Shown here: one piece after another, positions 1 to 64,000 of the stretch
Layout: every line of letters starts with the position of its first letter
How positions within the stretch are numbered: position 1 is the first letter of the stretch
DNA from: Mycolicibacterium nivoides
GTDB lineage: Bacteria; Actinomycetota; Actinomycetes; Mycobacteriales; Mycobacteriaceae
Direction of reading: 5' to 3'
Assembly: GCF_003855255.1 (NCBI RefSeq)
Contig: NZ_CP034072.1
Location: 3,818,145-3,882,144 of the forward strand
Length of the DNA stretch: 64,000 nt
Notes under the pieces: model-generated
What the model saw: the letters and a program-made list of their open reading frames with translations, nothing else
The model's database searches: none
Told to the model about the DNA's origin: nothing
Made by a program: the position numbers and the translations under genes

Positions 1-152
1 AGCCGGATGGTCTCCTTGCGGTAGCGGTTGATGGCGTTCGGCAGGTACCGCATGGTCTCGCCGTAGAACAGCGCCTGCTCGCCGACGTTGTCGACGACCT
101 TGGGTACGCCGCGGAACAGCCGGCGGAAGCGGAGTGTGGCGTCATAGCTCAT
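1..152 (-). CDS. yrbE4B: YrbE4B, MlaE-family permease of the Mce4 sterol importer (5' end only)
   Basis: Only the first ~50 codons are in the window; the gene runs off the left edge. The ATG at 152 overlaps the TGA of yrbE4A by 4 bp (ATGA), the usual coupling of the two YrbE permeases in mce operons. The translated start (MSYDATLRFRRLF, then a VGEQALFYGE stretch) fits the second permease, which in family terms pairs with YrbE4A to form the membrane channel of the Mce4 cholesterol ABC-like importer. The assignment rests on order and this short N-terminus. Confidence 0.8.
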   Translation of the reverse strand, partial: MSYDATLRFRRLFRGVPKVVDNVGEQALFYGETMRYLPNAINRYRKETIR

Positions 153-913
153 CGCACGAGCACCCGGACCCCGATGGCCGTCATGATCACGTTGATCACG
201 AACAGGCAGATGAAGGCGTAGACCACCGTTTCGTTCACAGCGTTACCGACACCCTTCGGGCCTCCTTTTACGGTCAAACCGCGGTAGCAGCCGACCAGGC
301 CGGCGACCACGCCGAACAACAGCGCCTTGATCTCGGCCAGCACGAGCTCGCCGAGGCCGGTCAGCACCGTCAGGCCGTTGATGAAGGAACCCGGGTTGAC
401 GCCCTGCAGGAACACTGAGAAGACATAGCCACCGGCGAGGCCGATCGCACAGACCAGACCGTTGAGCAGCAGCGCCACGAAGGTCGAGGCCAGCACGCGG
501 GGCACGACCAGTCGCTGGATCGGATCGATGCCCAGCACGCGCATGGCGTCGATCTCTTCGCGGATGGTGCGGGCACCCAGGTCGGCGCAGATCGCCGTGG
601 CGCCCGCGCCGGCCACCACCAGCACGGTCACCACCGGGCCGAGCTGGGTGATGGTGCCGAAGGCGGTGCCGGCGCCGGAGAGGTCCGCGGCACCGATCTC
701 GCGAAGGAGGATGTTGAGGGTAAACGCGACCAAGACCGTGAACGGGATGGCGACCAGCAGGGTCGGCACCAACGAGACCCGGGCGATCATCCAGGTCTGA
801 TCCAGAAACTCTTTGAACTGGAACGGTCGACGGAACATCTTGGCGAAGGTGTCCAAGGACATCTCGACGAAGCCGCCCACGGCCCGGGCCGGAACCGCAA
901 GCTGTTCGATCAA
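149..913 (-). CDS. yrbE4A: YrbE4A, MlaE-family permease of the Mce4 sterol importer
   Basis: This 254-residue integral membrane protein of the MlaE/YrbE permease family has several hydrophobic segments (roughly 50-70, 90-112, 140-170, 195-215, 225-250). The family loop motif EEIDAMRVLGIDP is at 119-131. The family forms the inner-membrane part of Mce transporters; Mce4 imports cholesterol and related sterols in mycobacteria. The start is a TTG at 913 giving MIEQLAVPAR, which matches the usual YrbE4A N-terminus. It is the first gene of the mce4 operon and is translationally coupled to yrbE4B. Two KstR-type boxes lie upstream at 1054-1067 and 1142-1155, so sterol-dependent derepression is expected. 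Confidence 0.93.
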   Translation of the reverse strand: MIEQLAVPARAVGGFVEMSLDTFAKMFRRPFQFKEFLDQTWMIARVSLVPTLLVAIPFTVLVAFTLNILLREIGAADLSGAGTAFGTITQLGPVVTVLVVAGAGATAICADLGARTIREEIDAMRVLGIDPIQRLVVPRVLASTFVALLLNGLVCAIGLAGGYVFSVFLQGVNPGSFINGLTVLTGLGELVLAEIKALLFGVVAGLVGCYRGLTVKGGPKGVGNAVNETVVYAFICLFVINVIMTAIGVRVLVR

Positions 914-1053
914 CCTGGGCTCCGTTCTCGGGGTACTCGGGTGGGGGAAGTTCCGCGGAAACTCGCGTTAGCGAAAGTTTGACGGCCACGTGACGTGACC
1001 GCTCTCCCACCCCTTGGTCTTACGGTGCTCTTAGTGAGCCGGATCATACTAAC

Positions 1054-1067
1054 TAGAACACGTTCGC
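1054..1067. promoter_or_regulatory. KstR-type operator (degenerate right half) before mce4
   Basis: The sequence TAGAACACGTTCGC matches the core AACnnGTT of the KstR box TnnAACnnGTTnnA, but the last bases depart from the palindrome. It lies 141 bp upstream of yrbE4A in a 271 bp gene-free stretch (914-1184), whose only other recognisable element is the second, perfect box. KstR is the TetR repressor of mycobacterial cholesterol genes. Confidence 0.75.
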
Positions 1068-1141
1068 ACTGTCAAAGAATTCAAAATCCTCATGTCGGAC
1101 GCCGTTTTTGCAGCTCAGGGCGTACCGCACCAATCTTGAGT

Positions 1142-1155
1142 TAGAACACGTTCTA
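1142..1155. promoter_or_regulatory. KstR operator (perfect palindrome) before mce4
   Basis: TAGAACACGTTCTA is a perfect 14 bp palindrome matching the KstR consensus. It lies 29 bp downstream of the hsd4A stop and upstream of yrbE4A, so mce4 probably has its own KstR-controlled promoter in addition to any read-through from hsd4A. Confidence 0.88.
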
Positions 1156-1184
1156 CACATGTCGAGCGACGGTCAACGAGACCG

Positions 1185-2090
1185 TCAGTCTCGTGAATCC
1201 ATCAGCTCAGTGGCCGAGAATCCACGCCCCAGGTCACGATCAGCAAAGTAATCGTGCAACGTCCCGCTGAGGTCTGCCGGGTTCCAGGCATCGGAGTTCG
1301 CAGTGAAATGCTTCTCCGCTGTGGGCGGCGCGACCAACGTGACAGTTGGACCATAGACGATGAACAGCTGACCGTTGACAGCTTCGGACGCGGGCGCGGC
1401 CAGGAATCGCACAAGGGTGACGACATGGTCGGTCGACAGCGGGTCGACCTGGCCTTCGGGCGCATCCCCGAAGACGCCCACGGTCATTGCGGTACGGGCC
1501 CGCGGTGCGATCGCGTTGGCCCGTACACCGAAGCGCTCCAGGGCGCGGGCGGCCGACACCGTGAGCGCGGTGATGCCCGCCTTGGCGGCGCCGTAGTTGG
1601 GCTGACCGACGGGACCCGACAGCCCGGCCTCCGACGAGGTGTTGATGATCCGGCCGTAGACCGTGCCGTCCCCCGCCTTGGCCTTGTTGCGCCAGTAGAC
1701 CGCGGCATTGCGGGTCAACAGGAAGTGGCCGCGCAGGTGCACCGCGATGACCGCGTCCCACTCCTCGTCGCTCATGTTGAACAGGATCCGGTCGCGGGTG
1801 ATGCCCGCGTTGTTGACGACGATGTCCAGGCCACCCAGACCATCGGCGGTGGCGACCAGCTCGTCGGCGGTCGAGCGCGCGCTGATGTCCCCGGCAACGG
1901 CGACACCCTTGGAGCCGGCGGCCGCGATCTCGTCGAGGACGTCAGAGGACTCCAGTGCGCCGGCCATGTCGTTGACCACCACGGTCGCCCCGGCCTTGGC
2001 CAGGTCGACCGCCTCGGCGCGACCCAAGCCCGCGGCGGCACCAGTGACCACCGCCACTTTTCCGGACAGATCAATCTGAGCGTCGGTCAT
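1185..2090 (-). CDS. hsd4A: Hsd4A, 17beta-hydroxysteroid / beta-hydroxyacyl-CoA dehydrogenase (SDR)
   Basis: A 301-residue short-chain dehydrogenase with the cofactor loop TGAAAGLG at 16-23, NNAG at 92-95, Ser about 151 and catalytic Tyr165-x3-Lys169. The ~50-residue C-terminal extension beyond a minimal SDR resembles the dehydrogenase domain of peroxisomal multifunctional enzyme 2. Homologues (Rv3502c) oxidise the 3-hydroxyacyl-CoA intermediate of sterol side-chain beta-oxidation and can also act on 17beta-hydroxysteroids. The ATG at 2090 is 15 bp after fdxD, so the two genes probably share a transcript controlled from the KstR box at 2404-2417. Confidence 0.92.
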   Translation of the reverse strand: MTDAQIDLSGKVAVVTGAAAGLGRAEAVDLAKAGATVVVNDMAGALESSDVLDEIAAAGSKGVAVAGDISARSTADELVATADGLGGLDIVVNNAGITRDRILFNMSDEEWDAVIAVHLRGHFLLTRNAAVYWRNKAKAGDGTVYGRIINTSSEAGLSGPVGQPNYGAAKAGITALTVSAARALERFGVRANAIAPRARTAMTVGVFGDAPEGQVDPLSTDHVVTLVRFLAAPASEAVNGQLFIVYGPTVTLVAPPTAEKHFTANSDAWNPADLSGTLHDYFADRDLGRGFSATELMDSRD

Positions 2091-2105
2091 GATTTATGAA
2101 TACCT

Positions 2106-2297
2106 CTAGTCTTTTCGGATCAGGGCTGCCCGGGGGCATTCGGCGATGGACTGCTCGGCCAGATCCTCCTGGTCGGCAGGCACCGGATCGGACTTGACCA
2201 CGGCATAGTCGTCGTCATCAAGATCGAACAAATCGGGGGCAATACCCACGCACACCGCATTGCCTTCGCAGCGATCACGGTCCACTTCAACTCGCAT
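2106..2297 (-). CDS. fdxD: FdxD, single-cluster [3Fe-4S] ferredoxin
   Basis: A 63-residue acidic ferredoxin. Its only cysteines are Cys10, Cys16 and Cys54 (the last followed by Pro), with Asn13 in the middle of the CxxNxxC loop. This is the pattern of actinobacterial [3Fe-4S] ferredoxins that serve P450s and other redox enzymes. I chose the ATG at 2297 because a GAGGAGG ribosome site precedes it at the right distance; longer readings to 2363 lack one. It is the first gene of the operon with hsd4A and corresponds to Rv3503c. Its partner enzyme is not shown by the sequence; CYP142, KshA or the flavin dehydrogenases nearby are candidates. Confidence 0.9.
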   Translation of the reverse strand: MRVEVDRDRCEGNAVCVGIAPDLFDLDDDDYAVVKSDPVPADQEDLAEQSIAECPRAALIRKD

Positions 2298-2403
2298 GGC
2301 GACCTCCTCACAACGTGTGTACGCACGGGGCTGCGTGCGCGCAGCCACAGAATACGACCACACCTGACGGATACCAGTCCTGCACCGGCCTGGATCCTAA
2401 GAC

Positions 2404-2417
2404 TAGAACGTGTTACA
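2404..2417. promoter_or_regulatory. KstR operator between fdxD and fadE26
   Basis: TAGAACGTGTTACA matches the KstR consensus and lies in the 165 bp divergent gap, about 45 bp before the fadE26 start and 107 bp before fdxD. One site can repress both fdxD-hsd4A and fadE26-fadE27-fadD17. Confidence 0.88.
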
Positions 2418-2462
2418 ACCAGGTGAGAACTCAGGTCTATCAAGCAGTGAGGATGCAGCGGA

Positions 2463-3641
2463 ATGCGGATCGGTTACACCCCCGAGCAGGAGGAGCTGCG
2501 CCGCGAGTTGCGCGCATACTTCTCCAAGTTGATGACGCCGGAGCGCGTTGAGGCACTCAGCTCGTCAGAGGGCGAGATGGGACGCGGCAACGTCTATCGC
2601 GAGACCGTCGCACAGATGGGCAAGGACGGCTGGCTCACGCTGAGCTGGCCCAAGGAGTACGGCGGGCAGGCCCGGCCGCCGATGGACGGGCTGATCTTCA
2701 CCGACGAGGCCGCGATCGCCGGCGCCCCGGTGCCGTTCCTGACCATCAACAGTGTCGCGCCGACGATCATGCACTTCGGCACCGAGGAACAGAAGAAGTT
2801 CTTCCTGCCCAAGATCGCCGCGGGCGAGCTGCACTTCGCCATCGGCTATTCGGAGCCGGGCGCGGGCACCGACCTGGCGGCACTGCGGACCACCGCGGTA
2901 CGCGACGGCGATGACTACGTGGTCAACGGCCAGAAGATGTGGACCAGCCTGATCGCCTACGCCGACTACGTGTGGCTGGCCGTGCGCACCAACCCCGAGG
3001 CCAAGAAACACCGCGGCATCTCGATGCTGATCATGCCGACGACCGCCGAGGGCTTCTCCTGGACGCCGGTGCACACCATGTCCGGCGTGGACACCAGCGC
3101 CACCTACTACCAGGACGTTCGCATCCCGGTCACCAACCTGGTCGGCGAGGAGAATGCCGGCTGGAAGCTCGTGACCAACCAGCTCAACCACGAGCGCGTC
3201 GCGCTGGTGTCGTCGCAGCCGATCTACGTCGCGCTGGACGGGGTCCGCGAGTGGGCCCAGAACACCAAGGACGTACACGGCAAGCGGGTCATCGACTCCG
3301 AGTGGGTTCAGCTCAACCTGGCCCGCGTGCACGCCAAGGCCGAGGTGCTCAAGCTGATCAACTGGGAACTGTCTTCGGGCACCGAGGCCCCGTCTCCCGC
3401 GGATGCGTCGGCAGCCAAGGTGTACGGCACCGAGCTGGCCACCGAGGCCTACCGCTTGCTGATGGAGGTGCTGGGCACCTCGGCGACGCTTCGCCCGGAC
3501 AGCAAGGGCGCGCTGCTGCGTGGCCGCATCGAGCGGTTCCACCGGTCGGCGCTGATCCTGACCTTCGGCGGCGGCACCAACGAGATTCAGCGCGACATCA
3601 TCGGCATGGTCGCGCTCGGCCTGCCCCGAGTGAACCGGTAA
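2463..3641 (+). CDS. fadE26: FadE26 (ChsE4), acyl-CoA dehydrogenase for the sterol side chain
   Basis: This 392-residue acyl-CoA dehydrogenase subunit has the flavin/substrate motif IGYSEPGAGTDLA near 127-139 and ends with the TFGGGTNEIQRDIIG cofactor loop. Glu244 in NHERVAL sits at the catalytic-base position expected for the active subunit. In M. tuberculosis the homologue forms an alpha2beta2 complex with FadE27 and starts beta-oxidation of 3-oxo-cholest-4-en-26-oyl-CoA. It is the first gene of a tight operon, 12 bp before fadE27, with a KstR box upstream. The ATG at 2463 follows a GAGGA ribosome site. Confidence 0.93.
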   Translation: MRIGYTPEQEELRRELRAYFSKLMTPERVEALSSSEGEMGRGNVYRETVAQMGKDGWLTLSWPKEYGGQARPPMDGLIFTDEAAIAGAPVPFLTINSVAPTIMHFGTEEQKKFFLPKIAAGELHFAIGYSEPGAGTDLAALRTTAVRDGDDYVVNGQKMWTSLIAYADYVWLAVRTNPEAKKHRGISMLIMPTTAEGFSWTPVHTMSGVDTSATYYQDVRIPVTNLVGEENAGWKLVTNQLNHERVALVSSQPIYVALDGVREWAQNTKDVHGKRVIDSEWVQLNLARVHAKAEVLKLINWELSSGTEAPSPADASAAKVYGTELATEAYRLLMEVLGTSATLRPDSKGALLRGRIERFHRSALILTFGGGTNEIQRDIIGMVALGLPRVNR

Positions 3642-3653
3642 GGACGCAAACCA

Positions 3654-4751
3654 ATGGATTTCAAGACGACCGAAGCCGCCATCGATCTGGGCGGCCTGGT
3701 ACGCACGATCACCGAATCGGTGTGCACCCCGGAACGCCAGCGTGAGCTCGACGGGCTGGAGCAGCGTTTCGACGCCGATCTGTGGACCAAACTGGCCGAA
3801 GCCGACGTCCTGTCGGCCGCGGCACCGGAATCGGTGGGCGGCGGTGGATTCGGCGTGCTCGAGCAGGTCGCTGTCCTGACCGCGCTGGGCCGACAGCTGG
3901 CCGCCGTGCCGTACCTGGACTCCGTGGTGCTGGGTGCCGGAGCGCTGGCCGCGTTCGGATCCGAGGAGCTGCGCACCGAGTGGGCCCAGCCCGCGGTGGC
4001 CGGCGACAAGATCCTCGCCGTGGCCCTGGACGGCGAAATGGGCCAGGGGCCGGTTCAGGCTCAGACCGACGGTTCGGGCTACCGGCTCACCGGCACCCGC
4101 ACCCAGGTGAACTACGGGCCGGTGGCCGACGCGTTCCTGGTTCCGGCCGAAATCGATTCCGGGGTCGGCGTTTTCCTGGTCGCCAAGGATGATCCAGGTG
4201 TCACCGTCTCTGCGCTGAGCACCACCGGCAAGGGCAGCGTCGCCCATCTGGAACTGCAGGGCACCACGGTGGACGCCGCCCGCCTCGTCGGCGGTGCGGA
4301 GGTCGTGCGGTGGCTCACCACATACTCGGCGTTGGGCCACAGCGCCTTCCAGTTCGGTGTGCTGGAGCGGGCGCTGGAACTGACGTCCGAGTACGCCCGT
4401 GAGCGCGAACAGTTCGACCGGCCGATCGGCAGCTTCCAGGCTGTCTCGTCACGCCTCGCTGACGGCTACATCGACATCCAGGGCCTGCGTCTGACGCTGA
4501 CCCAGGCCGCCTGGCGACTGTCGGAGGATCTGCCCGCCGACATCGATGTCGCCAGCGCGGCGTTCTGGGCCGCCGAGGCCGGCCATCGTGTCGCGCACAC
4601 CACGGTGCACGTGCACGGCGGTGTCGGCATCGACATGGACCACCCGGTGCACCGGTACTTCCTGGCCGCCAAGCAGACCGAGTTCGGCGTCGGTGGGGCG
4701 ACAGGGCAGCTGCTGCGCATCGGCCGCGAACTCGCGGACACACCGGTCTAG
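3654..4751 (+). CDS. fadE27: FadE27 (ChsE5), partner acyl-CoA dehydrogenase subunit
   Basis: A 365-residue acyl-CoA dehydrogenase subunit, shorter and more diverged than FadE26. It keeps the ERExFDRPIGSFQA segment near 245-262 and the VHVHGGVGIDMDHP loop near the C-terminus. Paired ACAD subunits of this type share one flavin site per dimer interface, with the catalytic base in the partner subunit. It begins 12 bp after fadE26 behind an AAGGA site and ends 2 bp before fadD17, so co-transcription and complex formation with FadE26 are expected. Confidence 0.92.
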   Translation: MDFKTTEAAIDLGGLVRTITESVCTPERQRELDGLEQRFDADLWTKLAEADVLSAAAPESVGGGGFGVLEQVAVLTALGRQLAAVPYLDSVVLGAGALAAFGSEELRTEWAQPAVAGDKILAVALDGEMGQGPVQAQTDGSGYRLTGTRTQVNYGPVADAFLVPAEIDSGVGVFLVAKDDPGVTVSALSTTGKGSVAHLELQGTTVDAARLVGGAEVVRWLTTYSALGHSAFQFGVLERALELTSEYAREREQFDRPIGSFQAVSSRLADGYIDIQGLRLTLTQAAWRLSEDLPADIDVASAAFWAAEAGHRVAHTTVHVHGGVGIDMDHPVHRYFLAAKQTEFGVGGATGQLLRIGRELADTPV

Positions 4752-4753
4752 GG

Positions 4754-6265
4754 ATGGGGGGTCCAACCGCCGAGCCGACGGTCACCGAGCTGCTGGTCCC
4801 GCTGGCCGAGGTCACCGACCGTGGCCTCTACCAAGAGGATTCGTTCGTCAGCTGGGCCGACCACATCGCCGCCGGCGCGCAACTGGCCGCGGCGCTGCGG
4901 GCGCGGTTGGACCCCTCGAAACCCCCGCACATCGGGGCACTCCTCGGCAACACCACATTTTTCTCCAGCCTGCTGGTGGCCGCGGGCCTGAGCGGGCTGG
5001 TGCCCGTCGGGCTCAACCAGACCCGCCGCGGTGAGGCGCTGGCCCGCGATATCGCCAAGGCCGACTGCCAGCTGGTGCTGGCCGACAATCCCGACGCGGT
5101 ACCCCCCGGAGTGGATTTCATCGATGTCGAATCTGCCGACTGGGCTGCCGAACTCGCGTCGTATCTGGACACTCCGGTGACGTTCGCCGATCTGTCGGCC
5201 GACGACCTGTTCATGCTCATCTTCACCTCGGGAACCAGTGGCGATCCCAAGGCCGTGCGGGTCACCCACGACAAGGTGGCGTTTCCGGGCCGGATGCTGG
5301 CCGACCGCTTCGGGCTGGGTCCGGACGACACCGTGTACCTGTCGATGCCGCTGTTCCACTCCAACGCGATCATGGCCGGCTGGGCCGTCGCCGCGGCGGC
5401 CGGTGCGTCGATCGCGTTGCGCCGCAAGTTCTCCGCCTCCGGTTTCATGCCCGACATCCGCCGCTTCGGCGCCACCTACGCCAACTACGTCGGCAAGCCG
5501 CTGTCTTACATCCTGGCCACCGAACCTGCGCCCGACGATGCCGACAATCCGCTGCGGTTCCTCTACGGCAACGAGGGGGCGCCGCGCGATCTGGGCCGGT
5601 TCGCCGAGCGGTTCGGGGTGACGGTGGTCGACGGATTCGGTTCCAGCGAAGGCGGTGTGGCGATCGCCCGCACTCCCGACACCCCCGAAGATGCCCTCGG
5701 CCCGCTCACCGACCAGGTGGCGATCGTCGACGTGGACACCGGCGAGCCGTGCCCACCCGGAGTGGTCGGCGAGTTGGTGAACCCGACCGGCGCGGGCTGG
5801 TTCCGCGGCTACTACAACGATCCCGAAGCCGAAGCCGACCGCATGACCGGCGGCGTCTACCACACCGGCGATCTGGCCTACCTCGACGAGAACGGCTACG
5901 CGCACTTCGCCGGGCGTCTGGGCGACTGGATGCGGGTCGACGGCGAGAATCTGGGAACCGCGCCGATCGAACGAATCTTGCTGCGCCACCCCGACGTTGC
6001 CGAAGTCGCGGTGTACCCGATCCCCGACCCCGACGTGGGCGATCAGGTGATGGCCGCGCTGGTGCTGACTGCGGGCAAGCCGTTCGACATCGACAGCTTC
6101 GGGAAGTTTCTTCATGAGCAGCCCGATCTGGGACCCAAGCAGTGGCCGTCGTATGTGCGGGTCGGCACCGGGCTGCCACGTACCGAGACGTTCAAGGTGA
6201 TCAAGCGACAGTTGTCGGCCGAGGGCACCGAGTGTGCCGACCCGGTCTGGTCGATCCCCCGCTAG
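4754..6265 (+). CDS. fadD17: FadD17, steroid side-chain acyl-CoA synthetase
   Basis: A 503-residue ANL-superfamily adenylate-forming ligase. The AMP loop TSGTSGDPKAV is near 157-167, the GFGSSEGG motif in the middle, and TGDLAYLDENGYAHFAGR near the hinge. The C-terminal lysine lies in TETFKVIKRQL. Family knowledge links FadD17 to CoA activation of steroid carboxylates with partly shortened side chains (about C24), feeding the ACADs encoded just upstream. The ATG is 2 bp after the fadE27 stop. This is the last gene of the fadE26 operon. Confidence 0.9.
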   Translation: MGGPTAEPTVTELLVPLAEVTDRGLYQEDSFVSWADHIAAGAQLAAALRARLDPSKPPHIGALLGNTTFFSSLLVAAGLSGLVPVGLNQTRRGEALARDIAKADCQLVLADNPDAVPPGVDFIDVESADWAAELASYLDTPVTFADLSADDLFMLIFTSGTSGDPKAVRVTHDKVAFPGRMLADRFGLGPDDTVYLSMPLFHSNAIMAGWAVAAAAGASIALRRKFSASGFMPDIRRFGATYANYVGKPLSYILATEPAPDDADNPLRFLYGNEGAPRDLGRFAERFGVTVVDGFGSSEGGVAIARTPDTPEDALGPLTDQVAIVDVDTGEPCPPGVVGELVNPTGAGWFRGYYNDPEAEADRMTGGVYHTGDLAYLDENGYAHFAGRLGDWMRVDGENLGTAPIERILLRHPDVAEVAVYPIPDPDVGDQVMAALVLTAGKPFDIDSFGKFLHEQPDLGPKQWPSYVRVGTGLPRTETFKVIKRQLSAEGTECADPVWSIPR

Positions 6266-6335
6266 CCCCACACCTGCCCGGCACCCGCGCCAATCATTTC
6301 GATACCATCGGCATCGAAACGTTGAGAGGCGGACC

Positions 6336-7310
6336 ATGCACATCGCAGTGACCGGGGGCACCGGCTATCTCGGAGCCCACACCGTCCGGGGCTTGCTGGC
6401 CGCGGGCCATCGAATCCGCCTGCTGGTCGCGCCGGGTTGCGGTGACGACGAGGTGATCGGCCACCTCGCCGAGCTCGGTGAGATGTCGGTGCTGCAAGGC
6501 GACATCCGGGACAGCGGCACCGTAGGGGACCTGCTGTCGGGGTGCGACGCCCTGATCCACGCCGCGGGCATCGTCGGCACCGATCGCCGGCGCGAGCAGC
6601 TGATGTGGGAGATCAACGCGCACGCGACAGAGGCCGTGCTGAACCGTGCCGTCGAGGCCGGGCTCGATCCCATCGTCTCGGTCAGCAGCTACAGCTCACT
6701 GTTCCCGCCACCGAACGGGGTGATCTCCGCCGACACCCCGCCGGCGTCGGGCCGCAGCCCCTACGCCCAGACCAAGGCCTATGCCGATCGGGCGGCCCGA
6801 CGACTGCAGGACGCCGGGGCCCCGGTGGTGGTCACCTACCCGTCGAGCGTGGTGGGTCCGGCCTACTTCACCGCCGCCGGGGTCACCGAGCGCGGCTGGG
6901 CACCGATCGCCAAGGCCGGTCTGGCGCCCCGGATGACCGGCGGCATGCAGATGATCGACGTGCGCGACGTCGCGCTGGTGCACGAGCGGCTGATGGTGCC
7001 CGGGCGCGGACCCAAGCGCTACGTCTGCGGCGGCGTGATGGTGTCGTTCAACGAGATGATCGATGTTCTCGAACAGGGAACCGGGCGCAAGGTCCGCCGA
7101 ATCCCTTTGCCGGGGAGCCTTTTCCGGGGCATCGGCTGGTGCTCGGATCTGCTCGGCGGGGTGCTTCCGCTCGGTGACGGGATCAGCCACGAGGCCGCAC
7201 TGCTGCTCACCGCCGCCACCCCCACCGACGACAGGAGCACGCTGGCCGATCTGGGCATCGAAGCATGGCGTTCGCCGCAGGACGCGATGCTCGCCTCATT
7301 CGGCAGGTGA
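6336..7310 (+). CDS. NAD-dependent epimerase/dehydratase-family (extended SDR) protein
   Basis: A 324-residue extended SDR with the N-terminal NAD loop TGGTGYLG at 6-13, an SVSSYSS segment near 110, and Tyr143-x3-Lys147 (YAQTK). It resembles the 3beta-hydroxysteroid dehydrogenase/isomerase-like branch, but the substrate cannot be read from sequence. I take the ATG at 6336 because GAGAGGCGG lies just upstream and the glycine loop then falls at the usual place; the frame stays open to 6234. It is 70 bp after fadD17 with no KstR box, so it may lie outside the sterol operon. Its 3' end overlaps the convergent TetR gene by 15 bp. Confidence 0.8.
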   Translation: MHIAVTGGTGYLGAHTVRGLLAAGHRIRLLVAPGCGDDEVIGHLAELGEMSVLQGDIRDSGTVGDLLSGCDALIHAAGIVGTDRRREQLMWEINAHATEAVLNRAVEAGLDPIVSVSSYSSLFPPPNGVISADTPPASGRSPYAQTKAYADRAARRLQDAGAPVVVTYPSSVVGPAYFTAAGVTERGWAPIAKAGLAPRMTGGMQMIDVRDVALVHERLMVPGRGPKRYVCGGVMVSFNEMIDVLEQGTGRKVRRIPLPGSLFRGIGWCSDLLGGVLPLGDGISHEAALLLTAATPTDDRSTLADLGIEAWRSPQDAMLASFGR

Positions 7311-7850
7311 CACACCCAGGGCCTGGCTGAGCAGCCGCACCAGCCGCTGCTGCAGTTCGGGCGAATCGTCGTCGGTCGCCACCGTGGTGGTGAACAGCGC
7401 CGCCCCGGCCGCCATCGACAGCACAGCCTTCGCGTCCGATTCCGTCCCGTAGCCTCTGGCCGCGAACATCTCGATCGCCGGCCCGCTGAACCCGTCCCAC
7501 AGCGCTTTACGCATCGCGGCGTTCTCGCGCAGTGCCAGCAGCAATCCGGGCACCGCCTCACTCACATCGGGACGGCTGAACAGCTGATGGCTGCCGCACA
7601 CCACCCAGTCGATCCAGCCGGCCAGGTCGGTGCCGGAAAACGGTGACATGTCGGGTGATTCGCCGAGTATCGCGTGCAGCACCAGCTCGGCCTTCGACGA
7701 CCACCGCCGGTTCAGACTGGACCTGCCCACCCCGGAACGCGCCGCGACCAACCGAACGCTCAGGTCGTCCCAGCCCACCTCGACCAGCAGCTCACGCGTG
7801 GCCGCGAGCACCCGCTCGTCGATCGACGTGTCGCGTGGTCGCCCGGCCAT
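7296..7850 (-). CDS. TetR-family transcriptional regulator
   Basis: A 184-residue regulator with an N-terminal TetR helix-turn-helix (IDERVLAATRELLVEVG, then SVRLVAARSGVGRSSLNRRW) and a helical ligand-binding C-terminus. The ATG at 7850 follows CGGGGA; an ATG at 7868 would add six residues without a ribosome site. It is divergent from the AraC-type gene across about 40 bp, so it may control that gene, itself, or the convergent epimerase. The ligand is unknown. Confidence 0.85.
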   Translation of the reverse strand: MAGRPRDTSIDERVLAATRELLVEVGWDDLSVRLVAARSGVGRSSLNRRWSSKAELVLHAILGESPDMSPFSGTDLAGWIDWVVCGSHQLFSRPDVSEAVPGLLLALRENAAMRKALWDGFSGPAIEMFAARGYGTESDAKAVLSMAAGAALFTTTVATDDDSPELQQRLVRLLSQALGVSPAE

Positions 7851-7892
7851 TCCCCGATTCAACCGCATGGTGGCGCGAGTAGCGTCGGAGAC

Positions 7893-8618
7893 GTGGGCTA
7901 CCGCGAACACCGTCCGCCGCCACGCCTCGGCGAGCTCGTGGAGTGCCGGTGGGTCCGCACCGGCCCGGCAGAACCCGGCCGGATACTGCCCGACGGCTGC
8001 ATGGACCTGATCCAGATGGGCGGCCGGATCGTCGTGGCCGGCCCCGACACCACGGCATTCATCGCCGCGGGCGGCCGCGATCCGGTGCAGGGGTTGCGGT
8101 TTCGGCCCGGAGCCCTGCCGCGCCTGCTCGGCGTCCCCGCCTCTGAACTCCGCAACACCCGGGTCGACCTGAATGAACTGCGCCGGATCGACCGGGGCGG
8201 CTCACTCGAAGAGCTTGCCGAAACGCTCGCGTCGGAACGGCCACGCACCGAGACCGCACCCTGGCCGCTGCCGGCACTGCGCGACGTCACGCGCCGGCTG
8301 GCCGCCGGCGAATCCGTCTCCGCGACAGCGCGCCATGCCGGCTGGTCGAACCGGACCATGCAGCGGCAGTGCGCGGCGGTCTACGGATACGGGCCGGCGA
8401 CGTTGCGCCGCATCCTCCGGTTCCGCCGCGCGGTCGGGCTGATCGGCACCGGCCTGAGCGCAGGCGCGGTCGCGGCACAGGCCGGCTATGCCGACCAGCC
8501 CCACCTGCACCGCGAGGTCCGCGCCCTGGCCGGGGTGCCATGGCGTCAGCTCCGTCAGCTTCCCGATGCCGCGAACAGGTCCACCGAGGTCCCGTCGGGA
8601 TCTTCGACGGTGGCATAA
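7893..8618 (+). CDS. AraC-family transcriptional regulator, short form
   Basis: A 241-residue regulator. The N-terminal half (LGELVECRW, ILPDGCMDLI, GLRFRPGALP) is the small sensor region seen in AraC proteins of the DUF6597 type. The C-terminal half carries two HTH motifs (VSATARHAGWSNRTMQRQ and AGAVAAQAGYADQPHLHREV). The start is the GTG at 7893 behind GTCGGAG; the frame is open further upstream but crosses the divergent TetR start. Its last 64 bp overlap the convergent VOC gene, so the exact C-terminus serves two genes. Confidence 0.82.
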   Translation: MGYREHRPPPRLGELVECRWVRTGPAEPGRILPDGCMDLIQMGGRIVVAGPDTTAFIAAGGRDPVQGLRFRPGALPRLLGVPASELRNTRVDLNELRRIDRGGSLEELAETLASERPRTETAPWPLPALRDVTRRLAAGESVSATARHAGWSNRTMQRQCAAVYGYGPATLRRILRFRRAVGLIGTGLSAGAVAAQAGYADQPHLHREVRALAGVPWRQLRQLPDAANRSTEVPSGSSTVA

Positions 8619-8950
8619 CGCTGTCCCCATGGCGCGTCGAACGGCTTGAGCGTTCCCGGGTGCCCGGCGGCGGTGAGCCGCTCATAGAGCGCGTCGACGT
8701 CGGCGGGCGCGTCGAGCCCGAAGGCCAGCGCCACCCGTCCGGCTCCCGTCGGGGGCGCCCAGCCGGGGTGCATTCCGGCGATCACCTCCTCCGTGTCGAA
8801 CGCGAGGCGGTTTCCGCCCGGCAACGCCACCTCGACGTGCGGCCCGTCGGGCCGGGGAACCGGCAGGCCGAGCAGCCGATAGAAGTCCAGGGATCGGGGC
8901 AGGTCTCTCGTGACGATCTCGATGACCGCCGAGTTCAGGTTCAAGGCCAT
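8555..8950 (-). CDS. VOC/glyoxalase-fold protein
   Basis: A 131-residue single-unit vicinal-oxygen-chelate fold protein. It has the typical start NSAVIEIVTRDLPRSLDFYRLLG, the middle strand ADVDALYERL, and ends with YATVEDPDGTSVDLFA. This family includes glyoxalases, dioxygenases and antibiotic-binding proteins; the metal ligands are not clear enough to choose. It overlaps the 3' end of the AraC gene by 64 bp on the opposite strand, which suggests antisense coupling rather than an operon. Confidence 0.82.
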   Translation of the reverse strand: MALNLNSAVIEIVTRDLPRSLDFYRLLGLPVPRPDGPHVEVALPGGNRLAFDTEEVIAGMHPGWAPPTGAGRVALAFGLDAPADVDALYERLTAAGHPGTLKPFDAPWGQRYATVEDPDGTSVDLFAASGS

Positions 8951-9077
8951 ACCCGCAGGTTAGGGCGCTGGACCGGGCAAAGTCGTGAACAGATCGGACA
9001 AGCTGCGCCTTTGTCGGACTGCCGGTACCGAGTAGGTTTGGCTTGACTGTTAGTTACTTGCCAGTAGGGAGTCCCCG

Positions 9078-10631
9078 ATGCCCGCTCCGTCCGCCGCCGA
9101 CTTCGCCCGCCTGCGCGCGCTCGTCGCCATCGACGATGTCGAAGCCCGGCAATCCAAGCCGATCGACGAGGTCTTCACCGGCAAGGAGCTGACCACCATC
9201 CCGGTCGGCACCGCCGCGGATGTGACGGCCGCCTTCGCCAAGGCCCGCGCCGCGCAAGCAGAGTGGGCCAAGCGCCCGGTCAAGGAGCGCGCCGCCATCA
9301 TCAAGCAGTTCGGCGCCCTGCTGGCCAAGAATCGCGACTTCCTGATGGATGTGGCCCAGGCCGAAACGGGCAAGGCCCGCTCGGCCGCGCAGGAAGAGAT
9401 CGTCGACATGATCCTGAACGCGGGCTACTACGCGCGCGAGGCGGCCCGGCTACTCTCCCCGAAGCGGGTGCAGGGTCTGCTCCCGGGATTCGTCAAGACC
9501 GTGGTCAACCACCACCCCAAGGGCGTCATCGGCGTCATCTCGCCATGGAATTACCCGATGACCCTGTCGATCTCGGACTCCATCCCCGCCCTGCTCGCCG
9601 GCAATGCCGTGGTGGTCAAGCCTGACAGCCAGACCCCGTACTGCACGCTGGCCAATGCCGAACTGCTGTATCAGGCCGGGCTGCCGCGGGATCTGTTCGC
9701 GGTCGTGCCCGGGCCGGGTTCGGTGGTCGGCACCGCGATCGTCGAGAACTGCGACTACATGATGTTCACCGGTTCGACGGCCACCGGGCGGACGCTCGCC
9801 GAGCAGTGCGGCCGCCGGTTGATCGGCTTCTCCGCCGAACTCGGCGGCAAGAACCCCATGATCGTCACCAAGGGCGCCAATTTGAAGGTGGCCGCCAAGG
9901 CCGCCACCCGCGCCTGCTTCTCCAATGCCGGTCAGCTGTGCATCTCGATCGAGCGGATCTACGTCGAGCGCGACGTCGCCGACGAGTTCACCGCCAAGTT
10001 CGCCGAGGAGGTCCGCAACATGAACCTGTCGGCGGCCTACGACTTCACCGCCGACATGGGCAGCCTGATCTCCGAAGATCAGATCAAGACGGTGTCCGGT
10101 CACGTCGACGATGCAAAGGCCAAGGGCGCCAAGGTGGTTGCCGGTGGTAATGCGCGCCCCGACATCGGCCCGTTGTTCTACGAGCCCACGGTGCTGACCG
10201 GTGTCACCGACGAGATGGAATGCGCGCGCAACGAAACCTTCGGCCCGCTGGTGTCGATCTACCCGGTCGATTCCGTCGCCGAGGCGATCGAGAAGGCCAA
10301 CGACACCGAGTACGGCCTCAACGCCAGCGTGTGGGCCGGATCGAAGTCCGAGGGCGAGGCGATCGCGGCCCAGGTCAATTCGGGCACGGTCAATGTCGAC
10401 GAGGGCTATGCCCTGGCGTTCGGCAGCACCGCCGCCCCGATGGGCGGTATGAAAGCCTCCGGTGTCGGACGCCGCCACGGCGCCGACGGCATCCTCAAGT
10501 ACACCGAGTCGCAGACCGTCTCCACCGCGCGGGTGATCAATCTCGATCCGCCGCTGGGAATCTCGCAGACGTTCTGGCAGAAGGCGCTCACGCCGATGAT
10601 CCGGGCCGTGCAGAAGCTGCCCGGCCGCTAA
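9078..10631 (+). CDS. gabD2: Succinate-semialdehyde dehydrogenase GabD2-type
   Basis: A 517-residue aldehyde dehydrogenase matching mycobacterial GabD2 in length and sequence style. The catalytic pair is visible: Glu254 in ELGGKNP and Cys288 in GQLCIS. VISPWNYPM forms part of the cofactor/anion site. The family oxidises succinate semialdehyde to succinate with NAD(P)+, linking 4-aminobutyrate degradation and related aldehydes to the TCA cycle. The ATG at 9078 follows AGGGAG. It is probably transcribed alone; the 127 bp upstream show no KstR box. Another aldehyde substrate cannot be excluded. Confidence 0.87.
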   Translation: MPAPSAADFARLRALVAIDDVEARQSKPIDEVFTGKELTTIPVGTAADVTAAFAKARAAQAEWAKRPVKERAAIIKQFGALLAKNRDFLMDVAQAETGKARSAAQEEIVDMILNAGYYAREAARLLSPKRVQGLLPGFVKTVVNHHPKGVIGVISPWNYPMTLSISDSIPALLAGNAVVVKPDSQTPYCTLANAELLYQAGLPRDLFAVVPGPGSVVGTAIVENCDYMMFTGSTATGRTLAEQCGRRLIGFSAELGGKNPMIVTKGANLKVAAKAATRACFSNAGQLCISIERIYVERDVADEFTAKFAEEVRNMNLSAAYDFTADMGSLISEDQIKTVSGHVDDAKAKGAKVVAGGNARPDIGPLFYEPTVLTGVTDEMECARNETFGPLVSIYPVDSVAEAIEKANDTEYGLNASVWAGSKSEGEAIAAQVNSGTVNVDEGYALAFGSTAAPMGGMKASGVGRRHGADGILKYTESQTVSTARVINLDPPLGISQTFWQKALTPMIRAVQKLPGR

Positions 10632-10644
10632 AGCGACGCCGGCG

Positions 10645-11085
10645 ATGCTGAGGCGACAGTTCCTCCGGTCAGGGACGGTCGTGGTCGGTGCGGCCCTGGC
10701 GGCTGGGTGCACCGACCCCGCCGGCAAGGATCAACGCAGTTGGCGGATGCCCGACGAAGGCTACCCGCACAAACGGACCTGGATGGCTTTCGGTGCCAGC
10801 GAGGCGATCTGGGGTGCTGCGCTGCTGCCGGAAGTGCGCCGGAACCTCGCGACGATCGCCCGGACGATCGCGCAGTTCGAGCCCGTCACGATGTTGGTCC
10901 GCGCCGAGGACCACGATCTGGCACGGGAAATCGTGGGGCCCACTGTGGAATTGGTGGAGGCACCGCTCGACGATCTGTGGATGCGCGACACCGGGCCGGT
11001 GTTCGTGCAGATCAACATCGACGCCATCGCCGCCGGCGGTGGAGGCATCCACTGCGCCACCCAACAGGAACCTGTCCAGTACTAG
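10645..11085 (+). pseudogene. Agmatine-deiminase-family protein with a large in-frame internal deletion
   Basis: An open frame of 146 residues. The N-terminus is a Tat/lipoprotein-like signal (RRQFLRSG, then a C at LAAGC). There follows the start of a peptidyl-arginine/agmatine deiminase domain (WMAFGASEAIWG, DDLWMRDTGPVFV), and then directly the family's extreme C-terminus (NIDAIAAGGGGIHCATQQEP). Full members have about 340-370 residues, so some 200 residues are missing at a junction near 11003-11012. The nucleophile Cys in GGIHCATQQ remains but the central catalytic residues are lost, so enzyme activity is unlikely. It lies 13 bp after gabD2 and overlaps the convergent methyltransferase remnant by 4 bp. 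Confidence 0.75.
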
Positions 11086-11471
11086 ATCACGGGACGACGC
11101 GCGACGACCTCGAAGTTCAGCGGGATCCTCGGCGTTCCCGGTGGCAGGGTCCAGCCGTGGGTGCAGGGCACAAGAGCAGGGAACGCCGGCCAGTCCATGT
11201 AGGGCAGCTCGGCGAACGACTCGATGACGAGCCCGGCCTGCAGCAATGCCATGACCACTTCGGCCAGGTCATGACGCCACTCATGGTTGCGCACATGGGC
11301 GATCTGTCCGGCCGAGCTTTCGGTGTAAGTCCCTGAGTCGTCGTAGGTTCGGGCGCCTCCGCCGCTGAGGTAGTCGTCGGTGACATCCCACGGTTCGAAG
11401 TCCATCGCACCGAGGAGTGGATGATCGTCGCGGATCAGAAACACCCCGCCAGCACCTCGCGGTCCCAGCAC
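11082..11471 (-). pseudogene. C-terminal remnant of a class I SAM-dependent methyltransferase
   Basis: The readable 129 residues begin inside a methyltransferase at the strand after motif III (GGVFLIRDDHPLL). They continue through a helical cap-like segment to the final strand pair (LNFEVVARR). The SAM-binding first half is absent. The nominal GTG at 11471 is probably not a real start, because the frame runs on into the hairpin at 11477-11538. Truncation falls within about 10 bp of the hairpin arm. With the adjacent deiminase remnant it marks this spot as decaying DNA. Confidence 0.6.
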
Positions 11472-11476
11472 AACGA

Positions 11477-11538
11477 CATCGAGCCTGCGGTCAGATCGCG
11501 AAATCGTGGGAAATCGCGACCTGACCGCAGGCTCGATG
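11477..11538. repeat. Long inverted repeat / hairpin (25 bp arms, 1 mismatch, 12 nt loop)
   Basis: The left arm 11477-11501 and right arm 11514-11538 are reverse complements except at one position; the loop is 11502-11513. It lies 14 bp past the stop of the fadD19-coupled gene (11553) and at the truncation point of the methyltransferase remnant. It can serve as a terminator for the leftward operon. Its length and position also fit a small palindromic mobile repeat. Confidence 0.85.
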
Positions 11539-11552
11539 CGCTATGCGCAGAC

Positions 11553-12677
11553 TCAGCTCTCGGCGATACCGTCGAGACGCTTGGTGGCCGCCTCGAAACC
11601 GCTCACCAGCTCACCGATGATGTCGGCGGCGGGGCGGATCTCGTTCATCCGGCCGACGATCTGGCCGACCGGCATCGCGACCGCGGTCGGGTCATCAGAA
11701 AGGCTCATCCGCTGATGCGCCTCGCCGACCAGAATGTTCTGCAGCGGCATCGGCAGCGCTTCGGGGGCGTCCGGTGCGTCCCAGGCGTCGGTCCAGCGGC
11801 TCTTCAAGATCCGGGCGGGCTTGCCGGAGTAGATCTTCCGGCGCACGGTGTCGGCGGAGGTGGCGTTCAGCAATGCCTCCTGGATCACCGAGGCACCCGA
11901 CTCGCGACGCACGCCCAGGTCGTATTCGGCCGCGGTGAGGAATGCCGATCCCATCCAGACACCCTGAGCACCGAGCGCCAGGGCCGCCGCCACCTGTCGG
12001 CCGCTGCCGATACCGCCGGCAGCAAGCACCGCGGCCTTGCCGTCGACAGCGTCGACGATTTCCGGCCACAACACCACCGAGCCGATCTCACCGGTGTGCC
12101 CGCCGGCCTCATGCCCCTGGGCGATCACGATGTCCACCCCGTTGGCTACGTGGCTGAGCGCATGCTTCGCGCTGCCGGCCAGCGCGGCCACCGGCACACC
12201 TGCCTCGTGAACCTGCTCGATGACGTCATTGGGCGGGGACCCCAGCGCGTTGGCGATCAGCTTGATCGGATGGCGCAACGCCACCTCGACATGGCTTCGC
12301 GCCACCGAGTGCAGCCAGCCCAGCACACCTGTGTTGTGCTCGCCCTCCGCCGGGAGCGGCGGAACGCCGAGATCGGCAAGGGTTTTCGCGACGAAGTCCC
12401 GGTGAGCCTGCGGAATCAGCTTGTCGATGTCGACTGCGCTGCCCTCGGTGGGGATCTTGTTGGGCATCACCACGTCGACGCCGTACGGCTTACCGTCGGT
12501 GTTGGCGTCCATCCAGGACAGCACGTTTTCCAGCTCGTCGGGATCGTTGAACCGCACGCAGCCCAGCACACCCAGACCGCCGGCCCGGGTGACCGCGGCG
12601 GCCACCTTCTCCGACGGGGTGAATACGAAGATCGGGTATTCGATCCCGAATCTCTCGCAGAGATCAGTCTTCATCAT
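11553..12677 (-). CDS. Nitronate monooxygenase / 2-nitropropane dioxygenase-like FMN TIM-barrel protein
   Basis: A 374-residue FMN-dependent TIM barrel. Supporting motifs are an N-terminal GIEYPIFVF, GGLGVLGCVR, the phosphate-binding region AQGHEAGGHTGEIGS and AAGGIGSGRQVAAALALGAQGVWMGSAFL. The family includes nitronate monooxygenases and FMN enoyl reductases; many mycobacterial members have unknown substrates. The start ATG at 12677 overlaps the fadD19 TGA (ATGA), so it is translationally coupled to the sterol ligase and under the same KstR promoter. This suggests a redox role on a steroid or acyl-CoA intermediate, but that is inferred from context only. Confidence 0.83.
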   Translation of the reverse strand: MMKTDLCERFGIEYPIFVFTPSEKVAAAVTRAGGLGVLGCVRFNDPDELENVLSWMDANTDGKPYGVDVVMPNKIPTEGSAVDIDKLIPQAHRDFVAKTLADLGVPPLPAEGEHNTGVLGWLHSVARSHVEVALRHPIKLIANALGSPPNDVIEQVHEAGVPVAALAGSAKHALSHVANGVDIVIAQGHEAGGHTGEIGSVVLWPEIVDAVDGKAAVLAAGGIGSGRQVAAALALGAQGVWMGSAFLTAAEYDLGVRRESGASVIQEALLNATSADTVRRKIYSGKPARILKSRWTDAWDAPDAPEALPMPLQNILVGEAHQRMSLSDDPTAVAMPVGQIVGRMNEIRPAADIIGELVSGFEAATKRLDGIAES

Positions 12678-14323
12678 TTCGCTCCAACATGATTCGCGTG
12701 CACCTCGTCGGCGGCGCGCTCCTCGGTGGTGTCCTTGGCCCACCGGTAGTCGGGCTTGCCCGCGGGCGAGCGCTTGACCTCGTCGACCAGCCACAGGCTG
12801 CGCGGCACCTTGTAACCCGCGATCTCGCTGCGCACGAACGCATCGAGATCGGCCAGGGTCGGGCGCGACCCGTCGCGCGGCTGCACGACGGCGGCGACGT
12901 GCTGACCGAAGCGCTCGTCGGGCACGCCGACCACCAGCGCGTCGAACACGTCCGGATGTCCCTTGAGCGCGGCCTCGACCTCTTCGGGGTAGATCTTCTC
13001 GCCGCCGCTGTTGATCGACACCGAGCCGCGGCCCAGCATGGTCACGCTGCCGTCGGCCTCGACCTCGGCATAGTCACCCGGGATGGCGTAGCGGACCCCG
13101 TTGAAGGTCCGGAAGGTCTCGGCGGTCTTCTTCTCGTCCTTGAAGTAGCCGACCGGGATGTGGCCGCACTTGGCGATGATGCCGCGCACGCCCGACCCCG
13201 GAACCACCTCGTTGCCGTCCTCGTCGAGCACCTTGGTGTTCTTGTCGATGGTCACGCGCGGGCCGCCGGTGTGGCTCTGTCCCTTGGCGACCACGGACGT
13301 ACCGCCGAAACCGGTCTCCGACGAGCCGATCGAGTCGGTGATGATCCGGTTGGGCAGCAGCTCGAGGAACTTCTCCTTGAGGCTCGTGGAGAACAGGGCG
13401 GCGGTGCTGGCCAACAGGAACAGCGACGACAGGTCGTATTCGTTACCCGCGTCCTGATGGGCCAACAGCGCATCGAGCAACGGCCGGGCCATCGCGTCAC
13501 CGGTGAAGAACAGCAGGTTGACCTTGTGCTCGTGGATCATCCGCCACGCCGCGTCGGCATCGAACTCCGGCATCAGCACCACGGTGTGGCCGGTGAACAA
13601 GGCCATCCAGGTGGCCGACTGGGTCGCGCCGTGGATCATCGGCGGGATGGGCAGCCGAATCATCGGCGGGTTGGCGGCGGCCTGCTTGGACAGGTCGTAT
13701 TCGTCGGCGACGGGCTCGCCGGTGGCGAAGTCGGTGCCGCCGAACAGCACTCGGTAGATGTCCTCGTGACGCCACATGACGCCCTTCGGGAATCCGGTAG
13801 TGCCGCCCGTGTAGAGCAGGTAGATGTCGTCGGCGCTGCGCGGGCCGAAGTCGCGCTCAGGTGAGTGCTCGGCGATGGCCGAGTAGAACTCGACGCCGCC
13901 GTATCGCTGGTAGTCGTCGTCCGACCCGTCTTCCACGACGAGGACGGTCTTGACCAAGGGCGTCTCGGGCAGCACGTTGGCCACGCGGTCGGCGTAACGG
14001 CGCTCGTGGATAAGCGCGACCATGTCCGAGTTCTCGAACAGGTACTTCAGTTCGCCCTCGACGTAGCGGAAGTTGACGTTGACCAGGATCGCGCCGGCCT
14101 TCACGATGCCCAGCATCCCGATCACGATCTCGATGCGGTTGCGACAGTAGAGGCCGACCTTGTCGTCCTTCTTCACACCCTGGGAGATCAGATAGTGGGC
14201 CAGGCGGTTGGCCTTCTCCTCCAACTGCGCATAGGTCAGTTGTTCGTCGCCACAGATCAGGGCGACACGGTCAGGCACAGCGTCGATGGCGTGCTCGGCA
14301 AGATCGGCAATATTCAGAGCCAC
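12674..14323 (-). CDS. fadD19: FadD19, steroid-CoA ligase
   Basis: A 549-residue ANL acyl-CoA synthetase almost colinear with M. tuberculosis FadD19. The AMP loop YTGGTTGFPKGVMW starts at 171; SIGSSETGFGG, GDYAEVEADGSVTMLGRGS and the C-terminal KRSPAGKPDYRWAK (catalytic Lys in GKPDY) follow. The homologue activates the C26 carboxyl of sterol side chains and is needed for C24-branched sterols. I set the start at the GTG 14323 (ALNIADLAEH), next to the KstR box; the longer open frame to 15211 is antisense to echA19. It is divergent from echA19. Confidence 0.93.
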   Translation of the reverse strand: MALNIADLAEHAIDAVPDRVALICGDEQLTYAQLEEKANRLAHYLISQGVKKDDKVGLYCRNRIEIVIGMLGIVKAGAILVNVNFRYVEGELKYLFENSDMVALIHERRYADRVANVLPETPLVKTVLVVEDGSDDDYQRYGGVEFYSAIAEHSPERDFGPRSADDIYLLYTGGTTGFPKGVMWRHEDIYRVLFGGTDFATGEPVADEYDLSKQAAANPPMIRLPIPPMIHGATQSATWMALFTGHTVVLMPEFDADAAWRMIHEHKVNLLFFTGDAMARPLLDALLAHQDAGNEYDLSSLFLLASTAALFSTSLKEKFLELLPNRIITDSIGSSETGFGGTSVVAKGQSHTGGPRVTIDKNTKVLDEDGNEVVPGSGVRGIIAKCGHIPVGYFKDEKKTAETFRTFNGVRYAIPGDYAEVEADGSVTMLGRGSVSINSGGEKIYPEEVEAALKGHPDVFDALVVGVPDERFGQHVAAVVQPRDGSRPTLADLDAFVRSEIAGYKVPRSLWLVDEVKRSPAGKPDYRWAKDTTEERAADEVHANHVGAK

Positions 14324-14334
14324 AGAACCTAAAC

Positions 14335-14348
14335 TAGAACGTGTTACA
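14335..14348. promoter_or_regulatory. KstR operator between fadD19 and echA19
   Basis: TAGAACGTGTTACA, identical to the box before fadE26, lies in the 69 bp divergent gap 11 bp from the fadD19 start and 44 bp from the echA19 start. One bound repressor can silence both directions. Confidence 0.9.
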
Positions 14349-14392
14349 TTTCGATACAAGTCTGGGTTGAAAATGCAGAGAGGCTGACCCCT

Positions 14393-15193
14393 GTGAGTGA
14401 CACCGAAAAAGGGCCCAACGCCCTCATTGAGCAGCGCGGACACACACTGATCCTGACGCTGAACCGGCCCGAGGCGCGCAACGCGCTTTCCACCGAGATG
14501 CTCTCGATCATGGTGGAGGCCTGGGACCGCGTCGACAACGATCCGGAGATCCGTACCTGCATCCTGACCGGTGCCGGCGGGTACTTCTGCGCGGGCATGG
14601 ACCTCAAGGGTGCGACCAAGAAGCCGCCGGGCGATTCCTTCAAGGACGGCAGCTACGACCCGTCCCGCATCGACGGTCTGCTCAAGGGCCGCCGGCTCAC
14701 CAAGCCGCTGATCGCCGCGGTCGAGGGCCCGGCCATCGCGGGCGGCACCGAGATCCTGCAGGGCACCGATATCCGCGTCGCCGGGGAGAGTGCCAAGTTC
14801 GGCATCTCCGAGGCCAAGTGGAGCCTGTACCCGATGGGCGGCTCCGCGGTGCGCCTCGTCCGCCAGATCCCGTACACCATCGCGTGCGACATGCTGCTGA
14901 CCGGACGGCACATCACCGCCGCCCAGGCGCTCGAGTACGGCCTGATCGGTCATGTGGTGCCGGACGGCACCGCGTTGGACAAGGCCCTGGAGATCGCCGA
15001 GGTGATCAACAACAACGGCCCGTTGGCCGTGCAGGCCATCCTCAAGACCATCCGCGAGACCGAGGGCATGCACGAGAACGAGGCGTTCAAGCCCGACACC
15101 GCCAACGGCATCCCGGTGTTCCTGTCCGCCGACGCCAAGGAAGGCCCGCTGGCCTTCAAGGAGAAGCGCGCGCCGGTCTTCCAGATGAAGTAG
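14393..15193 (+). CDS. echA19: EchA19, enoyl-CoA hydratase of sterol side-chain oxidation
   Basis: A 266-residue crotonase-fold protein with the substrate/oxyanion segments [11 protein letters not shown] (22-32), [11 protein letters not shown] (about 62-72) and [14 protein letters not shown] (about 107-120). [13 protein letters not shown] carries the acidic-residue region. Rv3516 homologues hydrate enoyl-CoA steroid intermediates, the step before Hsd4A. The start is the GTG at 14393 behind GAGAGG. A strong hairpin terminator follows 21 bp after the stop, so this is a single-gene unit under KstR control. Confidence 0.92.
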
Positions 15194-15214
15194 CCCTCGC
15201 CCTCCAGGCAAAAG

Positions 15215-15250
15215 CTGAGGCCCTGCTCGATGTATCGAGCAGGGCCTCAG
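15215..15250. terminator. Intrinsic-type terminator after echA19
   Basis: Perfect 16 bp stem (15215-15230 with 15235-15250), TGTA loop, followed by TCTGTTTC on the plus strand. It can also end the convergent small secreted-protein gene that stops at 15265. Confidence 0.85.
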
Positions 15251-15264
15251 TCTGTTTCAGGCTC

Positions 15265-15492
15265 TCAAATGCCTAACGCCAGTGCCCGGGTGGCGGAGGT
15301 GGCGGACCCCAACGCCCCGGTGGCGGGAGCGGGCATCGAGGACAGCGGGGCCGGTCCCCCGGCCTGCAGACTCGTCGGCGCCGGGAGCGGCGCCGCACCG
15401 GCCTGGCCGGCGATTCCGATCGTTCCGGCCAGCAGCGCCCCACCCAGCACCACTCCGCTCATCACGGTTCGCCCAGTTAAATGTCGTGCCAT
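15265..15492 (-). CDS. Small secreted protein, function unknown
   Basis: A 75-residue protein starting MARHLTGR with a hydrophobic signal core (SGVVLGGALLAGTIGIAG) and an AGAAP cleavage-like site near 33. A Pro/Ala/Ser-rich mature tail of about 40 residues has no Cys. The ATG at 15492 has a GAAGGG site 8 bp upstream; a GTG nine bases earlier is possible. The gene lies between two hairpin terminators and is transcribed alone. I recognise no family. Confidence 0.55.
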   Translation of the reverse strand: MARHLTGRTVMSGVVLGGALLAGTIGIAGQAGAAPLPAPTSLQAGGPAPLSSMPAPATGALGSATSATRALALGI

Positions 15493-15648
15493 CACATGCA
15501 CCCTTCAATCGTCTCGGCATCTCCCCCCGATATTGCGAGACTATCTAATTAGATGGGCTATGCGAAACCTGTGAAGGCCCTTGCACAGCGAACACTTAAC
15601 CAGGACATAGGGATACACAGTCGACTGAGCCGATTGGCGGCGAAACAT

Positions 15649-15684
15649 CCGAGGGCCTTGCTCGCATTCGAGCAAGGCCCTCGG
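15649..15684. terminator. Intrinsic-type terminator after cyp142
   Basis: Perfect 16 bp stem (15649-15664 with 15669-15684) with a CATT loop, 24 bp past the cyp142 stop. Its sequence is clearly related to the hairpin at 15215-15250 (shared AGGCCnTGCTCG core), which suggests one conserved local terminator type. Confidence 0.83.
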
Positions 15685-15708
15685 TACTGCTGATGACTGT
15701 CTGCCGGG

Positions 15709-16914
15709 CTATCTCGACAACGGAGCCGTCGGGGTGAAGACGACCGGCATGGCCTCCGGCCCGCTGACGAAGTTGGCCGGGCGCAGTGGCACGTGTGCGC
15801 CGTCGACCAGTCGCAGGTCCGGCAAGCGCTCCAACAGCCGGGACACCATCAGCCGCAGTTCCAGTCGAGCCAGCTGATTACCCAGGCAGAAGTGGGTCCC
15901 GAAACCGAATGCCAAGTGGCTGTTGGGGTTCCGGTCGATCTGGAACTCATCCGGGTTCTCGAACACCGCTTCGTCGAAGTTGGCCGATTCGAACATCAGC
16001 ATGATCTTCTCACCGGCCTTCAACTCGGTACCGTGGAACGTGGTGTCGGCGGTCAGGGTGCGGCACATGTTCTTCACCGGCGAGGTCCAGCGCAGCATCT
16101 CCTCGATCGCACCGGGGAGCTTGTCGGGATCGGCCACCAACGCATCCCACTGATCGCGGTGGCGCAGAAGCTGTTCCACCCCACCCGAGAGGGTGTGCCG
16201 GGTGGTCTCATCCCCGCCGATGAGGATCAGCAGCGTCTCCATGACGATCTCGTCGTCGGTCATCCGCTGGCCCTCGACCTCGGCGTTGACCAGGATCGAG
16301 AACAGGTCGTCCGTCGGGTTGGCCCGACGCTTCTTGATCTCCTCCATGGTGAATGCCGTGTAGGCGGCGAAGGTTTCCATCAGCTTCTGGATCACGGTCT
16401 CGTCGACGTGCGAGGACAGCCCGCACACCAGGTCGTCAGACCACTTCAGCAGCATGTCGCGCTCTTGGGGCAACACCCCGAGCATGTCGCCGATGACCGC
16501 CATCGGCAGCGGCGCGGCGATATCGCGCACGAAGTCGCATTCCCCGCGTTCACACACCGCATCGATCAGGGTGTCACACAGCTTCTCGATCGAGGGCACC
16601 TTGTCCATCACGCGCTTGCGGGTGAAGCCGGAGTTGACCAGCTTGCGGCGCAACACATGTGCGGGATCATCCATGTCGATCATGTACGGCATGCCGGGCT
16701 GGTCTGGCCGGATCCCACCGGTGGACGAGAACAGCTCGGGGTTCCGCTCAGCGTCGAGCAAGGCCTGATAGGTGGCGGCCGCGGCCAGTCCGTTGCGGTC
16801 GCGGAACACAGGCTCGTTGGCCCGCATCCATCGGTAGGCCTCCCGCGCGCCACCGTCGGCATAGAAAGTGCCGTTGGTGAGGTCCACATCGGGCTTGAGC
16901 AGGACTTGGGTCAC
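15709..16914 (-). CDS. cyp142: CYP142, cholest-4-en-3-one C26/C27 monooxygenase
   Basis: A 401-residue cytochrome P450 with the I-helix motif GGDETTR near 239-245, an EEMLRW ExxR-region helix, and the heme loop FGFGTHFCLGNQ with Cys343 as the thiolate ligand. Family members hydroxylate and further oxidise the terminal methyl of cholesterol or cholestenone to the carboxylate, which FadD19 then activates. The start is a GTG at 16914 that overlaps the stop of the Rv3519-like gene (GTGA). No membrane anchor is seen, as usual for bacterial P450s. Electrons may come from FdxD encoded 13 kb to the left (inference). Confidence 0.93.
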   Translation of the reverse strand: MTQVLLKPDVDLTNGTFYADGGAREAYRWMRANEPVFRDRNGLAAAATYQALLDAERNPELFSSTGGIRPDQPGMPYMIDMDDPAHVLRRKLVNSGFTRKRVMDKVPSIEKLCDTLIDAVCERGECDFVRDIAAPLPMAVIGDMLGVLPQERDMLLKWSDDLVCGLSSHVDETVIQKLMETFAAYTAFTMEEIKKRRANPTDDLFSILVNAEVEGQRMTDDEIVMETLLILIGGDETTRHTLSGGVEQLLRHRDQWDALVADPDKLPGAIEEMLRWTSPVKNMCRTLTADTTFHGTELKAGEKIMLMFESANFDEAVFENPDEFQIDRNPNSHLAFGFGTHFCLGNQLARLELRLMVSRLLERLPDLRLVDGAHVPLRPANFVSGPEAMPVVFTPTAPLSR

Positions 16915-17762
16915 GAAATCTCCTTGGCGTCAGCAAACGTCATCTGCACATTGCGGACCGAGCTGGACACCAACGCCCGTTTGGGCAGGCCCAGGGCCGC
17001 AAGTTCTTTGGCATACGGGTGGTCCCCGAGCCGGATCCGGACCCCGCCCGGCCGGTACCGCACGCCGGAAAGCCGCATCTGGCCTTCGGTTTCGCGCAGG
17101 ACGCCGTCGAGGTGGGAGAAGGTGGACTGCACCTGGGGTTTGGCGGTGAACGCCGACGGCACCGGCAGGCCCGGCTTGAAGTCCATGCCTACTGCAAGCC
17201 GGCCGCCGATGCTCACGTCGAAGCTGAACGGCTTGCCGTCACGAACCCCGGCCCCATCGCCCGCACCGCGGACCCCGGCCCCATCGCCCGCACCGCGGAC
17301 CCCGGCCCCATCGTCCGCACCGCGGACCCCGGCCTCATTGTCCGCACCGCGGACGGTGAAGTCCGCCAGGACTTTCGGATAGCCCCAGATCTGCCGGCCG
17401 GCCTGCAGAGTGAACTCGCCGTCGACCGGAAGGTGGTGTACGAACGCACCCGCAGAGCCAAGGCCGCGCAGGCCTGATTCCGCCGACCCGGGCCGGTTCA
17501 CCATGACGTTGGTGCCGTACTCCAGGTACGGCCCGAGATCACCATCGATGTAGCGCATCAGCATCAACACGACCATCGCGCGGTTCGGCCGGTGCCGATA
17601 CACGCGCAGGCCGCTGTAGTCGATCATGCGCTGCGCGGCGTCGGCATCGACCGAGAACATCGCCATGTGCTGTTCGGCGGCACGGATCTGCACCGGCATC
17701 GTCAACACGGTGCCGAGGACAGTGTGCTGCGAGGGTCCGGAAGCGGGCGCGTTGTGACTCAC
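16911..17762 (-). CDS. Rv3519 homologue, acetoacetate-decarboxylase-like fold, with internal 9-residue repeats
   Basis: A 283-residue protein. The segments LTMPVQIRAAEQHMAMF, YRHRPNRAMVVLMLMRYIDGDLGPYLE and AGRQIWGYPKVLADFTV resemble the acetoacetate decarboxylase superfamily and mycobacterial Rv3519. The GTG start at 17762 gives MSHNAPAS. Between FTVR and DGKPFSF it carries four tandem 9-residue units (GADNEAGVR to GAGDGAGVR), encoded at 17241-17348. Without them the protein would be 247 residues, near the 236 of Rv3519. It is coupled to cyp142 by a 4 bp overlap. The catalytic role in sterol breakdown is unknown; no catalytic Lys is claimed. Confidence 0.82.
   Translation of the reverse strand: MSHNAPASGPSQHTVLGTVLTMPVQIRAAEQHMAMFSVDADAAQRMIDYSGLRVYRHRPNRAMVVLMLMRYIDGDLGPYLEYGTNVMVNRPGSAESGLRGLGSAGAFVHHLPVDGEFTLQAGRQIWGYPKVLADFTVRGADNEAGVRGADDGAGVRGAGDGAGVRGAGDGAGVRDGKPFSFDVSIGGRLAVGMDFKPGLPVPSAFTAKPQVQSTFSHLDGVLRETEGQMRLSGVRYRPGGVRIRLGDHPYAKELAALGLPKRALVSSSVRNVQMTFADAKEIS
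17241..17348. repeat. In-frame minisatellite, 4 x 27 bp, inside the Rv3519-like gene
   Basis: Four head-to-tail 27 bp units encode 9-residue repeats. The two units nearest 17241 encode identical nonapeptides and the others differ at one to three residues. The unit length is a multiple of 3, so copy-number change keeps the frame. It is a coding repeat, not a CRISPR: there are no spacers. Confidence 0.92.
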
Positions 17763-17781
17763 GCCATAAATCTAGAACCTC

Positions 17782-17812
17782 GAGTAGACAGGTTGCAACA
17801 AAGTGTCTACTC
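17782..17812. promoter_or_regulatory. Inverted repeat upstream of the Rv3519-cyp142 operon
   Basis: GAGTAGACA and TGTCTACTC are perfect 9 bp arms separated by 13 bp that contain GTTGCAAC, itself a palindrome. It lies 20 bp before the GTG start of the operon, where an operator is expected. It does not match the KstR consensus; only a TAGAAC half-site lies nearby at 17773-17778. Confidence 0.55.
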
Positions 17813-17893
17813 ATCGGGAACGAACAGACGCGGACGTACCCGAAAACGCGTATTCACGGGTACCGGCGCGTCTGCTCGCGGCTGGAAACGGGC

Positions 17894-18925
17894 CTACACG
17901 AGGGCGGCGAGGTCCTTGATCTGCTCGACGGAGCGGGCGCCGACGACCATCATGGTCACGCCCGAGGCCTCCCAGGCCTTGATCTGCTCCTTGACGTAGT
18001 CGAGGTTGCCGACGATCGCGGAATCATCGACCAATTCGTCGGGAATGACCTTGGCCGCTTCATCTTTGCGGCCACCGCGGAACAGCTTGGTCACGTCGTC
18101 GACGACCTCGGCGTAACCCATCCGGCGGTACACGTCGGCGTGGAAGTTGGTGTCCTCGGCGCCCATCCCGCCCATGTAGAGAGCCAGATGGGGCTTCATC
18201 AGCTCCATGATCGCGGGCCGGTCGTCGGTGACCACGACCTGCGCGGTGGCACAGATCTCGAAGGTCTCCCGGGTGTTCCGCGCGCCGGGGCGGGCGAAGC
18301 CCTCGTCCAGCCATTCGTTGTACATACCGGCGATGCGCGGCGAGTAGAAGATCGGCAGCCAGCCGTCGGCGATCTCGGCGGCCAGGGCGACGTTCTTGGG
18401 CCCCTCGGCACCCAGCATCACCGGGATGTCGGCGCGCAGCGGATGGGTTATGGGCTTGAGGTTCTTACCCAGACCGGTGGTGCCCTCGCCGGTCACCGGC
18501 AGCGGGTAGTGCGGGCCGTCGCTGTGCACCGGGGCCTCACGCGCCCACACCTGGCGAAGGATGTCGATGTACTCGCGGGTGCGGGCCAGCGGCTTCGGGA
18601 ACTTCGCGCCGTACCAGCCCTCGACCACCTGCGGCCCGGACACACCGAGGCCGAGGATGTGCCGGCCGCCGGAGAGGTGATCCAGCGTCAGCGCGGCCAT
18701 CGCGCACGCGGTGGGGGTACGGGCGGACAACTGAATGACCGAGGTACCCAGCCGCATGCGGGAGGTCTCCCGCCCCCACCAGGCCAGCGGCGTGTACGCG
18801 TCCGAGCCCCAGGCCTCTGCGGTGAAGACGGTGTCGAAGCCCTCCGCCTCTGCGGCGGCGACGAGTTCGGCGTGGTTGGTCGGCGGCTGGGCGCCCCAGT
18901 ATCCGAGTTGAAGACCCAACTTCAT
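17894..18925 (-). CDS. Rv3520c homologue, F420-dependent luciferase-like oxidoreductase
   Basis: A 343-residue LLM-class TIM barrel (MKLGLQLGYWG, ALTLDHLSGGRHILGLGVSGPQVVEGWYG, PVMLGAEGPKNVALAAEIADGWLP). This class uses coenzyme F420 or FMN; the mycobacterial branch with SGPQVVEGW is annotated as F420-dependent. I use the ATG at 18925 preceded by AAAGGCGAG; the open frame runs to 19021 but crosses the KstR box. It is divergent from the Rv3521-ltp4-ltp3 operon across only 58 bp, and both are probably controlled by the box at 18961-18974. Its substrate is not known. Confidence 0.87.
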   Translation of the reverse strand: MKLGLQLGYWGAQPPTNHAELVAAAEAEGFDTVFTAEAWGSDAYTPLAWWGRETSRMRLGTSVIQLSARTPTACAMAALTLDHLSGGRHILGLGVSGPQVVEGWYGAKFPKPLARTREYIDILRQVWAREAPVHSDGPHYPLPVTGEGTTGLGKNLKPITHPLRADIPVMLGAEGPKNVALAAEIADGWLPIFYSPRIAGMYNEWLDEGFARPGARNTRETFEICATAQVVVTDDRPAIMELMKPHLALYMGGMGAEDTNFHADVYRRMGYAEVVDDVTKLFRGGRKDEAAKVIPDELVDDSAIVGNLDYVKEQIKAWEASGVTMMVVGARSVEQIKDLAALV

Positions 18926-18960
18926 TAGCTCGCCTTTCCACACACGGTTGAAACCATTCT

Positions 18961-18974
18961 TAGAACCTGTTCTA
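18961..18974. promoter_or_regulatory. KstR operator between Rv3520c and Rv3521 homologues
   Basis: TAGAACCTGTTCTA matches the KstR consensus with symmetric halves. It lies 10 bp before the plus-strand GTG at 18984 and 36 bp before the minus-strand ATG at 18925, so both promoters must overlap it. Confidence 0.9.
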
Positions 18975-18983
18975 CTCGATGCT

Positions 18984-19994
18984 GTGACCACAGGCCAAAG
19001 CAGCCCGGTGCAGATCGACAAGCATGAGCGGCCCCTCTCGGCGCCGCTGAAGCTCTCATTCGACTACACCCGTTCAGTCGGACCGCTCCTGTCCCAGTTC
19101 TTCACCGCACTGCGCGACCGACGCATCGTCGGCGTACGCGGGTCGGATGGCCGGGTGCACGTGCCACCCGCTGAGTATGACCCGGTCACCTACGCGGCTT
19201 TGACCGAGGTCGTGCCTGTCAGCGCGGTCGGCACGGTGCAGTCCTGGACCTGGCAATCAACCCCGCTGGAGGGTCAGCCGCTGGACCGGCCGTTCGCCTG
19301 GGCGCTGATCAAACTCGACGGTGCGGACACCGCGCTGCTGCACGCCGTCGATGTTGGAGCTGCCTCCTCCATCAAAAGTGGCGACCGTGTGCATGCGCAC
19401 TGGATCGACGAGCCGGTCGGCGCCATCACCGATATCGCGTATTTCCTGCCCGGCGATGAAGAGGAAGCCACCCCGGCCTCCGGTGCCGATGACCGCGAGC
19501 CCGTCACGGTGCAGGTGACGCCCAGCTTCATCGAGATCCAGCACACCGCATCCCTGCCCGAGACCACGTTCCTCAAGGCTCTCGAAGAAGGCAAGCTGCT
19601 CGGCGGCCGGACCAAGAAGGGCCGCGACGGGAATCCCGGCAAGGTCTACTTCCCGCCGAAGGAAGCCGATCCCGCGACCGGTCTGGAGCTCGACGAGTTC
19701 ATCGAGCTGCCGGACCAGGGCACGGTCACCACGTTCGCGATCATCAACATCCCGTTCCCCGGTCAGCGCATCAAGCCGCCCTATGTCGCGGCGTACGTGC
19801 TGCTCGACGGCGCGGACATCCCGTTCTTGCACCTGGTGACCGAGATCGACCCGGCGGACGTGCGGATGGGTATGCGCGTGCAGGCCGTGTGGAAGCCCCG
19901 CGAGGAATGGGGCCTGGGTATCGACAACATCGACTACTTCAAGCCCACCGGCGAACCCGATGCCGATTACGACTCCTACAAGCACCACCTGTAA
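18984..19994 (+). CDS. Rv3521 homologue, tandem DUF35/OB-fold protein
   Basis: A 336-residue protein with two DUF35-like units. In the first, a helix is followed by DRRIVGVRGSDGRVHVPPAEYDP and an OB-fold ending in ITDIAYF. In the second, EEGKLLGGRTKKGRDG, VYFPPKEADP and a matching OB-fold end in GIDNIDYF. DUF35 proteins pair with thiolase-like aldolases (for example the Ltp2-ChsH2 pair), so a complex with Ltp3 and/or Ltp4 encoded directly downstream is likely. The GTG at 18984 is the start that respects the KstR box. Zn-ligand cysteines typical of some DUF35 rubredoxin knuckles are absent in both units. Confidence 0.85.
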   Translation: MTTGQSSPVQIDKHERPLSAPLKLSFDYTRSVGPLLSQFFTALRDRRIVGVRGSDGRVHVPPAEYDPVTYAALTEVVPVSAVGTVQSWTWQSTPLEGQPLDRPFAWALIKLDGADTALLHAVDVGAASSIKSGDRVHAHWIDEPVGAITDIAYFLPGDEEEATPASGADDREPVTVQVTPSFIEIQHTASLPETTFLKALEEGKLLGGRTKKGRDGNPGKVYFPPKEADPATGLELDEFIELPDQGTVTTFAIINIPFPGQRIKPPYVAAYVLLDGADIPFLHLVTEIDPADVRMGMRVQAVWKPREEWGLGIDNIDYFKPTGEPDADYDSYKHHL

Positions 19995-20004
19995 AGGCCT
20001 GCAA

Positions 20005-21060
20005 ATGACTGATATCGCAGTGGTGGGCTTCGCGCACGCGCCCCACGTCCGCCGCACCGACGGCACCACCAACGGCGTCGAGATGCTGATGCCGTGTTTC
20101 CACAAGCTCTACGAAGAACTCGGCCTCAAGCAGACCGATATCGGATTCTGGTGCTCCGGATCGTCGGATTACCTTGCCGGCCGCGCATTTTCGTTCATCT
20201 CCGCGATCGACTCGATCGGCGCCATCCCGCCCATCAACGAGTCCCACGTCGAGATGGACGCGGCCTGGGCCTTGTACGAGGCCTACATCAAGTTGTTGAC
20301 CGGCCAGGTGGAGACCGCGCTGGTATACGGCTTCGGCAAGTCGTCCGCCGGCACCTTGCGCCGGGTGCTGGCCTTGCAGACCGATCCCTACACCGTCGGG
20401 CCGCTGTGGCCGGACTCGGTGTCGATGGCGGGCCTGCAGGCGCGGGCCGGCCTGGATGCCGGCAAGTGGACCGCCGAGCAGATGGCTCAGGTGGCGCTGG
20501 ATTCCTTTGCCGCAGGCGGGCGTACCGACCACGAGCAGGTCACCGGCAGCATCGAAGAGCTGCTGGCCCGACCGTACTTCGCCGATCCGCTGCGCCGTCA
20601 CGACATCGCCCCGATCACCGACGGCGCGTCCGCGATCGTGCTGGCCGCCGGCGACAAGGCCCGCGAACTCCGTGAGAACCCGGCCTGGATCACCGGTTTC
20701 GAGCATCGGATCGAGACACCGATCCTGGGCGCGCGAGACCTGACCAGCTCACCCTCGACCGCTGCGTCGGCCAGGGCGGCCACCGGTGGCGACGTCGGCT
20801 CCATCGACATCGCGGAGATCTACGCCCCGTTCACCCATCAGCAGCTGATCCTCACCGAGGCGATCGGGCTGGGCTCGTCGACGAAGGTCAATCCGTCGGG
20901 CGGAGCCCTGGCCGCCAACCCGATGTTCTCGGCCGGACTGGAACGCATCGGTTTTGCCGCGCAGCACATCTTCGACGGTTCTGCGCAGCGCGTCCTGGCG
21001 CATGCCACGAGCGGCCCTGCGCTGCAACAGAATCTCGTCGCCGTCCTGGAAGGGAAATAA
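20005..21060 (+). CDS. ltp4: Ltp4, thiolase-like sterol side-chain aldolase subunit
   Basis: A 351-residue SCPx/thiolase-superfamily protein. The N-terminal strand is IAVVGFAHAP, ALVYGFGKSSAG lies in the middle, and the C-terminal IAEIYAPFTHQQLILTEAIGLG and VNPSGGALAANPMFSAG correspond to the thiolase His/Gly loops. No cysteine is seen at the usual nucleophile site, consistent with a retro-aldol rather than thiolytic role. In Rhodococcus, ltp3 and ltp4 are needed for removal of C24-branched sterol side chains. The ATG at 20005 follows AAAGG, 10 bp after the Rv3521 homologue, and ltp3 begins 4 bp after its stop. Confidence 0.88.
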   Translation: MTDIAVVGFAHAPHVRRTDGTTNGVEMLMPCFHKLYEELGLKQTDIGFWCSGSSDYLAGRAFSFISAIDSIGAIPPINESHVEMDAAWALYEAYIKLLTGQVETALVYGFGKSSAGTLRRVLALQTDPYTVGPLWPDSVSMAGLQARAGLDAGKWTAEQMAQVALDSFAAGGRTDHEQVTGSIEELLARPYFADPLRRHDIAPITDGASAIVLAAGDKARELRENPAWITGFEHRIETPILGARDLTSSPSTAASARAATGGDVGSIDIAEIYAPFTHQQLILTEAIGLGSSTKVNPSGGALAANPMFSAGLERIGFAAQHIFDGSAQRVLAHATSGPALQQNLVAVLEGK

Positions 21061-21064
21061 AATC

Positions 21065-22245
<1,181 letters not shown>

Positions 22246-22249
<4 letters not shown>

Positions 22250-23133
22250 CGCGCATGAAGTACACCCTCAGCGTGGCCATGGGCCCGCTGGAGCATCTGA
22301 CCGGATTGGCCCGCACCGCAGAGGAAGTCGGGTTCGATTCGATCGCACTGCCCGACTCGCTGTTCTACATGGAGAAGCAGGCCGCCGACTATCCGTACAC
22401 CCCGGACGGGTCGCGGATGTGGAACGCCGAGACCCCGTGGGTCGATCCGCTGATCGCGGCGGCCTCGATGGGTGCGGCAACCTCGACGCTGCGGTTCTAC
22501 ACCAACGTCATGAAGCTCGGGTCGCGCAACCCGCTGCTGCTGGCCCGCCAGGTCGGCTCGGTGGCCAACCTGACCAACAACCGGTTCGGGTTCGGCGTCG
22601 GGATCGGCTGGGCACCAGAGGAATTCGAATGGTGCGGGGTTCCGTTCGCCAAGCGCGGGGCGCGCGTCGACGAGATGATCGACGTGCTCAAGCTCGTGCT
22701 CGGCGGCGGCATGGTCGAGTTCCACGGCGAGTTCTACGATTTCGAGCGTCTGCAGATGAGCCCGGCGCCGTCCGAGCCCGTGCCGTTCTACGTCGGCGGG
22801 CACACGCCGGTGGCACTCAAGCGTGCCGCCCGCGTGGGTGACGGCTGGACCAGCGCGATGATGACGTGTGCACAGCTGGCCGAGACCGTGACGGCGATCA
22901 ACAAGCTGCGGAGTGAATACGGCCGGGCCGATGAGCCTTTCGAGTTCCAGTCGGTGTGCATCGACAAGTTCGATGTCGACGGGCACCGAGAGCTGGCCGA
23001 GGCCGGTATCACCGACAACATCGTCATCCCGTGGATGCTCGAGGGTCTGGGCTTCGACGCTCCGCTGGAGAAGAAGCAGGATTCGCTCAAGCGGTTCGCC
23101 GACACGTACATCCACTCAGGCTGGCAGGACTGA
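22246..23133 (+). CDS. LLM-class F420-dependent oxidoreductase (TIGR03619-like)
   Basis: A 295-residue luciferase-like TIM barrel (MKYTLSVAMGPLEHL, SVANLTNNRFGFGVGIGWAPEEFEWCGVPFAKRGARVDE, VPFYVGGHTPVALKRAARVGDGW). The WAPEEFEWCG loop is typical of the F420-dependent TIGR03619 group. ATG 22246 overlaps the ltp3 stop, so it is translated as part of the ltp operon. Its placement suggests reduction of an unsaturated or carbonyl group in the steroid nucleus or side chain, but the substrate is unknown. Confidence 0.83.
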
Positions 23134-23134
23134 C

Positions 23135-23554
23135 ATGGCCGTCACCGATCCTCAACATCCGGCTCACCTGGCGGGCAAGCGATCCCGGGACGCGGTTGCC
23201 GCCAGGGACAAGCAAACCTGGCTGGACAATTTCGCCGACGACGCGATCGTGCAGGACCCCATCGGGCCGTCGTTCTTCGACCCCGAGGGCAATGGCCACC
23301 AGGGCAAGGAAGCCATTGCGGCGTTCTGGGACAAGGCCATCGCCCCCACCGACAACCTCGATTTCAACTTCGTCGACACGTTCCAGTGCGGCAACGAGGA
23401 AGCCAACATCGGCAGCATCGTCACCACGATGGGCGGGCATCGCATCACCACCCCGGGTGTCTTCACCTACCGCGCGAACGACGCGGGACAGCTGGTGGCA
23501 TTGCGGGCCTACTGGGAAGTGGATCGCGCGAGCGCCGAGAAGATCGACAGCTAG
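23135..23554 (+). CDS. SnoaL/NTF2-like small protein (ketosteroid-isomerase fold)
   Basis: A 139-residue cone-fold (NTF2-like) protein. It begins with the helix HLAGKRSRDAVAARDKQTWLDNFADDAIVQDPIGPS, then GKEAIAAFWDKAI and a final strand ALRAYWEVD. The fold includes steroid delta-5-isomerases, SnoaL-type cyclases and dehydratases. Asp residues lie in the pocket region (DDAIVQDP), but the classical Tyr/Asp/Asp isomerase set cannot be assigned by eye. It starts 1 bp after the previous stop, is the last gene of the Rv3521-ltp operon, and is followed by a hairpin. Confidence 0.78.
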   Translation: MAVTDPQHPAHLAGKRSRDAVAARDKQTWLDNFADDAIVQDPIGPSFFDPEGNGHQGKEAIAAFWDKAIAPTDNLDFNFVDTFQCGNEEANIGSIVTTMGGHRITTPGVFTYRANDAGQLVALRAYWEVDRASAEKIDS

Positions 23555-23582
23555 CGGTCGGTGAGCCAATGACGCCAGGGCT

Positions 23583-23610
23583 CCGGGCACGGCGATAGTG
23601 CCGTACCCGG
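23583..23610. terminator. Hairpin between convergent SnoaL-like and hyuB genes
   Basis: Arms of 11 bp (23583-23593 and 23600-23610) with one mismatch and a 6 nt loop, in the 73 bp between two convergent stops. It is a probable bidirectional terminator without a clear T-run, as common in mycobacteria. Confidence 0.6.
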
Positions 23611-23627
23611 TCCAACCGGACGCGTTG

Positions 23628-25598
23628 TCATCCCCAGTGTGGGGCCGCGCGCACCTGCAGCAGGTCTCGGAATTGCTTGGTGGTGTTCGGGAGCAGTTCA
23701 CCGGTGCCCCAGTCGACCACGACGCCGTAGCGGCGCAACAGGTCGAAGGTATCGAGCTCACCGTCACGGAATCGGGCAGCGACCTCTGCGGGGTCGACGT
23801 TGAGCCACTGCTGGCGAGCTGCCCGGATCTCGGCGCGCAGCGCATCGGTCGCGGTGCGGTCGATCTCGTACTCGTCGATCTCGGGGTCGATCGGCGTGAT
23901 GACCACACCGTAGTCGCGTGCGCCGCCGGCTATGGTCACATAGCCGTCGATCACATCCTCCAGGACGGCCTCGGGAGCGCGGTCGAGAGGATCTCCTAGT
24001 CCGCCACCGCCTGCCGATGGTCGCTCGAAGGTATCGCCGGCCTGTACCGCCACACTGGAGAACACTGATCCCAGAAAGGCCTCTTCGGCCGTTCCACGGT
24101 TGAGCCAGACACCATGAGGAATCGAGGGGAGCCCACCGTTGATGCCCCAGGTAACCGACCGGGATCGGTCGCAGCAGTAGGACATCACGGTGTTCTCACA
24201 GTCGGTCAGGATGCCACCTTTGGTCACGCCGCAGCCTCCGCGATACAAGCCTGGCCCGCCGGAGTCGGGAATGATCGCGTGCTTGGTCGTCAGCACCGGA
24301 GTCAGGCGTTCTTGCCCCTCGCAAGGCTGGACAGCCAGTCCGACACCGAAAACCGGCGCCGTCGCGGTGGAACCGTCCTTGGTGCTGCGTCCTCCCCACC
24401 CGCCGGCCATCCAGTCGTACCACATGAAGAACGGACGTTCGTCACCTCGAGCGTCGCGGCCACCGACGAGAAGATACTCAAGGTTGAATGAGCATGCAAT
24501 GGCCCGCTCGGGCATGATCGCCGACCATAGTTCGAAGATGGCGTTCATGATCTTTTCATATGGGCCAGAACAGAATCCGGTCACCGCAATCGGCCAGCCC
24601 GCGTTGACCACGGTGCCTTCGGGCCCGATGTCGGTATTGATGGCGGCGTAGAGGCCGGAGTTCAGCGGAACATCGGGAAAGAAAGTCTTTGTGCCAGCGA
24701 CGATTCCCGAGAAGGCCGTGCCATACCCACAGTTGAGGAAACTCGCCACAGCGGGGGCGCTGCCCGACAGGTCGTAACTGAGCTGATCGCCCTGGATGGT
24801 CATTTTCACTCGGATCGGCACCATCCCTTCCGGTTTCGAAGGATCCGAGTCGAGGTAGTCCTCGGTCACCCACTCGCCGTCGGGCAGTTCTGCGACGCGC
24901 TGGCGAACGATGCGCTCCACATAGTCCTGTACCTCGGCCATGGCGTCGACGACGGTGCCGCGGCCGTACTTGGCAACCAGTCGTTGAATCTCGCGTTCGC
25001 AGACGCCGGTTGCCTCGGCCTGAGCGTGCAGGTCGCCCAAGCTGATCTCTGGTGCCCGGGTGTTGGCCACCAGTAGTTTGGCGACATCTGCGAGAAAGCG
25101 GCCTTCGTGCCAGATGCGGACGGGCGTGATCCGCAGCCCCTCGGCGAAATGCTCGGTGGCGGTGACGTCGAAAGATCCGGGGACGCTGCCGCCGATATCG
25201 GCCCAGTGTCCCTTGTTCTGGGCGAACCCGATCAGCTGGGCGTCGGCGAAGATCGGCCGGATGAAGCTGACGTCATTGAGGTGGGTGCCACCGCGATAAG
25301 GGTCGTTGACGCAGAACACGTCACCGTGGTTGATGTCGTCGCCGAACTCCTCGAGCACGGCTTTGCATTGGAAGTGCAGCGTTCCCACGTGCACTGCGAT
25401 GTCTTGGCTTCCCTGCATGACGGTATTGCCCTGTGCGTCGCACAGGGCAGAGGAGAAGTCCCGGCTGTAGATGACGAACGAGTAGCAGGTGCGCAAGATC
25501 TGCTCACTCATCAGGTCGACGGACGTCACGAATGCGTTCTTGAGGACCTCGAACGTAACCGGATCGAGGCGTCGGCGGGTGGTGCTTGCGGCGTTCAC
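23628..25598 (-). CDS. hyuB: Hydantoinase B / oxoprolinase beta-type subunit
   Basis: A 656-residue HyuB-family protein: LDPVTFEVLKNAFVTSVDLMSEQILRTCYS (split here by eye into the family start), GDVFCVNDPYRGGTHLNDV, VFCSGPY-like FCSGPYEK, and the Gly-rich GPGLYRGGCG and ERPSAGGGGLGDP near the end. With HyuA it forms ATP-dependent hydantoinases, 5-oxoprolinases and acetone-carboxylase-like enzymes, which hydrolyse or carboxylate cyclic amides or ketones. The GTG at 25598 overlaps the hyuA stop (GTGA), so the subunits are coupled. The pair is absent from the M. tuberculosis version of this locus and interrupts the ltp-to-kshA order. Confidence 0.88.
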   Translation of the reverse strand: MNAASTTRRRLDPVTFEVLKNAFVTSVDLMSEQILRTCYSFVIYSRDFSSALCDAQGNTVMQGSQDIAVHVGTLHFQCKAVLEEFGDDINHGDVFCVNDPYRGGTHLNDVSFIRPIFADAQLIGFAQNKGHWADIGGSVPGSFDVTATEHFAEGLRITPVRIWHEGRFLADVAKLLVANTRAPEISLGDLHAQAEATGVCEREIQRLVAKYGRGTVVDAMAEVQDYVERIVRQRVAELPDGEWVTEDYLDSDPSKPEGMVPIRVKMTIQGDQLSYDLSGSAPAVASFLNCGYGTAFSGIVAGTKTFFPDVPLNSGLYAAINTDIGPEGTVVNAGWPIAVTGFCSGPYEKIMNAIFELWSAIMPERAIACSFNLEYLLVGGRDARGDERPFFMWYDWMAGGWGGRSTKDGSTATAPVFGVGLAVQPCEGQERLTPVLTTKHAIIPDSGGPGLYRGGCGVTKGGILTDCENTVMSYCCDRSRSVTWGINGGLPSIPHGVWLNRGTAEEAFLGSVFSSVAVQAGDTFERPSAGGGGLGDPLDRAPEAVLEDVIDGYVTIAGGARDYGVVITPIDPEIDEYEIDRTATDALRAEIRAARQQWLNVDPAEVAARFRDGELDTFDLLRRYGVVVDWGTGELLPNTTKQFRDLLQVRAAPHWG

Positions 25599-27658
25599 TG
25601 CTGCTCCTGGTGGATGTGGATTCGAATGTTGCCCCACTCGTCGACGACGGCGGTGGTCGACGGGGGTATGACGGTGGTCGAGTCGAGCTGGTCGATGATG
25701 GCGGGCCCGTCGACCGAGTTTCCGGCGATGAGTTCGTCGCGGTCGAAGACCGGCGTCGGTACGCGCCCACCGACCTCGTCGAAGTAGACCTGACGAATTG
25801 TGAGTGGCGACGGTGCGGGTGAGTCCGACGCATTCTGCTGGGGGAACCGCGGTTTCGGGGTCTCGCCGATGGCGCGAACACCGATTTGGTAGATCTCGAC
25901 GTCGACGTCATCGCGGCGGAACGAGTAGTCGCGTTCGTGTTCTTCGTGGAAGAGTTCGACCGCACGGTTCAGGAACCCGTCCCGGTTGTCGGCGGTGACG
26001 CTCAGCGACCGCCATTGTCCCGCGTAGCGCATGCTGATCGAGCGGTCGATACGCATGCGATCCTCATCGACGCCCTCGTTCCGGAGCCTGGCGAGGCCCT
26101 CCTTCTCGAGCTGCGCGAATTCGGACTCGAGCTCTGCTGGGTCGACGTCGGAGGCGATGCGCTGGAACATCGCCGACAAGTCGTGCCGAATGTCGACGAG
26201 CAAACACCCTTGCGCCGAGGTGATTCCAGGATGAGCCGGCACCACGACCGTGGGGATCGACAGCTCTTTGGCCAGGGCGGCACCGTGGAGTGCGCCGGCC
26301 CCGCCACAAACGACTAGGACGAAGTCTCGGGGGTCGTATCCGCGTCGGATGGACAGCAGTCGCACAGCGTCGGCCATGTTGGCATTGGCGACCTGGATGA
26401 CGTTCGATGCGGCGGTGTCAACATCGAGGTCGAGGCGCTCGGAGATGCCGGTACGCACCGCTTCACGCGCCGCTGCCGCGTCGAGCGTCAGTTCGCCGCC
26501 GATCAGCGATTCGCCCAGCCGGCCGAGTACCAGGTTGGCGTCGGTGTTGGTCGGTTCGGTACCTCCGCGTTGGTAGCAGGCGGGACCCGGTGCCGCGCCT
26601 GCGGATTGGGGTCCATTACGCAGGGAGCCGGCCTCGTCGATCCAAGCGAGTGAGCCGCCGCCGGCGCCGATGGTGAGTACCTCGATGCTGGGGAAACAGA
26701 TTGGGAAGCCGTACTCGACTTGCCACCGTTTGGTGGTGCGAATCTCACCGTCGTAGACCAGAGAGATATCCGTACTGGTCCCGCCCATGTCGAGGCCGAT
26801 CGCATTCGGGTATCCGCAGCGGGAAGCAATGTCGGCCACCGCGATGGCGCCCGCGGCGATACCTGAGGCTGCCAACCGCACCGGATAGCGGTCTACCATT
26901 GCCGGCGTCATCGATCCACCGCCGGAGTGCAACAGCAACAGGTCACCGTCGTAGCCGTCTGCGCGCAGAGACCCTTCCAGCCGGTTCACATAACCACTCA
27001 CCAGCGGGGCGAGCACCGCATTGGCCACTGTCGTGGACGCGCGGTCGTATTCGAAAATCTCCGGCAGGATCTCACTTGACGTCGACACCGTGACGCCAGG
27101 GATCTCGTCGATGAGAATGTCGCGCATTCTTCGTTCGTGGGTGTCGTTGACGTAGGAGTTCATGAAGCAAACAGCCACGGTCAGTACACCTTTGCGTCGC
27201 AGAATGCGTGCGACGTCTCGTGCCTTGTCTTCGTCGAGGGGAGTGACTATCGAACCGACGTAGTCGATTCTCTCAGGTACCTCGTAACGGTTTCGCCGCT
27301 TGATGTACGGGGCGCCGACGTCGGCGTAGGAATCCCAGAGTTCATCTTTCGTGCCGTCGCGGATCTCCAGGATGTCGCGGAACCCCTCGCTGCACACCAT
27401 TGCGGCGGCTGGAAAACGACGGGTGATCAACGCGTTGGTCGCCACTGTCGTGCCGTGCGAGAACAGGGTCACCGCTGAAAGATCGATACCGGCTGAACGC
27501 ACACCGGCAACGACCGCTTCCATAGGGTCGCGCGGGGTAGACGGCACCTTGGCAACGCGCGTGCTCTGGTCACGCTCGTCGAAGATGCACACGTCGGTAA
27601 ACGTCCCACCCACGTCGACAGCAACACGAAGCGTCTTCGTGGCTGTGTTCTGCTTCAT
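25595..27658 (-). CDS. hyuA: Hydantoinase A / oxoprolinase alpha-type subunit
   Basis: A 687-residue HyuA-family ATPase subunit with the N-terminal phosphate loop DVGGTFTDV near 15-23 and FSHGTTVATNALI near 66. The second actin-like motif GLDMGGTSTDISLV is near 295, and VCGGAGALHGAALA near 480. These are typical of ATP-dependent hydantoinase/oxoprolinase A chains. The ATG at 27658 has an excellent GAGGAGG site. It is first in the hyuA-hyuB operon and divergent from a PucR regulator, a pairing that suggests purine- or hydantoin-like or other cyclic-amide substrates. The substrate itself is unassigned. Confidence 0.88.
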   Translation of the reverse strand: MKQNTATKTLRVAVDVGGTFTDVCIFDERDQSTRVAKVPSTPRDPMEAVVAGVRSAGIDLSAVTLFSHGTTVATNALITRRFPAAAMVCSEGFRDILEIRDGTKDELWDSYADVGAPYIKRRNRYEVPERIDYVGSIVTPLDEDKARDVARILRRKGVLTVAVCFMNSYVNDTHERRMRDILIDEIPGVTVSTSSEILPEIFEYDRASTTVANAVLAPLVSGYVNRLEGSLRADGYDGDLLLLHSGGGSMTPAMVDRYPVRLAASGIAAGAIAVADIASRCGYPNAIGLDMGGTSTDISLVYDGEIRTTKRWQVEYGFPICFPSIEVLTIGAGGGSLAWIDEAGSLRNGPQSAGAAPGPACYQRGGTEPTNTDANLVLGRLGESLIGGELTLDAAAAREAVRTGISERLDLDVDTAASNVIQVANANMADAVRLLSIRRGYDPRDFVLVVCGGAGALHGAALAKELSIPTVVVPAHPGITSAQGCLLVDIRHDLSAMFQRIASDVDPAELESEFAQLEKEGLARLRNEGVDEDRMRIDRSISMRYAGQWRSLSVTADNRDGFLNRAVELFHEEHERDYSFRRDDVDVEIYQIGVRAIGETPKPRFPQQNASDSPAPSPLTIRQVYFDEVGGRVPTPVFDRDELIAGNSVDGPAIIDQLDSTTVIPPSTTAVVDEWGNIRIHIHQEQQ

Positions 27659-27770
27659 TGGCAAGCCTCCTCTGGTGAAGTGTGGTCAAGTATTGAGCTG
27701 CACTAATCCAGAGCCAATTGGAGAAAGTGACTGTCATCTACACTCATCTTGGAGTTTTTGACTGTTCGGG
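27659..27770. promoter_or_regulatory. Divergent promoter region of hyuAB and pucR
   Basis: This 112 bp is the only non-coding DNA between the hyuA and PucR starts. It is visibly more AT-rich than its neighbours (for example 27689-27722 and 27733-27765) and must hold both promoters and probably the PucR operator. I see no KstR box. No single palindrome stands out enough to name as the operator. Confidence 0.6.
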
Positions 27771-29375
27771 GTGAGACTGCTGCAACCTGTGCAAAAAGAC
27801 GATTTCCGTCTTGTTGATCTGCTGTTGGATCAGTCGCTCGGCCTTGCCCTGGTGAGCGACTGCAATCCGCACGTACCACTGTCGGGCGCGCATGCGATCG
27901 AGATCGCCCATCCGTCAGAGTGGCTGCAGCCGGGAACAGTGATGCTGACGACGGGTTCGCTCTACGGCGATGCGGCCAAGAGCGGAAAAGCAGCGCAGGC
28001 GTTCCGCGGCCTGGTGCGCGAGCTGGTCTCGGCCGGCGTCGCTGCGCTCGGGTATGGACTCGGGGTTGTCACCGATGAGGTGCCTCGTGCATTGGTGGAC
28101 GAGGCGAACCGTCATCACTTCGCGGTGTTCACCGTGCCGCGCGAAGTCGCATTCATGACGGTGATCGATCGTGTTGCGGAACAGACTCATTCAGTTGAGT
28201 CGCATTCCTTGCGGCGCGCGTTGCAGATGCAGGATCAGCTACTCGACGCGCTAGGCGCCGCCGATCCCGAGCAGGAGCTGATATCCCGCCTGGCCGCGAT
28301 ATTGCGTTGCAGCGTACTGCTGTACAACGAGCTGGGCGACGTCGTCGCGTCCTCCGGCAAGGCACCGTCACATCTGATGCGGTCCCAACTACGTGGACGC
28401 AGCGACCATCTACGGTTCAGCGTCGGTAAGTGGTCGGTTACAGCCGACCCGATTGAGCCCGGAGGAGAACCACACTGGCTTGTGGTCGCCTCGACCCGTC
28501 ACGAGGTTCCCGACGCTCTGGCCCGATCGATTCTCCAGGTCTCCGTCCGCCTGCTCAACGCGATCGAACGGTCGCGTTATCGGGCCGCGGTGGAGAACCG
28601 TGCCCGCCAGGCGGCATTCGTGCGTGAGCTGGTAGCCGGTGAGATCATCGATCAATTCAGTGCCGAAGGACATTTGGAGTCGTTGCGGTTCGGGCACCGG
28701 CCCCAGCTGCGTGTGTTCGCAATGTCTCCCTCAGATGGTTACGACGCCGGACGCTGGGTAACGCGAGCCGCGACCGCGCTTGACGCACTGGAGGCTGACG
28801 CGCTCGATTTGGCGAGATTGATGCGCCTGCCCGTGATGTTCGCACAGCTCGCCGATCAGCTGATCGGCGTACTCGCGGCGGATGTGCCCGCCGTCAACGG
28901 CTGGATCGCCAACCAACCCGAAGGTGCCGTCTGCGGCTTCTCCGAACCATTCCAGGATGTACGCACCGGCCCCGAACGTCTTAGAAACGCACAGCGGGCG
29001 CTGCGGGCCGCGCAAACCCGAAACCTTCACCACACCAAGTTCGAGGACGTTGGTATCGCGGATTGGCTCCTGACCGGACAACACCGCGAGACCACCGCAG
29101 CCAAGGCCGCCGAACAGCTCGCCGTGCTCGGTCAGCACGACGGCTACTTGGAGTTCATTCGCGCGTTCTTCGCCCACGATCTCGATGTCGTAGCGACGGC
29201 GAAGGCACTCAACGTGCACCCGAATACCGTGCGGCACAGAGTGAAACGCGTCGAGTCGATGTTCGGCGAATCGTTGCGTTCACCGGCGCTGATCACCGCC
29301 ATCCACCTGAGCCTCGAGGTACTCGCGCTTGAGGGCGACCATTCCGCCACGATGGTCGCGTCGCGCCTGAAATAA
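27771..29375 (+). CDS. PucR-family transcriptional regulator
   Basis: A 534-residue regulator. The N-terminal PucR sensor domain (about 12-135: VPLSGAHAIEIAHPSEWLQPG, VPREVAFMTVIDRV) is followed by a middle GGDEF-like/CdaR segment. The C-terminal PucR helix-turn-helix VVATAKALNVHPNTVRHRVKRV lies near 472-494. The GTG start at 27771 gives MRLLQPVQKD. PucR proteins activate purine and other nitrogen-compound catabolic genes on ligand binding; divergent placement suggests it controls hyuA-hyuB. Codon choice is a little less GC-rich than the sterol genes, fitting later acquisition of the three-gene module. Confidence 0.88.
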   Translation: MRLLQPVQKDDFRLVDLLLDQSLGLALVSDCNPHVPLSGAHAIEIAHPSEWLQPGTVMLTTGSLYGDAAKSGKAAQAFRGLVRELVSAGVAALGYGLGVVTDEVPRALVDEANRHHFAVFTVPREVAFMTVIDRVAEQTHSVESHSLRRALQMQDQLLDALGAADPEQELISRLAAILRCSVLLYNELGDVVASSGKAPSHLMRSQLRGRSDHLRFSVGKWSVTADPIEPGGEPHWLVVASTRHEVPDALARSILQVSVRLLNAIERSRYRAAVENRARQAAFVRELVAGEIIDQFSAEGHLESLRFGHRPQLRVFAMSPSDGYDAGRWVTRAATALDALEADALDLARLMRLPVMFAQLADQLIGVLAADVPAVNGWIANQPEGAVCGFSEPFQDVRTGPERLRNAQRALRAAQTRNLHHTKFEDVGIADWLLTGQHRETTAAKAAEQLAVLGQHDGYLEFIRAFFAHDLDVVATAKALNVHPNTVRHRVKRVESMFGESLRSPALITAIHLSLEVLALEGDHSATMVASRLK

Positions 29376-29513
29376 CCAGTGTTGTAGTGCTTCCAAGCAC
29401 AGAGAAACGGTCCATCACCTGGTCAACCAGCCATGGTCGGTGAACGCATTCTTCTACAGGGCCTTAAAGAAACGCGGCCCGCACAACCGTCGCAAAACGC
29501 ATCCACCCGACAG

Positions 29514-30038
29514 CTAGAGCTCGGCGAGCCCCGTCAGGTAGCGCTGGGCCAGCTCCCGGTACGCCGCCGGATTGGTCCGCACCCACGTCTGTGCGCCGGT
29601 GCCCGCGATGGGTCCCCGGATCTTCGCGGGTGCACCGGTGACCAACACCTCGTCGGGAATCTTGGTACCCCCGACCACCAGGGAATGCGCGGCGATCAGG
29701 CTGCGCCGGCCGATCACCGCCCCGTCGAGCACCGTGCAGTGGTTGGCGATCAGCGCCTCCTCGCCGACGTGTGCGCCGTGTACGACACACATGTGGGCGA
29801 CCGTCGCGCCCGGGCCGATGTCGACCGGGATCCCAGGTGGCGCGTGCAGCACCGAACCGTCCTGGACGTTGGCCCCTTCGCGGATGACGATGGGGGCGAA
29901 GTCGCCTCGCAGCACGGTGTTGAACCACACCGAGGCACCGGCCTCGACCGTCACGTTGCCGATCAATGTTGCCGTCGGGGCCACAAATGCGCTTGGGTCC
30001 ACCACGGGGGCACGCCCCTCGAACGAATACATCGGCAT
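29514..30038 (-). CDS. Gamma-class carbonic anhydrase family protein (Rv3525c homologue)
   Basis: A 174-residue left-handed beta-helix (hexapeptide) protein. Repeats such as APTATLIGNVTVEAGASVWFNTVLRGD and VAHMCVVHGAHVGEEALIANH supply the likely zinc ligands His65, His82 and His87. It matches Rv3525c in length and in position beside kshA. The ATG at 30038 (MPMYSF) is preferred over longer starts at 30047 or 30119 because it gives the family length. The family hydrates CO2, but many members have unproven activity. No operon partner: it is transcribed away from the lipoprotein gene. Confidence 0.87.
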   Translation of the reverse strand: MPMYSFEGRAPVVDPSAFVAPTATLIGNVTVEAGASVWFNTVLRGDFAPIVIREGANVQDGSVLHAPPGIPVDIGPGATVAHMCVVHGAHVGEEALIANHCTVLDGAVIGRRSLIAAHSLVVGGTKIPDEVLVTGAPAKIRGPIAGTGAQTWVRTNPAAYRELAQRYLTGLAEL

Positions 30039-30099
30039 CGTCCACATATACCGCAGGAAACCGGCTCCGGCGCAGCGACGCGTACCCTGAACAGTAACT

Positions 30100-30735
30100 A
30101 TGTCGCTCACGACAACCAATCACCCCAGGTTCTTGATCACCATCGGTCTTGCCGCGGCCATCGTCGGCACGGCCGTCGCATGCTCCCCGGCCGGCGAATC
30201 GCCGAGTACGCCGTGGGTTGCCACGCCGTCCACGTCGACATCGGCAGCCGCCCCGAAGTCACCGAAATCGCAGGCGTCCGACTACAGCCATCTGCTGCTG
30301 CAGGCCGAGGATGTCAGCATTCCACCTGACTCGTTCACGGCCCGGTCCAGCAACGTCAACCCCGACGGTCAGTCCGGGGCCAGCGCACTGTTCGTCAACG
30401 CCGACGACACCAGGGCGATCGCCGACACCATCCTGATCTACCCGGACGCGGAGACCGCGGTGGCAACGCTCAAGCAGGCCTCCGCGGCGGTGAGCACCAT
30501 GGTGACCGGTGGCCAGCCGCAACCGGTGCCGGTGGGTTCGAACGGCACCGTCATCTCGGGAACCGCACCCGACGGCAAGAAGGCCGTGACGCTGTTGATG
30601 TACACCCAGGGGCGCGCCGTGGTGCGGCTGGAGTTCGACAGCAACCCAGACGATCCGGTGTCTCCCCAAACCGTCGCCAGTGTCGGCCGAATGCAACAGA
30701 TCGCGTTGAGAATCGGCCTTCCGGAGCGGGAGTAA
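30100..30735 (+). CDS. Putative lipoprotein, function unknown
   Basis: A 211-residue exported protein. A charged-poor N-terminus and hydrophobic stretch FLITIGLAAAIVGTAVAC end in a weak lipobox (AVAC, Cys28). A Ser/Thr/Pro-rich linker to about residue 60 and a compact domain (SHLLLQAEDVSIPPDSF to QIALRIGLPE) follow. The style is that of mycobacterial sensor-like lipoproteins (a PknH-sensor or LppX-like size), but I cannot assign a family. It lies directly upstream of kshA but has no KstR box before it. The KstR box lies between it and kshA, so they are probably separately controlled. Confidence 0.7.
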   Translation: MSLTTTNHPRFLITIGLAAAIVGTAVACSPAGESPSTPWVATPSTSTSAAAPKSPKSQASDYSHLLLQAEDVSIPPDSFTARSSNVNPDGQSGASALFVNADDTRAIADTILIYPDAETAVATLKQASAAVSTMVTGGQPQPVPVGSNGTVISGTAPDGKKAVTLLMYTQGRAVVRLEFDSNPDDPVSPQTVASVGRMQQIALRIGLPERE

Positions 30736-30799
30736 CCCCCGTTCACACCGGGTATGCCGCAGGTCACGCCTCAATTATTGCCATGAGGCCTCAAAAAAC

Positions 30800-30813
30800 T
30801 GTAACGTGTTCTA
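30800..30813. promoter_or_regulatory. KstR operator before kshA
   Basis: TGTAACGTGTTCTA fits the KstR consensus (the same sequence class as the fadE26 box, in reverse orientation) and lies 30 bp before the kshA GTG. Only the rightward kshA-Rv3527 operon is next to it. Confidence 0.88.
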
Positions 30814-30843
30814 GTTAGAGAGCACCGATACGGGAGGCCCACC

Positions 30844-32007
30844 GTGACTACCGAACATGCCGGCATCAGAGAGATCGACACCGGCGCCCTGCCAGACCGC
30901 TACGCGCGGGGTTGGCACTGCCTGGGACCGGTCAAGAACTTCCTTGACGGTCAGCCGCACTCTGTCGAGATATTCGGCACCAAGCTGGTGGTGTTCGCGG
31001 ACTCGGAAGGGTCCCTGAAAGTTCTTGATGGCTACTGCCGGCACATGGGCGGCGACCTGTCGCAGGGAACCATCAAGGGCGACACCGTGGCCTGCCCGTT
31101 CCACGACTGGCGCTGGGGCGGCGACGGCAAGTGCAAGCTGGTCCCCTACGCCAAGCGCACCCCGCGGCTGGCCCGCACCCGCGCCTGGCACACCGACGTG
31201 CGCGGCGGCCTGTTGTTCGTCTGGCACGACCACGAGGGCAACGAACCGCAGCCCGAGGTCCGGATCCCGGAGATCCCTGAAGCAGCCAGCGACGACTGGA
31301 CCGAGTGGCAGTGGAACTCGATGTTGATCGAGGGCAGTAACTGCCGCGAGATCATCGACAACGTCACCGACATGGCGCACTTCTTCTACATCCATTTCGG
31401 TCTGCCGACGTACTTCAAGAACGTCTTCGAGGGCCACATCGCCTCGCAGTACCTGCACAACGTGGGCCGCCAGGACATCGGCGGCATGGGCACCCAGTAC
31501 GGCGAGTCGCACCTGGATTCCGAAGCCTCCTACTTCGGGCCGTCCTTCATGATCAACTGGCTGCACAACAACTACAGCGGCTACAAGGCCGAGTCGATCC
31601 TGATCAACTGCCACTACCCGGTCAGCCAGGACGCCTTCATGTTGCAGTGGGGCGTCATCGTCGAAAAGCCCAAGGGAATGGACGACAAGACCACCCAGAA
31701 GCTGGCCAACGCGATGACGGACGGTGTCAGCCAGGGCTTCCTGCAGGACGTGGAGATCTGGAAGCACAAGACCCGCATCGACAACCCGTTGCTGGTCGAA
31801 GAGGACGGCGCCGTTTACCAGATGCGCCGCTGGTACCAGCAGTTCTACGTCGACGTAGCGGACATCACGCCCGACATGACCGACCGTTTCGAGATGGAGA
31901 TCGACACCACCGCGGCCAATGAGAAGTGGCATGTGGAGGTCGAGGAGAACCTGAAGATCCAGGCCGAGGAGAAGGCGGCCGAGAAAGAAACAGCGCAGTC
32001 CAGCTGA
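30844..32007 (+). CDS. kshA: KshA, oxygenase of 3-ketosteroid 9alpha-hydroxylase
   Basis: A 387-residue Rieske non-heme iron oxygenase. The [2Fe-2S] ligands are Cys65, His67, Cys84 and His87 (YCRHMGG and ACPFHDW). The mononuclear iron site shows DNVTDMAHFFYIH with His179 and His184. KshA with the reductase KshB 9alpha-hydroxylates androstadienedione-type steroids, which opens ring B. The GTG at 30844 follows GGGAGG. The stop shares one base with the next start (TGATG). The acidic and Lys/Glu-rich C-terminal tail (EEKAAEKE) is typical of KshA. The reductase gene is not in the window. Confidence 0.95.
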   Translation: MTTEHAGIREIDTGALPDRYARGWHCLGPVKNFLDGQPHSVEIFGTKLVVFADSEGSLKVLDGYCRHMGGDLSQGTIKGDTVACPFHDWRWGGDGKCKLVPYAKRTPRLARTRAWHTDVRGGLLFVWHDHEGNEPQPEVRIPEIPEAASDDWTEWQWNSMLIEGSNCREIIDNVTDMAHFFYIHFGLPTYFKNVFEGHIASQYLHNVGRQDIGGMGTQYGESHLDSEASYFGPSFMINWLHNNYSGYKAESILINCHYPVSQDAFMLQWGVIVEKPKGMDDKTTQKLANAMTDGVSQGFLQDVEIWKHKTRIDNPLLVEEDGAVYQMRRWYQQFYVDVADITPDMTDRFEMEIDTTAANEKWHVEVEENLKIQAEEKAAEKETAQSS

Positions 32008-32486
32008 TGACGACACGCAACGAGCGGAGCCAGGCGCCGGACGTCGACGACCTGGCCCGCTCGATGCTGCTTCTGCATGGCGCGCATGACGATGACGATC
32101 ATCACGCCGGCAGCACCCCCACGGGTCCGTCCCCCGGATCATGGGCCAAGGCACCGAGTTTCGCGTCCGATCCGCAGCGCGCCGCCGCGGTCCGCGAATC
32201 CAGCGCGCGCGACCGCGAGCGCTACCTGACGTCAGGCCTGGTGTCGGTCGACTGCAGGTTCTGCCATGTCGCGGTGCAGGTGAAAAAACTCAGCGCAGAG
32301 CACACTTCGGTGCAATGGAATTCCGAAGCGGTGCGACGCTGTGCGACATTCGAGGAGATCCGTTCCACCGGAGGAGATCCGGCCCGGGCGCGGTCATGTC
32401 CGCGGCTGACCGACAGCATCAGGCATGCCGTCGCCGAAGGGTGCCTGGAAGAGGTGTCCACCGCGCCCTCGCCCGGCGACGGCTGA
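32007..32486 (+). CDS. Rv3527 homologue, Cys-containing protein of unknown function
   Basis: A 159-residue protein coupled to kshA by a 1 bp stop/start overlap. The N-terminal third is low-complexity and acidic/His-rich (GAHDDDDHHAGS). The C-terminal part has cysteines in VDCRFCHVAVQ, RRCATFEE, SCPRL and EGCLEE, which could hold a metal or FeS group. Position and these cysteines match Rv3527. A role in electron transfer or assembly for KshA is possible from context, but nothing in the sequence proves it. Confidence 0.75.
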   Translation: MTTRNERSQAPDVDDLARSMLLLHGAHDDDDHHAGSTPTGPSPGSWAKAPSFASDPQRAAAVRESSARDRERYLTSGLVSVDCRFCHVAVQVKKLSAEHTSVQWNSEAVRRCATFEEIRSTGGDPARARSCPRLTDSIRHAVAEGCLEEVSTAPSPGDG

Positions 32487-32495
32487 TCCGCCCGG

Positions 32496-33518
32496 CTAGT
32501 TCGCCCTCTGCAGTTCGCCCACGCAGGCACCCAACGACTCGTCGTCATCCCCGTCGCCCAGCGGGGGCAGCACGATACCGTCGGCGACATCGCCGAACCG
32601 TGCCTTCAGCTTGGCGGGGATCTCGTCATGACGCCCGCAGACCAACAGCTCGTCCAGAATGGAATCGGTCAGCACCGAAGGCAATTCGTCCCACAGCTCG
32701 GTCCGCACCAACGACCGCAGCCGGTCCGGGAGGTCAGCCAGGCCACGCCGGGCCAGACCGGTCGCATACGCGGGCGTCGAATACAGGAATGCCAGCATCC
32801 GGCGCTGCCGTTCCCGTTCTCCCGCCACCGCCTCATCAGTGCGGCCAGTGGCGATCGCCGTCGACGCGACGACGAGCGGTTCGTCTGCCCGGCCCGAAGT
32901 CTCGGCGCCCCGCGCCAACGCCGGGCGCACCACGTCACGCAGGTAGCCGGGGTCCGAGTTGGTCGAGTGCGTGACGATCCCGCGCGCGACGCCGCCGGCG
33001 AGTTCGCACATTCCGGCATTTACCGCACCCAGCCAGATCGGCGGGCGCACTGCGTCGCTCGGGCCGGGGTTGAAGTACGGCTGCATCCGGGTCAGCCGGT
33101 AGTTGTCACTCTCGAAATGCACTGTGCCCCCGGTTCGGAACGCATCGAACAGGGCATCCAGCGCGCCCACGTAGTCCCTGAGCCGGGCGATCGGATCACT
33201 CCACGGCATGCCGTAGCGGTCCCGGATGTTCTGCTTGATCTGCGTGCCCAGACCCAGCTCGAACCGCCCGCCGGAGAGCACCGACAGATCCCAGGCCGTG
33301 TACGCGGTCAGCGTGGGACTGCGCACGAATGCCAGGGTCACGGCGGTACGCACGGTGATGCGCGACGTGTGCTCGAGAGCCAGCAGCGAGACTGCGAGGG
33401 AGTCGTGCACGGTCTCGGCGACGTGCACGCCGTCACAGCCAAGGCGCTCGGCCCGCCGCGCATAGTCCGCGGTGGCGGTCAGCGGCTTACGCGGGTCGAG
33501 TGCCAGATAGACCTTCAT
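32496..33518 (-). CDS. LLM-class F420-dependent oxidoreductase (TIGR03617-like)
   Basis: A 340-residue luciferase-like TIM barrel (DGVHVAETVHDSLAVSLLALEHTSRITVRTAVTLAF, DLSVLSGGRFELGLGTQIKQN, GLGTQ with the RYGMPWSDP segment). It is typical of the mycobacterial F420-dependent TIGR03617 group. The ATG at 33518 lies 15 bp after the Rv3529c-homologue stop, so it is probably the last gene of the leftward Rv3531c-Rv3530c-Rv3529c operon. It meets the kshA operon tail-to-tail (9 bp apart). The substrate is unknown; sterol operon membership suggests a steroid. Confidence 0.83.
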   Translation of the reverse strand: MKVYLALDPRKPLTATADYARRAERLGCDGVHVAETVHDSLAVSLLALEHTSRITVRTAVTLAFVRSPTLTAYTAWDLSVLSGGRFELGLGTQIKQNIRDRYGMPWSDPIARLRDYVGALDALFDAFRTGGTVHFESDNYRLTRMQPYFNPGPSDAVRPPIWLGAVNAGMCELAGGVARGIVTHSTNSDPGYLRDVVRPALARGAETSGRADEPLVVASTAIATGRTDEAVAGERERQRRMLAFLYSTPAYATGLARRGLADLPDRLRSLVRTELWDELPSVLTDSILDELLVCGRHDEIPAKLKARFGDVADGIVLPPLGDGDDDESLGACVGELQRAN

Positions 33519-33533
33519 CTCGGGGATCCGCCT

Positions 33534-34682
33534 CTACAGCCCCTTGAACCGCTCCTTGACCGTCTCAGCGGACAACCCGTAGTCGGCCAGTGAGTAGGTG
33601 TGTTTCGGTGCGCGGGGCCCCTGCTTGGTGGCGTTGTGACTGTCGATCATCGCCTGCCTTGCGGCGTCGGTGAAGTCCAGCCCGAACGTCCGGTAGATTC
33701 CTTCGACCGCACCGATCGGATCCTCGACGAACTCGAAGTAGTCCACGTCGCAGAACTGAGCCGGATCATGCTTGGCCCGTTCGGTATTGAACAGCTCGAG
33801 CCCGCGCGACCAGGTTTCCATGGAGTCTTCGCCGATCACGTTTCCGGTGAACGTGTTGGACCAGCCTGCGGTCGTGTGCTGCGCCAGCGAGCACATCGAG
33901 GCCATGATGGTCTCCGCCGGCCGGTGGCACTGGACCACCAGTGCGTCCGGATAGGTCGCGAACAGCGCGTCGAGGGCGAACAGGTGGCTGGGGTTCTTGA
34001 GCACCCAACGCTTCTCGGGCTCGTTGAGACCGATCAGCTGCAGGTTCTTCCGGTGCCGCGCATACGGCTTGGTCCAGTCCTGACGGGCCAGCCACTGCGC
34101 GTAGGTAGGTACATGGGCCAGCGTCTCGTAGGACACCGAGTGCAACGACTGGCGCAGCAGCTGCCAGCATTCCTCGACCTCGTCGGCGGTCATGTAGTGC
34201 AGGCCCGTGTAATCCGGGTTCTCTTCGTGCGCCTTCTTGAACCGGGCATCGAGCGCGCTGAAGACCGGGTTGTCCGGCCAGGTTTCCCGCGGCGGCCGCG
34301 GCTGCGGGAACTCCGCCAGCCACATCTCCAACCCCTGGTGCATCGGGTCCGCGGTCAGCAACCGGTGGATCACCGTGGTCCCGGTGCGCGGCAGGCCGGT
34401 GACGAAGATCGGCCGCTCGATCGGCACGTCGACGTGCTGCGGGTACTGCTTGAACGCGGCTTCCGACACCAGACGGGCCACCAGCGCGTTCCGGGTGAAG
34501 AAGCGCTGCATCTTGCTACCCAGCTCGGTCAGATCCGCGTCGCGCTGGTAGGACTCCAGCAGCACCCCGAGCGCTTCCAGGTAGTTGTCGTCGTCGGTTC
34601 CGAAATCCTCCAGACCGCAAGCCTTTACCGCCGAAGCGTGCAGATCCTCGATGGTGCCGACGTCGGTGCGCGGGGCACTCAT
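33534..34682 (-). CDS. Rv3529c homologue, sulfotransferase-family protein
   Basis: A 382-residue protein with the PAPS 5'-phosphosulfate loop FVTGLPRTGTT at 93-103 and a 3'-phosphate-binding region around QCHRPAETIMASMCSLAQ. ATAAAGWS-type and DVDYFEFVEDPIGAVEGIY segments are typical of the Sulfotransfer_3 family. It is nearly the length of Rv3529c (384). ATG 34682 overlaps the Rv3530c stop (ATGA). The acceptor is unknown; conservation in the KstR regulon suggests a steroid or CoA-linked intermediate. Confidence 0.87.
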   Translation of the reverse strand: MSAPRTDVGTIEDLHASAVKACGLEDFGTDDDNYLEALGVLLESYQRDADLTELGSKMQRFFTRNALVARLVSEAAFKQYPQHVDVPIERPIFVTGLPRTGTTVIHRLLTADPMHQGLEMWLAEFPQPRPPRETWPDNPVFSALDARFKKAHEENPDYTGLHYMTADEVEECWQLLRQSLHSVSYETLAHVPTYAQWLARQDWTKPYARHRKNLQLIGLNEPEKRWVLKNPSHLFALDALFATYPDALVVQCHRPAETIMASMCSLAQHTTAGWSNTFTGNVIGEDSMETWSRGLELFNTERAKHDPAQFCDVDYFEFVEDPIGAVEGIYRTFGLDFTDAARQAMIDSHNATKQGPRAPKHTYSLADYGLSAETVKERFKGL

Positions 34683-35458
34683 GCCTTGTACTCCCCGCAG
34701 TTCACATCAAGTGCCTGACCCGTGATGCCGCTAGACAGGTCGCTGGCCATGAACAGGATGGCCGAGGCCACCTCGTCCTCGGTCGGCAGACGCTTGAGGT
34801 CGGACGAGGCCGCCGTCGCCTTGTAGATCTCCTCGACGGTGGTGCCGTGCTTGCCGGCCTGATGGGCGAAGTAGCTCTCCAGCGTGCCGCCCCAGATATA
34901 GCCGGGCAGAACGGAGTTCACCCGGATGCCCTGGTCGCCGAGCTCGGTTGCCAGGGTCTGCGACATGGCCAGCAGCGCCGACTTGGCCATCTTGTAGGCA
35001 CCGTACTTGGCCTGCGAGTGCCGGACCACCATGGAGTTCACGTTGACGACGGAACCCTTGCTCTGGGCCAGGGCCGGGGTGAAGGCCTGCACCATCCGCA
35101 GCGCACCGAACACCGTGAGCTCGATGGCGTCGCGCATGTGCTCGAAAGTGGTGTTGGCGAAGGGTTTCATCGACGGCACCCGGAACGCGTTGTTGATCAG
35201 GACGTCGACCTTGCCGTATGCCTCGATCGAGGCGTCGACGAGGTTGTTCACCTGGGCCTCGTCGGTGATGTCGGTTCCGACCGAGATCGCACGACGGCCG
35301 AGGTCGGTCACCTGCTTGGCCACCTCGTCGAGCCGCTCCACGGTGCGTGCGGCCAGCACCAGATCAGCGCCCGCCTCGGCACACCGTCGCGCCAGCGTGG
35401 TACCCAATGCCGGCCCGACACCGCTGATGACGACAACCTTGTTCTCCAGGAGAGCCAT
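34679..35458 (-). CDS. Rv3530c homologue, short-chain dehydrogenase
   Basis: A 259-residue classical SDR with cofactor loop SGVGPALGTT at 12-21, INNAF at 88-92, Ser142, and Tyr155-x3-Lys159 (YKMAK). The GVGPALG variant of the TGxxxGxG loop is as in Rv3530c. It lies between Rv3531c and Rv3529c homologues, overlapping the latter by 4 bp and beginning 3 bp after the former, so the three are co-translated. It probably oxidises a hydroxyl of a steroid intermediate; the exact step is unassigned. Confidence 0.88.
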   Translation of the reverse strand: MALLENKVVVISGVGPALGTTLARRCAEAGADLVLAARTVERLDEVAKQVTDLGRRAISVGTDITDEAQVNNLVDASIEAYGKVDVLINNAFRVPSMKPFANTTFEHMRDAIELTVFGALRMVQAFTPALAQSKGSVVNVNSMVVRHSQAKYGAYKMAKSALLAMSQTLATELGDQGIRVNSVLPGYIWGGTLESYFAHQAGKHGTTVEEIYKATAASSDLKRLPTEDEVASAILFMASDLSSGITGQALDVNCGEYKA

Positions 35459-35461
35459 GCG

Positions 35462-36595
35462 CTAACCCACCATCCTTTCGCCGATTTGCTTTTGACGCAG
35501 TGCGATTCGCTCGCGCCAGTCTTGTTCTGAGATCTTGTTGGAGTCGTAGTGGGGCAACACCGAGGCGATCTGGTCGACGTCGACGATCTCGATGCTCGGG
35601 CCGTCGGCTTCGGTGAGCTCGCGCGACACCCGCTGCCACCGGAACTGCAGGTAACCCTTGGTATGCCCGAGCGTCTCGCACCAGTTGGTGACGCCAGGAT
35701 TGGCGTCGGACACGACGATGCGGATCTTGCCATCCGGATCGACCTGGGCCTGTGTGCCGTTCAGCGAGGTCTGGTGGTTGATGTAGTCCAGCGAGATGTA
35801 CCAGAGGCTGCCCAGCTGGAAGCCGAGGTAGGGTGCGTCGCTGACCGGAAGGGTGATGACGATCGCCTGATCGGGCGACAGGTCGTAGTGTCCGACCGAT
35901 GAATACTGGGTGGCCAGTCCGCCCGGCGTCAACCGCGGCGCGGTCAGCGTGTTGACGGGCAGGTTGTCGTAGAACCACTTCGGGAACTGCAGCCAGGTCT
36001 TGACGCGCTGCACGAGTTGCTTGCCCGCAGTGGCGTAACGCTTCTCGATCAGTTCCTTGGTCAGCGGTGCCGGGGCCGTCCCCGCGGTGTCGGTGCGCGC
36101 GATCGCGAAAGACCCGCGCTGGGCCGCCCAGTCGTTGTACACCTCGCGGATCACCAGTTGCGACGGCGTAGCCGGGGTGAACCGCCACTCGAAGGTGCCG
36201 TCGGCGGCGATGTCGAGCTTTCGATCGTCGAACGCGGTTTCACTGTCGGGCACGTTGTCGTCGGTGTACTCACCGCCGAGGAGCTGGAAGCTCACGTCTG
36301 TGGTGGTGCCACGGCGTCCGGTGACCACGTACTCGTGGCCGGGCTGGACCCGAGTGCCGAAGTACATGGTGTCAGGGTTGTCCAGACCCATCTTGGTGAA
36401 CGGCCCGGTGCCGCTGTGCAGGAACGGATGGTCGCGGTCGTAGTCGAACGCGACGTGGGTGCAGGCCGCGATACACCCGGCCAGGTATTGCAGGCCCTCG
36501 AGGAGATCGGCCTCGGATTCGATGAAGGCGGCCTCGGTCACCAGGCGTTCAGCTTCGGCTATGGCCTCGACCAGTGGTTGTGAGTACATCAGCAT
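35462..36595 (-). CDS. Rv3531c homologue, conserved hypothetical with DUF1214-like C-terminus
   Basis: A 377-residue soluble protein (Rv3531c is about the same length). An N-terminal helical part (EAERLVTEAAFIESEADLLEGLQYLAG) is followed by a beta-rich region (YVVTGRRGTTTDVSFQLLGG). The C-terminal part, with TLPVSDAPYLGFQLGSLWYISLDY and IRIVVSDANPGVTNWCETLG, resembles the DUF1214 fold. It has no known catalytic motif. It is the first gene of the KstR-controlled leftward operon; an ATG at 36589 is an alternative start. A perfect 18 bp palindrome lies 10 bp upstream of its start and a KstR box 54 bp upstream. Confidence 0.83.
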   Translation of the reverse strand: MLMYSQPLVEAIAEAERLVTEAAFIESEADLLEGLQYLAGCIAACTHVAFDYDRDHPFLHSGTGPFTKMGLDNPDTMYFGTRVQPGHEYVVTGRRGTTTDVSFQLLGGEYTDDNVPDSETAFDDRKLDIAADGTFEWRFTPATPSQLVIREVYNDWAAQRGSFAIARTDTAGTAPAPLTKELIEKRYATAGKQLVQRVKTWLQFPKWFYDNLPVNTLTAPRLTPGGLATQYSSVGHYDLSPDQAIVITLPVSDAPYLGFQLGSLWYISLDYINHQTSLNGTQAQVDPDGKIRIVVSDANPGVTNWCETLGHTKGYLQFRWQRVSRELTEADGPSIEIVDVDQIASVLPHYDSNKISEQDWRERIALRQKQIGERMVG

Positions 36596-36604
36596 CTGCT
36601 CTCT

Positions 36605-36622
36605 TGGTCCAATATTGGACCA
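36605..36622. promoter_or_regulatory. Perfect 18 bp palindrome, candidate IclR operator
   Basis: TGGTCCAATATTGGACCA is fully self-complementary. It lies in the 103 bp gap between the divergent Rv3531c homologue and the IclR-family gene, 10 bp from the former start, where binding would block that promoter. It is distinct from the KstR box at 36649-36662. Confidence 0.7.
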
Positions 36623-36648
36623 CAGTGGTAGAGTTTCCTACCTGACAC

Positions 36649-36662
36649 TAGAACGCGTTCCA
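36649..36662. promoter_or_regulatory. KstR operator before the Rv3531c operon
   Basis: TAGAACGCGTTCCA fits the KstR consensus with one asymmetric base. It lies 54 bp before the Rv3531c homologue and 37 bp before the IclR gene, so KstR may act on both. Confidence 0.85.
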
Positions 36663-36698
36663 ATTCGAGTCAACGCCCGATTGCCGCCAGGAGGACGG

Positions 36699-37616
36699 AT
36701 GTCAGATGCCGAATCGGCCGGCCGTGCTTCACCACCCACGGCCCGGGTGGTGGCCATTCTGGATTTCCTGTCTCGCCATCCGCAGGAGCGGTTCGGGCTC
36801 TCCGAGCTCACCCGCCGGGTCGGACTGAGCAAGCCGACCTGCCTGGGGATCCTGAGCACGCTCACCGAATCCGGCTATCTGGTGTGCGAAACGGGGGACA
36901 ACAGCCGGGACAAGTCGTACCGCCTCGGCCCGGCGCTCATCTCACTCGGCCAGATGGCCCAGGAGTCGATGCGCGTCAACCCGGCGGCACGGGCGGAATT
37001 GCGCGCGCTGTCAGCCGCTTTCGACACCTCAGCGGGACTGACCGCCGTCGTCGACGACCGGATCACTGTGCTGGAGCTGATCGGTCCACCGGGCCGGGAT
37101 CCCGGGGTGAGGGTCGGGCAGAGCTATCCGTTCGCACCACCGGTAGGACTGATGTTCGTCCTGTGGGACGACGACGCGCTGCGCGCCTGGCTGGCCAAGG
37201 TCCCGACCATTCCGCTGCGCACCGAGTCCGCCCGTTTGCACCGGGTGATCGAAAGCTGCCGTGCCGACGGGTATCTGGTGGAACGACTGACCCCCGGAGG
37301 CCGCAGGCTCTATGCACTGATGGCGGGGATGTCGACCAATCTGCCCGACGAACTGCGTGCGCTGCTGAGTGAGTTGGTGTCCGATATCGGCGAGCGGGTG
37401 TATCTGCGTGACGAGGGACCGGCCGGCCGAAAGCCACATGACATCAGCGTGATCTCCGCGCCGGTGTTCGACCACTACCAGCGCCAGGTCATGGCGGTCT
37501 CACTGCACATCGGAACGGCATTGACGGACAAGGAGATCAGCGATCGGGCGCGTGCGCTGGTGGCCACGGCCGACGCGCTGACCAAACAGCTCGGCGGAAC
37601 CAAGCCGACGTACTGA
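36699..37616 (+). CDS. IclR-family transcriptional regulator
   Basis: A 305-residue regulator. The N-terminal winged HTH (ARVVAILDFLSRHPQERFGLSELTRRVGLSKPTCLGILSTL, about 16-55) leads into an IclR effector domain (YRLGPALISLG, LRALSAAFDTSAGLTAVVDDRI, VSLHIGTALTDKEI near the end). The ATG at 36699 follows GGAGGA; upstream open frame covers the divergent gene. It is divergent from the Rv3531c operon with both a KstR box and a separate palindrome between them. It is therefore a candidate second regulator of this sterol operon. The effector is unknown. Confidence 0.87.
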   Translation: MSDAESAGRASPPTARVVAILDFLSRHPQERFGLSELTRRVGLSKPTCLGILSTLTESGYLVCETGDNSRDKSYRLGPALISLGQMAQESMRVNPAARAELRALSAAFDTSAGLTAVVDDRITVLELIGPPGRDPGVRVGQSYPFAPPVGLMFVLWDDDALRAWLAKVPTIPLRTESARLHRVIESCRADGYLVERLTPGGRRLYALMAGMSTNLPDELRALLSELVSDIGERVYLRDEGPAGRKPHDISVISAPVFDHYQRQVMAVSLHIGTALTDKEISDRARALVATADALTKQLGGTKPTY

Positions 37617-37627
37617 CGGCGCTGCGC

Positions 37628-37951
37628 TCAGAAGTTGTTACAGGTGTCGAAAACCGCCTGCAGCAACCCGAGGTACGGCTGGTTGGCCGGTTGAGCGGCG
37701 ATCCCCTCGGCCATGCGTTGTCGTTGATCCCGCCCGGAGCCCAGGAACTGACGCAGCACGTCCTGGACGGCGGGCGACGCCCCGGCCATGGGGCTCTGCG
37801 CGTTCAGGGCCCCCATCACCTGTGGATAGCTACAGGTGGTGTTGACGGCCGAGTCCAGTCTGGGGTCCGCGGATGCGACACCCGCGCCGGCGGTCAACAA
37901 CACCGCCAGACCGCCCACTGCGACAGCCAGTTTGACCGACGATTGCTTCAT
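37628..37951 (-). CDS. Secreted hemophore-related protein
   Basis: A 107-residue exported protein with a signal peptide (KLAVAVGGLAVLLTAGAGVASA, cleavage near 28) and a mature domain of about 79 residues. Cys40 and Cys104 can form the single disulfide seen in the mycobacterial hemophore-like family. NTTCSYPQVMGALN and LRQFLGSGRDQRQRMAEGI fit that family. The family includes the heme-binding Rv0203, but heme ligands are not certain here. It lies downstream of the mmpL genes on the same strand with a 136 bp gap, which may or may not be read through. Confidence 0.78.
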   Translation of the reverse strand: MKQSSVKLAVAVGGLAVLLTAGAGVASADPRLDSAVNTTCSYPQVMGALNAQSPMAGASPAVQDVLRQFLGSGRDQRQRMAEGIAAQPANQPYLGLLQAVFDTCNNF

Positions 37952-38087
37952 GATGTGTAGACCTCCTCCCCCGATTTTCGGACTCTAACGCGCAAAGCAT
38001 GATCACTTCCGGGTTTTCGCAATTTGCTGCGCTGGATCCGGGGCAGGTTTTTGCCCTGGAAAGCGGTTTGCGGCCGACGCGCGAGCG

Positions 38088-40952
38088 TCAGGGCTCGTCT
38101 GGACGCAACAGCAGGGACCGGACCACCGTCCGAGGAGCCGTGTCGCGCAACAGCATGCTGGCCGGCCGCTGGCGGACCTGTTGCGGCCACCAGAACCAGC
38201 GACCCAGCAGCGCGGCGATGGACGGCGTCATGAGGGCGCGGACAACGAGAGTGTCCAACAGCAGACCGATACCGATCGTGGAACCCACCTGGCCGATGAT
38301 GCGCAGATCGCTTGCGACCATCGACATCATGGTGAACGCGAACACCAGACCCGCGGCGGTTACGACCTTTCCGCTGCCGCCCATGGCCCGGATGATGCCG
38401 GTGTTGATCCCCGCCCCGATCTCCTCCTTCATCCGGGACACCAGCAGGAGGTTGTAGTCGGAACCGACGGCAAGGAGAACGATCACCGACATCGCGAGCA
38501 CGAGCCAATGCAGATTTATGCCGAGGATGTGCTGCCAGATGAGCACTGACAGTCCGAACGCCGCGCCGAGTGACAGCGCCACGGTGCCGACGATGACCAG
38601 GGCGGCGATCAGGCTTCGCGTGACCATCAGCATGATGACAAAGATCAGGCAGAGCGCGGCAACCCCCGCGATCAACAGATCGTATGTCGATCCGTCACGC
38701 ATGTCCTTGAACGTCGGGGCGGTACCGGTCAGGTAGATCTTGGCGCTCTCCAGGGGAGTCAATTTGAGCGCCTCTTCGGCCGCCCTGTGCACCGCGTCGA
38801 CCCGCGCAATGCCTTCGGGCGTCGCGGGATCCCCGCGGTGCGAAATGATGAAACGGACCGACTTCCCATCCGGGGAGAAGAACAGATTCATCGCCCGTTT
38901 GAAGTCCTTGTTCTCCAGAACTTCGGGCGGAAGGTAGAACGAGTCATCGTTTCGCGCCGCGTCGAACGCCTGACCCATCGCGGTGGCGTCCTCGCTCACC
39001 TCGTCCATCATGGCGATCGAACCCGCCATGGTGCTGTGCATGGTGAGGATGGCGGCCCGCATTGCCTTCATGCTGTCGATCATCTTCGGGAACTGGGCGA
39101 TCATCTGGGGCATGAGCACATCGAGCCGATCGGTCTCCTTGCTGAGCTCGAATACTCCCTCGGAAACCGCATCGACGCCGTCGAGTGCGTCGAACAGTGA
39201 TCTTGTCGACCAGCAGAACGGAATATCGAAGCAGTGCGGCTCCCAGTAGAAATAGTTGCGAATGGGCCGGAAGAAATCGTCGAAATCAGCAATATGGTCG
39301 CGCAACTCATCGGTGACTTCCGCCAATTCACGCGTGTCCTGCGTCATCAGATGAGTCGTGTTGATCATTTTCAGGCCCACACCGTAAATCCGCTGCGTGA
39401 TATTGATCATCGTGGTCATATCGTCGGCCTGCTTCAACAGGTCCTTCATGCGATTCTTCTGGAACGGCATGACCTGTTCCTGATTGGCATTCTGCAAGCT
39501 GAGCAGGAACGGTATCGAGGTCCGATCGATGGGGTTGCCCTCGGGCCGAGTTATCGCCTGCACCCGGGATATGCCCGGCACGGCGAAGATCGCCTTGGCC
39601 ACCTTGTTCAATATCAGTAGGTCTGCCGGGGTACGCATATCGTGGTCGGACTCGAGCATGAGGACGTCGGGAGTCATGCGGGACTGCGGAAAGTGCCTCT
39701 CGGCAGCCGCATATCCGACATTGCCGGGAATGTCGGCAGGCACATAAAGGCGGTCGTTGTAGCTGGTCTGATAGGCCGGTAGCGCCAACAAACCGATGAG
39801 CGCGATGACACTGGCCGTGACGAGGATGGGTGCCGGCCATCGGACGATCGCCGTCGCCAACCGCCGCCACCGCCGGACGATGATCTTGCGCTTGGGCTCG
39901 AACAGCCCGAACCGACCGCCGACCACTAGCGCGGCCGGAACAAGCGTCAGCGCGACCGCGACCGCGACGACCATTGCCACGGCAGTGGGAACGCCCATCG
40001 TCTGGAAATACGGCAGTCGAGCGAAACTCAGACAGAAGATCGCCCCGGCGATGGTCATACCGGAACCCAGAACCACCTTGGCCACACTTCGATACGTGGT
40101 GTAGAAAGCGGTGTCCCGGTCCTCACCCGCCTGACGCGCCTCCTGATAGCGCCCGAGGAAAAATATGCCGTAGTCGGTTCCTACCGCGATCCCCAGCGAT
40201 ACCAGCAAGTTGACCGCGAATGTCGACAGCCCGATGACCTGATGTTCACCGAGCAGCGCGACCACTCCACGGGCAGCCTGAACCTGTATCCCGACCATCA
40301 GCAGAAGCAGCACCGCGGTGACGATCGAACGGTAGACGAGGAGCAGCATCGTCAAGATCACCACGAGCGACACCACGGTGATCTTGATGATGGACTTGTC
40401 TCCGGCGTGGTTCATGTCCGAAACCAACGGCGCGGGGCCCGTGACGTAGGCCTTCAGCCCGGGGGGCGGCGGCGTCCGATCCACGATTCCCCGGACTGCT
40501 TCCACGGACTCGTTCGCCAGCGATTCGCCTTGGTTACCAGCCAGATTCAGCTGAACATAGACAGCTTTGTCGTCGGCGCTCTGGACTGCGGGCGCCGTGA
40601 GCGGATCACCCCAGTAATCCTGCACGTGCTGCACATGACGGGTGTCGGCGTTCAACTGCCGGATCAGATCGCTGTAATAGCGGTGCGCTTCATCCCCGAG
40701 AGGTTGGTCGCTCTCCAGGACGATCATTGCCACACTGTCGGAATCGGATTCGCCGAAGCTCCTGCCCATGCGCTGCGCCGCCTGGAACGACGGGGCGTCT
40801 TGGGGAACCAGCGAGACCGAATACTGCCGTCCCACATGTTCGAGCGAGGGGACGGCGAAAGTCAGTAACGCGACGATCACGAGCCAGCCGAGGATGATCG
40901 GCACCGCCAGGCGGTGGATCATCCGCGCAATGAACGGTGGACGGTCGTTCAC
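38088..40952 (-). CDS. MmpL-family RND lipid transporter (second copy, MmpL4b-like)
   Basis: A 954-residue MmpL transporter. It has an N-terminal TM ([15 protein letters not shown]), a periplasmic porter domain, a TM block with [17 protein letters not shown], a second periplasmic domain (Cys pair in [11 protein letters not shown]), and a second TM block with [15 protein letters not shown]. The two Asp-Tyr pairs are the proton-relay residues of the family. GTG 40952 lies 5 bp after the upstream mmpL. The longer open frame to 41522 is antisense-like noise inside that gene. Tandem mmpL genes behind mmpS resemble the mmpS4-mmpL4a-mmpL4b export genes of glycopeptidolipid loci. Confidence 0.92.
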
Positions 40953-40957
40953 CGCGG

Positions 40958-43840
40958 TCAGCGTTCGTCGGGTTTCAGCAACAGCGAACGGACCAGTGGG
41001 CGAGGGCCGGTGGGCCGCAGCAGCGCGCTGGCGGGCCTCTGGCGAACGTGCAGCGGCCACCAGAACCACCGGCCCAGCAGGGCGGCGATGGACGGCGTCA
41101 TGAGTGCGCGCACGATCAGGGTGTCGAACAGGAGGCCGATGCCGATCGTGGAACCGACCTGACCGATGGTGCGCACATCGCTGGCCAACAGCGCGAACAT
41201 CGTCGAGGCGAACACCAGACCCGCTGCCGTCACCACCTTTCCGCTGCCGGCCATGGCGCGGATGATGCCGGTGTTGATACCCGCGCTGATTTCCTCCTTC
41301 ATCCGGGACACCAGCAGCAGGTTGTAGTCGGAACCGACCGCCAGAAGAATGATCAGGGCGATGGCGAGCACGATCCAGTTCAACTGGATTCCGAGAATGT
41401 GCTGCCAGATGAGCACCGAAAGCCCGAACGCCGCCCCGAGCGACAGGGCGACGGTCCCCACGATGACCATGGCCGCGACCAGGCTCCTGATCATGATGAG
41501 CATGATGATGAAGATCAGGCACAGCGCGGCTATTCCGGCGATCATCAGGTCATAGGTCGACCCGTCCACCTGATCTTTCGCCATCGCCGAGCTGCCGGTG
41601 AGGTACAGCCTGGCGTTTTCCAATGGCGTTCCCTTGAGGGCCTCCTCTGCCGCCGTCCTGATCGGATTGACCCGCGCAATGCCTTCGGGTGTCGCGGGAT
41701 CTCCTCGCTGGGAGATCAGCAGGCGCGCGGTTTTCCCGTCCGGCGACAAGAACACGTCCATGACCCGCTTGAAGTCGGCGTTCTTGAAAACAGCGGGAGG
41801 GATGTAGAAGGAATCGTCGTTCTGGGCGTCGTCGAAGGCTCTACCCATAGCGGTTGCACCATCGGACATCTCATCCATCTGCGCGAGGATTCCTGCCATG
41901 GTGCTGCGCATCGACAGCATCATGGTCCGCGTGCTCTGCATTGTCGCGATCATGGCTGGGAACTGGGCGATCATCTGCGGCAGCAACAGATTGAGTTGAT
42001 CGAGGTTTCCGATCAGCCGATGCATTGTCACGGTGAGCTTGTCGACACCGTCAAGCGCCTCGAAAAGGGACTTTATCGACCAGCACAGCGGGATGTTGTA
42101 GCAGTGCGGTTCCCAGTACAGGTAGTTGCGGACCGGCCGCCAGAAGTCATCGAAGTCCGCCATGTGGTCCCGCAACTCGAGCGTGACGTCTTCCAGGTCG
42201 TGCGTCTTGCTGACCACGTTGTTGGTCGCGACAGCGAGTTGCTGCATCAACTCGAACATGCGCTGCATCACGGCGATGGTTTTCGAGATTTCGTCGGCCT
42301 GGGTGAGCAGATCATTCATCCGGGCCTTCTGAAACGGCAGAAGCTGCAGCTGGCCCGCGTTCGAGGCACTGATGATGAACGGAATCGTGGTGTGCTTGAG
42401 GGGAATCCCCTCGGGCCGGGTCGCCGACTGCACCCGGGAAACCCCGGGAACGGACAGCACACCTTTGGCGAGCTTGTTCAGAATCAGGAAGTCCGCCGGG
42501 TTACGCATATCGTGGTCGGCCTCGACCAACAACACGTCGGGCGACGCCATCAGCGACTGAGTGAAATGCCGTGCGGCAGCGTCGTACCCGGCATTGGCAG
42601 GAATGTCTTTGGGCAGATACTGCTGGTCGTTGTAGCCGGGCTGGTACGCAGGCAGTGCCAACAGGCCGATCAGCGATACAGCACAGGCCGCCACGAGGAT
42701 TGGTGCGGGCCAGCGAACGATCGCCGTGCCGATCCGGCGCCACCGACGGACGCTGATCTTGCGTTTGGGTTCGAACAATTTGAATCGGCTGCCCAGCGCC
42801 AGGACGGCCGGGATCAGCGTCAGTGCCACCGCAACCGCCACCACCATGCCCAGGGCGCACGGGATACCCAGGGTCCGGAAGTAGGGCAGGCGGGTGAAGC
42901 TGAGGCAGAAGACCGCGCCGGCGATGGTCAATCCCGATGCCAGCACCACCTTGCCGACGCTGCGATACGTGGTGTAGAAGGCGGTTTCCCGATCTTCAGC
43001 CGCCTGACGTGCCTCTTGATAGCGCCCGACGAAAAAGATGCCGTAGTCGGTGCCCGCCGCGATACCGAGGGTCACCAGAAGATTGACGGCATAGGTGGAC
43101 AGGCCGATGAAGCCCTGATCGCCGAGGAGCGCGACGACCCCTCGCGCCACCTGTAATTGGATTCCCACCAGGAGAAGCAGGATCACCGCCGTGAAGATCG
43201 AGCGGAAGAAGAACAGGAGCATCGCCAGGATGACCGCGAGGCTCAGGCCCGTCACCAGTAGGACGGTTCGGTTGCCGCTCGCGCTCAGATCGGCGACTAT
43301 CGCCGCCGGACCGGTGACATAGGCTTTGACGCCCGGGGGTGGCGAACTCCGGTCGACGATGCCCCGGACTGCTTCCAGGGACTCGTTCGACAGTGCTTGG
43401 CCCAGGTCACCCGCCAGCCCCATCTGGACGTACACAGCCTTGTTGTCGGCGCTTTCCGCTGCGCCTGCGGTGAGCGGATCCCCCCAGAAATCCTGCACGT
43501 GCTGCACATGCGCCGGGTCCGCCTTCAGCTGACGGACCAAATCGTTGTAATACCGGTGTGCCTCGTCACCGAGGGGTTGGTCACCCTCCAGGACGATGAT
43601 CGCCACGCTGTTCGACGTCGCTTCGCCGAAGTTCACACCCATACGCTGGATCGCCTCGAACGAAGGCGCATCGTTGGGGATCAGTGATACGGAGTGCTCT
43701 TTCTCCACCTGCTCCAGCGGGGGGACGACCGCGCTCAGGACATAGGCGATCACCAACCAGCCGATGATGATCGGCACCGCCAGCAGGCGGATCATCCGCG
43801 CGATGAACGGCGGCTTGGCGGTGGTTGCCTGGTTACTCAT
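40958..43840 (-). CDS. MmpL-family RND lipid transporter (first copy, MmpL4a-like)
   Basis: A 960-residue MmpL protein closely related to its downstream neighbour along its length. [17 protein letters not shown] and [15 protein letters not shown] carry the paired Asp-Tyr relay residues. The Cys pair in [11 protein letters not shown] and the [20 protein letters not shown] segment are also shared. I use ATG 43840 ([11 protein letters not shown]), which overlaps the mmpS stop by 4 bp; six more residues could be read upstream. Expected to move a lipid or lipopeptide across the inner membrane, with MmpS as periplasmic partner. The local duplication implies a heteromeric or two-step exporter. Confidence 0.92.
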
Positions 43841-44265
43841 GCTGCCTTCAGAAGGCAATAGGTGAACGCGCTTTCCCCGGTCTCCACCTTTTCCGACTTG
43901 ACCTCGTCATCCACGATGATGCGGCAGCCGATTCTGTTGCTGTCGCCCTGCGCAATGACGTTGACCATGGCCGTGGCCTCGGTCATCGGGAACTTCAACG
44001 ACCATGGCAGGCTCGCCCCTTCGACAAACCGCGGCTCTGCATCGACGTCGAAATAACTGATGTTGGCCACCGTCCCAGGCGGCCCGAACACCTCGTACAC
44101 CAGTTGTTTGGGGTCGTACGGCTTACGTTTCTCGAGCTCGGTGTCGGCGTACGCGGGGCGGGTCTGGGAGCCGAACACGCCGTGCAACCGCATGACGGTG
44201 AAGCCTCCGGCACCGAGGACGACCAATACCAGTAGCGGAATCCATAACCGCTTCAAAACCCCCAA
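43837..44265 (-). CDS. MmpS-family membrane accessory protein
   Basis: A 142-residue protein with one N-terminal TM helix ([21 protein letters not shown]) and the periplasmic MmpS beta-sandwich ([52 protein letters not shown]). Two Cys (in IGCRI and YCLLKAA) match the MmpS disulfide. I choose the TTG at 44265 because CAGGGGG precedes it by 7 bp and the TM then starts at the normal place; a TTG at 44256 is the alternative. It is translationally coupled to the first mmpL. Confidence 0.85.
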
Positions 44266-44560
44266 AGCACGAACCCCCTGAATCCGTGGCCTAGCCCGGG
44301 CAATCCATGTCGCGGGAACCAGCGATGCACATATTCCGCCCCCCATGCGATGCCGGCAACTCGAATGCGGTGCGCATCCCAGACCGGCCGTGAGGAGGGA
44401 TCACGGCATACACGCGGCACATCGAGCAGGACAATCCGAACCTGACCAGTAGAGCATTCAGGTGACCTCCCATATCTGCCCATTCCCAAGGTGATACGGG
44501 ATCGTAATGCATTTTGCGTGGTCTCCGACGCGGAACGGAATTTAACGCGGCTAACGGTTC
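44266..44560. other. Intergenic 295 bp upstream of mmpS
   Basis: No gene is supported here. The part from about 44490 to 44560 is more AT-rich than the flanks and could carry a leftward promoter for mmpS-mmpL-mmpL. I see no KstR box, RNA gene or strong hairpin. The open frame across it on the minus strand has no family features. Confidence 0.5.
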
Positions 44561-45361
44561 TCACGGCGCGGAATTACCATTGTTTGACTTTGCAAAGAAA
44601 TTCAAGATTGCCGAGTTCACCGCATTTGGCCGTTCCAGAAAGCCGAGGTGCCCGGCGTCAGCGATCTCGAGATAGCGCCCGTGCGGCAGCGCATCCGCCA
44701 CCTCCGCTCCGAGATGCGGCGGCATCACCAGGTCATCGGCGAATCCGATCACGAGAACCGGTGTGGTGATCGTCCGGTAGGCGGCCCGGCGGTCGTTCTG
44801 CGGGGCCACGCCATACTGAGCGCGGACCCCCGGTGTCAGCTTCGCGGGCCACCTGGTGAAAGTGTCGATCCAGTCCCGGACGGCAGCCTCGTTGTTCAAG
44901 GTCTTCGGTGAAAAGTTCTCCAGTAGGCGCAGTTTCGCCTCATATGTGGCGGGCAACTGGACATCGGCCCTGGCGAGGTCACGTTCGGCGGTACGGAAGA
45001 ACTCGCGCGTCAGATCGTGGCGCCCCCGGGTGGCCATGAGAGCGGCCTGGCTCACCAACCCGGGCCGGGACAGCATCAGTTCCTGTGCGATATATGAGCC
45101 CATCGAGACCGCCACCACCCGGACCGGTGCGATTTCGAGTCGCTCGAGCAACTGCGCCGTGTCGGCCACCATCGTTGCCGACGTGAAGCCGTCGGCATCC
45201 GCCGTAGCGCCGACACCCCTGTTGTCGAACGTGATGACCCGGTAGCCGGCGGCGCGAAATGCCGGAACCTGATAGAGATCCCAGGTGCGTCCGACGCCGC
45301 CCTGCCCGGCGATGAACAGAACAGGCTCACCGTCTCCACGGTCTTCGTAGGCCAGGTTCAC
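44561..45361 (-). CDS. Alpha/beta hydrolase
   Basis: A 266-residue alpha/beta hydrolase. VLFIAGQGGVGRTWDLY holds the oxyanion region, then YRVITFDNRGVGAT, the nucleophile elbow VSMGSY (Ser in GxSxG-like V-S-M-G-S), Asp in IGFADDLVMPP, and catalytic His in DAGHLGFLERP. The GTG at 45361 gives VNLAYEDRG behind GGTGGGAA; a longer frame overlaps the upstream gene. It lies 23 bp after the fatty-acyl-AMP ligase gene, so it is probably in the same operon. There it could act as an editing thioesterase or a tailoring esterase for the lipid product. Confidence 0.83.
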   Translation of the reverse strand: MNLAYEDRGDGEPVLFIAGQGGVGRTWDLYQVPAFRAAGYRVITFDNRGVGATADADGFTSATMVADTAQLLERLEIAPVRVVAVSMGSYIAQELMLSRPGLVSQAALMATRGRHDLTREFFRTAERDLARADVQLPATYEAKLRLLENFSPKTLNNEAAVRDWIDTFTRWPAKLTPGVRAQYGVAPQNDRRAAYRTITTPVLVIGFADDLVMPPHLGAEVADALPHGRYLEIADAGHLGFLERPNAVNSAILNFFAKSNNGNSAP

Positions 45362-45384
45362 TTCCCACCCGCCCGCACAGGTTG

Positions 45385-47121
45385 CTATGCGTCCAGGCGG
45401 GCGAACTCGCCCTGCCGGTACTGATCGACGCACGCCGCACGCCGGACCTTGCCGCTCGTCGTGATCGGAATCGAACCAGGCGGCACCAGAACCAGATCCG
45501 CGACACCCAGGCTGTGCGTGTTGAAGATCGCCGAGGTCACTTCACGCTTGACCGCGGAAAGCTGGTCCGCGGGCGTCTCGGGCGACTCGGCCCGCTTCCT
45601 GACTTCGATGATGACGACGAGCTTCTCGGTATGGCCGTCCGGCACCGCAATGGCCGCACACCGGCTCCGGCTGATCTCCTGGATCGTCGCCTCGATGTCG
45701 TCGGGAGAGTGGTTACGCCCGTAGACGATCAGCAGGTCCTTGATGCGACCGATGACGAACAGCTCGCCGTCGAACATGAATCCTGAGTCCCCGGTGCGCA
45801 ACCACGGCCCCTCGGGCGTGCCTGCCGACGGAGCGACGAGGCTGGCACCGAAGGTTGATTCGGACTCCTGCGGTCTGTGCCAGTAGCCGCTTGCGACGTT
45901 GTCCCCGTGCACCCAGATCTCCCCTACGGTGCCGGGCGGACACTCGGTATTCGTCTCGGAATCGACGATCCGGATCGTCGGCGAGACCGGGATGCCGTAG
46001 CTGACCAGCGGTGTACCTGCGCCGTTGCGGCAGCGCCGCGCGGTGCCCGCGGTCAGCGACTCCGATTCGAAGCGCACGATCGCCGGCGGTTCCCCAGATT
46101 CGCGGGTCGCGACGTACACCGTGGCTTCGGCGAGACCGTAAGACGGCCGTATCACCGACGCGCCCAGATTCAGCCGGGAGAAGCGCTGGGTGAAGCGCTC
46201 AAGCGTCGCCGGGTGCACTCGTTCGCTGCCGGTGATGATGGCGAGCACACTCGACAGGTCGAGGCCGGCCATGTCATCGTCCGACGTCTTGCGCACCGCC
46301 AGTTCGAACGCGAAGTTCGGTGCGGCGGTGTAGGTGCGACCGTTCGTGGCCAGCATCTGCATCCACCGGGCGGGCCGTTGCAGGAACGCCACCGGACTCA
46401 TCAGCACGGCCGGGACCCCGGCGAGCACCGGTGCGCATACTCCCAGATACAAGCCCATGTCGTGATAGAAGGGCAGCCACGAGACGATGGTGGAGCCTTC
46501 CGGGATGACATTGTTGAATTCCGCGAAGTAGCCCGACGTCAACTGTTCGTAGTTGGCCAGCAGGTTCCGGTGCGACATCATCACCCCGGCGGGCCGGCGA
46601 GTCGACCCGGATGTGTACTGCAAATAGGCCGTGTCCGTGACACTTTCGCTCTGCAACCCACTGCGTGCCGGGGCACTGAAATCCAACGTGTCGACCTCGA
46701 CGATCGCCGGAGCCGATGCGGAATCCGATCTCACATACTCGGCCACTACGCCGGCGACCGCCGAGGTGGTGAGAATGACCGTCGGCGCCGCGTCCTGCAG
46801 CACCGAGCTGACCCGCTCATCGCTGACGCCACCGAGCGGAACCGCCAGCGGAACGGCGATTCGCCCCGCCTGCATCGCGCCGAAGAAGGCGACGATGTAA
46901 TCCAGCCCCTGCGGCGCAAGGATGAGTGCACGATCACCCGGCGAGCCGAGGCTGCCGAGTTCTCGCGCGACGCCACACGCGCGCCGATACAGCTGCGAGT
47001 ACGTCAGGCTCGTTGCCGAGCCCTCCCAATTATTTTCGTAGTCAATAAATGTCGCCGCGTTGTCGTCGCCCTGCAGGCCGGCACGTTCCCGCAGCAGCGT
47101 CAAAATGGATGCCTCTCCCAC
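45385..47121 (-). CDS. Fatty-acyl-AMP ligase (FAAL, FadD23/FadD28-type)
   Basis: A 578-residue ANL enzyme with [39 protein letters not shown], the [13 protein letters not shown] motif and [20 protein letters not shown]. These are diagnostic of the FAAL branch, which makes acyl-adenylates and passes them to PKS or NRPS carriers rather than to CoA. The GTG at 47121 gives [10 protein letters not shown]; no strong ribosome site is seen. It is divergent from the PKS gene across 409 bp and co-directional with the hydrolase and mmpS/mmpL genes. Its likely job is to load the starter fatty acid onto the PKS or onto the NRPS. Confidence 0.9.
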
Positions 47122-47530
47122 GGAGGTCAGGGTATCGCGGTAATCATGACTGCATATCCGGAACCATCAGCAAATTCCAATTCAATGACCTTATGAATCA
47201 CACCGAGGTCATTACCATCCGCCTCGCAACCGCGAACGAACAATGCTGCGCCCGCTTCGATGGCCTCTGATCTTGACTGTCATGGCCGATGCCCCGAAAC
47301 TGCCGCGAAGTGCTTGCGATCGTTCCTATCTCACCTGTGGATTGATCAGATTCTGAGACAGCATTCCGCAGCGAACATACTGTTAATGATTGTGACCGCC
47401 CTCGACGGCCGCTGAGCCACTAATGGCCGCACGACACTGGCGGCCTAATTCTGTGGCTCAGCGGACGAATACAGGGTATCGAGCCTGACAGCGGCCGAAC
47501 CGCGGAAAGGCCTGCCGGGAGGAGGGGCAA
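47122..47530. promoter_or_regulatory. Divergent promoter region between FAAL and PKS genes
   Basis: 409 bp without a gene. It is AT-richer than the flanks from about 47145 to 47400, where both promoters probably lie. A 7 bp inverted pair (AATGACC 47184-47190, GGTCATT 47217-47223) is a possible operator. Nearer the PKS lies a large compound hairpin (47409-47464). A strong GGAGGAGGGG ribosome site precedes the TTG start of the PKS. No KstR box is present. Confidence 0.6.
47409..47464. repeat. Compound inverted repeat in the PKS leader
   Basis: The outer arms CCGCTGAGCCAC (47409-47420) and GTGGCTCAGCGG (47453-47464) are perfect complements. Inside them GGCCGC (47425-47430) and GCGGCC (47440-47445) pair again, separated by TAAT/TAATTCT bulges. 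It ends 66 bp before the PKS start, so it may lie in the mRNA leader as an attenuator or in DNA as an operator. Confidence 0.7.
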
Positions 47531-50500
47531 TTGACCGCATCCGAGATCGTGAGCGGGGAACGTCCGGGTGCGGATACCGGCACCGATACACCCCGGCCGC
47601 GCGTCACGCCGGTCACTCCCATTGCCGTCATCGGCATGTCCTGCCGGCTTCCCGGTGGCATCGACTCCCCCGAACTCTTGTGGGAGGCCCTGATTCGGGG
47701 CGATGACTTTGTCACCGAAGTCCCGCCCGACCGTTGGGACGCCGACGAGTACTACGACCCGGAGCCGGGGGTGCCTGGTCGGTCGGTGTCCAAGTGGGGC
47801 GCCTTCCTCGACGACGTCGCCGGCTTCGATGCCGACTTCTTCGGTATCAACGAACGCGAGAGTGCCGCACTCGATCCCCAGCACCGATTGTTGCTGGAAA
47901 CCTCCTGGGAGGCCATGGAGCACGCGGGCCTCACGCGGGAAGCCTTGTCGGACTCGCCGACCGGCGTGTTCGTCGGACTGACGCACGCCGACTACCAGAT
48001 GCTGGCCGCCGACGCTCAGTCCTTGGAAGCGGCATACGGCTTCAGCGGCAACAACTTCAGCCTGGCGTCCGGCCGGATCGCTTACGCCCTCGGCGTCCAC
48101 GGGCCTGCGCTCACGGTGGACACGGCGTGTTCGTCCGGCCTGACCGCGATACACCTGGCCTGCCGCAGCCTGCACGAGGGCGAAAGCGATTTCGCGTTGG
48201 CCGGCGGCGCCACCTTGGCGTTGGACCCGCGCAAGTTCGCTTCGGGTTCGGCGGAGGGAATGCTCTCGGCGACCGGACGCTGCCATGCCTTCGATGCCGC
48301 AGCCGACGGATTCGTAGGAGGCGAAGGCTGCGTCATGGTGTTGCTCAAGCGGTTGCCGGACGCCGTGCGTGATGGCGACCGGATCCTCGCCGTCATCCGC
48401 GGCACGGCCGCCAACCAGGACGGTCATACCGTGAACATCGCGACGCCGTCGGATGCCGCACAGACCGCCGTGTACCGAGCGGCGTTGACCGCGGCGGGCG
48501 TGGATCCCGGCACGGTCGGCATGGTCGAGGCACACGGCACCGGCACGCCGGTGGGCGACCCGATCGAATACTCCAGCCTGGCCAAGGTGTACGGCGTCGA
48601 CGGCCCCTGTGCGCTCGCGTCGGTGAAGACCAACATGGGGCATGCCCAGGCCGCCTCCGGGGCCATCGGTCTGATGAAGACGGTCCTCGCGATACAGCAC
48701 GGCGTGGTGCCACAGAACCTGCACTTCACCCGGCTTCCCGACAAGCTCGCCGAAATCCAGACCAATCTCTTTGTGCCCCAGGCGACAACACCGTGGTGCA
48801 CCAACGGGCATCATCCCCGGCGGGCGGCGGTGTCATCGTATGGATTGTCGGGGACCAATGTGCACGCCGTCTTGGAGCAGGCGCCGGTCCCGGCGCCTCA
48901 ACCCGCAGCTGCAGACTCCGCGCTTCCGGCTTCGCCGGTTCCGATGCTGTTCCCGCTGTCGTCCACCTCGGCCGACGAGCTGCGTCACACGGCCGGCCGG
49001 CTGGCCGACTGGCTACAGACACACGAGGATGTCGCCCTACCGGATCTCTCCTACACCCTGGCCCGCCGACGCGTGCACAGGCCGGTGCGCACCGCCGTCA
49101 GCGCGAACAGCCGACCTGATCTCATCGCCGCGTTACGCGAGGTCGCCGACGGCGACACTCCCTACCAAGCCGCGGTCGGTCGCGACGACCGCGGCCCGGT
49201 CTGGGTGTTCTCCGGTCAGGGTTCGCAGTGGGCGGGCATGGGCGCCGAGCTCTTGGCGACCGAACCGGTGTTCGCCGCCACGGTGGCGCAGGCCGAGCCG
49301 GTCATTGCTGCCGAGTCAGGATTCTCGGTGACCGAGGCGATGTCGGCCCCGGAGGTCGTCAACGGTCAGGACCGGTTGCAACCGACGTTGTTCACCATGC
49401 AGGTCGCCATGGCCGCCACCATGAAGGGGCACGGGGTGCGGCCCGGAGCCGTCATCGGCCACTCCCTGGGTGAGGCCGCGGCAGCGGTCGTCGCCGGGGC
49501 ACTGTCGTTGGAGGACGGGCTGCGGCTCATCTGCCGCCGGTCCCGGCTGATGTCCCGAATCTCCGGAAAGGGCGCCACGGCCGCAGTGGAATTGCCTGCC
49601 AAGCAGGTACTTTCGGAGCTGACCGGCCGCGGTATCAACGATGTCGTGGTGGCGGTGGTGGCTTCGCCACAGTCCACCGTGATCGCAGGCACCACACAGA
49701 TGGTGCGCGATCTCGTGGCGGATTGGGAACTACGTGGGGTGATGGCTCGCGAGGTTCCCGTCGATGTGGCCTTCCACTCACCGCAGGTCGAGCCCATCGT
49801 CGGAGACCTGGCCGAGGCCCTTGCAGACCTCAAACCCATGACACCGGAGATTCCGTTCTATTCGGCGACCCTGTTCGATCCACGCGAGCAGCCGGTGTGC
49901 GATGCCGACTACTGGGTGACCAACATGCGCCGGATGGTGCGCTTCGCCTCCGCCGTACAAGCCGCGCTGGAGGACGGCTATCGCGTGTTCGCCGAGCTTT
50001 CGCCACATCCGCTGCTCACCCGAGCGCTCGAGCAGACCGCAAGCGGCCGCGAGACGCCGCTGGCCGCCCTGGCCGCGATGCGCAGACAGCAAGAGATGCC
50101 GGATGGGCTGCGCGGGCTCCTCGTCGATCTGCACAGTGCAGGTGCTGCGGTCGATTTCTCTGTCCTGTGCCCCGACGGCCGGCTGGTGGATGCGCCACTG
50201 CCTAGCTGGACGCACCGCCGGCTGTGGCTCAGCGGCGGCGGTCAGGAACACCCGACCCACGGCGGTTGCACCATCGCAGTTCACCCGCTGCTGGGCGCCA
50301 ACGTGCGGCTGCACGAGGAACCGGAACGCTACGTGTGGCAGGCCGACGTCGGCACTGCCGCCCAGCCATGGCTCGCAGATCACCAAATACGCACTGTTGC
50401 AGTACTTCCGGGTGCGGCGTACTGCGAGATGGCGCTGGCTGCGGCGCAGGCCGTGCTGGGAGAGACTTCCGAAGTCCGCGACATCCGGTTCGAGCAGGCA

Positions 50501-53500
50501 CTGCTCCTGGACGAACAGACAGTGGTCGGAGCCTCCGCCTCGGTGTCATCACCCGGCGTGGCCGCCTTCACCGTCGAGACCGATGAGGAGGGCCAGCAAG
50601 CTCGGCACGCAACCGCGGTCCTGCACGCGGCAGCGGACGAGCAACCCCCTGCGTACGACATGTCGGCGGTCGTTACCGCCCATCCCTGCGACGAGGACGG
50701 CGCAGAGGTGCGTAATCGCGTGGGCCTGCACGGCATTCAGTACGGTCCGGCGTTCACCGGTCTGGTCACCGTGCGTACCGGCGAGACGGAAGCCCGCACG
50801 GTCCTCGCCGAGGTTGCCCTCCCCCGCTCGATCCGCTCCCAGCAGGACGCGTACGGCGTGCACCCGGCACTTCTGGATGCCTGCTTCCAATCGGTCGAGG
50901 CACATCCCGACGTTCAGGCGCTCGGCGGCGACGTGCTGGGATTGCCGCTGGGCGTGCGGCGGCTACGCGCCTACAGCTCGGCCCGCAACGCGCACTACTG
51001 CTACACGCGATTGATCAAGGCCGACGCAACCGGTATCGAGGCCGACATCGATGTGCTCGACAAGGACGGCACAGTCCTGCTGACCGTGCAGGGGCTTCGC
51101 CTTGGCACCGGCGCCTCCGGCAGCGGACACGACGATCAGGTTTTCAGCGAGCGGCTGCTGACGGTCGAGTGGCAACAGCGCGACCTGCCGGAGGTCGAAT
51201 ACGCCGAAGCCGGATCCTGGCTGCTCATCAGCGCCCCGGACGGCCCCGACGCGGCTACCGACACGTTGAGCAGCATCCTGAAAGACCGCGGCGCACAGTG
51301 CACCACGATGAGTTGGCCCAACCAAGCCGACGACACACTGACCTGCGCACAGCTCGGCAACCATTTGCGGGCCGGCCGATTCACCGCCGTGGTTGTCCTG
51401 ACGTCGCCGAACAACGGGGACCACAACGACCAGTCGCCATTGCTGGGTCGCGAGTACCTGCGTCATATGGTGCACATCGCCCGCGAACTACCGGAGATGA
51501 GCGGAGAACTACCTCGCCTGTACGTCGTGACCCGCAACGCCCAGACGGTGGTGGCCGGCGACGTGGCCAATCTGGACCAGGCCGAGCTACGGGGCCTTAT
51601 CCGGGTCATCGGCACCGAACATCCGCACCTGACCGCCACCCAGATCGATGTTGACGAGGCCACCGGCGTGGAGCAGTTGGCACAGCAACTGCTCAGCGGA
51701 TCCGATGAGGACGAAACCGCGTGGCGCAATGGTCGGTGGTATACCGCACGGTTGTGCCTCGCCCCGTTGCGTCCCGAGGAGCGGCAGACCACCGTTGCAC
51801 ATCTCGAACGCGACCGGATGCGGCTGCAGATCCGCACTCCGGGTGACCTGGAGTCGATGGAACTTGTTGCCTGCGAGCATGTTCCCCCGGGATCGGGGCA
51901 GATAGAGGTCGCGGTCAGCGCGTCCAGCATCAACTTCGCCGACGTGCTCGTCGCATTCGGTCGCTACCCCGCGTTCGACGGGCATCTACCCCAACTCGGT
52001 ATCGACTTCGCAGGAGTGGTTACCGCGGTCGGGCCCGACGTCACCGACCACAAGGTCGGCGATCGGGTCGGAGGTCTGTGCGCCGACGGCTGCTGGGGCA
52101 CGTTCGTCACCTGCGACGCACGCCTGGCCGCCACGTTGCCGGCGGGCCTGACGGACGCCGAGGCGGCCGCACTGACCATTGCGACCGCCACCGCCTACTA
52201 CGGGCTGAACGACATGGCCCGAATCAAGTCAGGCGACAAGGTGCTGATCCACTCCGCGACAGGCGGTGTCGGACAGGCGGCGATGGCCATCGCCCGCGCC
52301 GCCGGGGCGGAGATCTTCGCCACCGCCGGCAGCGAGCAGCGCAGACAACTTCTGCGCGACATGGGCGTCGAACATGTCTACGACTCACGGACTTTGGAGT
52401 TCGCCGATCACATCCGCCAGGACACCGACGGATACGGCGTCGACATCGTGCTGAATTCGGTGACCGGTGCCGCCCAGCGGGCGGGCCTCGAATTGCTGGC
52501 ATTCGGTGGGCGATTCGTGGAGATCGGCAAGCGCGACATCTACGGTGACACCCGGTTGGGGCTCTTCCCCTTCCGGCGCAACCTGTCGTTCTACGCCGTC
52601 GATCTGGCGCTGATGTCCGTCAGCCACCCGGATCGGCTCCGGGAGTTGCTGGAAACGGTGTATCTGTTGACCGCCGAGGGTGATCTGCCGAGGCCCGAGG
52701 TCACCCATTTCCCACTTGCAGACGCCGCCACCGCGATTCGGATGATGAGCGGCGCGCAGCACACCGGCAAGCTCGTGCTGGACATTCCACACACCGGTTC
52801 GAGTCGGCTTGTGGTTCCGCCGTCCCAGGTGCGGGTGTTCCGGCCCGACGGCGCGTACATCGTCACCGGTGGCCTCGGCGGGCTGGGGCTGTTCATCGCC
52901 GAGAAGATGGCGGCCAGCGGATGTGGACGAATTGTGCTGTCCTCACGCACGCAGCCGAGCGCCCGGGCATTGGAGATCCTCGAGCGTATCCGCGCGACCG
53001 GCGTCGACGTACTCGTCGAGTGCGGCGACATCGCCGAGTCCGGCACCGCAGAACGGTTGGTGGCCGTGGCGACCGCCGACGGGCTTGCAGTCCGCGGCGT
53101 GTTACACGCGGCAGGCGTGATCGAGGACGCCGCACTGACCAACATCACCGACGAACTCATCGAGCGAGACTGGGCGCCAAAGGTTTATGGCGCCTGGAAC
53201 CTGCACACCGCCACCGCGGACCAGCCTTTGGACTGGTTCTGTTCATTCTCGTCGGCAGCCGCGCTGGTCGGCTCTCCCGGGCAGGGCGCCTACGCTGCCG
53301 CCAACAGTTGGCTGGATGCTTTCAGCCTGTGGCGCCGCTCCCAGGGGTTGCCGGGCACGGCCATCGCATGGGGAGCCTGGGGGCAGATCGGCCGCGGCAC
53401 GGCCCTGGCCGAAGGCGCCGGAATCGCCATCGCTCCCGACGAGGGCGCGTATGCGTTCGAAGCACTGCTGCGTCACGACCGCGCCTACACCGGATACGCG

Positions 53501-53869
53501 CCGATCACAGGTACGCCGTGGTTGTCCGTGTTCGCCGAACGCAGCCCCTTCGCCGAGGCATTCCGATCGACCGGCCAAAGCGCTACGGGCACCAGCAAGT
53601 TACGCGCCGAACTCGACGATCTGCCGCCTGACGAGTGGGCCGCCAAGCTGCGACACGTGATCTCCGATCAGGTGAGCGTGATCCTGCGCCGCAGTGTCGA
53701 TCCGGACCGCCCCCTTTCCGAGTACGGCATGGACTCGCTGGGAGCGCTCGAACTACGCACCCGCATCGAGAACGAAACGGGCATCCGGATCTCGGCCACC
53801 GGAATCACGACCGTGCACGGTTTGGCAGACCTGCTGTGCGAAAAGCTCCTGCCCGCAGGGGCAGCCTGA
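47531..53869 (+). CDS. Type I fully reducing polyketide synthase, KS-AT-DH-ER-KR-ACP
   Basis: A 2112-residue single-module PKS with the length and domain order of mycobacterial Mas/Pks5-type synthases. KS: Cys200 (DTACSSG), His335 (EAHGTGT), His of [10 protein letters not shown]: Ser645 (GHSLG), VAFH at 746-749, the malonyl-type form rather than the methylmalonyl VASH of Mas. DH: His951 and Asp1116. ER: NADPH loop [12 protein letters not shown] near 1573. [10 protein letters not shown] near 1778 and Tyr1921 (GAYAAANSW). ACP: Ser2069 ([10 protein letters not shown]). All domains look active, so it should extend an acyl starter with fully reduced C2 units. Start TTG behind GGAGGAGGGG. No thioesterase: the chain probably passes to the NRPS. 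Confidence 0.93.
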
Positions 53870-54309
53870 CATGCGGTGGACCAAACGGTCGGAACGGGTC
53901 GATTACAGCAAACGCCGGCCCGGATACGGAACCGGCCTGCCCGCGCATCGACCGAACCAGCTCCCGAGTCATACGCCGGCCCACCGGCCATCTCCGCCCA
54001 CGGAGACGACGACGCACGCCCGCCGCATCGACAGTTCCTGATCGGCATTTGGAGAGCGGCGGCGGAGCCGGATTGAAACTCATTACTTAACAAGGGATCT
54101 GACCAAATCGATATCAACATGGCGGGGGAAAGCAACAGGGTATCAGCGAGTTCGCGGAGGCAGTGCGTGATGGGCCCACGCACTGCTGGTTCCGGGCACC
54201 ACGACCAGTACGGCCCTGAGGGCCTGTACGGCCAAATCAGCTCCGACAACTCCTGAATGTTGTCCAGAAAGTCAATACAGCAAATAGATTGCGAGGTAGC
54301 ATTCCGCTC
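53870..54309. other. Intergenic 440 bp between PKS and Gap gene
   Basis: No gene is supported: the open frames here lack family features and ribosome sites. The first 150 bp are GC-rich; from about 54075 to 54130 and 54250 to 54300 the DNA is AT-richer, the latter a likely promoter for the gap gene. Two hairpins lie in between: a perfect one at 54160-54186 and a near-palindrome around GGCCCTGAGGGCC (about 54208-54229). Confidence 0.55.
54160..54186. terminator. Perfect 10 bp inverted repeat downstream of the PKS
   Basis: GCAGTGCGTG (54160-54169) and CACGCACTGC (54177-54186) pair perfectly around a 7 nt loop, 290 bp after the PKS stop. It could end PKS read-through or be a regulatory site for gap. 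No T-run follows. Confidence 0.5.
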
Positions 54310-55137
54310 ATGTGGGGCTCGCTGGCCGTACTGGCACTCTTGACGACGATCAATCCCGTGCGCCTCGGCATCATCATCTTGGTGCTGTCCAGGCCGCGGC
54401 CGATGCAGAACCTGCTCGCCTACTGGACCGGCGCGGTGCTGGTAGGGCTCGCCACCCTCGTCATTCCACTGTTCGTACTCCACTCCACGCCGACATCGTC
54501 GGCTTTCGCGAGAAATTTCGCGCACCCCACCGCGAATCCGATCGCACAGCGCATCACGATCGTCACAGGCGTGGTTCTCCTGGCGATCGCCGTGTTCATG
54601 GTGGCGCGCAACTTGTTACGGACACCCGTCTCGGCAGGTGGCGCCCATCGGAAGGTAGCGGACAACACCGGCGACGGCACCACCACACTCGTACTCGATT
54701 CAGGTGCACCACCCGTCATCACAAGGTTCCTGCATCCCACCGGGAAGTCGGCCGAGACAGACGGGGAAGAAAAGTCTCCGATCCGGCGGCTGCTCGGCCG
54801 CGCGCGTGACGCTTGGCAGAACGGGTCCCCGTGGATTCCCTTCATCATCGGCCTCATAGTGCTTCCACCGCTGGACGGAGTGCTGTTCGCCCTGGCCATC
54901 GTGGTGGCTTCGGGCGCCTCGCTCGAGGTCCAGCTGGTCGCAACGATCGCGTTCGTCTTCGGCGTGCTCTTGGTGGAGGAGATCATTCTCGTCAGCAACA
55001 TAGTCGCACCGGAGAGAACCCAAGCCGCACTGCGTAAGTTGCATGAGTGGGCCCGCATGCATCACCAGAAGTTCGTGGCGGCGATCCTCGCAGTGGTCGG
55101 ACTCTCGTTGTTGGCCAGGGGCATGGGCGGCCTCTGA
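54310..55137 (+). CDS. Gap-family membrane protein (glycopeptidolipid-addressing-protein-like)
   Basis: A 275-residue integral membrane protein of the GAP/Sap LysE-like type. TM segments lie near 3-20, 30-52, 73-94, 165-185, 190-215 and 250-270; a soluble loop occupies about 100-160, and the motif LTTINPVRLGIIILVLSRPRP sits at the N-terminus. Gap proteins are required for delivery of glycopeptidolipids to the mycobacterial surface. The ATG at 54310 is chosen over a TTG at 54289. Placement between the PKS and NRPS genes, with an mmpS/mmpL set nearby, suggests it helps transport the locus product. Confidence 0.83.
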   Translation: MWGSLAVLALLTTINPVRLGIIILVLSRPRPMQNLLAYWTGAVLVGLATLVIPLFVLHSTPTSSAFARNFAHPTANPIAQRITIVTGVVLLAIAVFMVARNLLRTPVSAGGAHRKVADNTGDGTTTLVLDSGAPPVITRFLHPTGKSAETDGEEKSPIRRLLGRARDAWQNGSPWIPFIIGLIVLPPLDGVLFALAIVVASGASLEVQLVATIAFVFGVLLVEEIILVSNIVAPERTQAALRKLHEWARMHHQKFVAAILAVVGLSLLARGMGGL

Positions 55138-55230
55138 TCCGAGTATCGGCCGACGATCTTGATTCAGCGGAAGTCGGAGCCGGCGAGTATCCTGTTAGCT
55201 GAGGATCATGGCTCAGCATTGGGAGGGCCC

Positions 55231-55896
55231 ATGAACACCGTTGTCAGAATGCTGATTTCAGGTTCCATCGGCATGGCCGTGACAGGTCTGGTTATATTTG
55301 CCTCCGCAGGCACATTCGACTACTGGCGAGGTTGGGTGTTTCTCGCGGTGCTCGTGGTCTCGGGTTGGGTGTCGGCCATCTACTTCCTGCGCAAGAATCC
55401 CGCAGTGCTGCTGCGGCGGTTGCCGACCGCCGAAGAGCGACCCCAGCAGAAGGCCATCGCCATTGGTGTCTTGTCGCTGTGGGCGGCAATGATCGTCGTG
55501 AGCGCTCTCGACCACCGCTTCAAATGGTCGGTGGTCGCCACAGAGGTCTCATTGGCCGGCGACGTGCTGGTTGCGCTCGGACTTGCCGCGATCGGCCTGG
55601 TGCTCATGCAGAACAACCATGCGGCCGTGACGGTTCGGGTGGAGGAGAATCAACACCTTGTCTCCACTGGCCTATACGGACTCGTACGACATCCGATGTA
55701 CACCTGCAACGCGCTGCTTCTGGTGGGAATACCCCTTGCGCTCGGCTCCTTCTGGGGCCTCATATTTCTCATCCCGGGCGTCCTGCTCTTCGCGCTACGC
55801 ATCCAGGACGAGGAGAGAGTCCTCGAGGTGGAGCTGGACGGATACCGCGACTACATGCAGAAGGTTCGCTACCGCCTGCTGCCGGGGATTTGGTGA
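55231..55896 (+). CDS. Isoprenylcysteine carboxyl methyltransferase-family membrane protein
   Basis: A 221-residue protein with about five TM segments. The family C-terminal signature GLYGLVRHPMYTCNALLLVG carries the His-Pro SAM-binding region; ALRIQDEERVLEVELDGYRDYMQKVRYRLLPG follows (given here as the conserved E and YxxYxxxxRYRLxPG pattern). Relatives methylate carboxylates or phospholipids in membranes. The ATG at 55231 follows GGGAGGG. It is 93 bp after gap on the same strand and ends 9 bp from the convergent NRPS stop. Methyl-ester formation on a released lipopeptide acid is a tempting but unproven role. Confidence 0.8.
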   Translation: MNTVVRMLISGSIGMAVTGLVIFASAGTFDYWRGWVFLAVLVVSGWVSAIYFLRKNPAVLLRRLPTAEERPQQKAIAIGVLSLWAAMIVVSALDHRFKWSVVATEVSLAGDVLVALGLAAIGLVLMQNNHAAVTVRVEENQHLVSTGLYGLVRHPMYTCNALLLVGIPLALGSFWGLIFLIPGVLLFALRIQDEERVLEVELDGYRDYMQKVRYRLLPGIW

Positions 55897-55905
55897 CCGG
55901 GTCTG

Positions 55906-58900
55906 TCAGCCGTCCAGGAACAGTCTGAGCCGGCTTCCATACTCACTGAGCGCCCTGGGCGTGAACATCTCGTAGTGCGTGCAGTCGACGGAGTACGTGT
56001 TGATCTCGCCGGCAATCCACGGCTGCCAGCTTTGTAGATGGGTCCGGGCGGCCCGCCGGTTCCGTATCCCACGCCAGCGGGACCGTAGTCCCGGTCCGTC
56101 GTCGTCTTCACTTCCGTGCCGCGCGGCCATGAAAATGGCGACCTCTCCATCGAATACCTCGGGCGCGTGATCGAGCAGGCGCAGCTGGTTCTCGTTGAGG
56201 CTTTGGGCCATGAACTCCAGCAACGGCTTTGGCGGGAGAGAGAATCCCAGCACACCCTGTTCCCGAATCAGCTCTTCCGCCCGCTGGTAGTCGATGGGCT
56301 TCCGGTGCGTCGGCACGTCGATGTTGTTGGTCTGCAAGATGTATTCCAGCACCAGTCCCTCGGCCAGCACCCGGTTCTCGGCGACGAGCCTGTCGGCGCC
56401 GGTGGTGAGTTTGTTCGTCCTCAATGCGGCGTCCAGGAGTACGAGGCGCTGGACTTCGCATCCTCGTCGCTGTAGCTCAACGGCGAGCGCATGTGCGACG
56501 ACGCCACCGAACGACCAGCCGAGGAGCCGGTAGGGGCCATCCGGATGCAGGGCTTGAACGCGGTCCGCGTAGATCGCGGCCAGATTGCTTATCGATGTGG
56601 GTTCTGACTGGTCTGCCGTCGGCGTTTGGTTGATTCCGATGATCGGGCAGTCCAGGTATTCGCCGAGTGCCCGATACGACCAGCTCAACCCGAACCCGTC
56701 GTGAATGCAGACCACGGGAATGCCTGAGCCCGCCCTGAGGATGTCGACGGGCACCACTTCCTCAGCACTGCCCGCACTTCCGATCTGCTGAGCCAGGCTT
56801 CTCACGGTCGACGCCTCGAAGATCACGCGTACGGCCAGATGTGCGTCCGTGGCCTTGTTGATCGCGGCGACGGCCCGCATCGCCAGCAGGGAATCGCCGC
56901 CCAGGTCAAAGAACGAGTCATCGACCCCGACGCGCTCCAGACCTAGCACTTCAGCGTAGATCCCGGCCAAGACCTCTTCGGCAGCAGTCTCGGGGGCCTG
57001 GTATTGCCCGACCTTGTATTCAGGTGCCGGCAGAGCACGGGTATCGAGTTTTCCGTTGGAGGTCAGAGGCAATGCATCCACGACCATCACCGCCGCCGGA
57101 ACCATGTAGACCGGCAGCCGGTCGGCCAGAGTCACTCGCGCCCGATCCGGGTCTACCGCCCCGGCCACCGACTCGGTGACATAGCCGACCAGACGCTTGT
57201 CTCCGGGATGGTCCTCCCGGACCATCACCGCGGCCTGCACTACCCCGTCCAGATCGGCCAATGCTGTTCTGATCTCACCGAGTTCGATGCGGTAGCCACG
57301 AATCTTGACCTGCTCATCGGCACGCCCCACGTAACGCAACTGGCCGTCGGCATCCCAATACACGAGGTCACCGGTGCGGTACATCCGGGTTGCGGGCGCC
57401 CCCGGCCCGACGAACGGGCATGCGACGAACCGCGACCCGGTCAATGTGGACCGGCCCATGTAGCCGCACGCCACCCCGCGGCCGGCCACGTACAACTCGC
57501 CCACCACCCCGCTGGGTACCGGGAGGAGCCATTGATCCAGCACGAACAACGCCGACGTCGACACCGGAGCACCGATCGGAACCACCCGCGGCCCTGCCAC
57601 TTCCGGCGTCGTCAACGGCGCACTCATCGACGCATATACGGTCGCCTCGGTCGGGCCATAGGCATTGATCACCACGCGCCCGGGCGCCCATCGGTCCACC
57701 ACATCACTCGGGCAGGACTCACCGCCGAGCAGTAGCGCAGTCGATCCCAACCCCTCCGGCGAGAGAGCCGCCACGGCAGATGGGGTCTGGGTCAGCACAT
57801 TGACGTCTTCTGAAACAAGAACATCGTGGAAGGTCTCCGGCGAATTGGTCACCTCTTCGGGCACCACGACCAGCCGCCCGCCGGTCAACAGCGCCGCCCA
57901 GATCTCCCACACCGAGAAGTCGAATGCGTACGAATGGCACTGCGTCCAAACCTGATTGGCCGGAAGCCCGATGGGCATCGACGCGGCGAGGTGCGTCAGG
58001 TTGTGGTGCGTGATCCCTACCCCCTTGGGAGTACCAGTGGTGCCCGAGGTGTATATCAGGTAGGCGATCTCGTCGGCCTCCGGCGCCGGCAATGCCGTGT
58101 TCGGGTAGCCGTGGATGCGGGGATCATCGATGTCGATGACCGACAGGCCGGCTCTGTCCAGGCGATCGAGGTGCACTGCGGAGGTGATCGCGGCACTCGG
58201 CGCGGCGTCGGCGAGAATGAAAGCGATCCGTGTCTCTGGGTGTGCCGGGTCCATCGGCACATAGGCCGCTCCGGTCTTGAGCACTGCCAGCATCGCCACG
58301 ACCGCCTCGGCGCACCGGTTGAACAGCAGCGCCACACTGTGCCCTGGTCCGATGCCCGCTTCGGCCAGCAAGTGCGCCAACCGATTCGACGCGTCATCGA
58401 GTTCCTGATACGTCTTCGAGCGACTTCCACAGGACTGGGGTGAACGGCCGGCATCCGTCACCGCCACCGCGTGCGGTGCGCGTGCCACCTGCTCGGCGAA
58501 CAACGTCGGCACCGACACCGACACCGCGGAGGTGGTGAGCACGGCGCGGTTGCCGATCTCTTCCAGGCAATCCCGTTCGCCATCGATGAGCACGTCCACC
58601 GATGAGACCCGCTGATGAGCATCGGTGGTCAAGGCCGACACCACCCGCTCCAGGCGCTCGATCAGTGTCCGAATGCTGTCCGCATCGAACACGTCGGTAC
58701 GGAACTCCACGGAGCCGACGATTCCGTCCGGTGCTCCGGTCCCGGTCCAGCGCTCCTCAAGGGAGAAAGCAAGGTCCATCCGGGCGGCCTGCGTGTCGGC
58801 CGGAAGCGGGGTCACCTGCAGGTCGCTCAGAAGTGGCTCGGTGCCAGACTCGCCGCTGTCTCGGGAGACGAAGTTCTGCCAGGCGAACATCACCTGGACC

Positions 58901-61900
58901 AGGGGGTGGTGGGTCAGGCTCCGGATCGGGTTGAGCCGATCCACGAGCACCTCGAAGGGCACGTCCTGGTGCTCGTAGGCGGCCAGGCTGCGCCGGCGTA
59001 TCTGGGCCATGAGCTCCGCGAAGGTCGGGTCGCCGCCAAGGTCCACCCGTAGCACCAAGGTGTTGACAAAGAATCCCACCAGATCGTCGAGCGCCGGATC
59101 TCGCCGCCCCGCAATCGGGAAACCCACCGCCACATCAGAATTGGCGCTCAGCTTCGACAGCAGCACCGCCAGCGCCGCCTGCAGCACCATGAAGCTGGTG
59201 GCATCATGCTCCCGCGCCAGTCGACCGATTCTCTGCTGCAGTTCAATCGGCCAATTCACCGCCACACTTGCTCCGCGGTAGTCGGCGACCGGCGGATACG
59301 GCCGATCCGTCGGCAACTCGAGACGCTCGGGCAGCCCTGCCAATGCCTGCTCCCAGTACGCCACCTGGGCGGCGATCGGACTGCCGGCATCGTTGAGATC
59401 ACCTAGTTGCTCGCGTTGCCACAGCGTGTAGTCGACATACTGCACCGGCAGCGGCGACCAGTCGGGAACCTGACCCACGCATCGGCCGGCATAGGCCATC
59501 CCGAGATCGCGCACCATCGGCGCGATCGACCAACCGTCGGCAGCAATGTGGTGGACCACCACAACGAGTACGTGCTCACTCTCGTCGACGCGCAAAAGCG
59601 TTGCCCGTACCGGAACTTCGCCGGCCAGATCGAAGCAGTGCCGCACCGTCGCGTCGACGGCCTCCCGCAGCCGCGGCTTCGGCCACCCGCGGGCATCCAC
59701 CACCTGCCAACTGAACTGCGCCTGCTCCGTGGGAATCACGACCTGCTGCGGTAGCCCATCGAGCGCCGTAAAGACGGTACGCAGGCTCTCGTGCCGGGCC
59801 ACCACATCGGTGAGCGCCGCCCCCAGCGCTTCGCTATCCAGCGTCCCGGTGATCCGGTAGGCGGTAGGCATGTTGTAAACCGGTGAGGGGCCCTGCAACT
59901 GGTCCAGGAACCACAACCGCTGCTGGGCATACGACAACGGCAGCACCGCGGGCCGCTCCTGGACGGTCAGTGCCGCGCCGGCCCGATCCCCGGCATGTGC
60001 GCTCATCCACTCGGCCAACTCGGCCACGGTGGGGGCATCGAACAAGGCCCGGATCGTCACCTCGACATTCAGCTCGGCCCGGATTCGCGCGACCAGTCGC
60101 GTCGCGGAGAGGGAGTGTCCGCCGAGGTCGAAGAACCCGTCGTCGATACCGACTCGGGCGACCCCCAGAACCTCACCGAACAGGGCGACCAGAGCCCGCT
60201 CGCGCTGGTCACGAGGAGCCCGGTAGGCCACCGCGCTGTTAAACTCCGGGTTCGGCAGTGCCCGGCGATCGAGTTTGCCGTTGACGGTGAGCGGCAGGGC
60301 GTCCAGCACCATGATCGCCGCGGGCACCATGTATTCGGGCAGCTTGTCCCCCGCGAAACGACGCAGTTCCCCCGCCCGTTCGATCGCAGACGGGTCGTTG
60401 ACGTATGCGGCCAGTGAGCCCGCTGCAGTGCTGGGCAGGTAAAGATCCGACAGCGCCGGCACGGCACCGTCGGCCGATGACGCGGCGGCACGGGTGTAGA
60501 TGATGTCAACCAGCCCATCACACTGCGACCAGGTCACGGCCGCGGCGTACCCCAGCTCCCGCCCCAGCTGCAGGCAGTCATGCGGTAGCATTGCGCCGGA
60601 AGCCGAAATGCCGGAACGCAACTCGCTGACATACTCGCGGTCACCCGCGTTGTCCAGCTCGCGTACCAGCTCCACATCCGGCCAGATTCCGGCATGAGGA
60701 ACCCCGGAGACGCGCAGCTCCGGTAACCCCTCGGACCGCAGATGGTCGGCCAGCCTGGCCAGGCCCCCGAACCGCTGCCATGGTTCGGATGGCAGGTCCG
60801 CAACCGACCGCACCGGGATCGGCCCCTTGCGTAGCACCACCTCATACCGATAGCCGCTGAGTTCGTTGATCGCCCGCATGTCCTTGAGTCGCACCTCGAC
60901 AGCGGCGATGTCGTCGAGGTGTCGCGGCAACGCCGCAAAGAACTCCGGAGCCACCAAGAGCTCCTGTTCGGAGAGTATCTCCCGACGCACCCGCTCACCT
61001 ACCGCGGCAGCTCTGTCCTCGGCGTCACGGACGTCCTCACCGCTGGCGCATACCACCCCGGCAGTGAACGCCCGCAACAGCGACAGGTTGCGCACATCGC
61101 CGATGAACAGAGCCCCGCCGGGTGCCAGTGACCGCATCGCCACGGCCAGCACATCGAGCAGATAGCCCGCACTCGGGAAGTACTGGATGACCGAATTGAG
61201 CACCACTACATCGAAGTGACCCTGCGGAATCCCATCGGGGGCGTCGGCCGGCTGCGCCCGCAACCGTACCCGGTCGGCCCATGGCTGCCCGGCGACTTTC
61301 GCCCGCAATGTCTGGATCGTCGGTGGCGAGAAGTCCGTTGCCCAATACTCGACGCACTCCGGGGCCACCTGCGCAAGCAGCAGCCCCGAGCCCACACCGA
61401 TCTCCAGCACTCGGCGCGGTCGCAGCGCCAGGATCCTGGCAACCGCGGCCGAACGCCATTCCTCCATCTGCGGCAACGGAATTGGATCTCCGGTGTAGCT
61501 GCTGTTCCAGCCACCGAAGTCCTCGCCCAGTTCGGTGGGCGTGCCCGTGGTGAAGGACTCACCCGAGTACAGGCCCTCGTACACGCCCTGCCACTGGTCG
61601 ACGAGTTCCGCTTCGCGGGCAGACTCGCGGACCAGCATCATCTCCGGGTCCAGGACGACATAGGCCACCAACCGTTTGTCGGCGGTCGGCTCACCCTGGC
61701 TCGCGGTGGACGTGGTGGTGTGGGCGACGACCACCGCTTGGGAGACGCGGGGATGGGACGCCAACACCGACTGGATTTCGCCGAGTTCGATGCGGTAGCC
61801 GCGGATCTTGACCTGCTCGTCCGCGCGGCCGGCATACCGCAGCTGCCCGTCGGCTCCCCAGGACACCCGATCCCCGGTGCGGTACATCCGGGTGCCCGGC

Positions 61901-64000
61901 GGCCCGAACGGGCAAGGGACGAAACGCGATCCGGTCAACCCCGGCCGGCGCACATAACCGATGCCGACGCCACGGCCGGCCACATACAGCTCCCCCACCA
62001 CACCTGGCGGGACTCCGCGTAGCCACTGGTCCAACACGAACAGCCCGGCGCCGGGTACCGGCGCACCGATCGGTACGACACCCGCCCCGGCGTGTAGCGG
62101 AGCGCTGATCGTGGCGTACACCGTTGTCTCGGTCGGGCCGTAGCCGTTGATCATCACCCGGCCCGGCGCCCACCGATCCACCACTTCCTGCGGGCACGGT
62201 TCAGCGGCCACCATCAACGCCGACACCGATTCCAATCCCGCCGGCGAGAGCATCCCCACCGCGGACGGGGTTTGACTCAACACCGTCACCCGCTCACCGA
62301 CAAGCAACGCCTGCAGCTCCTGTGGTGACCGCGTCACCTGCTCGGGCACCACCACCAGTCGCCCACCGTGCAACAGAGCGCCCCAGATCTCCCACACCGA
62401 ATAGTCAAAAGCCAACGACGAACACGCAGCCCACACCTGCTGCGGACCCATCTCGACACCCACGTCCAGACCATCGAAAAGCCGCGTCACGTTCTGATGG
62501 GTGACGGCAACACCTTTGGGCACACCCGTGGTGCCCGAGGTGTAGATGATGTGCGCCACGTCGTCAGCGGCCGGCCCCGCCGCCACAGGCGTGCCAGGCG
62601 AGGAGTCGATCCGGGGATCGTCAACCTGTAGGACCGGCACACCGCAGCCGGCCATCCGGTCAACCAAGCCAGCCGTGGTCAGGACCACCACCGGCGCAGC
62701 ATCGGCCAGCATGAACTGCACACGCGCTTCCGGATGGGCCGGGTCGATCGGCAGATACGCCGCCCCTGACTTCAGCACACCCAGAATCGCGACGATCGCA
62801 TGAGCCGACCGGCCTGTCAACAAACCGACACAGCGCCCCGGTCCGGCACCCATTCCAACCAGCAAGTGTGCCAATCGATTCGATGCCTCATCAAGCTCGC
62901 GGTAAGTCAACGACCGGTCGCCGAACCGCACCGCCACCGCATCAGGGGCCCGCACCACCTGGCCGGCAAACAGCTCAGGAATCGATGATTCGGTCCCATA
63001 GCGGGCCAACACACCCCGGTGACCAACTTCGTCCAAACGCACCTGCTCAAACGCATCGAGCAGGTCCACCGACGACAGCCGACGACCCGGGTCAGACGTC
63101 ATCGCCACTAACACCCGGCGCAACCGCTCAATCAGGGTCTCGATGCTGGCCGCATCGAACACATCGGTCCGGAATTCCACCGAGCCCCAGATTCCGGCAG
63201 GCTCGCCGGCGTCGGTCCAGTGCTCTCGAAGGAAGAGCACCAGATCCATGCGGGCAGTCTGAGTGTCAGCCTCCAGCGGGGCGGCCTGCACATCACCCAA
63301 ACTGAGCGCGGTCGCGGCGTCATTGTCCAGACCGGGCAGATTTTGCCAGGCAAAGATCACCTGGATCACGGGCTCATGGGCCAGGCTGCGGGTCGGGTTG
63401 AGCCGCTCGACCAGCACCTCGAACGGCACGTCCTGGTGCTCGAAGGCTGCCAACGCACGCTGACGCACCTGCTCGACCACCTCGGCGACCGTGGGGTCAC
63501 CACTCAGATCCACCCGCAGCACCAGCGTGTTGACGAAGAACCCGACCAACTCATCGAGCGCCGGATCGCGACGCCCAGCGATCGGGAACCCGACTGCCAC
63601 ATCAGAGCTGGCACTCAATTGGGCAAGCAGCACCGCCAGTGCGGCCTGCACCACCATGAAGCTGGTGGCGTTGTGCTCGTGGGCCACCCGCGTGACTTGC
63701 TGTTGCAACTCGGCCGGCCAGTCCACCATCACGGTTGCGCCACGGTGGTCTGCCACCGGCGGGTAGGGACGGTCAGTCGGTAGCTCCAGCCGCTCGGGCA
63801 GCCCGGCCAGCGCCTGCTCCCAGTAGGCCAGTTGTCCGGCGATGCGGCTGTCCGGGTCGGTCAGATCGCCCAGATGCTCGCGCTGCCACAGCGTGTAGTC
63901 GACATACTGCACCGGCAACGGTTCCCAGGCCGGGGCCTGTCCCGCGCACCGGCATGCATACGCCACTCCCAGATCCCGCACCAGCGGCCCGATCGACCAG
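55906..64000 (-). CDS. Non-ribosomal peptide synthetase, C-terminal modules: C-A(nMT)-PCP-C-A-PCP-TE
   Basis: About 2,700 residues are visible; the N-terminus is beyond the right edge. Approximate order on the minus strand: condensation domain (64000-63050, HHxxxDG off the edge); adenylation domain (62990-61730); N-methyltransferase inserted before motif A9, with SAM loop VLEIGVGSG (61640-60800); rest of A (60420-60250); PCP with Ser at 60112-60114 (GGHSL); condensation domain with HHIAADGWS near 59540; adenylation domain (58540-57030); PCP with Ser at 56890-56892 (GGDSL); thioesterase with GWSFGG Ser at 56512-56514. No epimerase is seen. The last two residues added should be an N-methyl amino acid and an unmethylated one, then released by the TE as acid or lactone. 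Confidence 0.95.

Follow-up and report, generated by a model that had tools for sequence, protein, structure and literature searches.

The right-hand part of the analysed DNA, a window of 64,000 nucleotides from the 6.9 Mb genome of Mycolicibacterium nivoides, carries a predicted lipopeptide assembly line together with its putative transporters. On the reverse strand lie an MmpS accessory protein (43837..44346; Pfam Mycobact_memb, 195 bits) and two MmpL transporters, the first at 40958..43858 (Pfam MMPL, 717 bits) and the second at 38088..41522 (753 bits), the latter being 65-66% identical to the MmpL proteins at the glycopeptidolipid (GPL) locus of the same genome. The same strand encodes an alpha/beta hydrolase (44561..45433; Pfam Abhydrolase_1) and a FadD28/FadD23-like fatty acyl-AMP ligase, or FAAL (45385..47121), which scores 978 bits with the NCBIfam fatty-acid--AMP ligase model (cut-off 775) and matches FadD23 in the PDB with E=3.1e-238. 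The forward strand carries a reducing type I PKS with the single module KS-AT-DH-ER-KR-ACP (47531..53869; Pfam), an SfLAP family membrane protein of the Gap/Sap type (54289..55137; Pfam SfLAP, 170 bits), which is 38% identical to the SfLAP protein at the GPL locus of this genome, and a predicted ICMT-type carboxyl O-methyltransferase (55231..55896, within an open reading frame at 55159-55896 whose likely start is the ATG at 55231). The catalytic motifs of the PKS are present with a single departure in the DH domain, which reads HxxxTxxxxP where the consensus is HxxxGxxxxP. The window was also scanned for Rfam families and tRNA genes, without a match.

Most of the remaining reverse strand (55906..64000) is occupied by the C-terminal part of a nonribosomal peptide synthetase, NRPS2, whose reading frame is open throughout the window and runs into a gap of 100 N. 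Pfam gives its visible order as C(partial)-A-NMT-PCP-C-A-PCP-TE, with domain matches of 38 to 513 bits. The partial condensation domain (63040..63999; model positions 145-453) precedes an N-methylating module, which is module 8 by comparison. This module contains the adenylation domain A8 (61954..62964) with the code DYWSMAGVYK, putatively Val on the pattern of fortuitine, and an embedded N-methyltransferase (61108..61407; Methyltransf_12, 56.5 bits). The last module has a condensation domain of the LCL type (58570..59946), scoring 316 bits with Pfam and 714 bits against a model of the C domains of this genome's NRPS1, and the adenylation domain A9, which spans approximately 57049..58400 and has the code DFWTLGAVYK by code alignment. 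The type I thioesterase at 55960..56718 (Pfam, 84 bits) ends the line; its Ser, Asp and His are invariant in 15 of 15 aligned proteins. Neither an epimerase nor a DCL-type C domain is found in the visible modules of the line by Pfam or by the C-domain model.

A preliminary description of this DNA, covering positions 44561..64000, had reported a FAAL, a PKS and a Gap-type gene beside an mmpS-mmpL-mmpL set, an NRPS ending in PCP-TE with an N-methyltransferase in its penultimate module, and no epimerase in the two visible modules. The domain searches confirm all of these, the mmpS and mmpL genes lying to the left of that range. The ICMT-type gene and the assembly gap at the edge had been overlooked, and as a further correction 44561-45433 encodes an alpha/beta hydrolase.

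In numbering continued past the right edge, bases 64001-64100 are 100 N, so that an assembly gap interrupts the NRPS gene. The gap is followed by the start of NRPS2 (64101-64707), which opens directly with a partial A domain (A6), by NRPS1 (64704-84290), a protein of 6,528 aa, and by an MbtH gene (84340-84570). NRPS1 has the order Cstarter-A-PCP, C-A-NMT-PCP, C-A-PCP, C-A-PCP, C-A-NMT-PCP, C, that is, five modules, the second and fifth with an N-methyltransferase and none with an epimerase. As NRPS2 begins with an A domain, the two subunits are split between C6 and A6; a C|A break is also found in the GPL synthetase of the same genome. The complete NRPS2 proteins of relatives have four modules, making nine per line with NRPS1. 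Judged by these intact relatives, the gap would conceal what is left of module 6, all of module 7 and the beginning of C8, if not more. Seven complete A domains and one partial one are visible in the window genome, positions 6-7 lying in the gap.

To obtain the adenylation codes, A domains were aligned with the Phe domain found in the genome's own GPL synthetase. The GPL peptide is Phe-Thr-Ala-alaninol, and the codes of the own GPL locus, DAWTVAAICK (Phe), DYWSVGMVHK (Thr), DVWCVAAVYK and DVWYVAAIYK (both Ala), were used as an anchor. The codes of NRPS1 in the window genome are DYWSMAGVYK, DAFLVGAIWK with NMT, DYWSMAGVYK, DYWSMAGVYK and DAFLVGAIWK with NMT, a pattern a-b-a-a-b in which b is methylated. 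Among the four best-ranked of the known and in-genome codes compared, the nearest to DYWSMAGVYK are Trp, Thr and Ala (6/10), the nearest to DAFLVGAIWK are Phe and a Leu code (6/10), and the nearest to DVWNVAGWYK, which ends the line in several relatives, are the in-genome Ala codes (7/10), not Pro. Thr and Ala are assigned provisionally by the in-genome anchor; Val, Leu and Pro are putative assignments made solely by the match to fortuitine, and the codes themselves do not point there. A literature search with six A-domain codes found no paper.

The locus shares with the Mps1/Mps2 locus of GPL synthesis the MmpS/MmpL proteins, the SfLAP (Gap) protein, MbtH, the C|A subunit break and a lipo-starter C domain. 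The GPL line, however, combines Phe-Thr-Ala-Ala codes with epimerase-type domains and closes with a reductase, whereas the visible modules of the window line show none of these features and end in a thioesterase. A separate GPL-type locus, GPL-like in its codes and with both the epimerase-type domains and the reductase at its end, is present in the window genome, and the idea that the window holds a GPL locus with a replaced ending was rejected on this ground. The earlier view that this is not a standard GPL line is therefore upheld.

A thioesterase scan of species genomes, from which the genomes nearest to that of the window were possibly omitted, gave 16 loci, 15 of them mycobacterial: Mycobacterium sp. 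URHD0025, M. porcinum (2), M. frederiksbergense, M. spp. NS-7484 and GA-1841, M. senegalense, M. septicum (2), M. houstonense (2), M. montefiorense, M. setense, M. peregrinum and M. sp. CBMA 247. One weak myxobacterial match was dropped. Such a thioesterase (E<=1e-40) occurs in at least 155 of the 396 genomes of the genus, the 155 matches listed including several named genomes a second time under other handles, and this type of ending is therefore common in the genus. Twenty genomes were compared, a non-random sample made up of the named genomes G001-G012 without G005 and G011 (n=10) and of 10 of the 155 taken by score and frame length. In 17 of the 20 the architecture is of the fortuitine type and the locus includes FAAL and PKS, giving 18 loci with the window's own. 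G009 (M. montefiorense), G043 and G289 have epimerase-type C domains and were set aside as different lines.

All 18 fortuitine-type loci contain the alpha/beta hydrolase gene by tblastn. In all 15 loci with a full NRPS1, the window's own included, N-methyltransferases are present in modules 2 and 5 only of NRPS1; the M. senegalense protein is counted here though split into two overlapping frames, and outside the 15 stand URHD0025 and M. porcinum, both cut off at a contig edge, and M. setense (NRPS1 in two short pieces). Position 1 has the code DIWGLGQMWK in 5 of the 15 full NRPS1 proteins and position 4 has DFWTLGAIYK in two (M. septicum and G251), so that the pentapeptide is not identical everywhere. 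With the C model, the full-length inner C domains of the fortuitine-type lines reach 659-820 and the partial ones 313-516, whereas C domains located after an epimerase, in GPL and other lines, score 101-133. The model was built from the NRPS1 of the window genome, which raises that genome's own scores; the non-epimerising C domains of another of its clusters nevertheless score 696-701, so that the gap to 101-133 is not due to the origin of the model alone. The first C domain of NRPS1 scores 42-88, similar to the 52-63 of the first C domains in other lipopeptide lines.

The architecture of the family can be compared with fortuitine, an all-L peptide whose structure is reportedly acyl-Val-MeLeu-Val-Val-MeLeu-Thr(Ac)-Thr(Ac)-Ala-Pro-OMe and which is said to be among the earliest natural peptides whose sequence was determined by mass spectrometry. 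The title of Barber et al. 1965, as cited in PMC3509699, describes fortuitine as an acylnonapeptide methyl ester of M. fortuitum. Neither a fortuitine gene cluster nor a link between fortuitine and genes was found in the literature searched, with subscription journals mostly outside it, and passages of PMC7261415 likewise give no gene cluster for fortuitine.

Eight loci out of the 18 (M. septicum, M. houstonense, M. setense, G136, G251, G309, G339 and G360) have an NRPS2 adjoining NRPS1 with the codes DYWS(V/I)GMVHK twice, DVWSVAAVYK and DVWNVAGWYK; in G251 the thioesterase end of NRPS2 is in a separate short frame. The Thr-type code of these loci equals the in-genome GPL Thr code or is one letter off, and the third code is 9/10 like an in-genome GPL Ala code. 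These Thr-Thr loci agree with the fortuitine structure in length, methylation sites, repeat pattern, the Thr-Thr-Ala sequence, the absence of epimerases and the methyl ester. Acyltransferase-like genes are present at all eight (2 to 6 copies) and at none of the 10 others, the genomes being related and not 18 independent events; these genes fit the two O-acetyl-threonines reported for fortuitine. Only one of four acyltransferase-like proteins scanned has a Pfam match, to WS_DGAT_cat just under the cut-off, and acyl_WS_DGAT is far under its cut-off. A Thr-type code in NRPS2 without an acyltransferase at the locus is seen in G003, G012, G033, G264 and G292.

One of the eight genomes, G360, is probably M. 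fortuitum, which gave fortuitine its name, as judged from a class A beta-lactamase region that agrees at 215 of 216 residues with PDB 2cc1, which we take to be the M. fortuitum beta-lactamase; G309 and the window genome match less well. PF00775, tried as a species marker, was found in none of nine genomes and was a poor choice. Codes 1-5 of the window line are those of G360 except that at positions 1, 3 and 4 the second letter is Y or F, NRPS1 of G360 having DFWSMAGVYK and that of the window DYWSMAGVYK.

Intact relatives from the M. fortuitum group have nine modules for the nine residues of fortuitine, while in the window genome the 100-N gap hides residues 6-7. As in fortuitine, N-methylation is expected at positions 2 and 5 of the window line, with a further N-methyltransferase in the penultimate module; the visible modules are without an epimerase, the FAAL and reducing PKS fit a saturated acyl chain, and a predicted carboxyl methyltransferase gene could account for a methyl ester. 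Unlike the fortuitine-type tail, which ends in an Ala-type code and DVWNVAGWYK, the window tail consists of an N-methylated DYWSMAGVYK followed by DFWTLGAVYK, and in contrast to the O-acetyl-threonines reported for fortuitine, there is no acyltransferase at the window locus. The preliminary description had recognised no described product with this ending; the family architecture does fit one, though the tail in the window differs.

The abstract of PMC8103206 gives L5P of M. avium paratuberculosis as the N-methylated lipopeptide D-Phe-N-MeVal-Ile-Phe-Ala. L5P has five residues and starts from D-Phe, whereas the window line has more modules (nine in relatives), no epimerase and no Phe code at position 1. 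The peptidolipins of Nocardia are cyclic and have a beta-hydroxy acyl chain; they and the product of the window line would both be lipopeptides of related actinobacteria, compared here by description.

Taken together, the gene set, domain order and codes read from the DNA make it quite likely that the locus is a biosynthesis and export cluster for a lipopeptide of the fortuitine family. The product of the window line is most likely a nine-residue N-methylated lipopeptide methyl ester of that family, and probably a sibling of fortuitine with a different tail. It is possible to outline how it would be made. The FAAL would activate a long fatty acid, to which the one-module PKS would add one two-carbon unit and then reduce it. 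The starter C domain of NRPS1 would attach the saturated acyl chain to residue 1, and NRPS1 would build a pentapeptide, presumably Val-MeLeu-Val-Val-MeLeu, which would be passed to NRPS2 over the C6|A6 subunit break. NRPS2 would add four residues, of which residues 6-7 are presumed and the last two, encoded in the window, would be an N-methylated residue (taken as MeVal) and the residue specified by DFWTLGAVYK. The thioesterase would free a linear acid, the ICMT-type enzyme would methylate its C-terminal carboxyl, and the MmpS/MmpL proteins together with the SfLAP protein may carry the product to the envelope.

The ICMT-type protein scores 37.7 bits with Pfam PEMT and 34.5 bits with ICMT, both above the cut-off, and 56 bits with an NCBIfam equivalog model whose cut-off is 160. 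The GxYxxxRHPxY and EE motifs are invariant in 7 of 7 aligned ICMT-type proteins, and a profile of these proteins matches archaeal and animal isoprenylcysteine carboxyl methyltransferases in the PDB (E=3.3e-11 for 4a2n, and 5.8e-4). The predicted structure is of low confidence (pLDDT 64.5), and a fold search with it gave no matches at E<=0.001. The gene is present at 13 of the 18 loci, the window's included, with more than one copy in six, some copies being partial matches.

It is conceivable, though unlikely, that the product leaves the line as a free linear acid and that the ICMT-type protein has another substrate, as its PEMT score slightly exceeds its ICMT score and it falls under the equivalog cut-off. 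Against this reading, the gene ends nine bases from the NRPS stop, with which it forms a convergent pair, and genes of this type recur beside extra NRPS2 genes in several genomes; fortuitine itself is a methyl ester according to the title cited in PMC3509699. Closure of a lactone by the thioesterase, onto a Thr/Ser side chain or onto a beta-hydroxy acyl chain as in a peptidolipin, likewise seems unlikely. Five of the 18 related loci are without the ICMT-type gene, type I thioesterases often cyclise, and the DH motif of the PKS is one residue off its consensus, which leaves full reduction uncertain; the PKS nevertheless has both DH and ER, so that no beta-hydroxyl is expected, and the ICMT-type gene at the window locus would be needless for a lactone. 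The linear methyl ester is thus likelier than either form, because the locus has its own ICMT-type gene and a PKS with DH and ER. The N-methylated lipopeptide served by an MmpS/MmpL set, as proposed earlier, is retained, and its proposed ending as an acid or a lactone is no longer the favoured one.

The number of NRPS2 genes is a separate matter. At all eight Thr-Thr loci, and at that of G264, a further NRPS2 is present whose codes differ; in M. septicum, M. houstonense and G251 they are DYWSMAGVYK, DVWSVAAVYK, DIWGLGQMWK with NMT and DVWNVAGWYK. The occurrence of two NRPS2 genes behind one NRPS1 in nine relatives suggests alternative tails. The N-termini of the NRPS2 proteins are mostly alike (TADL[ST]RRLSSxDFLDEDEH; n=19 compared), which fits docking on one NRPS1, a contact that we infer. 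The NRPS2 fragment in the window and the A6 stub beyond the gap might come from separate NRPS2 genes arranged in tandem, as M. septicum has them, and the genome would then make fortuitine and a second peptide, which is compatible with the family assignment preferred here. A stray fragment of the same genome (G000:C1:25.6-33.5 kb), which contains a thioesterase end, an ICMT-type gene, an acyltransferase-like gene, HSP90, MbtH and a Thr-coded NRPS2 start, also speaks for two genes. This fragment is 3.8 Mb away, however, with no run of N around it, and only one NRPS2 is seen in six relatives (G003, G004, G006, G012, G033 and G292); we put the tandem arrangement just short of evenly balanced. A separate fragment with one acyltransferase-like copy, an ICMT-type gene and HSP90 is found in the window genome, in URHD0025 and in M. 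porcinum, and contig C45 of M. porcinum ends in Ala-like and DVWNVAGWYK codes and a thioesterase.

Returning to the fortuitine-family assignment, one NRPS1 may feed several interchangeable NRPS2 proteins, which would each bring a thioesterase and often a methyltransferase and acyltransferases of their own. The resulting nonapeptide methyl esters would share a fixed pentapeptide and vary in their tetrapeptide tails. The window line would then be one chemically undescribed tail variant. The case for and against this broader scheme is, in our view, evenly poised. If the family assignment is true, these would be the genes for fortuitine, which has been known as a mycobacterial lipopeptide since 1965, and the function of the compound could be tested by deleting them in rapidly growing mycobacteria. 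Loci of this family, found across the M. fortuitum group with differing C-terminal synthetases, would offer a natural example of a single NRPS head combined with alternative tails.

The genome of M. nivoides contains what appears to be a piece of a second NRPS2 locus, misplaced or rearranged, at positions 25600-33500 of NZ_CP034072.1 (locus L134). This fragment holds a thioesterase end together with an ICMT-type gene, an acyltransferase-like gene, HSP90 and MbtH, as well as a Thr-coded NRPS2 start that is interrupted within the A domain. The sequence on both sides of the fragment is unrelated.

An HSP90 chaperone gene is found within 13 of the 18 main lipopeptide loci, the window's locus not being among them; an example lies at 15211-17172 of the related locus L080. 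To the left of the lipopeptide cluster, window positions 12674-37951 carry genes for an AMP-ligase, a P450, a hydantoinase A and B pair, a hexapeptide-repeat protein, a luciferase-like monooxygenase, a sulfotransferase-family protein and an IclR-type regulator.

The head synthetase NRPS1 is interrupted in two relatives. In M. senegalense (L059-L062) it is made up of two overlapping frames, split inside a C domain, and in M. setense (L087-L090) it is seen as two short pieces only. These interruptions represent either a real break or an assembly error.

Two further NRPS loci are present in the M. nivoides chromosome. A two-module synthetase at 238001-258000 (L040) has an epimerase-type domain, a terminal reductase motif and the specificity codes DVWCVAAIYK and DYWSMAGIYK. 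A large pair at 1235314-1268500 (L037-L039), with frames of 8132 and 2813 amino acids, has C domains of the epimerase type; SfLAP and an ICMT-type gene are located nearby. This pair probably produces a second lipopeptide methyl ester.
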